Source: Oidiodendron maius Zn
Taxonomy: Eukaryota > Ascomycota > Leotiomycetes > Myxotrichaceae
Length of the DNA: 64,000 bases
NCBI GenBank assembly: GCA_000827325.1
Contig: KN832880.1
Location: forward strand, 538,803 to 602,802
Direction: 5' to 3'
Shown one piece after another: positions 1-64,000 of the stretch. A program made the translations under genes and the position numbers. The notes under the pieces are model-generated. The model was not told the DNA's origin. It made no database searches and worked only from the letters and a program-made list of their open reading frames with translations. Within the stretch, counting starts at the first letter, position 1. Every line of letters starts with the position of its first letter.

Positions 1-17
1 GCTAACCACTTCTCCAG

Positions 18-1096
18 GCGCTTTACGATCTTGCAGCACTTCACACTGTCGAATACTTTGACATTGTGAATCTCGTTCCGTTAGTTGGAACTATCTCCTC
101 TCTTGAGCTCGCGTCCAAGGCGAGAGTTTCATCGCAACGATTGGTCTCGACTCTGCGGTACCTTATCCACCGCCGCATCTTTGCTGAGCCAATCCCTGGG
201 CGGTTCGCGCACTCACCAATGTCGCTCTTATTGCGGCGTCCAGACTGTCACGGCTGGGTCAGTCACTTTGTCCTAGAAGGGACTAAGTGCATTTCGGCGA
301 TGCGCATGCAATACGACCGATTCGGGGGAGAGGACATGGACTCTTTTCACAGTACGGTTAATGTCGCCCATGAGAACTACATTGATCCGCCAATGATGAT
401 CCAGGCATCTGGAGAGGAGCAGGCGGCTAAGTTCAGCCAAGCTATGAGATGGTTTTCGGCATTCGGCGCAGTTCATGATCAACACCTCGTGGATGGCTTT
501 CCATGGGAGGAGTTTGGCGGCGCCACCGTGGTGGATGCGGCCGGTGGGAACGGACATTTCAGCTTCGCTTTGGCTCGGAAATATCCCCAGCTGGGACCTT
601 TCATCATCCAAGATCTGGCTGATCAGATTACAGTCGCAGAGCGGCCGGTTGATCTTGCTGGAAGGGTCGAGTTTCAGGAATTCGATCTTTTTCAAAAGAA
701 TCCTGTCTTGGCAGACCTGTATCTCTTGAGATTTATCCTGCACGACTTTGACGACAATTCCTGCGTGCAGATACTTCGTAACCTAGTATTGGCCATGAAT
801 GATGGAGGGAGCATCGTTGTGCTCGAGGGAGTTCTCGCTGCCGACCAAGGCAGGAGCAGTGCCGATCGTCTCCTAGGGTCAGACATTCCTTTTTTGGCAG
901 CAGGAGAAACACTTCACTAACCGTGTCTAATAGAGCACTCAACATGTCAATGATGACGGATTTGAACGGCGCAGAAAGGTCACTTGAGGATTGGGTAAAA
1001 CTCTTCACACGAGCAGACCCACGTCTAGAACTCCACCGCGTGGTGTCACCCCCTAGAAGTATGCTTTCGCTCATGGAGCTTCGATTCAAGATATAA
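18..1096 (+). CDS. SAM-dependent O-methyltransferase, 5' end cut by window edge
   Basis: Class I O-methyltransferase of the fungal secondary-metabolite (sterigmatocystin OMT-like) type; it would transfer a methyl group from SAM to a hydroxyl. The window starts inside an intron whose branch site (CTAAC, 2-6) and acceptor AG (16-17) are visible; the exon opens at 18 in phase 0 with the winged-helix dimerisation region. A second intron is inferred at 878-933 (branch CTAAC, acceptor TAG), restoring the frame to a stop at 1094-1096. The SAM-binding motif VVDAAGGNGHFSFALA lies near 530-580, and the catalytic-His motif LHDFDD near 739-756. The C-terminal pattern (ERSLEDWVKLF, then a hydrophobic end) fits the family. 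It is the outermost gene of the putative peptide cluster; membership is inference. Confidence 0.85.
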
Positions 1097-3152
1097 TTTT
1101 TGTCTTGATTTTAATAGTACCGTAGTCAGATACTTAATTATACTGCCATTACAAAGTAGGGATGAGGCGCTATCAACCACTTCTTTTATGCCGTATGTCA
1201 AAAGAGTGTGAGAGAGGTAAGTTCACCGCATTAAATCTCTCATTTGCCATCGAAGATAGCTCTGTTGAATGGATCGGGAATACCTTTAAGCCGGAACCAA
1301 ACTTAAACGTGAGCTGCCGTCACTATCCTACTCGTTCGACATGTATAACACGAACTTGACCGTCTCTGCATAGTGCTTGAAAATCGAATAAATTTAGCAA
1401 AGATATTTTTGTGGCCGCCTATATTAGAAACACTCCGTTTTGGCATTTTAAAACTTCATAAATATATACGGATAATGAATGCACTCCGTGGAATGCCTTA
1501 CATGGTATTTCAGATCATGGTTGCCACGAAGGTGCCTGAGCTATCGTTGGCGGCGTAGCGTTATAAATGTTCAGGCTGAGGAAGGTTCAATTGCAGAATA
1601 ACCCTTTGGTCTGGTTCAAGGGCCAGTCCACATAGACAACCCGCCATAGAACTGAAGTGCGTCACGAGGACAGTGAATATTGCATTTTGAGCCATCGAGG
1701 GGCTTATCACCCTTGATCGCAGTACCACAGAAGCACTCACCACGAAAACATTCAGATATCAGTTTATATGCTTGATATACGTAAAGATGGAACCCATATC
1801 TTCCTAATTCTATGCCTGACAAGTGATATTCAACAGAGAAGCGCCTGTCAGCACAAAGCTGAGGTTAATTCTGAAGACTTAACCCAAGACGTGGCCCCGA
1901 CAACACTCGCTCAGTAACGCTATCAGAGTAGCAGCTAAGGCAACTGGGTGACTGCCAACAGATTCAGGAACGGGCTTTAAAGGTAAGTATTCAGGTTAGC
2001 AGGCTGTGTTTTCTTTCCAGGGATGCTTATCATTACAGACCAAATCCCACTGCTTTGCAAGGTATTTTTTGCATTGGTCGATTTTCTACGATTTTTAAAT
2101 CCCCTAGAAAGAATCAAACGCCACTGTTGCCATACTCTTCCGGAAGAACCTGTGTAATAATAAAACGCCCATGATGGAGAATGTCGCTTGAGGAATGATG
2201 CACTGTCACCCCGACTTCCGATTTGTAGTCTAACACATATATGACGCCAAAACTCTGAAGCAAAGTATCTCCAACAGACGTAACTCAACAAGATTAACTA
2301 TTCATATTTGTACGAAAACAAATTACAACGAGCAATAAAAAGTATAGATGCACATCAACCAATTCTCATCATATATGTCATCATTCTACCTCTACCCATT
2401 ATGTTATATATTTAGTTATACTACAGAACTATTTGATATTCAAGTTTCTACGCCATATTGGAGCAGGACAACATATACCTTGGCTACCAAGAAGAAACCA
2501 ATGGTTTACGGAGTTAACAAATCGCGCTTACCTTCTTCGTTTCTGATGTTACTCTGAACGAGAATATGGCGTACGGAGGAAATGGATTATTTCCTATATT
2601 GGAATGTAAAAGCTTTCCGGCCGTAGATGAGTATGAACTACTCTCGTAATGTTTGCAAAGAGACTAATTTTCGGAGGTCGTAGCGCAATAAATATGGAGA
2701 TAACCTAATATGGCTCATCTGCATTAAAATTGTGTCGTATATTAAGAGGTTTTAAATCGCTTTTATATCTTTGAAAAGTATGGAAGTGAATCTATACAGA
2801 CGATGCGATTCGAGATCCTGAGGGCCGCAACTCTCAAACAAGGTTCATGCATAGTTCGGCTACAGGCACTGTCAACACAGGCATGTAGAAATAAGCGGGA
2901 CATCGGACCGAAGTCTGTTGGTTTAGGCAGCAGGCGAGAGATGCTATTAATTAATTTGAGCTGCTATTAAAGAAATCCTACAGTTAGACTTCCCCTAACT
3001 TACGTGTACTACTACGTGGCACCCTCGATTTTTAGGCTACTGATTATTTGATCGAGCCTTATTATTACTTGATTAATCTGGAACATCTTCCCGTAAGAAA
3101 CCCACTTTCGGCTTTGAACGTACAGTATTCTAAGACTTTGATAAACGCCATC
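1097..3152. other. Intergenic, AT-rich, with gene relics
   Basis: About 2 kb between the methyltransferase and the aminopeptidase. Apart from the WSC-like remnant listed separately I see no supported gene. Short open stretches at 1162-1359, 1373-1558 and 1977-2291 have no recognisable domain. The last few hundred bases must hold the aminopeptidase promoter. Confidence 0.6.
1561..1822 (-). pseudogene. WSC-domain-like remnant
   Basis: Read on the minus strand, a 68-residue open stretch contains a Cys pattern like a WSC carbohydrate-binding domain: SECFRGECFCGTAIKGD, then SKCNIHC and a YGG where intact domains have CGG. There is no signal peptide, no start context and no continuation; the frame breaks directly after the YGG. 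The neighbouring frame carries on with similar base composition. I read it as a decayed fragment of a WSC-containing protein; the assignment rests on Cys spacing only. Confidence 0.4.
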
Positions 3153-5946
3153 ATGCGTGAGCAATATAATCCCTTCGTTACAGAGTCAAATCTAGAAGGC
3201 ACTGACGGACGGCTGCCGACAAACGTAAAACCAACTCATTACGATGTACGACTGGAGCCTGACTTGGAGAGTGCATCGTTCAAGGGCTCGGCCACTATTC
3301 ATCTCGATGTTCTCAAAAAGACCACTTTCATATTGCTGAATGCAGTAGAGCTCGACATACTCACCACGGAGGTTGTCGATACTTCAGGAAGTGTCACCAA
3401 AATCCCGATAGTTTACTATAACGAAGAACAGCAAACTGTGATGGTGCCACTGTATGAGCCAATACCAGCAGATTCCAGGATTCTACTGACCCTAATCTTC
3501 AATGGACGTTTGAATGATACCAAAACAAATGCCGGCTTTAATAGGAGTTCGTACAAAGGATTTGATGGCAAGTCGAAGTGGGTCTGCTCAACACAGTGTC
3601 AGCCGACTGGCGCCCGCCAGATATTTCCATGTGTAGATGAGCCGGCACTGAAGGCGACGTTTTCAGCTACCATGGTTGTAGATCAAGGCCTTACTTGCCT
3701 GAGCAATATGGATATTGTTTCAGAGGAACTAAACGAAGTCAGCAAGAAGATAGTTATCTTCAGTAAGACTCCACCAATGTCTTCGTACCTTATTGCCTTC
3801 ATTGTAGGAGAGCTCAATTATATCGAATCCAACAATTTTAGGATTCCAATCAGAATATATGCAACGCCAGATGAAGATATAAATAAAGCAACTTTTGCCC
3901 TCGACGTTGCAGCTCGAGCAATGACATCTCATGAAGAGACATTTGGTTTGCCCTACCCGCTACCCAAGCTTGATATGATAGCTATTCCCGGTCATACTGG
4001 GGCAATGGAAAATTGGGGCTGTGTCATATACGCTTATAGGTCTCTGATTTGGGACAAATTTGACATTCCAGCCTCAGATGCAGAGTCAATGGCCAAGACT
4101 GTGATACACGAACTTGCACATCAATGGTTCGGCAATATTGTTACAATGGCATGGTGGGATTCTCTATGGCTAAACGAATCTTTTGCCGACTGGGCTTCGT
4201 ACAATGCTATGACTCACATGTTTCCAGACTGGGATGCGTGGTCTGGGTTTGTGGCGGGCCGTCCAAGAGCAGGCTTGAATGCATACCAGGCTGCACTGAC
4301 TCTGGATTCCAATCGTGGCAGCCATCCTATCGAGGCTCCTGTTAGCACACCTGAACAAATATCTCAGATATTTGATGCTATTACTTATGCAAAAGGCTGC
4401 TCTATTCTTCGGATGATATCGGAATATCTAGGCGTGGATGTGTTTATTGAGGGTGTACGACTCTATCTCCGGATGCATGCATTTGGAAGCTCGACGACAA
4501 ATGATCTGTGGAAGACTTTGAGCACTGTCAGTGGCCAGGATGTTCAAAAGATCATGTCGATTTGGACAGAGAAAGTTGGGTACCCTGTTCTTTCAATTAC
4601 CGAAGATGAAACATCAGACGAAATCAAGATCTCACAGCATCGATATCTTCGGTCTGGTAAGATGCACCCGGATGAGGATCAAGTGCTTTATCCTGTATAT
4701 TTGAAGATGAAGTCCCTGGATGGAGTTGACTTAGAAGCACAACTATTGGATCGCGAAGGCAAATTCCCAGTCGATCTCAAGTTCTACAAACTTAATGGGG
4801 ATCAGACGGGATTGTATAGAGTTTCATATCCGCTATCTCGCTGGAAGAAATTGGGTGAGCAACTATCATCCGACCTTCTATCCCCAGATGACCGTGTAGG
4901 TTTGATATCCGACTTCTCTGCCGTGGTAACATCTGGCCAAAACTCCAACGTTCGAACCTCCGATCTCCTCAGCTTCCTACAAAAATTCCAAAGCGAAAGC
5001 AATTATTTCGCCTGGCGACAGATTCTTGTTTGCCTCCAGGACATCCGTAAGGCATGGATGTTTGAAGATACCGAGACCCAGCTTGCGCTGTCGACCTTTC
5101 AAACTCAGCTCATGACTCCAATTCTAAATCAGCTGGGTAAGGAGCTATGGAATCTCAAACCGAGTGACAGCCACAGGAATCAGAATTTCAAGAGGCTTTT
5201 GTTCTCCAACGCTGCTGATAACGCTTCCATAAAGGCGGCTTCTCTGTACCTCTTCAACAGACTTGTGAATGGTGATCACAAGCCATTGAATCCTAACATT
5301 CGGAGGGCCATTTTTGACGCTGTGCTCTCGGACGAGAATGCCTCTTCCACCCAGGTGAATGCCCTTAGTAAAAGTCCATTAAAATCCACAACATGCTCAC
5401 TATTTATTATATAGTACACCGCCATTCTCTCCATTTCCCGGACATCGAAGAGTGGGCCGACCAGAGCAGATGCCGTCGCGTCACTTGGCAACGCTCGCTC
5501 TCTCTCACTAATCAAGAAAACCATAACCCTCGCCAGCAGCGCCGATATTCAAAGCAGCAACGACCGCATGGTCATTTTCGAGTCACTTTGCAATCATTCT
5601 GCTGGCATGACAGAGCTTTGGAAATGGATGAAGACGAACTGGGACAAGTTTGCTAATGAATCTGCGGCCTTCCTGGGCTGGGGGGCGATCGTAACCTGCA
5701 CTTCTAATTTTACTACATATGACCAGTTACGTGAGGTAGAGAATTTTTTCATGGGCAAAGACACTACAGTAAGTCACTTCAGGAGGTGAGATTTAAGATA
5801 AACGGACTGACCACAGATAGAAATTCAATAAACTTCTTGACCAGAGTATAGATGAGATTCGAGGGAAGGCTGCCTGGATAGAGAGAGATCGTGAGGATGT
5901 GAGAAATTGGCTGAAGCTTCATGGATATTATGTGGAGAATGTATAG
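3153..5946 (+). CDS. M1-family zinc aminopeptidase (puromycin-sensitive/Aap1-Ape2 type)
   Basis: Removes N-terminal residues from peptides. Exons 3153-5354, 5415-5768 and 5821-5946 give 893 residues, usual for the family. The ATG at 3153 is chosen because the protein then begins shortly before the family N-terminus (LPTNVKPTHYDVRLEPDL). The substrate motif GAMEN is at 283-287, the zinc motif HELAH at 319-323 and the third ligand Glu in NESFAD at 342, i.e. HExxH-18-E intact. Intron 1 is 60 bases, contains an in-frame TAG and ends with TGCTCAC..TATAG; intron 2 starts GTAAGT. The last exon encodes the typical ERAP1_C end (WIERDREDV). No signal peptide is visible, so a cytosolic enzyme is expected. 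It ends 520 bases from the 3' end of the convergent peptide precursor; a trimming role there is inference. Confidence 0.93.
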
Positions 5947-6465
5947 AAGTTCCGATGTGCTTTGGGAGTCAATATATAAGCTAGTTGGGTATAATTAAGG
6001 GTGCAACGAACGACGTACCTTCTGAGACATCGGGAAGCGTAAAAGGGAGGCTTCTAGCGACTTGCACACTGCTCGGCATCCTTCGCTCTCTTATATTCGA
6101 AATATCAGCTTATTTAATTTACTTACGGCACTACACCGTTTCCAGACATTACCCAGCTTCTAGATATTCGATGTGTTGACCAAAGATTGAAACTTGAATT
6201 TCTACCAAGCTAGCTAATGAGCGTGATGGTAATATTAACCGAAACAAGCTACGGTACCAATAGTGCAGACCAATACTGTCAGTCACTAATAATACGTCCG
6301 TCAAACTGAACTCAACTAAGAAGTACGCGATTGTTATGTCTAACGTGACTGCTTATTCCTGGCCCACATTCTACGTCGTAAGAACCTCTTGCCCATTAAC
6401 GTAATAGGACGAAAAAATCGGACTCCATGCAGAACCCCTCAGTCGTCGCTATCTTCGATGGCTTG
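5947..6465. other. Convergent intergenic region
   Basis: Lies between the 3' ends of the aminopeptidase and the precursor gene. Nothing recognised; it should hold both polyadenylation regions. Confidence 0.6.
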
Positions 6466-7077
6466 TCAATCAAAGTTCAACCCATATGTCTCATCCTTGT
6501 CAGCACGTTTATCAAAGTTGAGGCCGTATGTCTCATCCTCATCAGCACGCTTGTTAAAGTTTAACCCGTATGTCTCATCTTTATCAGCGCGCTTGTCAAA
6601 GTTGAGGCCATAAGTGTCATCACTGTCGGCGCGCTTGTCAAAGTTGAGGCCATAAGTATCATCACTGTCGGCGCGCTTGTCAAAGTTTAACCCATATGTA
6701 TCGTCATTGTCAGCACGCTTGTCAAAGTTGAGGCCATATGTGTCGTCACTCTCTGCGCGCTTGTCAAAATTGAGACCATATGCCTCATCCTTCTCGGCAC
6801 GCTTGTCAAAGTTAAGTCCATATGTCTCATCGCTGTCGGCGCGCTTATCAAAGTTGAGACCATATGTTTCGTCACTGTCAGCGCGCTTATCGAAGTTCAA
6901 CCCGTAGGTATCATCTTTATCGACGGGAGCGCGGATGCCACGGGCTTTTCGAAATTTGTGTTAGATACAATGTGTTAAGAGCCTCAGGCGCTCTGAAAGA
7001 AACTCCATACCTGGCTTTGGCAGAGCGGCGGCAATCGCTCCAGTAGCGAAAAGACATAGGACGCTGGTGAGCTTCAT
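6466..7077 (-). CDS. Repeat-containing secreted RiPP precursor (dikaritin-like)
   Basis: Exon 1 is 7011-7077 and exon 2 is 6466-6944; the 66-base intron runs from GTATGG to a CTAAC branch and AAAG acceptor. The 181-residue product starts with a clear signal peptide (MKLTSVLCLFATGAIAAALP), then RGIRAPV, then eleven 14-residue repeats with consensus (D/E)xD(D/E)TYGLNFDKRA; the last stops after YGLNFD. Kex2 cleavage after each KR would release about ten near-identical peptides of the form ADSDETYGLNFDKR. This is the architecture of UstA, PhomA and related precursors: secretory leader, acidic spacer, Tyr-containing core, KR. The hexapeptide YGLNFD resembles the phomopsin core in length, Tyr start and Asp end. 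Three UstYa-like genes lie immediately upstream of it. The modified product is unknown. Confidence 0.9.
6469..6921 (-). repeat. Eleven tandem 42-base units encoding the core peptide repeats
   Basis: Ten full 42-base units plus a final 33-base unit. YGLNF is encoded in all eleven. Substitutions cluster in the spacer (DK, DS, EK, ES, DN, DE before D/E). Unit 4 has Ala instead of Thr before Tyr; unit 9 has Asn instead of Asp before KR. Synonymous differences among units show they are not a recent slippage product. Confidence 0.92.
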
Positions 7078-8720
7078 AATGTGCGTGATTGTGGTCAAAC
7101 GTAAAGTTAACAGACTGAAAATTCACAGGAAAGATGCTTGAATATGATCTATTGTTGTAAAACATCATTATATAGCATCTCAATATTTAATCCTAGACAA
7201 TAGAGATCTTCTTATTGGACCCATCTCTGTTCTATGCACTAGTCTATGCTCTCAGACGGCCAAGAGGGACGGTGAGCAATTGTCACGCAATCTTTCTTTC
7301 CCTAAAGCATTCGTAAATTTTGCTGCATACCGCAGCATTAGCCTTGATAGCTGGCTTGGTAAGTGGCACATTAAGCAGGAAAGTGCATTCACGGTTAATT
7401 ACACGGCCATTCTCCAACCGTTTAGGGTCATATGGTCACTTACTAAAGAGTCAGTCCTCCTTAGCATTTATAAGATGCATTGCATTGGGAAACTGTACGA
7501 ATGCAAGACCTAGCCCTTATAAGAAATCTTGCGGCCTTATTATTCTGTCGCCATTACAAAGAGTCACCCCGCTATCTTGTTTATGTTTGCACATACATAC
7601 AGAGATCAGTGGTAGATGCTAGTATCCTTGATTATCTAAAGAAATACGACGTAAGCCTACCAGTTAGCGTTTTCTAGATATACTGCCCTATTAGTCTAGG
7701 TTAAGCAGTTCAGGAATTCCGCCACCAAATAGCTATTGCCTATACAGGTAGATATATACTCTTCTAGAAGAGATACGATGCTAATACATAAAAAGTTATA
7801 AGAATTTTATCGAAAATAAGGCCAGTCTGTATAAAAGCTATGTCTGCTTAGAGCATGTCTTCCTGTATTTGAACAAGCGCCCGCTCCCAGTTGGACCAAA
7901 ATATTAAAAATCTGTTAAGTATTAATATGCCTATAGAAGTAAATTTTTCGGGTGAGACAGCAAACAAACCAGTAGTGGTATATTTGACTACTTCTGTGCA
8001 AGTATCTTCTTACGATGCAGGTGATAATACTGCCAAGAGCTATTAGTTCCCTAGTAAGCGGCCTTATGCCATATTTCGCCGAGCCCGAGTGTCTATAGAT
8101 GCTTTCTCCACACTATGCCATCTTATGGCAAACTTCGATACGATTTCAAGGTAAGCATGATGCAATATTGTGCGTGCATAAGCGCCCATCTCCAACATGC
8201 TGTAAGTTGCCCGGTACCCCACTGCCGGACGGGCATTAAAATAGGCTTTCGGCTTGCCCGGGTGGCCATGTGATACTAAAAAGATTCGCGGTAACAATTC
8301 GTTCTCCTGAAATGGGCCATGCACCCCTGGGAAGAAGTCCCTGTTACAGGATTAGAGCCGGGCGCGGCACCCTGGTGTGCCTGCGAGATGAAGTGGTGGT
8401 ATCCCAGCCGTGGAAGGGCTCGGATGCTACCGCATGTGGCTGTTGCTGGGACCGCATAGGATCGCGATCCTAGTTGTTTTCCTGACAATGCTTCTTGATG
8501 ATCCATATGGAATCGAGCAGCGCGACAGCAGGAGTCTCTTTGCCGGGGATCCCACTTTCGTTCCCTTGGCTATGACCCTTCCCAGTTCGCTTCATCTCTA
8601 CGGCGCAATTTATCACGCTTTAGTTGTTCCACTGGTCATCTAGATTTTATTGGGACATCTTAGATCATTACACGAAGATCAACGCTTGTATTCAATATTT
8701 TCTCTACGGAAACTGATAGC
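7078..8720. other. Intergenic between precursor and first UstYa-like gene
   Basis: About 1.6 kb separating the divergent precursor and oxidase genes; it should contain both promoters. Most is AT-rich with no supported gene. A GC-richer patch at about 8190-8640 holds open stretches on both strands (8064-8324 and 8276-8506 minus, 8410-8643 plus) but no domain I recognise; it may be a gene relic. Confidence 0.5.
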
Positions 8721-9781
8721 ATGGCATCTGATGCTGAAGACGGCAAGCCTTATGAAAAGGAGCATCTGTACACGTCTGGTACAGGTTCTGAATTAATTTC
8801 GGAGGAAGATGTAGACATAGATATTCCATATTCCCATAAACGACGATGGCGGTTTCCCCGGTGGGCTCTTCCTTATATTCTTCATGCGACCATTCTCATC
8901 CTCTTTTTGGTTATTTTCGTCTTCACCAACACTATAGGACTAAAGCGATGCGATATGCGTCGTGCATATTGTAGGTTCTTAGATACCGCGTGTCTCTGGC
9001 CATTGCATTCTAAGTCAGCTAATCATATACGGCAGCACCCGCTCAGAATGCTGTCGTGACCGATATACACAGCTTCAGTGTGAGCCCCCCAGATGCGAAT
9101 GCGAAGTATGTGGGAAGACCTAGCCCTGCACTGGATCGAGCTTGGGCAGACCTCTTGCAATGTAAGTATATGTTCTCAAATTGCGTCTCTCTGGAGTGCT
9201 GAACAACGTAATTTTAATATAGACTCTAATATCCGCTTCACGGATGAGGAGTTTCATACCATACACCCCGACAGAATAGATAACGCGATCAAGCTCCCTG
9301 ATGGAGGCTACTTCGGGTCGCTCTTCGTCTACCATGAATTACACTGTCTTGTAAGCGTAAATTGGAGTGGAAACACTAGATCGAGCTGTTATTTAGTTGC
9401 TATTACTGATGGGCTTAGAAACACATATACAGATTTGTCTATAAAGAGCACTACCTACCGCCATTGAACGAAACGGAAAGTGATGACTTGCGCATACACA
9501 TAGGACATTGCATCGATACTATCCGACAGGCTGTCTTGTGCCATGCGGATATAACGCCGTTTACAATGACCTGGCCTAAGACATACGCCGTTCCGGGGGC
9601 CAATACTACAAGTCCTCATACTTGTGTCAGTTGGGACGCAGTCAATAGCTGGGCAAGGTCACGATCAATAGACAATATTTTCGAACCGGGATATCTCAAA
9701 CATCCAGTCTTTGGGGACGTATATGGCAAAGATTTTGAAGACAGTATTAATAGGAAGACTGGGTTTACCCACAGTAACTGA
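8721..9781 (+). CDS. UstYa-like (DUF3328) peptide oxidase, copy 1
   Basis: Exons 8721-8970, 9036-9161, 9223-9350 and 9419-9781 give 288 residues. After an acidic, cytosolic N-terminus (about 1-50) there is one membrane helix (ALPYILHATILILFLVIFVF). The luminal part contains RRAYSPAQNAV, SPALDRAWADLL and the two diagnostic motifs: HELHC at 163-167 and HIGHC at 195-199. UstYa proteins are oxidases that cyclise or hydroxylate dikaritin cores; the His/Cys motifs are thought to bind metal. All four exon joins preserve frame; introns are 61-68 bases, with GTAGGT/GTAAGT/GTAAGC donors. It is the first of three such genes in a row on the plus strand and the closest to the precursor. Confidence 0.9.
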
Positions 9782-10538
9782 GGGCATCAGAATTGATCAA
9801 TATCTTCCGGGAAGAATATCACACCCATTGAAGACAGTACGTAGCTCTCTGGTGTTGAAGGTCAGATAGGGGCCCCAGAAAAACTATTTAAGCGGAAGAT
9901 ACGATTGGTCTCGTGTACTATTGTCTTGGTATGATGGTCTACCTGGGAATATAGTAAACCTTATTATTTTCCATCACACCACAGATGAGAGGTAGTTAGA
10001 TGTCAAATCGGGATATTTTTAAACCTATTATTTACCTAGATCCTATGGCTTTTTCCAAAGAAACCGAACTTGCTTCAACCTTCGGAGTACTAAACCATGT
10101 GGTACAAGTAATCTTTGTAGCTGGAGATTGTTAATTTCGATCACAGAATCTTCAGGGCGGGATACCAGCCATTCTTGGAAATCCTACAGTGCTTTGTAGA
10201 TCTTTGACAAATAGGGAAATCTTTCCCAGAGTCTCAGATTCTGATGTTAGACTGCGTAACCATGACGGCATGCATAATGCCGAAACTTACTACTAGACCG
10301 CCATTTTAGCGCACGAGGACTTACATGTGTTAGTCGGTCAGATGTAACCCTCCACAGGCTATTATTGGTTCGATCAATTGACCAATATGTGGCCAGGAAT
10401 AATGGTTCATCTTTACTTCAACTAGTGGCTTAGCTAGTAGAATTCCGCTTTTTTTTGGGCTAGCTTTTACATGCGGCACCTGTTGCTTTCTCACCCTTAC
10501 AACTCTAAGAACTCAGGACTTTCTCATGATTCTTAACA
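9782..10538. other. Intergenic between UstYa-like genes 1 and 2
   Basis: About 760 bases with no supported gene; presumably terminator of copy 1 and promoter of copy 2. Confidence 0.6.
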
Positions 10539-11466
10539 ATGTTTGGGAAGATAGCTGAGGCTCTCTGGCTGCCATGGTACAACAAACTTCCAGATGACGA
10601 AAATCAAGCCGATAGTGAAAAGTCTGGAGAGTATGAACAGCCACCTTCTCGTTGGAGATTATTGAGGTACCGTCCGTCATTTGTGTTCATCTCACTATCG
10701 TGCTTTGGGCTCCTCTTCGCTATTACCGCCATCTTCATGATGTTTCAGCGCTCTAGGACTTCGGCCTTGTTTTATCCTACCTGTGAGTGCTAAATATGCT
10801 AAGTAACCGCGGTCATTGCTAGCTGACGCTCATTGCTACAGTACAAACTACTCTCATAACCTTTGAAGAGCATCCGATTTTCATGTCAGCTCCTTCTCCA
10901 GAGAGTGACGCTGCTTGGAACAGCCTAATACCAAGTAAGGAGAGTCTCTGTCCTGTCCTTAGCCCTTGCTGACATTCAACCAGGCGGAAGAGGATTTGTT
11001 CTGGTTGAAGATCCCGAAAAATATCATCTCAAACCGGGCTTACCAACAGAAGTCGGGCCGGATCGATACAGCGTTTCTATGTTTCACCAATTGCATTGTT
11101 TGGTCCGTCCTGCCCCCAGCTACCTACATGTCGTAATTCTGATCCGGAATGAAGGGAATACTACGAGAGAGTTACTACTCTGCTCTCCATTCTACTAAAC
11201 CGAAGATATTCGGGGAGGATAAACTTTCAGGGGAATTATTAAAACACGCTCATAGCGAACATGTGGGTCATTGCTTCGATTATCTCCGCCAGGCAATTAT
11301 GTGCGCCGCAGACCTGAGTTTAGAATGGGCTGGGCAGACTGCTTCTGGTACCCCTCTTGCAACAGTAGATGGCTGGGGTATTCCACATAAATGTCGCAGT
11401 TGGGACCAGGCGTTTGAGTGGACATTGGAACATAGAGCACCCCACAATTATACTGGTATAGCTTAG
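10539..11466 (+). CDS. UstYa-like (DUF3328) peptide oxidase, copy 2
   Basis: Exons 10539-10782, 10842-10934, 10984-11102 and 11155-11466 give 255 residues. A single membrane helix (FVFISLSCFGLLFAITAIF) follows a charged N-terminus. The family signature SDAAWNSLIPSGGRGF is followed by DPEKYHLKPGLPTE, then HQLHC (147-151) and HVGHC (188-192) with the usual DYLRQAIMCAAD. This is closer to the common DUF3328 consensus than copies 1 and 3. Introns are 49-59 bases. Expected membrane anchored in the secretory pathway, facing the lumen where the precursor is processed. Which bond it makes cannot be told from sequence. Confidence 0.9.
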
Positions 11467-12013
11467 CACCTTCAGCTGATGCTCTGAGACACGGGATTGC
11501 CAATGTAGCTACACAAGATAGAAAGCTAACTGCCACAATTGGCCGGCCAATATACGCTCACCTGAGATTTGATTAGTCGTCTGCTGATCAATGAGAAGAT
11601 ACTCATTATATTCTCCTTGGCCGTGACATTACATATAGCGATTTGTTTTATGCATAAGAAGCCAATGTAACAGAGAGTATTAATGACTATTTCGGTTTAG
11701 TGAGAAAGACGTCTAACAAATAATATTAATTATTAGCACTAATTTTACCTTCCTATTAGGAAGATACTTGTGTATAAGTAGCCAGAAATATACTGCATTC
11801 ATGCATGTAAGAAGAGCAAGGATAAAAGCAAAGTGGGATCACGGGCAAGAGTACGTGGCACAGTGCATAGCATACGCTACGGCAGAAAGGGTAGAAGCAC
11901 GGAAGAATACAGTCAGGAGCTGCAAAGAGATTCCGGCCCTCAGGTCAATGATTTTATTGCCCAGTTTCTCTCAATATCTGATAGATTCTTCATGATTTTT
12001 AGTCTCACCAACG
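11467..12013. other. Intergenic between UstYa-like genes 2 and 3
   Basis: About 550 AT-rich bases. Two overlapping open stretches at 11768-12054 have no recognisable domain and precede the copy 3 start; I treat them as chance. Confidence 0.55.
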
Positions 12014-12907
12014 ATGAAGCCAAATTCATCAGTCTATCATTCTCTTCCTGCTGATGATTCAGAGAGCTCTCAAGGAATCGCAGAGGCTAGCAATCCACAT
12101 CCTTCCCTAAAACGCTGTGGCTGGAATACTGTCCGGAGCATTCTACTAGTTCAATTAATTAATGCCATTGTTATATCTTTAATTCTATGGCGCTTGCTCC
12201 CACTGCGCTACCAACCTTCAACGGGTGATAAATGTAAGATTATAATACGGTTATAAATATTATAGAAAATTGACCTAGAATAAGATGATCGGCTCAACGA
12301 TTATAGTACTGTTATGACATTTAAAAGCAATCCAGCAACAGTTATATCCTCAAAGGAGAATGACTATAACTGGGACAAACCTCTTCATCCAGGTGTGTGT
12401 TATTCACAATACTAATACATTTTACTAACAGTATTAGATGGAATGGGAGTTGTTAAACTTTCTGATGAATGGGTGGCCGAGAAGCACTTTCGCCTCTCCG
12501 CGCCAACCCCACCAGAGTATAACTATCCTTCTACGAGCATCTATCAAGTTTCAGTCTTTCATCAACTACATTGTGTGGTAGGTATATACATATTGACTAG
12601 ATCCTAGCAAGTTGCAATTAACTCTCTTTAGAACTGGCTTCGTGATCGAATTAACCATCCGAATGACCCATACTACCCTCCAGGCTCACGAAAACACAAC
12701 CACACCCTGCACTGCCTTGATTTTATTAGGCAAAGTCTAATGTGCAATGCAGATACTAATCTTGCAATAACACACGACTATGTCTTCTTTGGGTCTGGAA
12801 CAGACCATAAATGCAAAGATTTTGACTTAATTAGGGAGTGGGCAATAGAAAACCATTTCCTTGAGTTCATAGAGTATCGAACCAAACCAAGTTCCAATAG
12901 CACATGA
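12014..12907 (+). CDS. UstYa-like (DUF3328) peptide oxidase, copy 3
   Basis: Exons 12014-12233, 12285-12392, 12432-12577 and 12632-12907 give 249 residues. One membrane helix (SILLVQLINAIVISLIL) follows the N-terminal tail. The luminal part has GMGVVKLSDEW, then HQLHC (153-157) and HTLHC (182-186) with DFIRQSLMCNADTN. It is the most divergent of the three: the usual SPxxDAAW block before the first motif is not recognisable. The second intron is only 39 bases; it is accepted because it is the solution that keeps frame and ends TTTACTAACAG. Paired with copies 1 and 2, it suggests sequential oxidations of one core peptide. Confidence 0.85.
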
Positions 12908-13259
12908 GGAGTATTTAAAACAGAGCCATATTCTTAGTTTATCGACTCTGTTTTTTACATCTAGCGTCGTCTTTACTTGCCCCCTCTTCCAGTGACCGGC
13001 TAGAAGTAATGGTATATTGCTGTCGAATTCTATCAGAGAATTAACTAAGCAGTAAATTGCTTCCTAGCGTACCGAAGCTCGCCGTCAATCTCTATTTCTG
13101 ACTCCATATATAACAGATAAGCTAGGAAATCATACGTAGATGTCATGTGTAATGATCTCAAATCATCTCTATGCGTGATTTTATGGGCATGGTGTGGATA
13201 ACGTGAACAAGTTCCTTCAATACTCGCGAGAATGTAATAATTTTAGGATGCCATGTATA
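12908..13259. other. Convergent intergenic region
   Basis: About 350 bases between UstYa-like copy 3 and the convergent dehydrogenase; nothing recognised. Confidence 0.6.
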
Positions 13260-14403
13260 TTATGACTTGGATATATCTCCTTGCATGGTGACAATCGGCT
13301 TCTCGCCCACAAGTCTAGCTTCGGCGTTCAACGCTTCGATCTCTGCGTCTACGTAAGGTATCCCATTACGCAGTCTCTCTTCATGTCTCAATTGCTCAAT
13401 CTCTCCTGGAAAATAAATCCTATCGACTCCATGCATCTTCTCCGAGTCCACTACCTGTTGATATAAGTAATCCATGCGTTCCTTGAAGTCTTCTAAGCTC
13501 ATGAACAGGTCAGGCCGTATCGCGACGAGAAAGTGCCCGACATCCGCTGGCTTCGACGGATCATAGGGACCAGTAACTTGTCCGGCAAAGGCAGAGCCTG
13601 AAAGGACGCCGGAAAATACGTCCATCATTACAGCAAGAGCTGACCCCTTTGGTCCTCCCATTGGCAACATCACTCCCTCTAGCGCCTTGGCAGGATCGTC
13701 CGTTGGTTTGCCCTCCGCATCCAGTGCCCAATCTATCGGTATTTTCTCTCCACGCCGTTTGGCTTTGTAAATCTTGCCCCGAGCTGCAATTGACGGGGCC
13801 ATATCTAAGATAAACGGCGGTTTCTTTCCGGCCGGGGCCCCACAAGCAATTGGGGAGACTCCCATAAGCTTTGACCGTCCTCCCCACACCGGAAGCGCAG
13901 GAGAAGAGTTTGTAAATACCAAACTCATCATTCCCGAATCGAGGGCTTCCTGCACGAGCCATGCTGACATCCCAAAATGATTTGAGTGTTTGACAGATAC
14001 CATGCCAATTCCGAATTCTTTTGCCATGTCAATGGCCGCTGTGATGCCTAGGTGGCCTGCTAGAAACCCAAAGCCATTGTGTCCATGCACCTGGTGGAAT
14101 TATTAGCTGCACGATATGGTTGGCGAGGCTTTGGCTTACTTGAGCAACAACGGGGGTGATTTTGGTTAGAGAAGGTGTAGCTGTGGGATCAAGAACACCT
14201 TGTCGTACCCTCTCCATGTACGAAGGGATACGGTTTATGCCATGAGTATCAACGCCTCGCAAATCGGCCAGCACGAGACACTTGGCGATGATCGACGCGT
14301 TTCCTTTCGACACGCCATTTCCTGTGAGGACGCCCACCACAAAGGATTCAGCATTAGAGGCAGTGACTATCGTATATTTGGTATCGCTCTGGGAGGGCTC
14401 CAT
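13260..14403 (-). CDS. Malate/L-lactate dehydrogenase (Ldh2) family oxidoreductase
   Basis: Exon 1 is 14140-14403 and exon 2 is 13260-14090, joined over a 49-base intron (GTAAGC..CCAG); 364 residues. The family reduces or oxidises 2-oxo/2-hydroxy acids or imino acids with NAD(P). Characteristic blocks are LADLRGVDTHGINRIPSYMERV near the N-terminus with the conserved His, HGHNGFGFLAG, VSVKHSNHFGMSAWL, PIACGAPAG and PMGGPKGSALAVMMDV. No signal peptide, so likely cytosolic. Position next to the UstYa genes makes a tailoring role conceivable, but this family is also common in primary metabolism, so cluster membership is open. Confidence 0.9.
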
Positions 14404-15636
14404 CCTGATTAGCGGTGTCGAAGCTGGCCGGGTTTAATTGACAGATGTGGCGGGCTCGTTTGGCGGGGCACAGTCGCAGTACCACGAGCAGTGGGGGTTG
14501 ACAATTGTCCGTTAATTCTATCGCGGTTCTGCTTGGGTTTTCTCTTCCCCAGTTTCTCTTAAATATTGTTCAAGTTGCCCATGAACCTTTGTTGGGCTTT
14601 CTTTTGGTTGGTTGTTGAGGGAATGATCGGAAGTATCATACGATTCCTGTCAACCCCCCCACCTTCCACTCCGCTTTCGGATAGCTGGTGGGACACGGTA
14701 CCGTATCACATTCTGCCAATGAAACATAATATCCTTAGTTCACAGGATTTACCTGAACAAAGAAAACGGGATATTATGGAACGATTTTTGACTTTCTTCT
14801 TTTCGTTTACGGGAAATTTTGAGTGTCAGTTAGGGGCCTATTGGACATCCCATGTAAGGGAACAAAGCTTTTAGGCAAGTGGACACTACAACAATTTTTC
14901 ATATACACTTTCGAAACCCGGAATATGTTAACCCCATATGGCTTGGGCTCCACGTTAATATAAAATGCCTACGTTGCTTGCTTTGTTTGGTTTATATTCG
15001 AACTTTCCTACGGTTCTTACATTTGTCCGACCTGTCGAGGTGTGTTATAGCATTAGTCCTGCAATACCAACCACAATGCCTTCCGTTAGAAATTCAATAG
15101 TAGCCATCGAAGCTCCACTGGTCATCGTCCCATTTGTAGATGAGTTTCCACCGCTCGTAACACCAGATTTTAAGCTATAAGCAATGATTCCTTGTCTTTG
15201 TATGGGCACGAGCTTAAGTCCTGTAGAAAGATGGAAGCTTATGTAGGCTGCCAAAAGTAACTACACGAATACTTCTGCGTAACCTTCTTCACGGAGATGT
15301 TCCCACTATGGTAGTGTCTCCGGGTTTAAAGTTCGCCCAATCTCTCTCAGCACGAGGCAGCTGACGAGGGGTTGCCAAGTGTACAAGCTACGGGAATTTG
15401 TATGGTACGCATGAGAGCAGAAGAAAGCTCTTGGCGGCTAGGTTTGGACTTGGCATGTTTTCCATTCGATGCATTGTTCCAATGCCGCTACCATCCATCA
15501 TCCCTTGATAAACCAACATTCTCTAGCATGAACCACGAGGGCTTCTTGCTTTGAAGGAGTATTTCGAGGTATTTCGTCAGTTTTGGTTGTGCGTATGGGC
15601 TAATATCCTAGTAGATGCTAGGAGGCGCAGAAGCAC
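14404..15636. other. Intergenic with weak relics
   Basis: About 1.2 kb. A 102-residue open stretch at 14566-14874 (plus) has no domain I recognise. A minus-strand tail resembling a GPI-anchor signal is listed separately. The dehydrogenase promoter should lie at about 14404-14570. Confidence 0.5.
15045..15254 (-). pseudogene. Possible C-terminal remnant of a GPI-anchored protein
   Basis: A 69-residue minus-strand stretch ends with a Ser/Thr/Gly-rich part (GVTSGGNSSTNGTMTSGAS) and a hydrophobic tail (FLTEGIVVGIAGLML), the form of a GPI-attachment signal. The region upstream on the minus strand (15255-15560) is broken by stops and shows no intact ectodomain. Most likely a decayed gene end; chance cannot be excluded. 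Confidence 0.3.
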
Positions 15637-18600
15637 TCAACCAGCATACTTCATGAAGCAGGCCCCATGCACCACGAACGCTGCCCAGTGATAGGGCAGC
15701 CTTGTTTGCGGCGTCCTCTTCATGCGTATCACAGCCTTCTGTAGTGCGGCAGCGAGATCAACCACGTCAGTCTCAGCCATACTATCTCCTTCTTTCTGTC
15801 TTACCGGTTTCTCCGATCTCGCCATTTTGTACCCCTTAGTGCGGAAAATTTCAGCGTGAAAGTGTTCCGCAAACATTCTCGCAGTTGCACTCGCGATCGG
15901 CCACATCGCTCCTGTCACTGAGGCTGCCCCAGCACAGAGGAGCGCAGTGACAAGACCGAGAGGCTCATCGCCAGCTTCGATTTTCTGCGAGGTGGACCCA
16001 CATGCCATGAGCGAGATGTGCGGTGCCTGGAGCCTGAGCGAGAAGATGTCACGCACTGTTACAAGGACTGGCTCTGAGTGGGATAGAGAGATAGAAGCGT
16101 TGGGGTGAGTTGAAAGGACTAATGCCTGATCGGTAATGACTTCCGGCTTTGTCAGACAATGACCGTGGAAGTAAATGTAGTCGGCGGCTTGCCAGCAACG
16201 CTCGAGGTTTGGGCGGCTCACCTCCCGGCCGATGAGAGATGACCCGGCTATTTGGGTAGCAAGGTCTGAAGTAGCTTCGTATAATATATCTTGCTCGTCC
16301 GCATCGTTCTCTACACCCTCATTATCTTCATATACTGCAATAAAGACTGAGGTGGACGGTTTAGACGCTTGTTTAGTTGCCGCCCTCTCACAGCACTGGA
16401 TAAACGCGGTCATGTTTGAGCAGTACACAACCGGGTTGCGTTCGATCAAGGCCACCGTCCTCCGTCGACCATCCAGCATTTGCTGCGGGATGTGAAGCGC
16501 ATGCAATGGTACTGCATCAATGGGAACTGCTGGCGAGAGTACCAGAGTAGTCTCTGGCTCCGTGGCATCTTCGAGCCATTCAATCAAGCAGTCCATCTTC
16601 CTGAGTGCTTGATTTGGGTGGTTTTCGCCGCGATCGAGAAATTCGGCTCTCCCTTGTTCGGAGTAGAAGTACTTGGCAAGCCACGACTGGATAAATTGTA
16701 GCGAGGCATTGACTCGCCGGATGGTAGGCTCTTCGCCAGGCTTGAAGATCAGGATGAAGACTTCTTGACCTTTGACATACCAATCGACGAAGACAAGTTT
16801 ACGCGCTCCTGATTCTGAGAAAGCCTGTGAACACCTATCAGAGAGCTGCTGAGTGGTTACTGCAGCTCCATGCCGGAGATCCAGCAAATTTTTCAAGCTT
16901 TCGTGAGCCATCATTTGCGTTTCAAGGTCTCTTAGTTCTACCCTGATATCAAAACGGTCGAGATTTGAGGACGATGTGATCTGTAAGGCGAGAAGCTTTT
17001 CCTTCTCATATAGCTCCTTCGCTTTCTCGTCCGCAGCTATAGCAGTCAAAAGTGAATCTGGCACAATACAACCCAGCCCCAGTGTATCAGACAGACTTCT
17101 AGCCTTTGCCTTTTGTACCCAGTGTCACGCCTGCACAGAATCTCTGTCGAGCACACAGACCTGGAAAACAAGGCAATAAATATCACGAACGTGCCTGTCC
17201 TGCGCCAGGCGCTGCTTGTCCTGGACCGCAGTCAGAGCTGACGATATTGAAATCTCTTTCCGCTTGTCATCAAAGCCTTGCTCGGCAGCGATAAGTGATT
17301 CAAATACTTCTTTGGAAGGTTTCCAGTTGACAATCCTCGCCTCATATCGCACTAGTGCAAGCCAGTACTTTGATTCTGTAACCTTGGTAGGGTTCCTTAA
17401 AGCTTCCCAGCCTGGAATGCAAGCGGTAAAAGCATCCTCGGCGGCTGCGAGAGCCTGGACGCAACGAGTGTCACCAACTTGGAGATATTTTTGGAAGCAG
17501 ATACGCCAAGTAAGACCCAGCTGCATCCTGCTAGTTATCAAGGCAAAAGTCAGAGTTTTGCCGTGGCCAACGAAAAATGCTTGTAGAGCCTGGTTCAACA
17601 AATTGATTGCTTCCTCTTCCATTGTGCAATCCTGCCGTTGAGAACCAAGTGAAATGAGGTAGGTAGCTTGCTGCTGCATGATGTTGGCCTTAATCAAAGA
17701 GGAACCGGGAAACGTATTCGAAGATATAATGGAATTTACTCGGTCTAATTGCGAGTGTATGCAATGGAGCCTGTCCTCAAGGGGTATCGTCCTGGTGGTG
17801 TGGTAAAAGCAAAGCATAATCTCCAGTTTTGAGATCGCTTCAGCATACAACTTATTTGAGAGGTCTCGTTCCACGTACTTATCGCAAAGTGACTGGGCAG
17901 TTGCATAGTCACTATGTTCTCGCTTCGAAATTAGCAGCATCTCGCATTTGAGTTTGTGTAAGCGCCCCATTGAGCTTGTTGCCTCGATACACTGGTCCCA
18001 CTGCTCTTCGCATACCAATGCCCAGCGGTTTGCCTCTTCAGCATTTTCTTGTTCCACGTAGATATCGCTGAGTATACTAGCCGCTTGTCCTTGGACCATC
18101 GGTAGCCGATACTGAGCAATCTCATGGTAAATTTCTAAAATAGTATTCTTGAGAAGGTCAGTGTGGCCAGATCTCAAATGGTACTGCCAAACAAGGTTGA
18201 TATAGCTCGTGATCCACAACAGAGTTGTCCCAGTCTCTTCCGAGCGCTTTTTCAGCTCCTGCTCTAAGCATCGCTGGAGGTCAAAATTCTGTGCTTTTCG
18301 TGCAACGTCTAGACACTTGTGCAATGCCATCTTCAAGCCGTTTGGAAAGTCAAGCTCACTATACCGATCAATATATTCCAGAAACTCGTCGTACTTGGAC
18401 TTGTTCCCGTCCATGATAGTCTCATAACACACATTGAAATCAATATCAAGTGCCCCATGGGCATGCTCCTTGGCTAAGATGATATAGGCCTGTTGGCGCA
18501 ACGCTTCGCGCCGCTGCTTGTGCTCGGTGGGTTTAAGCATACTTGCTAGCTCTTCCTGAGCCTTAGCTACGGTTAGTGGCATAACGCCCTCCTCTTCTAG

Positions 18601-19231
18601 CAGCTCTTCAAGGCTGCGGAGTCTTAATTGCTCATCTTGTATGGAGTATATGTACCACAGCGCATTATCAAAATATTTAGACCTCAGGAGCAAGCTCATA
18701 AGATGACATATTTCGGCATTTAGCACGTCAAGCTGACTTTGGTATTCAACAGGCCTGAAGGTGGCGCATAATGCGATGAGCCTATAGTAGAAAAGTCTGA
18801 TGGTGAGCTGCATACATGGATTAGCGCGGGTTAGGAGTACATCTGGACGGGCTACGCACGGCATGATGGCTAGTTGGGTAAGCTTTCAGAAACGACGCTG
18901 CGTCGCTGTATATACCGCCCGCTTCTGGAAGGCTTGTCCAAATTTTGCCTGAAACGATGGCGCCTGTAAAGCATTGCATCATGCCCATGGCCCATCGAGC
19001 ATGGTCGTCTCCATCCTTGATATTTTGCACGTCAACGGTAAGCAAACTATGAGCACGGTTTAGATAGCCCTGGGTGATATAGATCTCGGCAAGCTGGATG
19101 AGCAGTTCAGCCGAGTCTTCGGTCCTGGCGCGAAGCGATTGTATCTCCTCTGCTGCTTGGATATAGTACCCCTGTTTGCGTAGTTGTCTTGCGTGAGCAA
19201 TGCTCAAGCCACCACTGTGCAGCTGTGACAT
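15637..19231 (-). CDS. TPR-CHAT caspase-like protease gene with in-frame TGA
   Basis: Exon 1 is 18860-19231 and exon 2 is 15637-18807 (52-base intron, GTGCGT..GCAG); 1180 codons. Residues about 10-640 are helical TPR-like repeats. The block WVQKAKARSLSDTLGLG links to a C-terminal CHAT domain with the caspase-like dyad: His in YIYFHGHC (about 1005) and Cys in LMACGS (1060). CHAT proteases are cell-death or regulatory proteases (separase/caspase clan). Codon 685 (17125-17127) is TGA between Ala and HWVQKAKARSLSD; relatives as I recall them have Trp there, so one G-to-A change would explain it. The rest of the frame is open, so the damage is recent, or the codon is read through, or there is a sequencing error. 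The start is fixed by an upstream in-frame TAG. Confidence 0.82.
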
Positions 19232-19546
19232 ACTCTAGCACACGCTGGAAGTTCAGGATTCGCTTCGTGGCCATTTCCTGCGAGATCAGGAAATCCCGGA
19301 CTTTTCGTAGGTCCGTAGTGTGAAAGCGACATCAGGTGACCGCCTGCAAGATTCTGCACGTCGCTGCTTCACGACAGCCTCGTCTCCCCCGTTCACACAT
19401 CCGATTATAGCAGTCGAATGAGAAAGCTATTCCTTGATCCTTATCATCTTCGACTAATTCTCTGCTAGAAAGCATCAAATTGCCCCGTCACGTCCCCTCT
19501 GTGACTTCCGCCTGGCCCGGTGCGAATCTATCGAGGCACCTCGGCC
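19232..19546. promoter_or_regulatory. Bidirectional promoter region
   Basis: 315 bases separate the divergent starts of the TPR-CHAT gene (minus, ATG at 19231) and the beta-rich orphan (plus, ATG at 19547). A shared promoter is inferred from the arrangement; no specific element was identified. Confidence 0.4.
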
Positions 19547-20401
19547 ATGACCGAAGGAAAGGCAGATATTCCACTATCTTGGCGAGAAAGAGAACTGATA
19601 TTCACTGAAGAGAAAGGTCAGGGACAGCTTCGACCTCAACGCAACAAAGGAGGCGAACTTCGCCCCAAGATAACCCATCACACAAATCTTCTAGGACAAA
19701 AGATATATGCAGGCGTGAACAGAGTCCACTGGGGTACATACTTGGGCAAGCCAGCCTGTCTGCTTGTGGTACGCTTCCGCTTCTATTTTGACAAGGGCCT
19801 TTTCCGGCTTAAGAAGGCTGCGATTACCATCTGCATCAACAATTACCCGCAACCCGTGGCGGCAAATGACGCTCGACCCGACCCGATCGTATGCGTATAC
19901 TCACCAAAACATGTTTGGGGGGAACCAACCGAGGCAGAGAAAGAGACACATTGGGAAATTGCTGCGCGGTGCTCCATACCCGTGGGTCCGGCAGAGCTAG
20001 GAGCGGAAGGAAGCCGAGGAAGCAGCTCGAAGATCAACGTCGAACATGCAGTAGAGATTGCAGGCATGGATGAACCCGAATATGATAAGGACTATCCAAA
20101 CAAGGTCATTTTCGAAATAGATGAGAATGAGAAAACCGGGAAAGGTATCCCAAAGGAGCTGTACTTTGGTGTAGTTGTGCAGCATGTGGGAGACATCCAA
20201 GCTGAGTTGACGACGAACATAGGTGATGCAACAGCCTTGCCATGGTCTAAGGATGACCCAATAATCCTACAAACGGGCAAGACCTTTGGAAATATGCCGA
20301 CCTCGCTGTCAGGGGACTTCGATCAGTGGACAGATGACGACTGGACTGTCCTAGTACCCTATATTGAGGAAAGAGGGAACGTCAAGCAAGGACGGACATA
20401 G
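19547..20401 (+). CDS. Beta-rich orphan protein divergent from TPR-CHAT gene
   Basis: A single-exon 284-residue protein. Translation could begin at GTG 19520, but ATG 19547 is the first good start. I do not recognise the family with certainty. It has alternating hydrophobic stretches suggesting beta strands (CLLVVRFRFYFDKGLFRL, AAITICINNY, KVIFEIDEN, ELYFGVVVQHVGDIQAEL), a linker EGSRGSSSKINVEHA, no signal peptide and no membrane helix, so a soluble cytoplasmic beta-sandwich is plausible. Its head-to-head pairing with a CHAT protease recalls fungal protease-effector pairs, but no link is shown by sequence. Confidence 0.8.
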   Translation: MTEGKADIPLSWRERELIFTEEKGQGQLRPQRNKGGELRPKITHHTNLLGQKIYAGVNRVHWGTYLGKPACLLVVRFRFYFDKGLFRLKKAAITICINNYPQPVAANDARPDPIVCVYSPKHVWGEPTEAEKETHWEIAARCSIPVGPAELGAEGSRGSSSKINVEHAVEIAGMDEPEYDKDYPNKVIFEIDENEKTGKGIPKELYFGVVVQHVGDIQAELTTNIGDATALPWSKDDPIILQTGKTFGNMPTSLSGDFDQWTDDDWTVLVPYIEERGNVKQGRT

Positions 20402-21764
20402 AGACATAACGCCATGCAAGGACACTCTATAGTGTTTAGCAATTGATTGATATCGAGAGGTATATAGTAATATGTGATAGAAAGTAGTCGAAGGATAGTT
20501 ACTTGAGAAAGAAAGGTTCACACCTGACATATCTCACGGCTTATCTCACTACTTTTGTCACTGCTCTGTATCATTACTTTTTCTCTTTGGCTTTCCCTGG
20601 CAGTAATGCGGACGCCAATATATCTGCTCTCATCCGTATGATTACACTCATGATAGATGTGATCAGTACGTCAGCACAGCGTTTAAAAGAGCATTAATTG
20701 CATGAATCTTCACATCACAGACAAGCTATATGCTCCAGTCAAATACAAGAAGCTTTACTGGTAAAATTCACACGTTAGATATAGGCTTGTGGTCGTAGAA
20801 AGATAGTAGAATGGCTCAGGTTGCTCATGTCTCGGATTTACACTCGATTAAACGTTCAGCATCCCACTCAAGGTAGCGCCCGCCATTTGAAAGCCATCTT
20901 AACCATTATCTAGATTACCCGCAAAAAGAAATCTTGTCGGCGACTCTTTCTTCTTAAATTTTTTCTAGTAACTATGACTTGACTCGTTACACTATTGAGC
21001 TATATGCAAAGAATCGCAAAACGGAGAGGGCTTCCAGCTGCAAGAAATACGGAGAAGCCGATCCGAATTCGGTTATCAAATCTTCCAAGGAGCCTAAGAA
21101 ATTATATTCACTTAGCTGCGTCTCATGGAATATGCATGAAGAGCCCAAGACACCGAATTCAGATGAAAACGGCACCAGGCTTGTTCAATGACCTTGCCCG
21201 AAGCATAAGGTCGTTAAATGCAGAACAGACGCAGAAGAGAGCAGGACGTTTGAGCAGTACATAATTTCTTGCAAAAGAAAGAGGTCCTGAAACAATATAG
21301 TTTTGTCTCAAAAGTAGAGGTTATCCTAAGGGGTTCAATTTATTAAACTCCCAATTATTATATTATCGCCAGAAAGTCGCAAGACTTCGACATACATTAG
21401 TAACGAAATTACATCTAGAATATGATTGCATCTTTTTAAATAACGATCATATATTTGCTTTTTGAGTCTCGTTCAGTGGCTTTCGATACTTAGTGAGATG
21501 CCTTTTTAGGGGCTCGGTAAACAGGCTGTTAGGGTTATAGCGTGTGGGTCACAACCTGTCTCGACTTTGCAGTGACATCCCTAATTAAACGACATCAAAT
21601 CAAGCAAAATTTTGTATGCACGTGTGTTTTTAAAGGTGCAGACACGTGGGCAGAGTGTAGCTAACTTATATCAAAAGGATCCTGCACTAGACGTTTGTTA
21701 AATCGTGAGAATTCCTTAATTATTTTAAATTACGCTTTCCCGGTGATACTTCTTCTTTTCGTCC
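20402..21764. other. Intergenic, no supported gene
   Basis: About 1.36 kb. Two overlapping open stretches at 20979-21264 show no recognisable domain. The last 300 bases should hold the phosphatase promoter. Confidence 0.6.
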
Positions 21765-23627
21765 ATGTTACAGGCGGCTCTTGTAAACCTTCCGCTCTTC
21801 ATGATGAAGTGCATACTCGGATCTGCTTTGGTTACTTTGGTGATGTTGCCCAGCGCACTCGCTGAAGACAGCAACACGTGGCCGATGCAGGTTCGATTGG
21901 CGTATGCTGGTCCAACTGGGATGACCGTCAGTTGGAATACATTCTCTCAGCTCTCTAACCCAAGTGTTAAATACGGCCGTGAACCCTCTTCGCTTGATCA
22001 AACCGCATCTTCTGACATATCAATCACATATCCCACATCCCTTACGTGGAACAATCATGTTAAGCTCCAAGGTCTCGTTGCCGACACGGTTTACTGGTAT
22101 CAGCCCCAGCCATGCAATTTATCTTCTCCCGTCTACTCCTTTAAGACTTCACGCTCTTCCGGTGACAGTACTCCGTATAGCGTTGCTATTGCAGCTGATT
22201 TGGGCCTTATGGGTTCTGATGGACTTACAACCCATGTCGGTGATGATGCCGCGAACCCTCTAGGACCAAATGACTTGAATACGATTCAGAGTTTGATGCT
22301 GAATAATGGCACATATGATTTTCTCGCTCACGGTGTGTAGTAAGACGAGATAATGTATACAGTAGAATGCTAATATATCGGCAGTTGGTGACATTGCTTA
22401 TGCCGACTACTGGCTCAAGGAGGAGATTCAGGGCTTTCTTCCAAATACTACCATTGCCGATGGGGCGAAGGTATATGAAAAACTGCTGAACGAATTTTAT
22501 GACCAAATGACATCGATATCTGCCTCCGTTCCATACATGGTCGCACCGGGGAACCATGAGGCCAATTGTACGAAATTTAATCTTCGTTTGCTATATACTG
22601 CTTTCTAATAATTATCTTAGGTGACAATGGTGGGACAACAGATACAGCGCACAATATCAGCTATGATGTCTCCATATGCATGCCCGGTCAGACCAATTTT
22701 ACTGGCTACATCAATCATTTCCGCATGCCATCTTCAGAGTCACAAGGCACTGGAAACTTCTGGTATTCTTTTGATAACGGAATGGTGCATTATGTTGTAT
22801 TTGATACAGAAACTGATATTGGCGATGGCCGTACTGCACCTGACGAGCCCGGTGGAGCTGAACAGGAGGATGCGGGGCCTTTTGGAAAGATGATGAATTC
22901 CCAATTGCAGTGGATGGAGAGAGACCTTAAAGAGGTGGACAGGAGTAAGACCCCATGGGTTGTGGCACGTGAGTATTCATCGTACCTTTCATGACTTGTA
23001 GTTACGATTCTAATTGATTCAGTTGGTCACAGACCCTTCTATGGAAGCGCCGCTAATGATTCAAGCGATCTCTGCAATGATTGTCGGCTATCCATAGAGC
23101 CTCTCTTCATCAAATACGGTGTCGACATTGTATATTCGGGTCACGTGCACAACATTGAACGACTCAATCCACTGGCCAATATGATCCCGGATCCCGCTGG
23201 GCTTAATAATCCTTCTGCTCCTTGGTATCTTCGGAATGGAGCGGCAGGGCACTATGACGGGTTAGATCCTTTAGTCCTACCGCTTGTCAACTATTCAAAT
23301 TACGCCAATGACATGGAGTATAGTTGGACAAGACTTACTTTCCATAACTGCACTCATGTTACAAATGAGTTCGTAGCGTCTAAGGACGGGTCAGTGTTGG
23401 ATAAAGCTACACTATTCAAAAACCGCGCTTGTGGTCATTTGACCAGTTCCAATTCCACTGGCATCCCGTCATCTTCAAGTTCCGTTTCGGGTCCTAAACC
23501 GACCACCTCCGCAACGCTGCTCCCATTGACTACAAGTGGCTCAAGCAAAATATCTGCTCTACTCTCTAGCACGTACACTCTGGCGCTTAGCTTGCTCATT
23601 GTATTTATAGTAGAATTTCTTGTATAG
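21765..23627 (+). CDS. Secreted, GPI-type purple acid phosphatase
   Basis: Exons 21765-22332, 22385-22567, 22621-22968 and 23023-23627 give 567 residues. It hydrolyses phosphate esters at acid pH outside the cell. A signal sequence is present (MKCILGSALVTLVMLPSALA; the second Met at 21801 may be the true start). An N-terminal fibronectin-like domain (VRLAYAGPTGMTVSWNTF) precedes the metallophosphatase core with AADLG, VGDIAYAD, GNHE, ALGHRPFYGS and the final SGHVHNIER, so the dimetal ligand motifs are all visible. The C-terminus is Ser/Thr-rich and ends in a hydrophobic tail (TYTLALSLLIVFIVEFLV) typical of GPI anchoring to membrane or wall. Every intron is phase 1 and 52-54 bases. Confidence 0.93.
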
Positions 23628-24691
23628 ATACTCTTGAGCTGAGGCAATATAGGTGCACAGGTTGTAGTCAGGAATCAAGGTGAAACTCAGTGTTATATTG
23701 AGTGATGCAGAGACAACTAAGGTAAGAAGAGATTCAGGAGAACTAGAGCCTTTTATGCTTAATACCATACATTTAATTGAGTCACCAAATAGGTTCCCAC
23801 CTAGTCACCTTATAGGCACCGGTAGGCAGCCTAATAGGCAGATATGTAGTATGTGTAAATATGCCTGAAGCCCTAATACAGTCAATAGATACTTTTAGAG
23901 AATTGGAAATTGTGTTGATCTCCGAACAAGTTAGATCTATCTGTGTTTAAACCATGGTCTTGTCTTAAAAATTCCAGTCTTGCCATTTAGTGAAGGTGGC
24001 CTTATTCGGAACTTCATGTTAATGATTCCTTTTCTTGGCCATGGGTCTTTGGTGCTCATCACATGGTACTTGAGGAGCTATCAAATCCCGCTTGCACCCT
24101 GATTACCGCCTTACTGCTAATACAGGACATATTGCCGATGTTCTTCACCGAAGCTCCATTGAGGGAGTAAATTTTATTTACAACCAATGCTAAGGCACAA
24201 GTAAAGAGTTGACTATAGATACACGGTCATTGGCAGACTCTCGAGGCTATGGAAAAGTTGAGATTGAGTAGGATGAACCAACTAGCCAGCTAATAATTCA
24301 GAGTGGCCAGTAATGATTTCCTACGACCCATTTATACCTCCTTTTCTGGTGCATTACAGTCTAGGTGACTCAGGCCTCGCCGTTGTTTCACTAACACCCA
24401 ACCTAGAGAGGAATATCTAGAAGATCGAGACGATAAATTGGTAGGAGTCATAGCTGATCACAATAGGGCTCAAGACCTATTGTTTCCTATAACTACCTCA
24501 ACTTGCAGTCGAGTGCAGAGTAGTTAGAGCCCCAATTAACTGGGCCAAATTGTACAAAGACAGTGAGGTTGACAAAATCCGCACTTTGTACAGTTCTTAG
24601 TCAAAGCATGTTCATTTTTATATGATGAGTCAAGGTAATAAGATGTAATTTACAGGTGTAATGCGCCGTTACACATTCCGAACTAATCCAG
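23628..24691. other. Intergenic with degenerate repeat copy A
   Basis: About 1.06 kb between the convergent phosphatase and NLR genes. The stretch 24183-24500 is a diverged repeat listed separately; nothing else recognised. Confidence 0.6.
24183..24500. repeat. Degenerate repeat copy A beside the NLR gene
   Basis: Shares long patches with 30103-30378 in the same orientation, for example GCATTACAGTCTAGGTG in both, AGAGTTGACTA followed by TCATTGGCA, and CCTAGAGA. Many differences are C/T transitions (CTCAGGCCTCG against CTTAGGTCTTG), as expected for an old, possibly RIP-mutated, mobile-element piece. Confidence 0.65.
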
Positions 24692-27600
24692 TTATGATAT
24701 CCAGGGCTCTTTAAATTTTAAGCCCCTGCTTACCACTAGTACCTCATGCTTCCTTGCAACCAAAAATTCACCTGTTGCCGGCACATACTCAATAATAAAT
24801 CCTCCATAGATGGTCTGCCATTCCGAAAGAAGAAAGAAATGTCGTCTTGCTCCATTTGAGATAGATGAGATGGATGTAATATCCAGACTGCAGACCCAAA
24901 GGTCCAAGTCAAGAAAGAATACTACACTTCCTGCTACGCTGATGACCCGCCGGATTCTGTGAAAGTGGTGGGTAAAGCTAAGCAGTGGAACTGATGGAGG
25001 TGAAGGACACGAAGCTACGATGCTGGACGCAGGCCAGATTTGGAGTGTTGGGTCTTTACCGGATACTAAGGTGGGATTGCGCTTAGAATTGAAGGTAAGA
25101 AAAGGGGGTGACCACCGCTCAAGAAAAGAGCTGGATATCTCTTCAGAATGATCGCTTGTTTGAGTTGGCGGAGGAGGAGTGATTATGAAGTTCGTTGGCT
25201 CTTTGGTGCCAAGTGAGGGCAATGCCTCTCTCGCGTCTGTCCAGGAGAAGACACGAATATACCCTCGGGCAATTGATACGAATTGTTCTGAATACAATGG
25301 ATGATTAGTGAAGATTGTCTCGTCTTCGTCGCCAAAGAAAATTGTAGCACCAACTCTCTTTCCTTCTGTCGTCCAGAGTCTAGCAGATCCTCTACCTATA
25401 AGCAGCAGCTTCATACAAGAATGGCTAGGGAGAATCGCTGACACTGAATCCTCCGAAAGGATTTCACCGACACTGGCTAGAAATTCGCAACGCTCTTTTG
25501 AGACCATTATTTGGTTTATCAGCACGCGACCGGATTCGTCGGCCGAAACTAAGAGAGGCTTTGCCTCAATAAAAGCAATACAGGAGATTTCAATGTTTTT
25601 GACGTGTCGATAAAGAGTTCCTTTCAAACAAGCAGTATTTGTCTCAAAATAGGAAACCGAACCGTCTGCATTTCCGCAAAAGACGAAGTTCCCGTCGGCA
25701 GAACAACACATCGCTATAATCTCTGGGTCTAGAGGCCTCTCGAGTATGTCAACCGCTTTTATTTCCATAGAGACTGCATGACTTATTTCACTTTGGCTGC
25801 CTTCATCAAGATCGTTGCAAGTAAGTACAGCGGGCTCCCATATTCGGTATCCGGCGCCACGGATGTCAGCAAAACGGTGGCTGCCACTAGCGAATGCAAT
25901 GTCCTTAATTTCATCTTCGTCGACCTTTATTTTGTAAAGCGGCAAAAGGGACTCGCCGCTAGCGCCGGCAAACTCGAAGATTTGGAAAACTCCATTCGCG
26001 CTGCCTGTGACTAGAGTTCGTCCATCTGGTGAACATTTGAGGCAATTTGCAAAGACATTTGGGCTTCGATAACGCAACTGAGTAGATTTCACGTCATATA
26101 TTGCAAGCTCTCCATCCCCGTATGATGCGACCAAAATATTAATCTCCGAGCTTGGATTGAAAGTTAGTCCATCAACAACGAAAATATTCGAGGCAACACT
26201 CAGTCTGACAGTAGTGTCTCTATTCAAGCATCCATGAAACTGCTGAGTGGTGACATTGAAGAGATATAAGGGAAATCTGCGATAGCTGACGGCTAAAGCA
26301 GCGTGGTTCGGCGAGAATAGTGCCTTGTTAGGTTGTCCCCAATTCTTCTGCTCGTGAGGAGTTCCTTGAAGACTGTCTGTCCATTGCCATCTTCCCATCT
26401 CTTCCCTCTCATGAAGATCCCAGTGAACCGTGTAGTTCCCTTTAGTCGCCGCAACTAAAGTATCTCCATCTTGCAGAAAAGTAAGCGCAAGGCTTTCATG
26501 GTCCATATCAAAAGCCCACAAATGGCTTCCCTCTACCGGGTCCCAGAGTCTTATTTGTTTCAGACCACTGGAGGCCAAGTAACGATCTTCGCTACTGAAT
26601 ACTAGAATATTCGCTCTTTCATCATTTTTCAAAGAGTGTTTTACCAGCGTAGATTCTTGGAAGTAAATATATAATGCACCATCGGATAGCGCTACTGCAG
26701 AATACTGTTCACCACATGCTATCGCACTGGTCCGCTGAGCCGGATAGTTCACTCTAGCTAAGCAGTCATCCCAGGTGCCGTCCGTCGTCCCTTTGATGCT
26801 TAGGCCGGTCTTTGACAATCGAGCTGCGTAAATTTTTGAAATAAGGGACTGTGATGGACACATTACTGGGATCAAGTTTTGTATTGATGCTGGTGAGATA
26901 TTGAGATGCATGCCAAATTTGGCGCTCAGCCGAAATAGGTCATATATCCAAGTCCCTGTGCTTCCTCTCTGCGGGGATATTGGAGCAAGGTACGTTAGTC
27001 GGCGCCTAAAGTAAGCTTGCAAGTTCTGTGCAGTAAGTGTGACTGAGCGCAGGCTTCTCTTCCTTGCAAGGTGCTCAATCCAGATCAACGCATTAGAATC
27101 TAGAAATTTGCCCAATAAATCCCAATTTTGGTCGTCCTCTGAAGAGCTTTTCTGTAGATGGTCAGAAAAATATTCGCAAGCATAATCTATAATGTCGGGC
27201 GGCGGAGTGGTTATGGAGGGAACCTGGGGCTCCTTCAATCCCTCTACACGGTTGTGTTTCGCGAGATATTCAATTAAGAGCGTGAGGCAAGTTTGAGCAA
27301 TTCGAGTATGACATGGTATCTTGTGGATGGCAAACTCAGAGAAGCTATCCTGCTGAAAGAGATATTCTTTTGCGGTTTGGTGGATGACTTCAACTTCATG
27401 TCTCCGATTTACAGTTACCAGCTGACCGGAGATAGGAGAAATATCTCTTTCCAGGTTGGGGATTGTGTGACCTGCCATTCTGAGAGCAAATTGTAATGCC
27501 TCAATCTTCAATGGCCGTAATGATAATGTTGTCCACATGTAAACGGACATGGCCATTTGTACCTGTCGCCGATTCTTCTGAGGTATGCTTCCAAGCATCT

Positions 27601-29624
27601 TGGCATAGAACTTGTTCATATTTTCCGGTATTTTGTTCAGTACCTCTTCTGCTTCTTTATCCGAATAAACCAGTTCAAGTTGCTGGACGACAAGAGATAC
27701 CCATAAAAACGATCCGGAAGCCTTTTCCAAAATTTTCTGTCTGAGCTTCTCTCCACCTCCACCATCACTAGCTGGTACATGATTCATTCTAGACTCGATG
27801 AATTTGCTGAAGTCACTAATTGTGTCTTCTTCTCGTAATCGATAATGCTCAATATTTTTGATCATACCATCCATAAGTCTCCTATGTGGATTCTCACGAC
27901 TTGTAAAAAATATTCTCAAGCACGGCGGTGCGGTGATGAGTAGGTTTAGAAAGAATTGAGATTTCTGAAATTCGTCCACTGCGTCAATCACCCAGTATTG
28001 GGTCTTGAAGTTGGTGTCTTTGAATATGCATCCGAGGAAAAGTTTTCGCCATATAGTCCCTTCATTCCATTTCTCCCTGGATGGAGAAGTCTCTTGCACC
28101 TTAAGCAACCTCTGAAGGACAGAGTTGTCCGCTATCGCCATTTGATATGCTAATGCACGTAGGCATTCAACGGTATTGGACCAGTGTGAGTTTCCATATT
28201 TGAAAAAAAAATAGCTGCACCCCAGCCTATTGTGCTGGAGTTCATGTACGATACGGCTGCTAAGGACGGATTTACCGAAACCAGCGTTGCCAGTAATCCA
28301 GAGAAAAGGTCGGCTGCCTGGTTGCGCTTCCTGCCATGATTTATATACTTCCCTCCTTACAAACCAGTCACAAGAACCTGGCATCCGAATGTCTTCTAAT
28401 GCCGATAGCTCATTATCTGGCAACTCGGATATCCCGGTGAACTCTACCAATTGATCACGTCTAAGTGCCAGCGATATCGATCCTATTTCATGTAAGCGTG
28501 CTGACTGAAATTAAGGAGGATGCAAAAATTACGATCTAATAAAATCTTATCGATAGTGACGCTAAAAGAGTTTCGGAGGGTCTGGTAATTTGGATCGGTT
28601 CGGAAATCGAATTTACAAACTCCACGATGATCTGCTTTCAAAGGGAAGGACTTCTCATTAAGATAACCAAGAGTTGCCGAAGACTTGTCAACAATAACAG
28701 CTTGGGTGACGATAAGGTTGCTTAGTTCAGTTTCATAGAAAGACCACAGCTGGACATCTTTAGCATAATGTCTGAAACTGTCGTTGATATGTGCAATTGA
28801 GTCTGAATCGTGACTCAATTCAGAAGCAAACGGCTTTAGGCCGTAAGAAACACTGAGTATATTTCCAAACAACTTCGAAAAATCCGAGCCCCTATGCGGG
28901 GTTGCAAGAAAGTAAAGTGTGTGGATCCGGTTTGCTAAGTCTTGGAGATCTGGATCTTCTCGAGCAAGCATATACGCCTATGTCTGGTCAATGCAACATG
29001 TCTCAATAATGCTTGGGTTAAAAGACCTTCTTTATGACAATTCCACCCATGCTATGCCCAATGAGGACAATATTAGTCTGTGACTAGTCAGTTGAGGCCA
29101 TCTAAGCAACAATTGTGACGTACACTACTCTTACGAATCTTGGGGTGCCGGCTAATATCGCCCAACAACGACCGTGCGAAGTCTAGGATAGTCAAGGTGC
29201 TTCTCTTCCATTCGTCCCAATCTGCAGCGTATCCAAAGCTATGTATCCTAACCGAACTAAATTCAGCATCTTGCGATAGCCATGCTTTTGGCCAGAAATG
29301 TTCAGGATTGTTCGATAATGACCATGTCTTCCGCGAACCTCCGCCTAGGCCATGGACAAAGATGAAGTCGATTATAGGGTCGTGGGGATCGTGAAGATTA
29401 TCGAGTCCAAGCGGTCCTTTGATGTCTGTGGAGGCAGATTGATCCTGCTCTTCGGATTCGGTCGCCGGTCTCCTAGATGGGCTTAATTTCCTCCATGCTA
29501 CCTTCACAGCACGGCCAAGACGATTGGGCCTCTCAGCTGATGAACGGCTCCTATCCTAGAGTTTATGAGAATCTGTATACGTATTAAAAATCAAGTATAT
29601 AAGCAGAGAGCTTACAGAAGTCAT
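24692..29624 (-). CDS. NLR-type STAND protein: alpha/beta hydrolase (SesB-like) - NACHT - WD40
   Basis: Exons 29616-29624, 29124-29555, 29027-29077, 28533-28977 and 24692-28482 give 1575 residues. The first exon encodes only Met-Thr-Ser. The N-terminal domain is a lipase/esterase fold: DFIFVHGLGG, the nucleophile elbow GHSMGG (Ser 156) and LATPHRGSDFSKL. NACHT follows with Walker A GNAGFGKS (377-384) and Walker B YWVIDAVDE, then a helical stretch (WVSLVVQQLELVYSD). The C-terminal half has degenerate WD40-like blades (RLWDPVEGSHLWAFD, LVTGSANGVFQIFEF). Fungal NLRs of this type act in non-self recognition and regulated cell death. The gene is flanked by degenerate repeats. The 28483-28532 intron (GTAATT..AATAG) is the least certain join. 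Confidence 0.88.
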
Positions 29625-30729
29625 GGCAGAAGAGTGGCATTTAAGAAGGCCTTCGAGCGATTGCTCCAGTAAACAGTGGAAAGTTGTAAAGGAGGGAATC
29701 AATAGCGCCACCGAATTATAGCTACTTTCCTACCATACTTAAGGGACAGGCAATGTTATATGACCTTCCCATTTTCTTCACTGCCTGCGGGTGGCAGCAG
29801 GGTGATGTCAGACGCCGAATCTTTACTGGATGGTCGGTGAAAGGAATTGTGTGACCCGACCTGAGCGGGCTACCTATAGCTTGCCGTAACCGCCCGGGCG
29901 ACGATTCAGCTCGAAAATGGCCAATTAATCCCTACGTCAGCGCTAAATGCCACCATCGCCTATCTTATTGGATCTCATGCTAAATCGTCAGCATATGGAG
30001 CACATGAGTCTTGAGGAGGCATGTGAAGCGCGCGCTAAATGATTTGAGTGCGTGGATGGCGCTGGTTTGGTAAAAGAGGTTACGGCTGAAGCAGCTAGCC
30101 CACGAATGGTTAAAGCACAGGTATAAGAGTTGACTACAGTTATATGCTCATTGGCACACTTTCGAGATTATAGACGAATCGAGATTTAGTTAAATCAACA
30201 AATTGGTGGGTTATATTCCCATTTCCTCCTCCTTTTCTTGGGCATTACAGTCTAGGTGGCTTAGGTCTTGTTGCTCTCACACTACCACCTGGCCTAGAGA
30301 AGAAGCTCTATAGAAAAATCAGATGATGAGCTGAACACTATAAATCTCAAGAACTACTATTTTCCTATAGTGACAGAAACATACTTTAAAGCTCCGCTAT
30401 CAGCTGCGGCTGGAAGAGTGAGACAAATGGCCGCGTTGGCATATTGGATTGTCCCGTGCAGATTTCCATAAAAGGGAAACAGCGCAATCATCAGTATTCA
30501 GAAATTCCATCAATGCCGGCGGCTAATTCTCCATGGAGCACGCAGAGCAATACACCCACCTGACCCGTTCCCGAATATGGAACTTGAAGCTGGCACCACC
30601 CAAGCTTGCCCACCAGGTATCTAGTTGGCTTGCTACTCCGGGCTTCGGGAGATGCCTGGGTGATCAACATATCTGAAGGTGAATCGGGCTAGGCAGTTGA
30701 GCGGTTAGGTGAAGCATCGTTGCCTATCT
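29625..30729. other. Intergenic with degenerate repeat copy B
   Basis: About 1.1 kb upstream of the NLR gene. The first few hundred bases should be its promoter; 30103-30378 is a repeat listed separately; no gene recognised. Confidence 0.6.
30103..30378. repeat. Degenerate repeat copy B
   Basis: Same-orientation partner of 24183-24500, on the other side of the NLR gene, with the shared core GCATTACAGTCTAGGTGG and a common order of shorter matches throughout. Confidence 0.65.
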
Positions 30730-33700
30730 CTAACTGTCGTCCGAATGCTGCCGAGTCCCAGTCAGGTCCCGATTACCTGCCTTCCTCTTTAATGTTCTGA
30801 CACTGGAAGTTCCAATTCCTGAGACGGTCAAATTTGATCGCTGCTTTGGAAGAGGAGAAATTGAAAGGTTTAGGTCTGGTATAGATATGGATGAAGTGTA
30901 TGATTCTGCATACGCCGAACCCTGTTCGGTCCGTGATACTTCGTCAAACTGTGGTACATCGTCAATTACACGTTCCTTTCTCTTGTGAGAAGGGAGCACC
31001 AAGCTCATTCTGGATCCCGGACTTTCTCGGCCGTCATCTTCTGTCGTGGAGCTCGGGCTGGTCGGGCTATGGAATTCATCTGCACTAACTCGGATTGAAG
31101 CCTGTTGTGAAATCGTGGCCGAAGCGCTTCCGTAGCTGCTTGCATCGACAGTGCTCAAACTGGAGGATCTTTGATCTCGATCTGCACCCCCCACCGCTAA
31201 TAATAATCCCTGCGGCACGTCTGCTGTGACAGCCTGCATTATCTTGCGCCAGCGGCTGCGATGGTAGCCGAAAAGTACGCCACCGCAACTCCTGATACTC
31301 CCAGCTTCTTCTTCGGGCATCTCCCTAGCCCTTGCAAGCCCCAACTCCTTTGTAAGTTTCCTAAACGTCTGGATGCGCGCCGGGCTGGCCCGATCTGGTA
31401 CGCAAGCGCATGGAACGAAGCAGCTGGTTGGCATATCCCAGATGAACTCCTGCCTGAAGCGCCACCTGCCTAACTCTGTGCCAATCCAATCGCCTTCGTC
31501 TTGGAGATGGTAGAGATCATCCATTGAGACAGCGAGTATGTCACGCTCTTTCGGCGAAGAGCTGTTCCAATGACATCTAGTACAACAGTCCTCACTGGAA
31601 ACGGGGCGGAGAAGATCGCCAAATCCATGGCCGAAAAGGGTGATTGCATGTATCGCACGCGTAAATCCAACCCAGCCTTTACCGTCGTCTTTGAGAACAA
31701 CGCCCTTCGGGTAGAATGGATCGGAGCGGCGAGCGACGTCCAGGAAGTCGAAACCTACAAGATTCCTCCATGGTGAACGTGAAATAAGAAATCCAATCCC
31801 GTCATCAGCTTCTATGTCTGCCTGATGGTCAATCATCAGCTCCAGGATGCTCAAGATGTCACTGAGTCTATCCCTAAAGCGGTACTTATCATCCCCTCCA
31901 CTCTTGGAGCGAAGTTCCAAGTCCAGATTGCTCGCGTCAGTCATGACGCTCATCGATGCAGTCCTAGCTGTATAATTGTCCCCTGGCTGCTTCAACTTGA
32001 CCTTCTGTGTATATATCGAGCGCAGATATTCTCGGCTGTCAGATTTCAAGGATGCGTGGGCGAGGTGCAGCAATGAGCTTGGCCCATCGACTAGCCAGGC
32101 GCGCCGATCGAGTGTGTCGTGTAGGATGACGTGTTTCTCGGCCAGCCACTGCAGCCGACCAAATAAGTCGTCCTTCTTCCGCTCATCGTTGAGAGTGGAG
32201 ACCCTTTTACCGCGGGCAAAGGTTAAACCAGCCGTAATGTACCGCCCGCCTGAGATCTGCAGCTTCTCGAGGACCCATCCTCGCGGTGGGCGGGCGAGGC
32301 CTGAAGGCCGAATGTTGTAGTCTGCGCTATCTGTTCCTGCAGAGCGAGTCTTGTTAGTTGGCTATAAGTGGTTGGGAAGGCTTACTCCCGACTAACCAGT
32401 GACATTTTTGACAATCCGACACCACCCGATTATGTTTCGTGCTGTTTGCAGATCCTCGTATCGGAGTCGACTAACACCGTCGCGGGAACCATTTCCGACC
32501 CTCGGGTCTGCATACGATATGCGGGATCCGTTATTGCTTTCTATAAGGTGCCATACGATGGTACCGTCTGCGTAGTCCACCTTTGTGGGATATAGCATGG
32601 TCGAGAAGCCCTTAATCAGTAGGCGTGCTTTGAAGAGGACTGCCTTCCCCGCACCGATGATATCGGCCGCGATATCGAGAGGTATCTCAAGGCCCGGAGT
32701 GGCAGCTGGCCTTGAGGGGATTGGAAAACCGTGCGCAACAGCCATGGTCCCGAAGAGCTTTTTCCAGCATTCACTGTTATCGAGTTCCTCCCCGTGGGCG
32801 AGAACAAGAGGCAACTGGGAGAACCTTATGATAATGTACGGCTCCGAACCATGCAGTTCGTTCACGGTAAGATTAGGCTTACAAACGTAGTATCTAGACT
32901 TACCGGACGGTTGCAACGCAGATCCAAGCCAGGCCAGCTGCTCAGCGACTTCGGCGATCTCAAAGTCTGTGCCATCGACATCGAGGTGCAGACTGCCTTT
33001 CTCCAGCCGTGCTCTAATCCTAGAACCGCTTTTCAGAGGCACTGATAATTTATTAGTGGCAGAATCAATTTGATTTCGAAGAGAAGTTGTTCTTACCATC
33101 ATGGACCTTGTATGGCTCTGCAATCAGGCTCTGGATGAGCGCCAAAATATTGGGCGCGGCAAAAGGCCACGTTTGCATCATGTAGTCTTGACAAGGCAGC
33201 GCTTGGAGGATATTTCCCTCACCAGTGACCGTGATAACCCGTGATATGTGGTCTCGCGGCTCCATTTCTAAGAGCTCCTGGAACTCCTGCTTGACAAACG
33301 CCACAGGGTCCCATTCCACCTCGAAATGGGCCACGTATATGTGCGGTGCGCGGTTTCGACTAATCATCTGCTTCAGTACACGTAGCGGTTTGCCGCCTGA
33401 GTCTCCTCCGGATTCATTTCTCCGAAGCAATTTAAGAACAGTCTCACGGACAGCGTGCATGGCAGATGGAACAATTCCTTGTAAGGCAAGATCCCGCTTC
33501 AGAGTTGAGAGCAGCCAGGCAGATGCCTCGGCTTCATTTAGGATCTGCTTGTATCCATCATATGGGTCGATAAGTGCGGCATGAGCCATTTCTGTCTCCT
33601 TTGAGGGACGGCCCCACAGTATTGCCATTCGTTCCTTCCCGTCCACAACTTCACTTGGCTCCGCATTGGCTGATTCTGATTCTTCGTCATCGCTGTCATC

Positions 33701-36061
33701 GCGCACTGACCCGCTTTCTCTCAAGCTTTGGTCTTCAGCGTCAGGCCCCTGCTCTCCCAGCAGACCAGTGACAGTCCTGTGCAAATTGTGAGTGGAGACC
33801 TTATATACGCGAGCGGGACTCCATATTCTTTTCCATAATCAGCGATAATAGCGGAGAGAACTGTTCTTACCTGCGAGCCGCCGGCTTGTGAGCAATATAC
33901 ATTAGCTTCCAATGGTCCTTAGCCTTGTACTTAGTGCTGCCTTCGTGGCCTAGTCTGATGGCAAACTCCTGGAGAAGCTTGGGCAAGACCATAAGAATAT
34001 CGCCAGCTGATATCTCTCCTAGATGCGTACGGACTAAAGCCATCAGCCAGTTCGCAAACTCCTCGGTGAATTCGTCTTCACTGCTCTGGAGACTTCCTGC
34101 GTCCGAGTATTCGTCTAAATTCTCATCAAAGTTGTCGTCCGTGGGTTGCCGGACGTCAGAGGACTCTGATTGAGGTTCCAGTTGAGTCGGACAAGGGAGC
34201 TCGGCAACAGGATCCAAAGTGGCGGCGACCATTGTTTCATTGGATGTGGTCTCTTTGTCACGCGAGGTCGAATAGTATGCAGAGTCAGAGACTGTATCTG
34301 CTTTGATATGAGAATAAGTGGCGCTGTAATCGTCACTGTCTAGCTTTTTGTCTGCTTTAGTATTAGAATAAGTGCTGCTGTAATCGTCACTGTCTAGTTT
34401 AGCGGTTTTAGTAGTGCTATGGTCGTGAGACGGCGATCCCGAGATGCCCCTAATATCTGCAGCTGCATTTTTGTTACGCGGGCTAGAGTAATATCCAGAG
34501 CTAGCGGCTGTGTCTGCTTTAATATAAGAGTGAGTGTTGCTGTTATCGTCACTGTCGTGTTTGGCGGTCAGGATGGTGGGACGGTCATGAGGCAGCGACC
34601 AGTAAATGCCCCCAGCATTTTCAATTGTATTTTTGTTACGCGGGATCGAGTAATATGCAGAGTCAGCGACTGTGTTTGCTTCAGTACGAGAATGAGTGCT
34701 GCTGTAATTGTCACTGTCTATTTTGGCGGTCAAGGTAGCAGGACGGTCGTGGGTCGGCGACCATGAGATGCCCCCTTTATCTGGAATTGTATTATAGCCT
34801 CTATACCCCTCGTGATATTTATTTACCAGTCTTCTCATTTCTACTGCGATACTGAGTGGAGTTAACTACAGAAGGTAAAGCAAAGAAGAATACTATGCTA
34901 CTTACGATTTTCGAAGCTTCAGACCATCGGGATACAAGGCACTTGCCTGTATATTGAACTTCCTATTTGTGTCAGTGTTTGAACACTACAATTTATAAAT
35001 CAACGTACATGGCATATAGGGCGAGTCGATCGTCGTAGTCTTCTATAGGGATGGACTTTGGAATATGTGAGTGGTACATGCTAAAGTATTTGCGAGAGAA
35101 TTTGTTCCGTTGTGGTAACCAGTTTCCGAGCTCATCTAAGATTCATTAATAGGAGTAAATAACGCAGAGGTGATATAGATCTCGTACACTCGTTGTGGGC
35201 GTAAAAACTTGCGGGGTCATAGATAATAGAACGATCCGTTTGCACATTAACTGCAGCGTTCCTATGCCACAAATTTCCGTGGACAAGGGAAGGCCTTATT
35301 GACCGTCCGTCGGTCTCCATTGGTCTGAGAAGCCGTGGAATTACCTTTCCTAATATGTGATCCCTGAGAGTTTCTATTTCTTCCCAAGGGCCACCACGTT
35401 CTACATTGAGGTTCAACATGTGCTCGAATTCATTAAGGAAGAACGTTTCCCATGTGTCGGTATATCCATTTTCTTGAGGAAGATCACCATTGTACGTAAC
35501 GATATGAAATCCGAATTTTCCATTTGGGGCTTCGCTCTTTTGGTGCAATTGAGCAAGTTTTGTACAGAATTCAGATGGCTCTGGAAGTTCTTCGGCCAGC
35601 TCGTAGAATTGGCAAATGTAGTAATACGTGTCAGGAATGCTTTTGAAAGCCCCCCAGATAATGGGCCGTGGAGTAAAATCGCCTACAATAGCGTGAATGG
35701 ATGATGTGGATTCAAACTCGCCCTGCAGAGCTCTCATTCCATATTCACCATAGCGCACCTACTCTCAGGAGGACTAGCAATCAGCACATGGAATACAGAG
35801 CAGCAAATTCTCTTAGGATTTCCCGAAATAATATACCTTCATGAAATAAGCTCTTTCCACTCCATCCTTGGCGGTGTCTACCCTGAAAGTCAGGGACCAG
35901 CCTGAGGAGCCATGGAAGGTAACACTCAGGACGGTCCCGAATATGGGGAGTTCTGTGGGATCCAAAATTTAGCATACTACAGATACAATCCCGAAACAAT
36001 ACAAACCTGCCTGAAGTACCTCTGCTGTGATGGCATCAGCGATTTCTGAGGGGATCTGCAT
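30730..36061 (-). CDS. Fusion: fructosamine-kinase-like domain - tandem-repeat linker - orphan fungal domain
   Basis: Nine exons (36007-36061, 35837-35952, 35188-35758, 35009-35135, 34906-34962, 33871-34851, 33097-33776, 32397-33041, 30730-32336) read as one frame of 1612 residues. Residues 1-328 match the fungal fructosamine/ketosamine-3-kinase family (GEFESTSSIHAIVGDF, GKFGFHIVTYNGDLPQ, PSLVHGNLWHRN, DPASFYAHNEYELGNW, EMRRLVNKYHEGYRGY). The catalytic Asp expected in HGDLW is Asn (219), so kinase activity is doubtful. Residues about 331-510 are three 54-residue repeats. The rest is a large fungal family I recognise only as uncharacterised (LIKGFSTMLYPTKVDYADG, NIIGWCR, ISGGRYITAGLTFARG, WLVDGPSSLLHLAHASL, KGWVGFTRAIHAITLFGHGFG). 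The kinase exons join the orphan part in phase at 34851. Two separate transcripts remain possible. Confidence 0.8.
34254..34793 (-). repeat. Three tandem 162-base units in the fusion linker
   Basis: Each unit encodes 54 residues: N-T-I..GGI-W-P-HDRP-LTAK-DSD-Y-S-THS-KADT-SAYYS-PRNK. Unit 3 carries an internal extra 54 bases (repeating LDSDDYS-TYS-KAD). The repeats begin directly after the kinase-like domain ends, so the array appears to have built the junction. Confidence 0.85.
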
Positions 36062-39002
36062 GCTCTCTCATTCGCTCTCTCACTTGATTAGTTGATTTGG
36101 ATGTTGATAAGCAGGTATGTTATCAACCTAAGATCGTCAGTGCAGTTGACTTGATTGTGAAGTAAAAGTATGGGTAGTGAAGGAGGTAATGTTTAGTAAA
36201 GTGTATTGGAGTGAATAACATGTCAACACATGGATTATTCCACATTTAAACCCCCATACCACGTGCATATGCTACTCAAGGCAGGATTGCTGGTAGGCGC
36301 ATGGAGAGCTGATGTGGTGGTTGACGTGACAGAAGTGGTCGGATTGTGGCAGTGCACTAGTTAGGTGGGGCTCGAAATGATGACTCATCCATGTGTAGAC
36401 ATCTCCAATAAGTTACCCTTAACTAAACTAACTACCTCCCCAACTATGGAATGTATATAGTTCTCCTAAGTACCCAGTGTACTTAAAAGCCTGCATTTAA
36501 GTCTTTACTAGCTACCTTTTAGTCCTATATTATATCAAGGCTTAGGAGGTGTTTCCCAGGTTTTCGGGTGCCTGAGCCGAGGCGTGACTTTAATTTTATG
36601 CCTGAGGCAGCAGTTGTTGCCATCAATACTCCCCATGTGACATAATGTGCTCTTTTTTCACCTTAGCTGTTCGATCAAAGCGCTAGCCAAACAATCGTCA
36701 ACAACTAAAAGCAAGGTTTAATTGGTCATGCCAATAACTCGTCAATTCCCAGCAACGTCCAATCTCGGCAGAATTTCCCATCCCTGTTATTGGGCGGGTT
36801 TTTTTTTTTTTTCAAGTTGACAATGGTTATAGCGGCAAAATGTAAGAAGTGAAGCGAATGACTTTACGGAATAGGTAACAGGAACAATGATACTGTTGCC
36901 GCCCAGATTAACAAGAAGGAAATTGATGATGACGTGAGAGGGATTGGTATTCCGAGGTGTGATATCTTGGTTGCTACCAAGTCGTAAGAAGATATCTTCC
37001 CTTAATCTAACCATACCATGAATATTAATATCCTTTCAATAAAACCCTAATATTCAGGATTAATTTAACTCGGAAGAAGCCCTTGACGGCAGTTTAAGGC
37101 ACCTACAACTCTACTACCGCTACCACTTGACCCAATATCGGTAGGGAATCAACATTGTGGCGATGGCACTCTGATTTCAGCCGACCTCTATATGATTTAT
37201 TATTAGAATTGGCTCTACAGTTTCTGCCTCAATACCGTCAGGATGTAAAACGAGATAGAACTCAATCGAGCTCGTTATAATTTTATGGCTGGTCATGTCT
37301 ATGGCGCATCGCGTTAGCCCAATAAAAAGGGCCATTTCTTTCACGAGTTCATCCTGTCAAGACTTATTAAATTCGTATATACCAGCCTATTATTGATTAT
37401 GGACTACTATTTCAGTTCAATAATAGTCTATATATACTGTCCACTAGATATCCGCCTTTATTAGATCTAGTACAATTTTGCTCACGAGAAAACAAAACCC
37501 CGGCTCTATCTCGGACCTAGATGTAGGTTCTCTTATAAACTAGCCACTATTCCAGACTGAATTACTAAACTAGATATGCATATGCGAAGTCCCCTGCCCA
37601 AGTCATGTTATCGTAGGCAGTTTAACGAGGCACATCAGTAGTTCCAAAAACAGTGCGTGAAGGTCGGATGGTTGAGAATAAGGCGCTATATAGACTTAGT
37701 GATATGCATATCATCTTGATCAACAAGCTTGCCCAAAGAAAGGGCACTGTACGTTATTTAGATCCTAGAAACCTTATTGGGTTTGATATCTTTTGCGAGG
37801 ATATAGATGAGCCTATTGAAGAGAGAAATGTAAGGTGCTGCATTGCATGACTATTGAGGAGATGACGTTTGAAGATTAAGTGCTGAGAGATATTCAGTAT
37901 TCTGAACAGTAGTTACTCCTAGATAAATAATCTGTTTATTGCACAGTTCCGATTACAGTACGTACCTGACACACTTATCCACTCTGAACTGGTTTTGCCC
38001 CTGGAATCTTTCATACTAGGTTATCCTAGACGTTAATATTTAAATTACTAGTATACTGTAATATCTATATCTTAAATCGATAGACCGTGCAAAAATTGAA
38101 TGAGATGCACCTGCACAAGGAGAGGGGAATTAGGGACTGTTAACCATCCCCGCAGCCACGAGAAGAGTCTAAATTGAGAGGTGTTGAACTTGAAGCGGAG
38201 GACTAATAAACACTAGGCCGTAAGGATACAGAATAGGGTATGAAATCCTTTCAGTCCCAGTAAAATGAAGGCAAGTTAGCTGCAAGGCTATAAAATAACG
38301 CAGCTGAAACTTGCGAGATTTCGAGCTAAGTCAAGGTCAATTATTGCCGCAAAGTCAACCATCTAAGTGTAAGATTCGTAAGCGAAATCGCTAAGCAGCA
38401 AAAACATCTCGGTTCAGACGCGTGCCGCCTTCACTCGCGGAACACAACGCTAGAAGGGAATGATTTCCAAATTTCAGGCATTTTGGGCCGGGACTTCGGG
38501 GTCATCCGAATATATATATATGTATTGCTACAACCTGCGACTCAGTGACTCTATCTAATATTGAGAAGTATGTCACGCCCGTTGCGCCCGTTGCATGCTC
38601 TCTCCTATCACGGGGAGGCTTCTTGATTAGGGAAGTGATGGAAACAAAGACTTCCTGGGCGGTGGCTGCATGGCACTTTATATAATTTCCATGTGCCCCA
38701 TCAAATCACCTACTGGGTTCAATGCTCGCTGTCCTACTGGTCGAGATCTTCTTACTAACATGGGGTTTCGGGTATCACAACGCGAGCCCACAAGTACAGT
38801 AAGTATGAGTCGAACGGCACTAGGACAGAAAGAGCTTCCAGAGCAAGGGGGGCGGCTGAAGGAAAACCTCGAGTTTCAGCGGCCTTATTATCAGGTTGAA
38901 ACGAGGTTCGCAGTGATTCTGTCGCAGCATTCTGTAATTTTTATCTTCCACCGCCAAGAGGAGTACCTGCCCCATCCTCTGTTCGGGAGTCACACAATCA
39001 AG
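36062..39002. other. Long intergenic region with promoter duplicate
   Basis: About 2.9 kb. It contains the fusion-gene promoter (about 36062-36300), a poly-T run near 36799-36812, AT-rich sequence without supported genes, and repeat copy 1 (38088-38655). The frame of the ABC transporter is open back to 38670, but that part has a GTAAGT donor near 38798 and no transporter homology, so I treat 38656-39002 as leader. Confidence 0.55.
38088..38655 (+). repeat. Duplicated upstream region, copy 1 (before ABC transporter)
   Basis: Co-linear with 43275-43830 over some 550 bases: shared GACTGTTAACC, ACTAATAA-CACTA, GGCTATAAAATAAC, GATTCGTAAG, CGCTAAGCAGCAAA, CTACA-CCTGCGACTC and ATTGAGAA. The copy ends at TGATGGAAACAAAGAC, aligning with the start codon region TGATGGAATCACCAGAC of the gene at 43817, but here the frame ends after 15 codons. 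Confidence 0.8.
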
Positions 39003-42000
39003 ATGTCGGACTCGGACTCCCAACAACCACCACGGCCCGGTCCGCGGCTAGAGGACCGCGAGAAAGAGACCCTTGAGCGCCAAATCCACACTCCGGAGCC
39101 GCAGATGAGCCGCCTGAGACTTTTATATACCTGCGCAACAACAATCGATCTAATCTCCTTGGCGATAAGCTCAATTGCAGCGGTAATTGGAGGAGCCTTT
39201 CAACCTATATCATTTGTGGGTGGTTCTCTGCAAAAGTTCAATTCTCCTATCTAATTTTCGTCACAGCTCCTTCTGGGCGGCCTGGCCCAGTCCTTTAAGG
39301 ATTTCTTCATGGGCGCGTCTTTGGGTCCTGAACTGTCATCCTTGGTTTCAAGGTTCGCTCTGTTCTATGTGTATATAGCTATTGGGCAGTTTGTCGCGGT
39401 ATACATCTCCACCGCGGGGTTCATGATAACCGGAGAGAAGATCACCCAACGACTCCGGGAGAAATACCTCGCCGCCATTCTACGCCAAAACATAGCATTT
39501 TTTGATGTCCTGGGCGCGGGGGAGATAACCACTAGGATTACGGCTGATACGAATCTGATCCAAGATGCTCTGACGGGCAAGCTTTCCCTGACTTTATACT
39601 CATGTGCGAACTTCGGGACGGCTTTCATCGTCAGCTTTGTGAGAAGCTGGCGCATGGCGCTCATTTTGTTGTCGTCAATCGTGGCAATCGTCGGATCCAT
39701 GAGTATATGCTCCTCGTTCATGGTCAAATATACCCAGCGGTCATTGGCAGCATACGCAGACGGATCGACAGTGGCCGAGGAGGCCATCAGTTCGATCAGG
39801 CACGTTACTGCATTTGGCATCCAAGACAAATTAGCAGACAGGTATCAGAAGCATCTTACCAAGGCAGAGGGGTCCGGTCTCAGGAGCCGCATTGCTCTCG
39901 CTGCGATGATGGCTATCATGAACTGTGTTATTTTCTGGACCTATGGACTAACATTTTGGCAAGGATCGCGCTTCCTTGTGATTGGTGACATTGATCTGGG
40001 AGCTCTTATAACTATCCTGCTTGCTACGCTGGCTGGAGCTTTCACATTTGGCAACATAGCACCTAACTTTCAGGCGTTTGCAGCGGGTGTGGCAGCAACA
40101 GGAAAGATTCTCGCAACAGTGGCCAGGAAATCACCACTGGATCCATCATTCTCCGGGGGTGAGAAGCTACCAGTCGTGGCTGGAACAATAAAACTAAAGA
40201 ATGTCCGCCATGTTTACCCTTCTCGACCGGATGTGTTGACACTGGGTGGGATAAGCCTTCTGTTCCCAGCAGGAAAGACGACTGCTCTCGTTGGTGCTTC
40301 TGGCTGTGGGAAGAGTACGATAGTTGCTCTCATCGAAAAGTTTTACGAGCCAATCAGTGGTGAAATATGTAGGTCCTCCTCCTGTGAATGAAGCGCTGTG
40401 CTGAAATGTGCAAAATAGTACTTGACGGCCACGACATCCAATCCCTGAATCTCCAATGGCTACGCCAGCAAATCGCAATCGTCACCCAAGAGCCGACGCT
40501 CTTCTCAGCAACCATATTCGAAAACATCCGATTCGGACTCGTAGGCACTGAACACGAAAATAGCCCTCCTAGTGTGGTGGAGGAACTTGTATTTGACGCT
40601 GCAAAGAAAGCTAACTGTTTTGAATTTATTTCTGCCCTACCGGAGGGATTTCATACGAGAGTCGGCGCAAGAGGGTCGTTACTCTCGGGTGGTCAGAAAC
40701 AGCGGGTGGCTATTGCAAGGGCTATCATTAGCAATCCAAGGATTCTACTGTTAGACGAGGCTACGTCGGCTTTGGATGCGCAGGCGGAGCGGCTGGTGCA
40801 GGTGGCGCTCGATGCTGCTGCTGAAGGTCGGACGACTATCACGATAAGTCACCGGTATGTATTTGATCGAGTTTAGAGATAAGAGCTAATTGCGGACTAG
40901 ACTCTCTACGATTACGGCTGCAGCGAATATAGTTGTTATGTCTCACGGAAGTGTTGTTGAGCAGGGAACCCACAATGAGCTACTCGAGAAACGATCGACT
41001 TATTACGAATTAGTTGAGAAGCAACGCATGTCGATTGAGCGAAGTTTGGCCATCAGCAAAGCGAAATCTACTCTGCAGGGAGATCCCGATCCCCTTACCT
41101 CGAAGGAGTTTGGAAAGGAGTTTGACAGCGAATCTAATGATGCTGAGCCATACAATGAGGCCGAAGAAGGCGAAAGAGTGTCTGAACGGGAGGCTGGCGA
41201 CCACCAATACTCATTATGGGAGTTGATCAAGTTGGTTGCCAGCCTCAATAAGGAAGAAACGCTTATCATGGTCTCTGGTCTACTTTGGTCAATCGTTACA
41301 GGCGCTGGAAACCCAACGTAACATTCCATCCTCGTACACTGCGCGGAATATCGAAGCTAACCATTCCCTCTAGCAATGCTGTTTTCTACGGCAAAACTAT
41401 TTCGGCACTGTCATTGACCCCTGATATGTATGGGAAATTACGTCACGATGTTAACTTTTGGAGCTTGATGTATCTAATGCTGGGAATTACTGCCTTCTTA
41501 GGCTGGGGTGCATCGGGTCTCTGCTTCGCCTACTGCTCGGAGCGCCTTGTTCACCGCGCTAGAGATCGTTCCTTCCGAGCGATTCTCCATCAAGATATCT
41601 CTATGTTTGATAAAGCTGAGTTCTCTGCTGGGTTTCTTACAAGCTCGCTATCCACAGATGCCACCAACCTTGCTGGAATAAGCGGCGTTACTCTAGGCTC
41701 GATCTTTATTATCTCGACGACGTTAATTGCCGGCGTGGCTTTATCAGTTGTTGTCGGCTGGAAACTAGGGCTGGTTTGTACTGCAACGATCCCAATTGTC
41801 CTTGCTTGTGGCCTTGTCCGGCTCAAAATCCTCGCGGAACTAGCTAGGCAGTCCAAGGCGGCGTACGAAGCATCCGCGACTTACGCATGCGAAGCAAGCG
41901 CTGCCATCAAGACGGTTGCATCACTCACTCTCGAAGCCCACGTGCGGGGGCATTATCATGATATATTAGAAACTCAACGAGAGAAATCGGTCGTCTCGAC

Positions 42001-43168
42001 GCTGAAGTCGTCAACGTTATATGCAGCCTCGCAATCATTTAACTTTCTCTGCATCGCCTTGGCTTTCTGGTATGGAGGGCATCTAATCATATATGAGCAC
42101 TATTCTATGTTACAATTCTTCATCTGCTACGCAGCTGTAGTTGCAGGCGCATATAGCGCTGGTGCTATTTTCTCTTTTGCACCGGATATGAGCAAATCCC
42201 GCCAGGCAGCCCAGGACATTAAAATGCTCTTCGACCGGCCCGTTAGCATCGACTCCCGTCTAGAATCAGGTGAGAAGTTAGCGGAGGTGAAAGGCAGTTT
42301 AGAATTGCGCAATGTCTACTTCCGATACCCCAACAGGCCAGAGAGGGTAGTCCTCAAGGGAATAAGCCTGAGTGTTCAGCCAGGACAATTCATAGCTCTT
42401 GTAGGAGCAAGCGGATGTGGCAAAAGCACAATCATATCCTTGCTAGAGCGTTTTTTTGACCCCGAAGAAGGACAGATACTGGTTGACGCGAAGCATATTT
42501 CGAAGTTAAATATCAAGAACTACAGGAGCCACCTTGCTCTTGTTAGTCAAGAACCAACTTTATATCACGGAACTATCAGAGAGAACATTGTCTTGGGAAC
42601 CAACGAGGAAGATATTTCAGAGGATAAAATTATAAAGGCATGCAAGGATGCTAATATTTATGAATTCATCCAATCTCTACCGTAAGCGGCCTCCCTCGTG
42701 TTTGCCTTTTATGGTATCCAAATGTGCACATAGATACTAACACGAAATTCAGGGATGGCTTCTCAACCATTATCGGAGCGAGGGGAGGTATGCTTTCGGG
42801 AGGACAGCAGCAGCGGATAGCCATTGCTCGAGCGCTTCTTCGCAATCCGCGTATCCTGCTCTTGGACGAGGCGACCTCCGCGCTCGACTCCGAGTCTGAA
42901 AGGGTCGTCCAGGATGCTCTGAATGCAGCAGCCCAAGGCCGAACGACTGTCGCTGTTGCACATCGAATAAGCACGGTGCAAAAGGCCGATTGTATTTATG
43001 GTAAGAAATGAACCTTCAATTTCACGTTGGGATTGTCCAAGCTAACTCGCGGGTGCAGTTTTGCAGGAAGGTGTTATTGTGGAACAGGGGCAGCATCAAG
43101 AGTTAATGGAGCTGGGAGGGAGGTACTTTGAGTTGGTTAAGCTACAGAGTTTGGAGAGGACTGAATAA
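39003..43168 (+). CDS. Full-size ABCB (MDR/P-glycoprotein-type) ABC transporter
   Basis: Exons 39003-39215, 39267-40368, 40419-40854, 40901-41317, 41374-42681, 42753-43000 and 43059-43168 give 1277 residues with TMD-NBD-TMD-NBD order. It would export hydrophobic compounds or lipids across the plasma membrane using ATP. NBD1 has Walker A GASGCGKS, signature LLSGGQKQR and Walker [16 protein letters not shown]2 has [17 protein letters not shown] and [12 protein letters not shown], so both ATP sites look intact. The linker (about 40990-41230) is acidic. ATG 39003 is chosen because [10 protein letters not shown] leads straight into the family N-terminus; the frame is open further upstream. Introns are 46-71 bases. 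It lies some 25 kb from the peptide cluster, so a role in exporting that product is speculative. Confidence 0.93.
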
Positions 43169-43274
43169 GAAAATTATTATTTAGATTTGAAATATAATAA
43201 TTGATGAGTACCTACCATATACCCCTGTTTGGATATGACTGATATATTATTATAACTTTATCTTAGAGTGCTTA

Positions 43275-43830
43275 AACATGCAAAATATCTGATGTGGTAC
43301 AGGCACGAGAAGAGGGTGTAGTGCTGACTGTTAACCGCCTCCAACAAGCCACTGAAACAGTCCAAGCACTGAGAGGTGCTGAACCTGTAGCAGAGAACTA
43401 ATAACACTAAGTCGTAAGGATACTGTACAGTATTTAAAAATCCTTTAGCACTAGTATAAACAGTGTGAGCTAGCTATAAGGCTATAAAATAACAAGGCTG
43501 TGTCTTGCGTGATTTTCAGCTCGACTAAGGTGAAATATCCCGCACAATCAACCAATCAACTGCGAGATTCGTAAGTAAATTCGCTAAGCAGCAAATAATA
43601 ATCTTCCGGTTCAGCCCTCGACTGTTACTCGCAGAATACAACTCAATAAGGCAGTGATCTTCCACATTCCAAGAATTCCAGCGGGATTTCCGTACTCTAA
43701 ATATATTTGTAGCTACAGCCTGCGACTCCGAGCCTCTACCTGACATTGAGAACTATAAGATCCATCACCCGCTGCATACTATTGCCTATCATGACTGTGA
43801 AACAACAATATCTGTGATGGAATCACCAGA
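43275..43830 (+). repeat. Duplicated upstream region, copy 2 (before LURP-like gene)
   Basis: Partner of 38088-38655 in the same orientation, ending across the start codon at 43817. Includes the region just 3' of the ABC gene. The conserved TATAAAATAA-like patch sits near 43484-43494. Confidence 0.8.
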
Positions 43831-44407
43831 CGACACCGGCTTAGACATCGTCGGCATCACCGACCCAGAAAAATTCAAGCAGCTCACGCTCCACCATACC
43901 GAACATACCGACATTCGAATCTGCCCCTCAGGCAGTGATGTTACCACCTTCTATGTCAATAATACTACTTGGACGCTGAAAGGGCCACATATCACCCTTC
44001 ACCGTGGAGCTGGAAAGACTGCTCCTGTCATCGGTGTTAGCCACCTTACCGCTTCTGGTAATGCTACTGTTGGCCTTGGAGACCCAGGTGTAGATATGAA
44101 TGCAATGGTCTGGGAGCAGTTGGGTCGGCAAAACAAATGGAAGCGTGATCCCTTTCAGTTCGAGTTTCCATTTGATGGAGAAAGGAAGAAATTCACTTGG
44201 AATCGCATGACTAAGATACGATTCAACCTGCAACTCATAGAAGATTCAAATCCTGACGTAGTACTCGCTGCCTATGTGCCTGCTGGGCTGATGTGGAAGA
44301 AGAGGGGGAGAATTTTGATAAGAACGGGGTATGAAGAGCCTTGGGAGAAGATAGTATTGTTGACTGCAATCTCGATTGTCGAGTTAGGAAGGAAAGGGGC
44401 TGGGTAG
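43817..44407 (+). CDS. LURP-one/tubby-C-like fungal protein
   Basis: A single-exon 196-residue protein of a fungal family with a predicted tubby/LURP-one-like beta-barrel. Typical pattern: TFYVNNTTWTLKGPHITLHRG, GKTAPVIGVSHL, VGLGDPGVDMNAMVWEQL, RKKFTWNRM, then a C-terminal helix after WEKIVLLTAISIVEL. No signal peptide. Function unknown; related folds bind lipids. GTG at 43814 directly precedes the ATG. It shares its upstream region with the ABC transporter, so joint regulation is possible. Confidence 0.75.
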   Translation: MESPDDTGLDIVGITDPEKFKQLTLHHTEHTDIRICPSGSDVTTFYVNNTTWTLKGPHITLHRGAGKTAPVIGVSHLTASGNATVGLGDPGVDMNAMVWEQLGRQNKWKRDPFQFEFPFDGERKKFTWNRMTKIRFNLQLIEDSNPDVVLAAYVPAGLMWKKRGRILIRTGYEEPWEKIVLLTAISIVELGRKGAG

Positions 44408-45008
44408 CCACAATACTAGTAGTTACGGCAGACTTCTAATATATGGTTTCGTGCAAATTGTGCATTGATGTGTTCATTGCTTCTGATTGGTTGGTATTAA
44501 TTCATGCAGGAAATTAATTAGACACTAGAAGATAAGGAGCGTATTAGCGGTAAACACCCATACTGCTCCGTAGATTCGGTATGAATTTTAAAGTTGAAAT
44601 AGTAAAAAATGTGGTCTCTTGGATGGTAGGGGGTTGGATACAGGCTGAGGCGGATGCCACACGAGGAAGATCTGAGTGTTCGGGACTAGAAACTCTGGAA
44701 AAAAAACTTCGGACACTTGCCCTTGCGAATTTTAGGCATTCAAAGAGGCAGTGAGTTCGTTGACAGATCATATTAGGTATCGCACGGCTGGGATAGTTCG
44801 GACACTTACTCAAAGTCGGGAGTGCTCATAGACTGCTTATATCGACGAATCTAAGCTAAAGGACAAAGGAAAGGAAAGTAACGACGTAGTCTACTGCTCC
44901 AGTTCCGAATATAGAACTTGTATCAAGTCAAAGATTACCCTCATTTGATGGTTCCAATCTTTATATCCCAAATTATCTTTCGATATTATCCTAAAGAGAT
45001 TAGTGATA
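44408..45008. other. Convergent intergenic region
   Basis: About 600 bases. An open stretch at 44544-44813 (minus) has no recognisable domain; nothing else seen. Confidence 0.5.
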
Positions 45009-46439
45009 TCACGGTTGATCATCCATATGCGTATTGTAAGTTTTCCATGCTTCCTCCTCCAAATTGGAAATCTCCCATGCTTCTTCCCCATCGACAATAT
45101 CGTACGCCCAGGAATAGGAATCTGGCCGCTGCAACCCGATGAATTCGCCTGCTGACACTAATGCCAATATAAGGGCCATACAAGCTACCAAATAGCCACT
45201 TAAGCTAATTCCAGTCGCTACGTCTTTTTGGACTACTGCATAGGCAACCCCCCCTCCAGTACACAAAAATATTGCAATATAAAGGAGCCAGTATATAGTT
45301 CTAAATATGTTAATATTAATATATAGATTATGGCTTTTGATCATTCTTACGCGGTATTTGGAACTTCAAAAAGCTCAACGAGCATGATGCATTCTCCTTC
45401 AGCTTGCTCAATAAGGGTCTCCAGAGTTTTCATCCACGGCCTGATCGTTCTATTTGTAAAGGGATAACGAAGACGATATACGAATCTGCTGATGCTGCTC
45501 GAGTCTTTATATTTCTCAACTGTTTGTTGTGCTGTTACTCGCCATCTCTGTTCGACATATTAACATGTCATCTTTGGCTATTATGGGTACCTTGAGTGTA
45601 TGTTGCACCTACTTTTTCAATCTTTTGCATCTTATATGTTGAGTTAACTAAGTGTCCTTTAAACGAGATACAATTAATAGACCTACTCGGATGTATTTTG
45701 CAAACCCAACTGTCCGCAATGGGAAGATGAGGCTACGGTTAAGCCTGGTGCGATAAGAGTTCTTCATTCTGTCGATAAGCCAAGTGTCACCATCATCTTT
45801 ATGCTTGTTGAATCTGAAAGTTATTTTTCGGTCATCGTCGACACGCATCCCTTTCCTCCAACAGAAGAAGCCAAGTCTATCAGTGGAGTCAGATGAAATC
45901 GTCAATTACTAACGAAGGAATCCATCGCACACTACCGGGCCATCCTCTGGCTTCCTATGCTTTCTTAGCTTCGTGATCTTCTTCCTCTCTCTTCCAGTCC
46001 CAAAGCGCTGTCGCAGATACTCCAGATCCCCGATACCACCGCCAGACTCAAAGTAATGCTGGGCTAGAAACGTAACATCTGGTGTTTGCGGTCCTTTTAT
46101 ATTTATCCTGACCGGTTCAGGAGAGGCCCTACGATGGCTATGCCTTCGGGCTCGATATATAACTGGCGGTACTCGACTCTGCCCCCTGGGATTACGAGGT
46201 GGCGATGGACTCCGTGACGGGCCACCGAAAACCTGCGGAGGCGGTCGTGGAGGAGGAGGAGGAGGGGATGGATTGACGAAAACGTTTGCCCCTGCCGGCC
46301 CACCGGGGGAAGCTGAACGCTCACGGCGATATTGACGATTCTCGACATTGCGCACCTCGGGCACCAAGATGTCGGGTTGTAAATGGACATAATGCTGCTC
46401 ACGTCTTATAAAGTTATTGCGATTCTCATCGTCATCCAT
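45009..46439 (-). CDS. Hypothetical multi-exon protein with Pro-rich N-part and C-terminal membrane helices
   Basis: Start ATG at 46439. Exon 1 (to about 45912) encodes a charged part with a poly-Pro segment (PSPPPPPPRPPP) and SRSPSPPRNPRGQSR. The next part, about 45648-45848, contains TFRFNKHKDDGDTWLIDRMK. A further exon around 45353-45560 encodes TLIEQAEGECIMLVELFEVP, then an intron (GTAAGA..TTTAG) leads to the last exon ending at 45009 with two hydrophobic helices (YWLLYIAIFLCTGG; YLVACMALILALVSAG). The central exon borders between 45560 and 45650 were not resolved. Layout (soluble N-part, two C-terminal helices) is common among uncharacterised fungal proteins. Function unknown. Confidence 0.55.
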
Positions 46440-48005
46440 CGCGAAAATCGAGACTGGTGGGTTGTTCGGAGGAAAGAGTACTGAATACGGTAGAGCCTGG
46501 ATTCTTTATCGCGGGCATCGCATAAAACGGAAGCCACATGGCAAGGGGGCCCTACGGCCCGCGTCCCAGGCCCCTCTGGTTCTTTTGAGGCTCAGTATGA
46601 GTGCGGGTGCACGCAATTCACGACAAGTTGCGGCAGCAAGGGCCATATGTGCGCACATTACGCGCCCCGCTATGTCAATAGTTCCCAAGCCACAACACCG
46701 ATTACAGGAGCACATACGACAATCCCTTTGTCAGCGTATGCCAGCTGTCATCTGCACAACAGGTCTGGGCCTCATTCGGCCAGTTGGCCGTTGTGTTAAG
46801 AGCGTGCATAGCATCCATGGCTGTCACCCCAACCATTATGAGCTTCCTCCAGCGACAAGGAGCCGACGAGGCTCCGAAAAGGGATATCATGATTGGGTAC
46901 GGCCTTTTCGAAAACAAAAATAGGCCTGTCGTTCAGCTGGATCGTGCGCAGCCATCTCATGACGGACTGCAGCTTTAAGCGAATCCGCTCAAAAACAGTT
47001 TTCTCCTGGACGGGCGCCGAGTGCTTTTGACCTAATTGCCGTATAATAGATATATCAAGGGCAGTCCTAATATTACGGAAATTGTGGATATTGGCTTTAT
47101 TATAATTAATTGAATTGTCATATACGGCAAGTGACAATATCCAGAAATATAGTCAAAGTACCTGCACAGATTCCACTTTGGTCATCTCTCCTGAAGAGTT
47201 TCTTAGCATAATCTCTAGTGTGAGTTCTACTTTGCTTCTTCGCCAATACCAAGAAATGGAAGATGAAAGCTTATGACGCCCTTGACATAGATATAAACTA
47301 AGCATCTAGAAAAAGTACTGGCAAAATTCGTACTGTGGAGAGCAAACCTATCAATTCTAGAATGGCTAACTTTCGCCATGTGCAGTACACGACCTGACTT
47401 GTATTGTCCTGAGATGAGAAAACTTGTCGTTCTTATTACGGTCTCAGGAGCGATGGATACAGAAACTTTAAATAAAGAGCAGTGAGCTCCAATGGCATAC
47501 ATATTTGTAACTGGTGGACACGCGTTTAAATATTGTCGGCAGTAGTAACCAATTGTTGACATTAGCTGGAAACCCTCAATGCACATTCCTGGAGTCTGAC
47601 CCTGTGCCCACAACAGGATCGAAAATTGACATAAATGTACGGAGCTACGGACTGTATTAATATCAGGCTCTTTTACGAATTTGATATCAACCATATTGGT
47701 CAATGTAGTGGGATATCAAACGGCTATTGAACAGACGCTACTATCAACCGACAATAATGGCCGAATAGAGGAATGGTCTAGGAGGAATGGGAGAGACTTC
47801 TCCAGCCGAAGATCTTAAAATCGGCCCATGGGCGACTTACTTTGTACGTTTGAACAGGTTCCTTAAATCAAACTCGAGCTTTGGCAAAATGCACAACGGG
47901 TTGGCGAAACAATTCACACTTTAACTACAATGCTAATATCCCCATACCCATTGTACAAATTCAAAGATCTATTTGAAGCCGCTAGGTTCTTCAAAGCACT
48001 TCAGT
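46440..48005. other. Intergenic with GC-rich patch and one unassigned open stretch
   Basis: About 1.57 kb. 46490-46990 is clearly GC-richer than its surroundings, with long open stretches on both strands but no domain I recognise; it may be a mobile-element or gene relic. A 158-codon open stretch on the minus strand (47227-47703) is long for this AT-rich setting but has no recognisable features. Confidence 0.45.
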
Positions 48006-48759
48006 TCATAAGATTTCTGACGTGTTTTTTACGAAGGCGCAAATCTCCCTCATACAATCGATGGATTGCAGATCCTCGCTAATCTTGTGTTTAGTCCCCC
48101 GTCCGCTAATCATCTTATCATCGAGGAGTTCAAAGATGAACTTAGTCATCGTGTACTTATATACGTCCTTAGTTGAGGGATCTCCGTCGAACATAGGAAA
48201 GTAGCTGGTTTCCAAATCTTCACAGAAGTAAACACCTCCAGGCTTGATCGTCTTCCACAGCTTCTTGATCGAAGTGATCTGTTCGTGCATGTGGTGGCCA
48301 CCATCGTCAATGATGACATCGAAATTACCCCCAGTTGTCTCGATAAACTTGTCTAAGAAACTTAAATCGGCCTGATCACCAAGAAATACTGTCGTTCCTG
48401 GTATCCACTGCAGTTCCGCCCACCTGTGAGTGCATTCTACATCATTCTCGATAAAGTAGAGTTCCAGATCAGGAAAATACTCAAGCCAGGTCCAGTATGA
48501 TGCTCCAGGTCCATATGGCTATTAGGAGCGGCGTTAGTTACTTTATCAAAGGCCTCTCTTCTTCACAGAGAGGAGATCTCACAACGTCGCATCCAAGGCC
48601 TATCTCCAGCAACTTGACTCTGGTGCCTCTCAAACTTTCCAGGTACTTTCCGTACATAAAGTGAAATTGATGCTTCGTCACTTTGTCTGTACCGTGCTTA
48701 AGAGCGATCTCCAAAAAAGCCATTGGGCCACTGTAGGAATACGATGAGAATGGGTTCAT
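48006..48759 (-). CDS. Class I SAM-dependent methyltransferase (hard-surface-induced-protein-like)
   Basis: Exon 1 is 48586-48759 and exon 2 is 48006-48518 (67-base intron, branch ACTAAC, acceptor AATAG); 228 residues. The N-terminal pattern ALKHGTDKVTKHQFHFMYGKYL and SAM motif LLEIGLGC, then YGPGASYWTWLEYFPDLELY, FDVIIDDGGHHMHEQ and KPGGVYFCEDLETSY match a fungal family annotated as hard-surface-induced protein 5, which resembles the bacterial MycE methyltransferase domain. Substrate unknown. No signal peptide. Confidence 0.85.
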
Positions 48760-49470
48760 GGCGGAGAGGACATCTGTTACCTCTTATCTTGCTTTGAGTC
48801 AGGTAGATGGCCGAAATCCTTTGCCCAGGCTCTTTGAAAAAGTACACCCACAGCAAGTAATGCGCAAATGAATAAGAGTTGATCTTTACTAAATATGAAT
48901 CTCGACATATTAGGCAATTTCAACACGATTATTATTCGCGTTATACAAATATAGAGGAAGCGAAAGATATGATGCTATAGGAAGTGATAAATAGACCTAT
49001 GGCCCATAATTCGTCTATCGTTCTAATCTGATGTCGACTAGGTACGAACGATCGCAATGGGCTTCCTACGGGACTTTCAATAACTCAAGGGGGGGGGGGG
49101 GGGGGCGGGGGTGCGGGCAGCACGAGACCTAACTTGGTGCCTCCCTTGAAAAACAAGTAAAATTTAAAGGGTGGTAATCTAGGTAAAGCATAGCACCAGT
49201 GGGTCCATACGTGTTAGAACTCGATATTCTGACCATTAATACTGGTGTCCATTAAAAGATTTTCTGCTTTTACGCGCCGGATGGGGACCCGGGCGCGTAT
49301 TTTCTGTTCCACAAGCGCTGTTGCTTCGCATTGGTAAGGTCGAATGCAAGTGTTGTCAGCAGGCGCATAATTTCCAGCCTCAGGAATTCTAGGTTCCCGG
49401 CCTCCCCGCTGTGCGTCACGGACATCCGCAGAGCATCGTGTTAAACACCGAACACATACTACCCTTAATA
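48760..49470. other. Divergent intergenic region with G-tract
   Basis: About 710 bases between divergent genes, so it should hold both promoters. A run of 17 G (49089-49105) then C and five G is the only striking feature. Confidence 0.6.
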
Positions 49471-52020
49471 ATGGACCCATTAAGCATCACCGCGTCGGTA
49501 ATTGCAGTCGTGCAATTGACAGCAACTGTTGGATCAGGATTTCGACGACTTCTAGCCGTTCGCGGCGCTACAGATCAACTGCTTCAGTTAATGAATGAGG
49601 TTAGTTCTTATAGCAGTTCGAGGGAACGTGCCAAGTGAAGATGCTCTGACAAACCTCAACCAGGTCACAGATTTCGATGCTCTTATACATGATATTTACA
49701 GGATTGTGGAAGACCACAAGAACGTTCCCCTTGACTCGGCCGCCCTGAGCTCACTTCCTAAACAGTGCGAGCGAGCAATGAAGAAACTAGAAGAGCTTGA
49801 CGCACTTATCCAGCGCTGTATTAGAGAATATCCCACATCGAAGGGAGACCCATGCCAGAAATTGAAAAAGGTCGCATGGCTACGTACCGTTGATAGAATG
49901 AAGAGCATACAAACTGAGATACGGGAATTGAGAATGCAAATGTCAACCACTCTGGCCTCATTGCTATCGTATGTAAAACTCAACTCCAGAGAGGAAGGTG
50001 CATATGTATCTAACCCCCAGAAGAATAGACATGCTTCATGTTCGCCTGATCTTGCGTGATTTCTCACTTCTACGCAGCCCGCCCAACCAAGTCGACATAG
50101 CTAGACTAACCGAGGTCGTAAATCGCTTTGAGTCTCTCGATGGAGTTGCAGAACAACTCCAAGAGGTGCTGACATTATTAAAGCCTTGTCCACCGGGGAA
50201 TACGCCAAGTCGTATAGTTCCCATCGCCCCCGATGATCCTACAGAAGCCGAAAGTCTAGTGACACGTCACATTTCAAGCGCTGCAAATCCAGGAACCCAC
50301 CTGGTATCCGATAGTCAAACTATTCGCCTCACTTTCACCACCTACTCCACCAGCAAAATGGTACGGCCTTGTACTTGTAACTGTCACAATCCAAGGACGT
50401 TTCAGTCATTCAAACTCATACAGAAGGCCATTGGCCAACTCTTCATGGGATACTCAGGCCAGTTATCGCACTTCAGGGAGTGCAAAAAGTGCCCATGCAT
50501 CAAAGCGAATGATGCTAGGGTTAACTTCACGTACTATTTTCCAGCCTGGTTTTTAGCAAGGGCATTCGAAATAGTCTTCCGCAGCTCGGAGCTTGCTGGT
50601 CCAAATCTTACCCTTAGAACTTATCGAGTCGTCCCAGATGAATCTCTCCTGTTCCATTTTGCGCGATCAGGGATGATACAAGAGATTCAGCTTTTGTTTG
50701 CTGATAAACTTGCTTCTCCCCTCGATATAAGCTCAAAAACGGGCAGATCTGCATTACATGTGAGTATATATATCCAACATGTGGACCGCGCTTATTATAT
50801 TAAACAGTTTGCTGCGGATTACGGTCAAGAGGAAGTGTGCAACTTTTTGATTAAGTATGGATCAGATGTTTATTTTGAAGACAAATATTTTATGTAGGAC
50901 TCAAGTAGCTCTAACTTCTACTCTGGCCGCTGATGCGTCGAGCAGGTCACCCTTTGATATTGTCTGGGAGAAAACAGTTGAACAAAGACCCAAGACGGCA
51001 GCGGCAGCATTTGGTTTCACAACACAGACTTACGATGTGGACCTGCTTATGAAACGGGGATTGTTTCCGCTTCATCGTGTTGTCCTCGGCATTTCTGAGG
51101 TAGACATTGCGGCCCAACTTGAAGCATCTTGGCCCGAGATCAACATGCCAGATTTTTGGGGACGGACACCTCTTTCCTGGGCAGCTGGAAGAGGTGATAT
51201 AGCAACAGTAAAAATCCTTTTGGAATGGAAAGCGGATGTTACAATTGCCGACAAGGGAGGCTGGGCTTCTCTTCATCACGCGGCAAGAGCTGAAGATCCT
51301 AGCTGTATTGAAGCGTTGCTTCTAGCTGGAGCACCAATGGATGCAAGAAATACCAGAGGAAACACACCTCTCGCGGTTGCATGCAGCTACCGGGACAGTC
51401 CAGAACACATCCTTCCATTCCTTAGACTTGGGGCTGATGTCACCTCTGCTATGAAGGATGGCTACACACCGCTGGCCATCTGTGTGAAACTCAACCACAC
51501 GATGTGTGCTAAGGTATTAATTCAATACGGCGCCAGCTTAGATGGCATTGAAAATCGGATAGCTTTCCCAATACATGTAGCAGCGGCTTACAACTCTCAT
51601 GAGGCGCTTACTTGGCTGCTCAACATAACGAGGAACCATTCTTTCCTGGATTGTAATGGATGGTCACTGTTGCATCACGCCGCATCCTCTGGCGATATTA
51701 CTACCTTGAAAATACTTAAACTTGAACACTTAGGGTCGTTGAATCCAGACTTGAAAACGCGGGATGGGCAGACACCATGGGAGATCTTTAATAAAGTTAG
51801 ACCGGAAAATCTTAACGAAGAGCCGGAGACGTATCAGGAATCGCTAATGGCATTTGAGGCTCTGATTGCTTCACTTGAGCTGTACCACGACTCTACGGGA
51901 TCAAGTCCGTTATCAACGCTTGATGAATGGCACGATGCCCTTGAAAATAGGGAGTTAGGTGACTCTGGGAGAGAAGCAAAGTTGAATTTTGGGGATTCTT
52001 TCCAGATAATGTCATGTTGA
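49471..52020 (+). CDS. Ankyrin-repeat protein with NLR-like helical N-terminus, probable frameshift
   Basis: The start MDPLSITASVIAVVQLTATV is the standard opening of fungal NLR/ankyrin proteins. The frame changes near 49594: LLQLMNEV (frame of 49471) must continue as RLVLIAVRGNVPSED (frame of 49595), with a stop on either side and no room for an intron; relatives usually have a few residues in between, so a small deletion between GAGGTTAGT-like repeats is likely. Further exons are about 49595-49968, 50078-50759, 50808-50893 and 50946-52020. The middle has a His/Cys cluster (CTCNCH, CKKCPC); the C-terminal half has ankyrin repeats (GRTPLSWAAGRGDIATVKILL, GYTPLAICVKLNHTMCAKVLI, GWSLLHHAASSGDITTLKIL). 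Function unknown; incompatibility-type proteins share this layout. Confidence 0.75.
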
Positions 52021-52467
52021 CCAGAAATTTGTTTTAATTACGCAACAATCAGACCAGCTTATACTGTAAAATTTGTAAGGCCCATATATAGGAGCCGTCT
52101 TCGCAATTTTTTCAACCCAGCTTGTCCTCTCAGGTCTTAGTTTTCCATGTGCTCTACCACTGCATCTACATAAGCCTACATTCGGTCCGGCATACTCTCT
52201 CAATGCCCCACCCTACTACATTAGCTTTTTAGAGTTAAATTTCCTTTATACCATCAAGCATTTGTATCATATAATATATATGATATATTCACACTTGTTG
52301 ATAGGAGGCTGGGGAGAAAGGTACTTGAATTTAGGTGCGCTACGCTGTTAAACTTGGGTCTATTCCCCCCTTTTTTCATTCCTTTTTGTCTTTCCGTTTT
52401 TTCCCCATCTAACAATACACTTGCTGGTTGGCTGGTTATAGCGATAGTCGTGTACGAAAGACTAGTT
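52021..52467. other. Convergent intergenic region
   Basis: About 450 bases, AT-rich, no supported gene. Confidence 0.6.
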
Positions 52468-54154
52468 TTACAGACCTCGCTGTTTCGTGACACCACCCAC
52501 TATAGTATTGACATATGTGATAAGAGTGACCGGCAAAACTGCTAGATTAACCCCAGCAGAGACAGGCCATTTGAACGCAATAGTGAGGACTGTGGCAATA
52601 ACAAATCCCATAATAATAACAGGTGATGTCATAATCACGAAAGCCACTGAATTCCACTTATGTTCAACCTGGAAGCCCCATCCTGGCACCTGAATTCTCC
52701 GTTGATTAACAAGCTTTGTTCGAATCTTCTTTGGCAGTCCGGACCAAATTGGTAGCTCTGCATTTGCATGGTTTGGATACTTGAGGAGATGTAACAGCGT
52801 GTTACCACTGATTAGCCCTTTGAAATGGCTTAGTTCTTCTCCAACTAGGGGAGAGAATTCCCAATCAGAGTCGAGCCTTTGATTCAGGTTATTGCTTAAG
52901 GTAATCCCCGGCGAGGGGTCTGCGTCACGGGGTAGCTTGTCTTTCTGCACAGGGTCGACGAGCTTTGGAACCAGATTGAGCTTAAACTACAGAAAATTAG
53001 CCACACGAAATATGTATAGAGATAAGAGAAGGAAGCATTCAGACCTCCCAAAATTCTAGTCCCGAGACCGCAACAGGATCAAATATTCTCCACAGCCAAT
53101 AATATGACTTTCTTAACATAACCTTGCACTTCCACCTTCCAGGCAAAAACCATGACTTCCAAAACAGAATGGAGTCCTGCCCCCATAGAATAGCCTCCGG
53201 TGGGCTGCGCCTTAAAATCTTTTCTCTTAGAGCGTTGAAAAGTTCCTTATTCATGTTGGCTTTGTTTTGTGCGTCTATAGATGGGGATGGTAAGTTAATA
53301 CTGCTTTCTATGGTTATTACTCCATTAGTTCTAGACCGACTCTCTTGAACTTGAGAGGTACTGATACCTATATTTTGACGTAATTTAGCATGTCGTAATC
53401 ACCAAAACATATCTTTCCTTTCGTAGAGACAGATGTAAATAGGGCGGTTTCTATTAGCGATTTGGGGTTCCGAGTTTCCAACTTCAGCATTCACGTCTAC
53501 TCTCTGATTTGGCTGTTCAGAAGATTCTAGAGAGGTGCTTTGTACTCTAATATTTGTACTGGCTTCTAGGTCTTGAGCTTCAGAAGGACGAGGGGTCAAT
53601 TCCCTTGTAAACCAGCTGAGAAGGCGTGGAGCCACAGCCCAGACAATATTCTCGGTCCACTCAAACTTGAAGTAGCTTTTTATCATTGGACCATCTCTTT
53701 GGACGTTCCAATTCACTCGGTGCCAAAAGTTTTCAGCTATTTGTCGATCTGTTGTAGGAACTAAAGAGTGAAATTCACGACCACAGCGCTGCGTAAAGTT
53801 AGCGACATGTGAAACACTGTACACTGCAAGTGGGGGAACTTTACGCATCTCCAAGAAACTCGGAATACCTTTCTCTCAGGAATAGCGATAATAACTCCCT
53901 GTTTCGTAGGATCCGGATATATATCACTAGATTTGTGTTCTTCCTTAGCCGAATTTTCTGTAGGTGACTTCATAGATAACAAGCTCTTTCCCGCTGTTCT
54001 CTCGAACTCGATAGGCGGGCTGCTGGCGGGCTCCTTCATCAAGAAATTTGGTTATTATAAAATGATCTGTATTGTTGGTGCAATTGTCTGGGAAGTGCCT
54101 ATACGCTTTTAATTCTACGATGGCACGGGCACACTGGTGCATGGGAATAGTCAA
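52468..54154 (-). CDS. Hypothetical multi-exon membrane protein
   Basis: The last exons are well supported: 52468-52986 and the one ending at 53045, joined over a 58-base intron (GTCTGA..CTGTAG) as GLEFWE-FKLNLVPKLVDP. Upstream, PQIANRNRPIYIC joins ISTSQVQESRSRTNG over a 63-base intron near 53353-53415. Further upstream coding stretches (53415-53850 and 53870-54154) contain HVANFTQRCGREFHSLVP, FWHRVNWNVQRDG and ARAIVELKAYRHFP, but their joins and the start codon are not settled. The C-terminus has two membrane helices (SVAFVIMTSPVIIMGFVIAT; AGVNLAVLPVTLITYVNTI) after WGFQVEHKW, as in other uncharacterised fungal proteins. Function unknown. Confidence 0.55.
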
Positions 54155-54549
54155 AGATCATACCAACTGGTCTTGGGACAGGCGTGGTGATAGCAAGCTT
54201 GTTTATTGCACTGACATCTAATTTGAAACATGAAGACATGGCCGATGCGACATCTGGACTCTACTTGGCTGGTAATGTCGGGACGGTACCAAGAGTGAGA
54301 GCATATACAGCACAAGTATACAGAAACAAATCTTTTCAGATGTATCCTACATAGATCAATCGGAAGGAGTAAATTGTGAGATTGTTCTGGACAGCTATGT
54401 TAAAGGTTTCAAGTACAGTTACGGTTTGTCCTCTAGCACACTTATAAGTATCGGTCACCTAACTTGGAAAGATTTTCGCTCGCCTGTTCCACTCTAGCAA
54501 TTTCAGAGAGCACGGTACCTCTCTTAAGCCCTTCAAACATATTATCCAC
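54155..54549. other. Short intergenic region
   Basis: About 395 bases; nothing recognised. May include unrecognised 5' exons of the upstream gene. Confidence 0.45.
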
Positions 54550-55100
54550 TTACCTAACAAGAAACGCATTAAAATCTGGACAAGCCCACCGGAATATCGG
54601 ATGAAATAGCGCGCTGCTTACTGCGCTACCCCATATCCTAGGCGGCAATTGCTCTAGCCACTCGAAGAGCCCCTCCCAGAAAATCGGTTGCGCGATCGAT
54701 ATAGGTAAATATGCTATAGAAAAGCGTAGTAAAACATCATTTTGATTGCGATAGGCTAAACTAATGATACAGGTGTAGAAGAGGATGGTGGCCGCCATGA
54801 CTGTTGCGGTTGAAGGGTAGGCTAGGAAATTGGGTAATACGGCCTGTACTCCGTCAGTCTCCTTCTCGCACTGTTATCTACGCTAAGACATACCTCTAAA
54901 ATTCTACAAGCATATACGTCCACAATCCAGAAGTCGAACTCATCTACTCTCGCGCATACCCTTTCCATAATGCGTTCAATCGGGAAAATAAGAACATATG
55001 TCATTACGCAAAGACCTACTTGATAGAGCGCACTGGTAGGCCGCTGGTGCCGTGCCCTGAAGCCAGGGATTCTGTCGCGTGGATCTGGCATCGGGGCCAT
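54550..55100 (-). CDS. Small putative polytopic membrane protein
   Basis: Proposed exons 54872-55100 and 54550-54800 over a 71-base intron (GTGCGA..CAACAG) give 159 residues. Hydrophobic segments: YQVGLCVMTYVLIFPIE, MAATILFYTCIISLAY and FSIAYLPISIAQPIFW. No known domain; it could be a truncated part of a larger integral membrane enzyme of the wax-synthase/terpenoid-acetyltransferase sort, but the key motifs of that family are not visible. The intron is chosen on frame and hydrophobic continuity only. Confidence 0.4.
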
Positions 55101-55879
55101 ATCTCTTTACGATGCCATGTAGTTAGAATAAGCGTCTGTCGAGAGGCATGGAAAGTTTTGAGGAGATGACGAGGCCAGTGAGGGGAATGTTGTGTTGTGG
55201 CGCGATCGATCCAGCGTCTTGTTGCCGTCTTGTTGCATCAGCACGGCAGAATCCGACCCCCCACATCCCGAAACCCCACAGTCACCCGGCATTCGAGGAC
55301 GCGTGGAGTATACCTCCGAGGCTACGGGCGGTCCCGAACTTCGTCAGGATGAGGCTGGGTATCAAATAGCCTTGAATTGCGGACTGTTTACTTCCATATG
55401 TATACCTGTAAAGGATCTGAAGGTTACGAGCAAGCAGTTTCTATCCAGGTGAATGGTTACTCGGCTATGGTGCGGATACCGGGAGGCGTAGGGCAATTAC
55501 CTTAAATATCACGGCATTACTCTCTGGCACATGCAAGGGCTTTGTTTTCCCCCGCAAATTAGATGTCTTGGTGGGTCTTTCGCCCGAGCAAACGCGGAGA
55601 TGACTACCGCTTTGGCTAATACCCCTCATAGGGCAGAACGTGCTAACTGAGCTCAGTCGGTGTTGAAGACGGATTGCAACCCGGGGAGAGCATACGCGGT
55701 TTTTTAATTAACATCCGATGTGGAGGGCCGATTGTCCTGAAGAAGATGGATGAAATAAATATTTAATGATCCAAAGGATTCCCTTGAAGGTCGACCGCAG
55801 TCCGATGCATTGGCTCAGCATTCTTGTTCTGTTTCACGCAGCCACTCCCAGCTCTACACCCTGACGAAATTTGGCCGCA
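55101..55879. other. Divergent intergenic region
   Basis: About 780 bases between divergent genes. Open stretches at 55107-55452 lack features. The 3' 150 bases should hold the promoter of the beta-helix gene. Confidence 0.55.
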
Positions 55880-57310
55880 ATGTTGCAGTTCGCCCCTCTC
55901 ATCTGTTTGGCTTCATTAGTCACGGCAACAATTACTATTTCTGACCCAAGTGATACAATCAACCCTGCCAATTGGGCAGCTGACAATGCTCTCCTTGCCG
56001 ATTTCAATATTCAACCAGTGCTCTACCAAACAGAGGCCATAGTTGGTCCATACAGCTACAGTGATAAAGATCTCAGTATCAGCCATGCTTCCCTCACGGT
56101 CAATGCAAATGACACCAGTGTCCTTATCATCGCAAATGGCTCAAATATTGATGTCTCCTATACTGATATTGTAAAATTCGGCTACTGCTCCAACCTGTTC
56201 CAAGCAAGTTTCTACGGTAAGCTGGCCAATCATGCAGAATCAGGATTGGGGTACTGATATGACCTTCCCTTAGGTCTGAATGCTGCAGTTAATGTTGCTA
56301 ACGATTCGATTGCTCGTTTCTCGAATGTCAATGTCACTGTGCATCATGGCGCCGCCGGGATCTACTCTTATGGCAGCGGAACGACAGTTTATGTTGATAA
56401 TGCCTGGCTATATAGCTCCGGCCCGACTTCGCATGGGCTTTATGCCTCAGGAAATGGAACTATTTATGCCAACAATGTCAATCACTACTCTGGGGGTAAC
56501 CGGTGTTCGTCTTTTAGTGGGGATAATCCGGCTGGATATGTTCATGTTACAGATGCCGTAGCTCATACGGACGGCATCGGCTCCGCAATCTGTTACGCTT
56601 TAGGCCTCTGCAATATGACCAATGTTATTGGTCACGCGTCACACGCTCCAGTAACATTTTCTGATGGACCTCAAACGACAATATGGAAAAATAGCGACGT
56701 GACTGCAGGGCTGCTGGCCGGAGTTGTGTTATTTTCATCACAGACGAGAGTTTCTGGTGCCAGTGTGACTTTTGACAATTCAAAATTAACAGTCCTAGGA
56801 AAAACCATGCCATCTATTTGGATGGGCAACTTGATTGGTACCGCTACCATTATTTCATCACAATTCAACAATTCGGCGTCTGGGCTTCTTGCCGTAGCCA
56901 ACTATTCCCAAGTCACTCAAGATTTCGACTACTATGCTGGTTATCCTGATAACAACAACCTCCTACCCGCTCAGTTGACCTTGCTCGTCCAAGATTCTGG
57001 ACTTTCTGGAGATATCGTTGCTTACAATGGATCAAGCATCGGTTTAGATCTTGCCAGCTATTCGTCTTGGGCCGGCAAAGCATATTCCGGTTACGGTACT
57101 TCTTATTTGGCTATCTCCTTAGACAAGACTTCTAGCTGGACTTTGACAGGTACGACTTACTTGCAGAACTTTACCGATTCTGACAAAAGCCTCTCGAATA
57201 TCAAAAGCAATGGCTTCGACATTGAATATAATAAGACGTCAATTGCCAACAAAGGTTGGGGAGGCAGATCATACAAACTTCCTGGAGGGGGTCAATTACG
57301 TCCTAAGTAA
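55880..57310 (+). CDS. Secreted right-handed beta-helix protein
   Basis: Exons 55880-56216 and 56274-57310 over a 57-base intron (GTAAGC..CTTAG) give 457 residues. Signal peptide MLQFAPLICLASLVTA. The mature part is built from short Gly/Asn/Ser-rich strands (LSISHASLTVNANDTSVLII, YSYGSGTTVYVDNAWLYSSG, GLYASGNGTIYANNVNHYSG, TRVSGASVTFDNSKLTVLG) spaced like turns of a pectate-lyase-type beta-helix. Many N-glycosylation sequons. No catalytic residues of a known polysaccharide lyase were spotted, so enzyme activity is unproven; adhesion or wall binding is equally possible. ATG 55880 is used rather than the upstream TTG. Confidence 0.85.
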
Positions 57311-59118
57311 GATGGGATAAAAATGTGCCTTGACTACTAGACTTTTGCTGCCGAACGTAGCAGGGAATCAAATATTTATTTCAAGCACAATTAAAAATAG
57401 CTAATTATATTAAAGTCGAAAGTTCTAATAAAACAATGTATTGCTCTTTATTGAATGTAAACTAGCACGGAGACTAGCCCTATCCCTAAATATATATTTG
57501 CACATAAAGGCTGGAAAGTACATATATAATTGACTGCTTATTGCATGGATAGTAATTAGATAAGTAGCGGTCAATTCTCAAAGATCTGTTCGTCTTTTCC
57601 GAGACGAGTGACTCCGACATCCGCCTGGCTCTGCTAACAACCACACTTGGCTTGCTCTGTACAAATCCGCTGCACAATTTAGCCCAATGATTTTACCAAA
57701 TCAAAATTAGAATTGACTTAATTCGTTCCACTCTGTAACATGAAGTTCATGGATCGCGGGCATAAATAGACCTTCTACCCACTTCCTTGAGCTGTTATCA
57801 CAGATTGGTAAGCGGCGCCTGTGCCATTTAAAGCATACCAATTACCAACTACATGAAATCAATGTGATATCACAGACCTCTTGCATAAAATGAGCTAACG
57901 AATACTTTGCCCATCTATCAAATAGCCAACTAATCGAGTTCCAACTGTATGTAGATCTAGTTACGCAAGGTATCTGCATAGACTTCTCACGTACCATGTG
58001 CCAACTAAGTACTGAAATATGGGTTAAAGTTAAAATTATACTATTTGGACTAAAGCCTGTTTCACATCTGACTGTCTTTGCTACGGAATCAAGAAAGTTC
58101 TCTGTTATCAAGGCTCTCTTATTCCTCAATGCGCAAGTCGAGTCAATTAACGTCAAGTCTCAAACCACTGCCTTCTACCAAGCTATCATGAACTATGAAA
58201 CACTCGCCAAAATTTTCCTAGAGCATGGAGCAGACGCTGATGCGAGGATTCCAAATGGTTACACAGCTCTGTGCTGTGGCCCATAGGAAACTGGACCTTG
58301 TTGAATTTCTTCTCCAAAATTAAGGAAACGAGAAGAAACTTGAGAGAGAGGGACCACTTGAATGCCTTGAAATTGGATATGATGTAGATCAGGAGATTTT
58401 ATGATGCTGCAAAGGCAGAATTAGGTCGAGGTCCTCCCATTAACAGCTCTAATAAGACTTTGGACTCCGGCTTTATGCATGTTCCATTACTTCCAGCCAG
58501 AGAAGGTCGGGTGTACTTGTTAAATACTTTGACAATCCGTATGGGATAGGTCTGGAGGTTATCATAGGCATGACCAAATACCCGAAGATACTTGGGACTA
58601 AACTTTATTTCAGGTGGTATCATCTTCTGGCTAATAATGAAGGTTTCATTATACCTCCTACCTTCTCACAGGTGTTCTCAACCCAGAATCTAGATGGCGT
58701 GGGTTGAGGTATGGTTCTCTGTTCAATCGACAGCCTTCTATGAGTTAATTTCGAAGGTGATATGTGCTGTACAGGTGAATCACTCGTAACGATCACAGTC
58801 TTTAGTCAGTCGACTCGTGCTGAATGTAAATCTGGGTGTGGCGATGCCGGATGATGATCTCAAATAGGGCCTTGGCTTATCCCATGACATACGGTCGACA
58901 ATATAGATCTTCCACAGCGCACTTTTATCATTCATGCACCCGTGTTGTTGAGCTGTGAAGGTATGTTATTTCCTCTAACCAACGATCATGTCTAATGCCG
59001 TTACTAGTCGGACGAGACGAAATCGATGTAGAAAATTAAGAAATGTCCGCCTTGGCTTCTATATGAGAAGGGTATGTATACAAGAAGTGAGATGATCAGA
59101 AGTGGCAGACTCAATCCG
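57311..59118. other. Intergenic with ankyrin relic
   Basis: About 1.8 kb without an intact gene. 57996-58320 holds an ankyrin-repeat remnant listed separately; 58399-58623 (minus) is open but featureless. Confidence 0.55.
57996..58320 (+). pseudogene. Ankyrin-repeat remnant
   Basis: The plus-strand frame reads IKALLFLNAQVESINVKSQ, then ETLAKIFLEHGADADARIPN and GYTALC; after a frame change near 58280 it continues as HRKLDLVEFLLQN before a stop. These are two to three ankyrin units without start, flanks or continuation. A fragment of a decayed ankyrin gene. Confidence 0.6.
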
Positions 59119-60849
59119 CTATACCTCTTGCTCCGTGACTTCCTCTACTGCTGAAGATGTATATGTGCGGGGTTCGTCTAGCTTGGTGGGCTGCTCTGTG
59201 TCATGAACACCAATGACTTCAAATTGATCTCCGTATCTCAACAGCGTGACCTCGTCAATGTTGGATTCTGGGAGGCATTTCTTTAATAGCGAAACTGGAT
59301 CCTGAGATTTCCACTGCACTACTTGTTTCTTTATTGAGGCAATGACAACACCAAGCATGGCAGCGACAAACATCAACGCGTAAATACTTAGCCATGCGTA
59401 GGATGCGCCACCGACTCGGAGGACTGCAACCACCATCTTGACAAAGCTCCCGTTATCGTACACCTGATCTTGGCTTCGGAATTGATCTGCAATTTCGATC
59501 CCCTGTCTCATAAGGCTGTAAAATGCCTGGCCCAACTCGCTCACAATTGTACCCATCAATTCCGCAGTGAATGTATTGTTCGTGTAGCCGAAATAATATT
59601 TCGACGAAATCCAGGCATCTGCTATGCTGCCACCTGGTGCACCATGGCCATAGTAGTATATGTAGTTATGGGTAATATTCGAGAGCTGCCATTTAATAGT
59701 GGTATTAAGAGAAGAGCCTTGTTCAATGACACCGTTCACCTGGATAGGCGAAACACGGTCCAGAAGGCTAATTGAGGCGAGGAATTCATTTCCTCCATAT
59801 GTACACTCCAGAATGAACGGCGACTCATAGTAGCCCCCCGGAAATATGAAGGTATGGAGCGGCTCGTCATTCTGCTCAGTGACGACTGACGAGATTACGA
59901 GCGAAGAATCGTAGGAGATGTCTTGAATCAAAGTTGTGTTTGGGAAGTTATCCTTCCAAACATAATATCTTCTCACACCATCATCATCATCCGCAGTCAC
60001 AATACTGTAAGATCCTGTGTCATTGCTGCAAGACACACTGACGTTGGTTGCAAAGACCGCAGCATCTAGTCGCTCAAAGGTATAGGATGCTGGCAGATTG
60101 TACCCGTAAGATAGACCAGAGTGTTGAGTGTAAGAGGTCGCGTTTAATCCAATGCCAGACGTGTTTAGCCCAGGGTAGATTGTGTCCCCGATGGGGCCTG
60201 ACTCTATTGCCCCGGTAGCAGTGTCGAAAGGGCGGTATGTCCCTAGCGTTTGCAATGATCGAATGTAGGCATCTCGGTATAGAAACGAACTTAGGAGAGG
60301 AACTTCACTAAAGAACATTTTGAAGAATGTGGTCTGCTCCGGATCCAAAATGGCGTACTCATCGCCAAACGCTGCAAGGGGATAGGAAGCCAAAGGATTA
60401 AAGACTTCAATAGACTCAGTATGAATACCAAAAATTGCAACTGTGGCAGTACTGGTCAGGGTCGAGACAATGGTAGCTAGTATGAGGAAGCTTCGTATCG
60501 CCGGAAATCGGCCTCGCTGCAGCTGTTCCAAACCGCGCCGCGCAGATAGAGGGCGCAAATACATTGCTAAGACACCAGTTTTGCTCAAGATCTCTTTTCG
60601 TGTTATGAAGTCATCATGGCTGGCGAATCCCCATGTTAGAAGCAACCCAACAGCGGTGCCGAGGACAGTGCATGCCACGTTCCAGCTGCTTTGGTTCGCC
60701 TGGATGACATTGAACCCACTCGTGGAAAACCCTCCGACCAACAAAGGCACTTTACAGACATAGACACCTAGGCCAAGTAAAATAGCTATGCAGAGAGCCG
60801 CCAAGAGATTGACGAGAAGCCAGGTAGGGTAGGCAACCTGTGTAGCCAT
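59119..60849 (-). CDS. Uncharacterised fungal membrane protein with large glycosylated loop
   Basis: A single exon of 576 residues. Membrane helices are visible at about 10-35 (LLVNLLAALCIAILLGLGVYV), 55-75 (VACTVLGTAVGLLLTWGF), 115-140 (AIRSFLILATIVSTLTSTATV) and near 500 (WLSIYALMFVAAMLGVVIA). Between them lies a roughly 350-residue loop with many N-x-S/T sequons (GLNTSGIGLNATSY, NVSVSCSNDTGSY, NTTIKWQLSNITHNY), hence extracytoplasmic. A short cytosolic tail ends acidic (EEVTEQEV). This layout is common in fungal genomes, but no function is known to me. Confidence 0.85.
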   Translation of the reverse strand: MATQVAYPTWLLVNLLAALCIAILLGLGVYVCKVPLLVGGFSTSGFNVIQANQSSWNVACTVLGTAVGLLLTWGFASHDDFITRKEILSKTGVLAMYLRPLSARRGLEQLQRGRFPAIRSFLILATIVSTLTSTATVAIFGIHTESIEVFNPLASYPLAAFGDEYAILDPEQTTFFKMFFSEVPLLSSFLYRDAYIRSLQTLGTYRPFDTATGAIESGPIGDTIYPGLNTSGIGLNATSYTQHSGLSYGYNLPASYTFERLDAAVFATNVSVSCSNDTGSYSIVTADDDDGVRRYYVWKDNFPNTTLIQDISYDSSLVISSVVTEQNDEPLHTFIFPGGYYESPFILECTYGGNEFLASISLLDRVSPIQVNGVIEQGSSLNTTIKWQLSNITHNYIYYYGHGAPGGSIADAWISSKYYFGYTNNTFTAELMGTIVSELGQAFYSLMRQGIEIADQFRSQDQVYDNGSFVKMVVAVLRVGGASYAWLSIYALMFVAAMLGVVIASIKKQVVQWKSQDPVSLLKKCLPESNIDEVTLLRYGDQFEVIGVHDTEQPTKLDEPRTYTSSAVEEVTEQEV

Positions 60850-61983
60850 TGTAGCGCTCTATAGTAGTGTAAGAAAGAACGAGAGAGAGCCGACGTGGGA
60901 TCTTCATAGATTTCCCAGCTAGGTCAAGCTCAGGGCTATTCGAGTTTCGCCATTTTCGAATGTAATCTGAAAGGAGAAGAAGGCCGAATCCTGTAAGAAA
61001 GGCAAGTGCACACAATTTACAGCACTTATGAGGCACGCTCAGGATATTACTTTTGCAAAGTGGAAAAGTGGATTGGCGATTCCTAATCGCGTTTGGGTCT
61101 AGCTAAAGCTTGTCCACCCAGGAGTCAACTTACATTGGCTGATACTTTGTTCAGGGGTGAGAGCGGCTCAGCTAGAGAGAATGGTGGCGACAACCCAGGG
61201 ATTTCAGTGGCATCGTTTACCTGCCGTCTGCAGAAAATAGAACAGCTAACGCGGCGTGGTCAGGTTATTTTCAGCTGAGAATCGTTATCACCAACCCGTA
61301 TTATGCACATTATCGGAAATTTAGTCAAGGAGAGCCAATTACAGCTTCACACTACATTCGCGTCTCTTCGCGCCTTGTTAGTAAAAGCTTATACTCGCAC
61401 CCCGCTGATCTCTTGCTAGTTTGATATTTCAGCTGCGAATATTAGTCCCAAATTTATAGCTAGTGACAGGTCACTAATTTACAGTGCACAATCGCTAGCT
61501 TTATAGTGCACAGTCACTATATTTGTAGGGCATACTTATTAGCTTGGAGTTTATAGGTATAAGCAAAACTTATTTTTTATATTCTACACAATGAAGGATA
61601 TTATATTATAAGATTATCTAGATATCTAAATGGTAAATACGCATTTTGCAGTAATTTATTTTAAGTACTAATGGCATTAAATAGGGTGTCAAGTCCGCCA
61701 GTTAGTGAGAGTACTCTTATAGAATTAGTGAGTGGTCACTATAAATTTGGAAGATGTCTAACATTCACACCTTAAATAAAATTGGTGAGTGATCACCGAG
61801 GCGCCAATATAAGACGCTAAAAGGACACCAAGGGTGGGACTGTAATGTTAGCCCAAATTACCACCCCCGTGCTCTTTAAGGTAATAAATTACACACACTT
61901 TTCTTTCCTCTTTCTTCCGTGTCTTGAGCACTTTAGTTTAGAACCGCCAAGATTGTGTCTTTTACTCCCCTATTAAGTTGGCC
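60850..61983. other. Intergenic with MITE-like element
   Basis: About 1.1 kb between divergent genes; contains the inverted-repeat element listed separately and the promoter of the Cys-rich gene at its right end. Confidence 0.6.
61448..61750. mobile_element. MITE-like element with terminal inverted repeats
   Basis: A 303-base AT-rich block bounded by CCAAATTTATAG at 61448 and its exact complement CTATAAATTTGG at 61739-61750; the match extends inward imperfectly (GTGACaggTCACTAAT against TGACCACTCACTAAT). No coding capacity. Target-site duplications were not clear. Further GTCACT/AGTGAC motifs occur inside and just 3' (near 61786-61797). Confidence 0.6.
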
Positions 61984-63217
61984 ATGCTTTCCATTTCGCA
62001 AATATTACTAGCACTGCTCCTTGCGAGTATTCCTAGCATCATCGCCGACGCTTCTGCCAACGATACAGAAATCCCAGAGCAACTGGGTCAATATTCTGTT
62101 GAAATAGACACACTATTCCCATTATCCGGGTTTACTCCTTTGCTCCTGAACCCTGTGGTCCAACATAATAGGGTCAGCAAAAGAGAACAAATACCTTGCT
62201 ACGGTATGTCTCTCATTTAACTCCTATTATATCCATCTCTCCATCTCTCACCTTGCTAACACTTTTAAAATTCAAGAGGTCCCTGGATCCTGTAACGGTG
62301 CATTGTGCTGTGACAATGGTAGCTGCGCTGGCACTGGTCAGGTTTGTTGCGGAGACGGTGTCTGTGACGGCGTAACATGCTGTGGCAATGGTTACTGCGC
62401 TGGCGCTGGCCAGACCTGTTGTTCAATCGGTGTCTGTAACGTGGGCTCTGGGTGTTGCGAAGGTAAAACCTGTGTCGGCTATGCTGAAGCCTGTTGCGAT
62501 GACGGCAGTCATTGTCCAGCGGGCTACGGATGTTTCAGTTTCGGCGATTCAAATCAAATCGTTTGCAGTCCTACAGGTGGTGGAACAGCACCTGCTACCT
62601 CGACAATTCCTGTGGAGCCTGCTTCCTCGACGACAGAGTCTACTACCTCACCTCCAAGTGAGCAAACTTCTGTTGCAGCAGCATTGTCGTCGGTATACTA
62701 TTATACATATGAATAGTAAGTGCAATATCATAAAACACAGAAGCATAGAGATATCGCATATATACGCACGATATTTGCAACGCATATTTGGCTCTCTATT
62801 GTAGTAGCATCTATATCGAGAGCATAACTGATGATTCTTTCTTCACCATATAGTGAATGGACAACATATTACTATGTGTATGAGATCGAAACATTCACTA
62901 CATATATCGTCACCACGGTCTTATCTGTCATGGCTACAGACTCTGCTGCAGCGTCATCTTCTTTTAATGACATCACGGCAACCGCTGCATTTACAGCACC
63001 CCCAACATTGTTGCCTGGCGGTTCCACCCCATCTCAATCGCCAACGGAACCAACCCAAGCAACATCCACTTTCGGTGCAGGCCAGAGTAGCGTAGCTGGC
63101 TCTGGTACTAGTAATACGAACGCGGCACCGTCTGCGAAGATAAGACGAGGAGAGGCGCTCGGCGTGGCGTGCATAGTTGGTATAGTGATGATGATAATGA
63201 TGGCGCTAACTGTGTAA
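61984..63217 (+). CDS. Cysteine-rich GPI-anchored surface protein
   Basis: Exons 61984-62203, 62277-62715 and 62854-63217 give 340 residues. The signal peptide LSISQILLALLLASIPSIIA is followed by a propeptide-like stretch ending in SKRE (possible Kex2 site), then six CC-containing units of the form CC-x4-C-x(6-7) (for example GQVCCGDGVCDGVTCCGNGY). A Ser/Thr/Pro-rich stalk contains a Tyr cluster (SVYYYTYEYEW), and a C-terminal hydrophobic tail (GVACIVGIVMMIMMALTV) indicates GPI anchoring. Cys-rich fungal surface proteins of this kind are wall components or chitin binders; no precise function is shown. The second intron (138 bases) is unusually long for this window but has a GTAAGT donor. Confidence 0.85.
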
Positions 63218-63446
63218 AAAGAGTATCCTATGAGACGGTAGTATATGACTAGCAAAGACGTATTTGGTTTCGAAGCACTATTTGATTATTTTAACTCTTC
63301 CGTGTATTTCTTTAATGGATTGGTAATCTTATTAAATTTAGTTTACTACACTTTAATCAAGAATGCTATCTAGCCCTAAACAATGTAGAGATCATCCTAG
63401 CCTCGAGAATACAACAGTAATTATATCTACAGCCCAAGCTATTTTA

Positions 63447-64000
63447 TCAAGACTTAAGCATTTTTGTTACAAAAGAGCTTGATGATAAGTGGCCATCTAC
63501 GTTAATAACATAAAACACTCGGCCTTTAAGCAATTTCACGGTTCGTGGAGTATCTTTGTTCCGATATAGAGTAGTACACTCTATACATAGCGGCTCGTTA
63601 TTATTGCAAAGATCCCCGTTGACTGAAAGCGCAAGAGCAACGTTCTGTTTGAGATAACTGTCAAGGCTGTGCGTGACGTGCTTGACTATAGAGAGATTCA
63701 TTTGATCTTCGCCCGCACCATCACCGGCAACCGGTTCAACCTCATCGCTTTTGGACTTTGCCTCCACTTCTTCATCATCTTCATCCTCGTTATCGCTTAA
63801 GGGAACTTCAGTGTCAGGGTTTTGGAACCTAAAATAATGGTCCCATTTGGGCCAATCCCTAACCAGATGATCGAAGTCAAAAGTCGTAACGCAATTGGCC
63901 TTGTTCGCCGGAAAAGTATCTTTAGGGTTGTGGTGATGACATAAAGTTGACACGTTTCCCTTGGCCAGACGGATCAAGGCATCCGCCGGATCAATGATTC
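63447..64000 (-). CDS. Hypothetical protein, N-terminus beyond right edge
   Basis: The frame stays open to base 64000, so this is the C-terminal part of a longer gene. Visible features: an HHH followed by NPKDTFPANKANCV, the motif DHLVRDWPKWDHYF, an acidic tract (SDNEDEDDEEVEAK), two Cys pairs in CNNNEPLCIEC and a hydrophobic C-terminal part. I do not recognise the family. Confidence 0.6.
   Translation of the reverse strand, partial: IIDPADALIRLAKGNVSTLCHHHNPKDTFPANKANCVTTFDFDHLVRDWPKWDHYFRFQNPDTEVPLSDNEDEDDEEVEAKSKSDEVEPVAGDGAGEDQMNLSIVKHVTHSLDSYLKQNVALALSVNGDLCNNNEPLCIECTTLYRNKDTPRTVKLLKGRVFYVINVDGHLSSSSFVTKMLKS

Follow-up and report, generated by a model that had tools for sequence, protein, structure and literature searches.

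A locus in the 64-kb window of Oidiodendron maius Zn (the whole stretch of DNA analysed, 64,000 nucleotides) very probably is a dikaritin-type RiPP cluster, combining a gene for a Kex2-processed repeat protein (KEP) with UstYa genes, a reading to which we assign a probability of about 85% and under which the product and its cyclisation are predicted. According to PMC10512285, a dikaritin in the broad sense is a KEP-derived peptide cyclised by UstYa. At this locus, tandem cores lie between Kex2 sites in a protein whose secretion is judged by hydropathy only, and UstYa (DUF3328) genes with both HxxHC motifs intact lie beside the precursor gene.

The precursor gene, coding for the Kex2-processed repeat protein, is located on the minus strand (6466..7077). 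In the preferred model it codes for 181 aa, from an ATG at 7077 to a stop codon at 6468-6466, in two exons (7077-7011 and 6944-6466) separated by a 66-nt intron (7010-6945, GTATGG...CTAAC...AAAG, with CTAAC as a branch-like site). The splice sites were set by hand with AAG as the acceptor, and alternative in-frame splicings exist: among six in-frame single-intron models, four retain the hydrophobic N-terminus, and eleven cores are encoded by five models and ten by the sixth. Exon 1 (7011..7077, minus strand) contains a putative signal peptide, MKLTSVLCLFATGAIAA, proposed from hydropathy only (2.3 over 12 residues). A tandem array of eleven 14-aa units occupies positions 6466..6915 of the same strand, as seen in the codon table and by TRF (6470-6915, period 42, 10.6 copies). 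Each unit is composed of a spacer A[DE]xD[DE][TA] (VDKDDT in the first unit), a core YGLNF[DN] and then KR. The eleven cores recur at an exact 14-aa spacing, ten of them reading YGLNFD and one, in unit 9, YGLNFN; there are ten KR separators, and the last core lacks KR and is directly followed by the stop codon. These observations confirm the eleven KR-spaced, nearly invariant YGLNFD repeats, behind an N-terminus that is signal-like by hydropathy, described in an earlier sequence-only reading of this DNA. No Cys is present in any repeat unit. Pfam matches of the precursor (Kre9_KNH and three others) each fell below the cut-off (0 stretches) and look like repeat artefacts.

Comparison of all pairs of the eleven units gave a pN/pS of 0.054 for the core, 0.248 for the spacer and 0.000 for KR. 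Since the value for the core was obtained at a pS of 0.86, the YGLNFD core is under purifying selection, as seen among the array's eleven units. A chance repeat was ruled out by the constant spacing, the TRF array and a genome-wide pattern count: a single reading frame of the window contains YGLNFD 10 times, and in the 45.9-Mb genome a degenerate DNA motif encoding YGLNFDK and then R or S had nine matches, all at the array, compared to 0 for the reversed control. We looked for a further precursor copy elsewhere in the genome and found none. A protein search revealed no precursor homologue at E ≤ 0.01 among 3,898 candidates, each 0.55-1.75 times the length of the precursor. Small repeat genes of this kind often go unannotated. 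Viral contigs contained two pattern matches, neither of which was confirmed as a relative. YGLNFD, YGLNF, LNFDKR and TYGLNF were not found in the literature searched, which lay outside the supplementary tables of PMC7329392; the string GLNFD appeared there once in each of three works on subjects that, judging by their titles, are unrelated.

Three UstYa homologues are encoded on the plus strand: Y1 (8721..9781; exons 8721-8970, 9036-9161, 9223-9350 and 9419-9781; 288 aa), Y2 (10539..11466; exons 10539-10782, 10842-10934, 10984-11102 and 11155-11466; 255 aa) and Y3 (12014..12907; exons 12014-12233, 12285-12392, 12438-12577 and 12632-12907; 247 aa). Their introns were placed by hand. Other in-frame splicings are possible for Y2 and Y3, and those given were chosen because they keep the family motif continuous; the third intron of Y2 has a weak donor, GTCCGT. 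The three proteins are divergent, lack internal stops, contain one strongly hydrophobic segment each and match Pfam UstYa with scores far beyond the cut-off (E = 6.4e-49, 9.7e-36 and 3.9e-26 for Y1, Y2 and Y3, respectively). Y1 carries HELHC and HIGHC, Y2 HQLHC and HVGHC, and Y3 HQLHC and HTLHC, and across a 7-sequence alignment the HxxHC motifs do not vary. The three UstYa-like genes with paired HxxHC motifs that had been proposed from the letters of the DNA were thus recovered in full. A sequence search at E ≤ 1 retrieved no solved structure of a UstYa relative.

Beyond Y3, a malate/L-lactate dehydrogenase gene (Ldh_2; 13260..14403, minus strand, two exons, E = 2.2e-101 and 1.5e-20) is the probable right-hand border of the cluster and is not counted among the pathway genes. 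On the other side, an M1 aminopeptidase gene of the puromycin-sensitive type (3153..5946, plus strand; PF01433, E = 4.8e-71), a possible cluster member, lies 519 bp from the precursor gene, and an O-methyltransferase gene of uncertain membership (PF00891, E = 5.1e-21; 1..917, plus strand, starting upstream of the window) lies 2.2 kb from the M1 gene. A P450 gene is found ~17 kb upstream of the window and is likewise left out of the pathway. In the gaps 5985-8643 and 11768-11992, nine of ten short frames gave nothing or one sub-threshold match, and the tenth is the start of Ldh_2. Among the 15 frames longer than 60 aa that overlap 920-3000, the Pfam scan covered the methyltransferase frame only. 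None of the nine tyrosinase matches in the genome falls on the contig of the cluster (C11), and the nearest of three S41 peptidase matches is ~0.49 Mb away, with none within 0.4 Mb of the cluster.

The cluster could be silent or decaying, its genes looking intact but being unexpressed or missing a partner such as a tyrosinase, so that no product is made. We consider this unlikely: a contig devoid of tyrosinase matches would suit it, but all four genes are open, the core and KR are nearly invariant in the array despite synonymous drift, and PMC6514808 attributes asperipin-2a to a four-gene set without tyrosinase. It is improbable, too, that the KEP products are secreted as unmodified 12-mers, pheromone- or hormone-like, next to UstYa genes of a separate pathway. 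Spacer trimming would be unneeded if the 12-mer itself were the product, but the core is constant while the spacer varies, and the nearest UstYa gene, Y1, starts 1.6 kb from the precursor start. The genome contains 70 UstYa exon matches, roughly merged to an assumed 45 genes, for which three genes within 10 kb either side of the precursor would have P ~1e-6 under random placement, a value that makes the association look stronger than it is, since such genes cluster. Moreover, Leotiomycete alpha-pheromones are of a two-Cys type (PMC6339444), and this feature of their precursors is missing from the repeat units.

The dikaritin-type assignment is supported in its broad sense, the one that fits the gene-level features, but not under the original definition, which comprises five genes including a tyrosinase, methyltransferase, transporter or peptidase (PMC12048977), because the contig contains no tyrosinase match and the nearest S41 peptidase match is distant. 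Candidates of uncertain role for other items of that definition are the PF00891 O-methyltransferase, the adjoining M1 peptidase and an ABC-type transporter that starts at 39255, ~26 kb beyond Y3. The absence of a nearby tyrosinase or S41 peptidase together with a YxL core points to an asperipin-like gene logic rather than to a homologue of the ustiloxin/phomopsin clusters. The asperipin-2a cluster of Aspergillus flavus (aprA, aprY, aprT and aprR; PMC6514808) likewise has a KEP precursor with a hexapeptide-sized core containing Tyr and Phe, and UstYa but no tyrosinase. It differs in having one UstYa gene instead of three, a core FYYTGY instead of YGLNFD, and units of 8 aa compared to 14 aa here; no reductase was recognised here among the pieces scanned with Pfam, and the scanned transporter is distant.

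The phomopsin cluster of Phomopsis leptostromiformis (phomA and others) shares a Tyr-first core and several UstYa homologues, numbering five in PMC7329392, of which three are reported as essential for cyclisation and desaturation (PMC10512285). Its units measure 14 aa, as here, and those of ustiloxin a similar 13, and the acidic residues ahead of the core Tyr resemble the EDYXI motif of ustiloxin/phomopsin precursors (PMC7329392 and PMC6339444). In contrast to phomopsin, no tyrosinase match falls on the contig, S41 is not nearby, and position 3 of the core is Leu instead of Ile. The ustiloxin B cluster (ustA, ustYa, ustYb, ustQ and others) likewise encodes KR-separated Tyr repeats after a signal-like N-terminus, and UstYa homologues, but no tyrosinase was recognised near the present locus, nor a flavoprotein monooxygenase or PLP enzyme in eight neighbouring genes (10 pieces, Pfam), a scan that small intron-rich genes may escape. 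Membership in the ustiloxin/phomopsin subgroup, with a ring from Tyr1 to residue 3 made with the help of a tyrosinase encoded at another genomic locus, would be surprising: the 14-aa unit of phomopsin, an aliphatic residue two positions after Tyr and tyrosinase-domain matches on contigs C17, C6, C4 and C8 fit it, but the neighbourhood lacks a tyrosinase, YGL replaces the YxI of that subgroup in 11/11 units, and the protein search with the precursor matched nothing. A scan of 17 further UstYa loci of the same genome showed Kex2-type repeats at five of them as well, with cores unrelated to YGLNFD: MALYDHD, a di-histidine unit, AAEWDGGGDFAPD, YNVATYGI and YPKYGS[IV]GDFEAV.

In the dikaritin-type pathway that we propose, the precursor would enter the secretory pathway, as its N-terminus suggests, and, by analogy with known KEP processing, Kex2 would cleave after KR and a Kex1-type carboxypeptidase would strip KR; the Kex2-type P domain has one match in the genome. 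The predicted products are ten A[DE]xD[DE][TA]YGLNF[DN] 12-mers (nine internal and one C-terminal) plus a longer first fragment. The three UstYa enzymes would then oxidise the YGLNFD core, their HxxHC motifs possibly forming the dicopper site through which the family acts according to a 2025 report. The likeliest reaction would be ether formation between the Tyr1 phenol and the beta-carbon of Leu3 or Phe5 by UstYa alone, as in asperipin-2a, and the remaining UstYa proteins may, as in phomopsin, oxidise the core a second time or desaturate it. Computed [M+H]+ values are 728.325 for linear YGLNFD, 726.309 for its minus 2H form, 724.294 for its minus 4H form, 611.282 for YGLNF minus 2H and 1344.523 for the 12-mer ADSDETYGLNFD minus 2H.

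The acidic six-residue spacer would need trimming, and the neighbouring M1 aminopeptidase is a candidate for this step, though a weak one. Its exons lie at about 3153-5354, 5415-5768 and 5821-5946, the borders of the first intron being ambiguous; HELAHQWFGN and GAMENWG are intact, and no signal peptide was seen by eye. In a tree with two open forks, it falls in a second, apparently helotialean clade apart from the housekeeping-type copy, and related M1 genes include a 94% match (P0005) and one in Hyaloscypha. A peptidase near a cluster easily seems meaningful post hoc, and for this reason we treat M1 as no more than a possible member. Doubtful, but possible, is a protease dedicated to the cluster, M1 stripping A[DE]xD[DE][TA] stepwise until a UstYa-made macrocycle at Tyr1 blocks it. 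If true, this would account for products with one constant N-terminus despite the varying spacers, and M1 would be the kind of maturation protease that a 2019 review (PMC6514808) calls unknown for ustiloxin.

The locus adds a convincing example to a class of natural-product pathways that is already known, and its core is new within the searches made. The earlier claim of a new cluster stands for the core, absent from the literature and protein searches, but not for the kind, which is common: 1,758 of 7,878 surveyed proteins were KEPs with neighbouring DUF3328 genes in PMC7329392 (2020). PMC10512285 counts only five dikaritins reported by 2022. The product, if bioactive, would add a new scaffold. 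With a nearly invariant core, three UstYa genes and no tyrosinase, this compact case is a clean one in which to assign each bond to the UstYa that makes it and to find out whether the linked aminopeptidase trims the spacer.

The precursor gene lies on the minus strand (7077-6466) and in the preferred model codes for 181 aa, with one 66-nt intron (7010-6945, minus strand; donor GTATGG, branch-like CTAAC, acceptor AAG). Since the hydrophobic N-terminus is kept in four of the six in-frame single-intron models and all eleven cores in five, the choice of model is of little consequence for the peptide. Behind the N-terminus (MKLTSVLCLFATGAIAA), which is hydrophobic and signal-like as judged from hydropathy only, eleven units recur at a 14-residue spacing throughout, each consisting of an acidic six-residue spacer (VDKDDT in unit 1 and A[DE]xD[DE][TA] in all ten others), the core and KR; the final core alone lacks KR and is followed by the stop codon instead. 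The core reads YGLNFD in ten units and YGLNFN in unit 9, thereby bearing out the sequence-only reading, which had claimed a secreted precursor with eleven KR-spaced, nearly invariant YGLNFD repeats. Tandem Repeats Finder reported the array at 6470-6915 with a period of 42, and also with a period of 126.

A repeat arising by chance can be rejected: a degenerate pattern of the core plus a basic pair had nine matches in the 45.9-Mb genome, all within the array, compared to none for its backward control, and a protein search of the genome retrieved no second precursor copy, the sole match being the gene itself. Each core column uses two to four codons (four each for Gly and Leu), yet only one amino-acid change occurs in 66 core positions. 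Over all unit pairs, the core has a pS of 0.860 and a pN of 0.047 (ratio 0.054), KR has a pN of 0 and the spacer has a pN/pS ratio of 0.248. The array is therefore no fresh DNA expansion: synonymous codons have diverged while the core peptide and its cutting sites were maintained during DNA drift. Gene conversion could affect these figures, but hardly the contrast among them.

Three UstYa-like genes with paired HxxHC motifs had also been claimed, and all three hold up. Y1 (8721-9781; 288 aa), Y2 (10539-11466; 255 aa) and Y3 (12014-12907; 247 aa), all on the plus strand, each have three introns and no stops, and match the Pfam UstYa family well above its cut-off of 25 bits (E = 6.4e-49, 167 bits; 9.7e-36, 124 bits; and 3.9e-26, 93 bits, respectively). 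Each carries a strongly hydrophobic N-terminus-proximal segment and both motifs, and when the three are aligned with four public relatives, the H and C positions of these motifs never vary. As Y2 and Y3 are just 26% and 21% identical to Y1, three distinct reactions are plausible from sequence. Four proteins among 397 candidates matched Y1 at E ≤ 0.001; the three species-named relatives, from Madurella mycetomatis, Cladorrhinum sp. and Diaporthe amygdali, share 53-57% identity across 53-60% of Y1. The genome itself holds no close copy of Y1, the top-scoring other match being 35% identical.

According to PMC7329392, cyclisation of ustiloxin and phomopsin requires a tyrosinase, and PMC6514808 describes an S41 peptidase as conserved in phomopsin-like clusters. 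None of the nine tyrosinase matches in the genome is on the window's contig, and the nearest of three S41 peptidase matches is ~0.49 Mb off; the cluster thus falls outside dikaritins in their original, five-gene sense, which PMC12048977 quotes while also mentioning later reports of functional clusters without one or more of these genes. The lack of a tyrosinase is no argument against cyclisation, because the asperipin-2a pathway, as described in PMC6514808, comprises four genes, with one for a UstYa protein among them and none for a tyrosinase.

We propose that the precursor would be secreted, cut after KR by Kex2 (the genome has one match to a Kex2-type P domain) and trimmed by Kex1, yielding a longer first product followed by ten 12-mers. 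By analogy, the most likely product would be a Tyr1-linked macrocycle on YGLNFD bearing one or two further oxidations, and we would guess Leu3 or Phe5 as the ring partner of Tyr1. The acidic spacer would have to be trimmed off, possibly by the neighbouring M1 aminopeptidase; for ustiloxin, the flank-removing proteases were unknown according to a 2019 review (PMC6514808).

Between the end of the M1 gene (3153-5946, plus strand) and the precursor stop codon lie 519 bp. Using its first exon (762 aa) as query, we scored 8,000 candidates; among the best 120, 17 relatives (P0005-P0021) are 60-94% identical, the next match listed being 48%. Three of the 17 are species-named (Hyaloscypha sp. PMI_1271, Stipitochalara longipes and Hyaloscypha variabilis), names which make a helotialean host likely. 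In a midpoint-rooted tree of 36 rows, which carries a long-branch warning, the window's M1 falls in an apparently helotialean 20-row group with two open forks, and the split between this group and one of 16 rows has 100/100 support. The latter contains the genome's copy on contig C3, beside Lachnellula willkommii (99/97); the C3 copy is in our reading the housekeeping one, and the window's M1, 42% identical to it, a second paralogue. Twelve of the 17 relatives start with MR[ED] at the same point, in agreement with MREQYNPF as the start of the window's M1; of the other five, four are predicted to have a longer N-terminus and one starts with MLEV. No signal peptide was seen by eye, which would make this a cytosolic enzyme. 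It is a candidate for spacer trimming, nothing more.

Farther left lie an O-methyltransferase gene (1-917) and, in stretches L011 and L010, genes for a sedolisin-type peptidase (identified via its pro-kumamolisin domain), a Fungal_trans_2 regulator, a P450 and an alpha/beta hydrolase; an Ldh_2 dehydrogenase gene lies right of the cluster. None of these can be assigned to the pathway with confidence. Ten short frames in the gaps matched no Pfam family above cut-off except the start of Ldh_2; within 920-3000 frames were listed, the Pfam scan covering the methyltransferase frame only. Elsewhere in the window, two long neighbouring minus-strand open frames (15637-18885), as judged by eye from their translation only, together likely code for a large TPR/CHAT-type protein, and a tandem repeat (34349-34793; period 162, 2.7 copies) lies within a minus-strand open frame.

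The genome (G000) is rich in UstYa, with 70 exon-level matches or roughly 45 genes by hand merge. When 17 further UstYa loci were scanned in 20 regions, with a method that detects uninterrupted frames only, five had Kex2-type repeats, with cores unrelated to YGLNFD. On the plus strand are a precursor in which KR or RR follows each of twelve MALYDHD cores (L019:6633-7208; G000:C22:444000-453999), five units ending YNVATYGI (L031:6177-6497; G000:C13:19500-29499), five TNDYPKYGS[IV]GDFEAVNK units in a precursor whose N-terminus is hydrophobic and in frame (L037:6836-7213; G000:C14:727500-737499), and a protein of di-histidine units (HHTEAQIAAKEAAA; L025:6986-7960; G000:C4:773000-782999) that resembles the HH types of PMC7329392. 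Four identical NVDSVSAAEWDGGGDFAPD units with RR between them lie on the minus strand (L028:6689-7003), near an end of contig C1 that has two UstYa genes. The YGLNFD cluster is thus one of at least six of its type in its own genome. No mention of YGLNFD was found in the literature searched, nor of YGLNF, LNFDKR or TYGLNF; GLNFD alone occurs, in three papers, none of them a fungal-RiPP work by title. The YGLNFD type may be listed in supplementary tables of PMC7329392. The interest of the cluster lies in this untried core and in a possible link to a protease.
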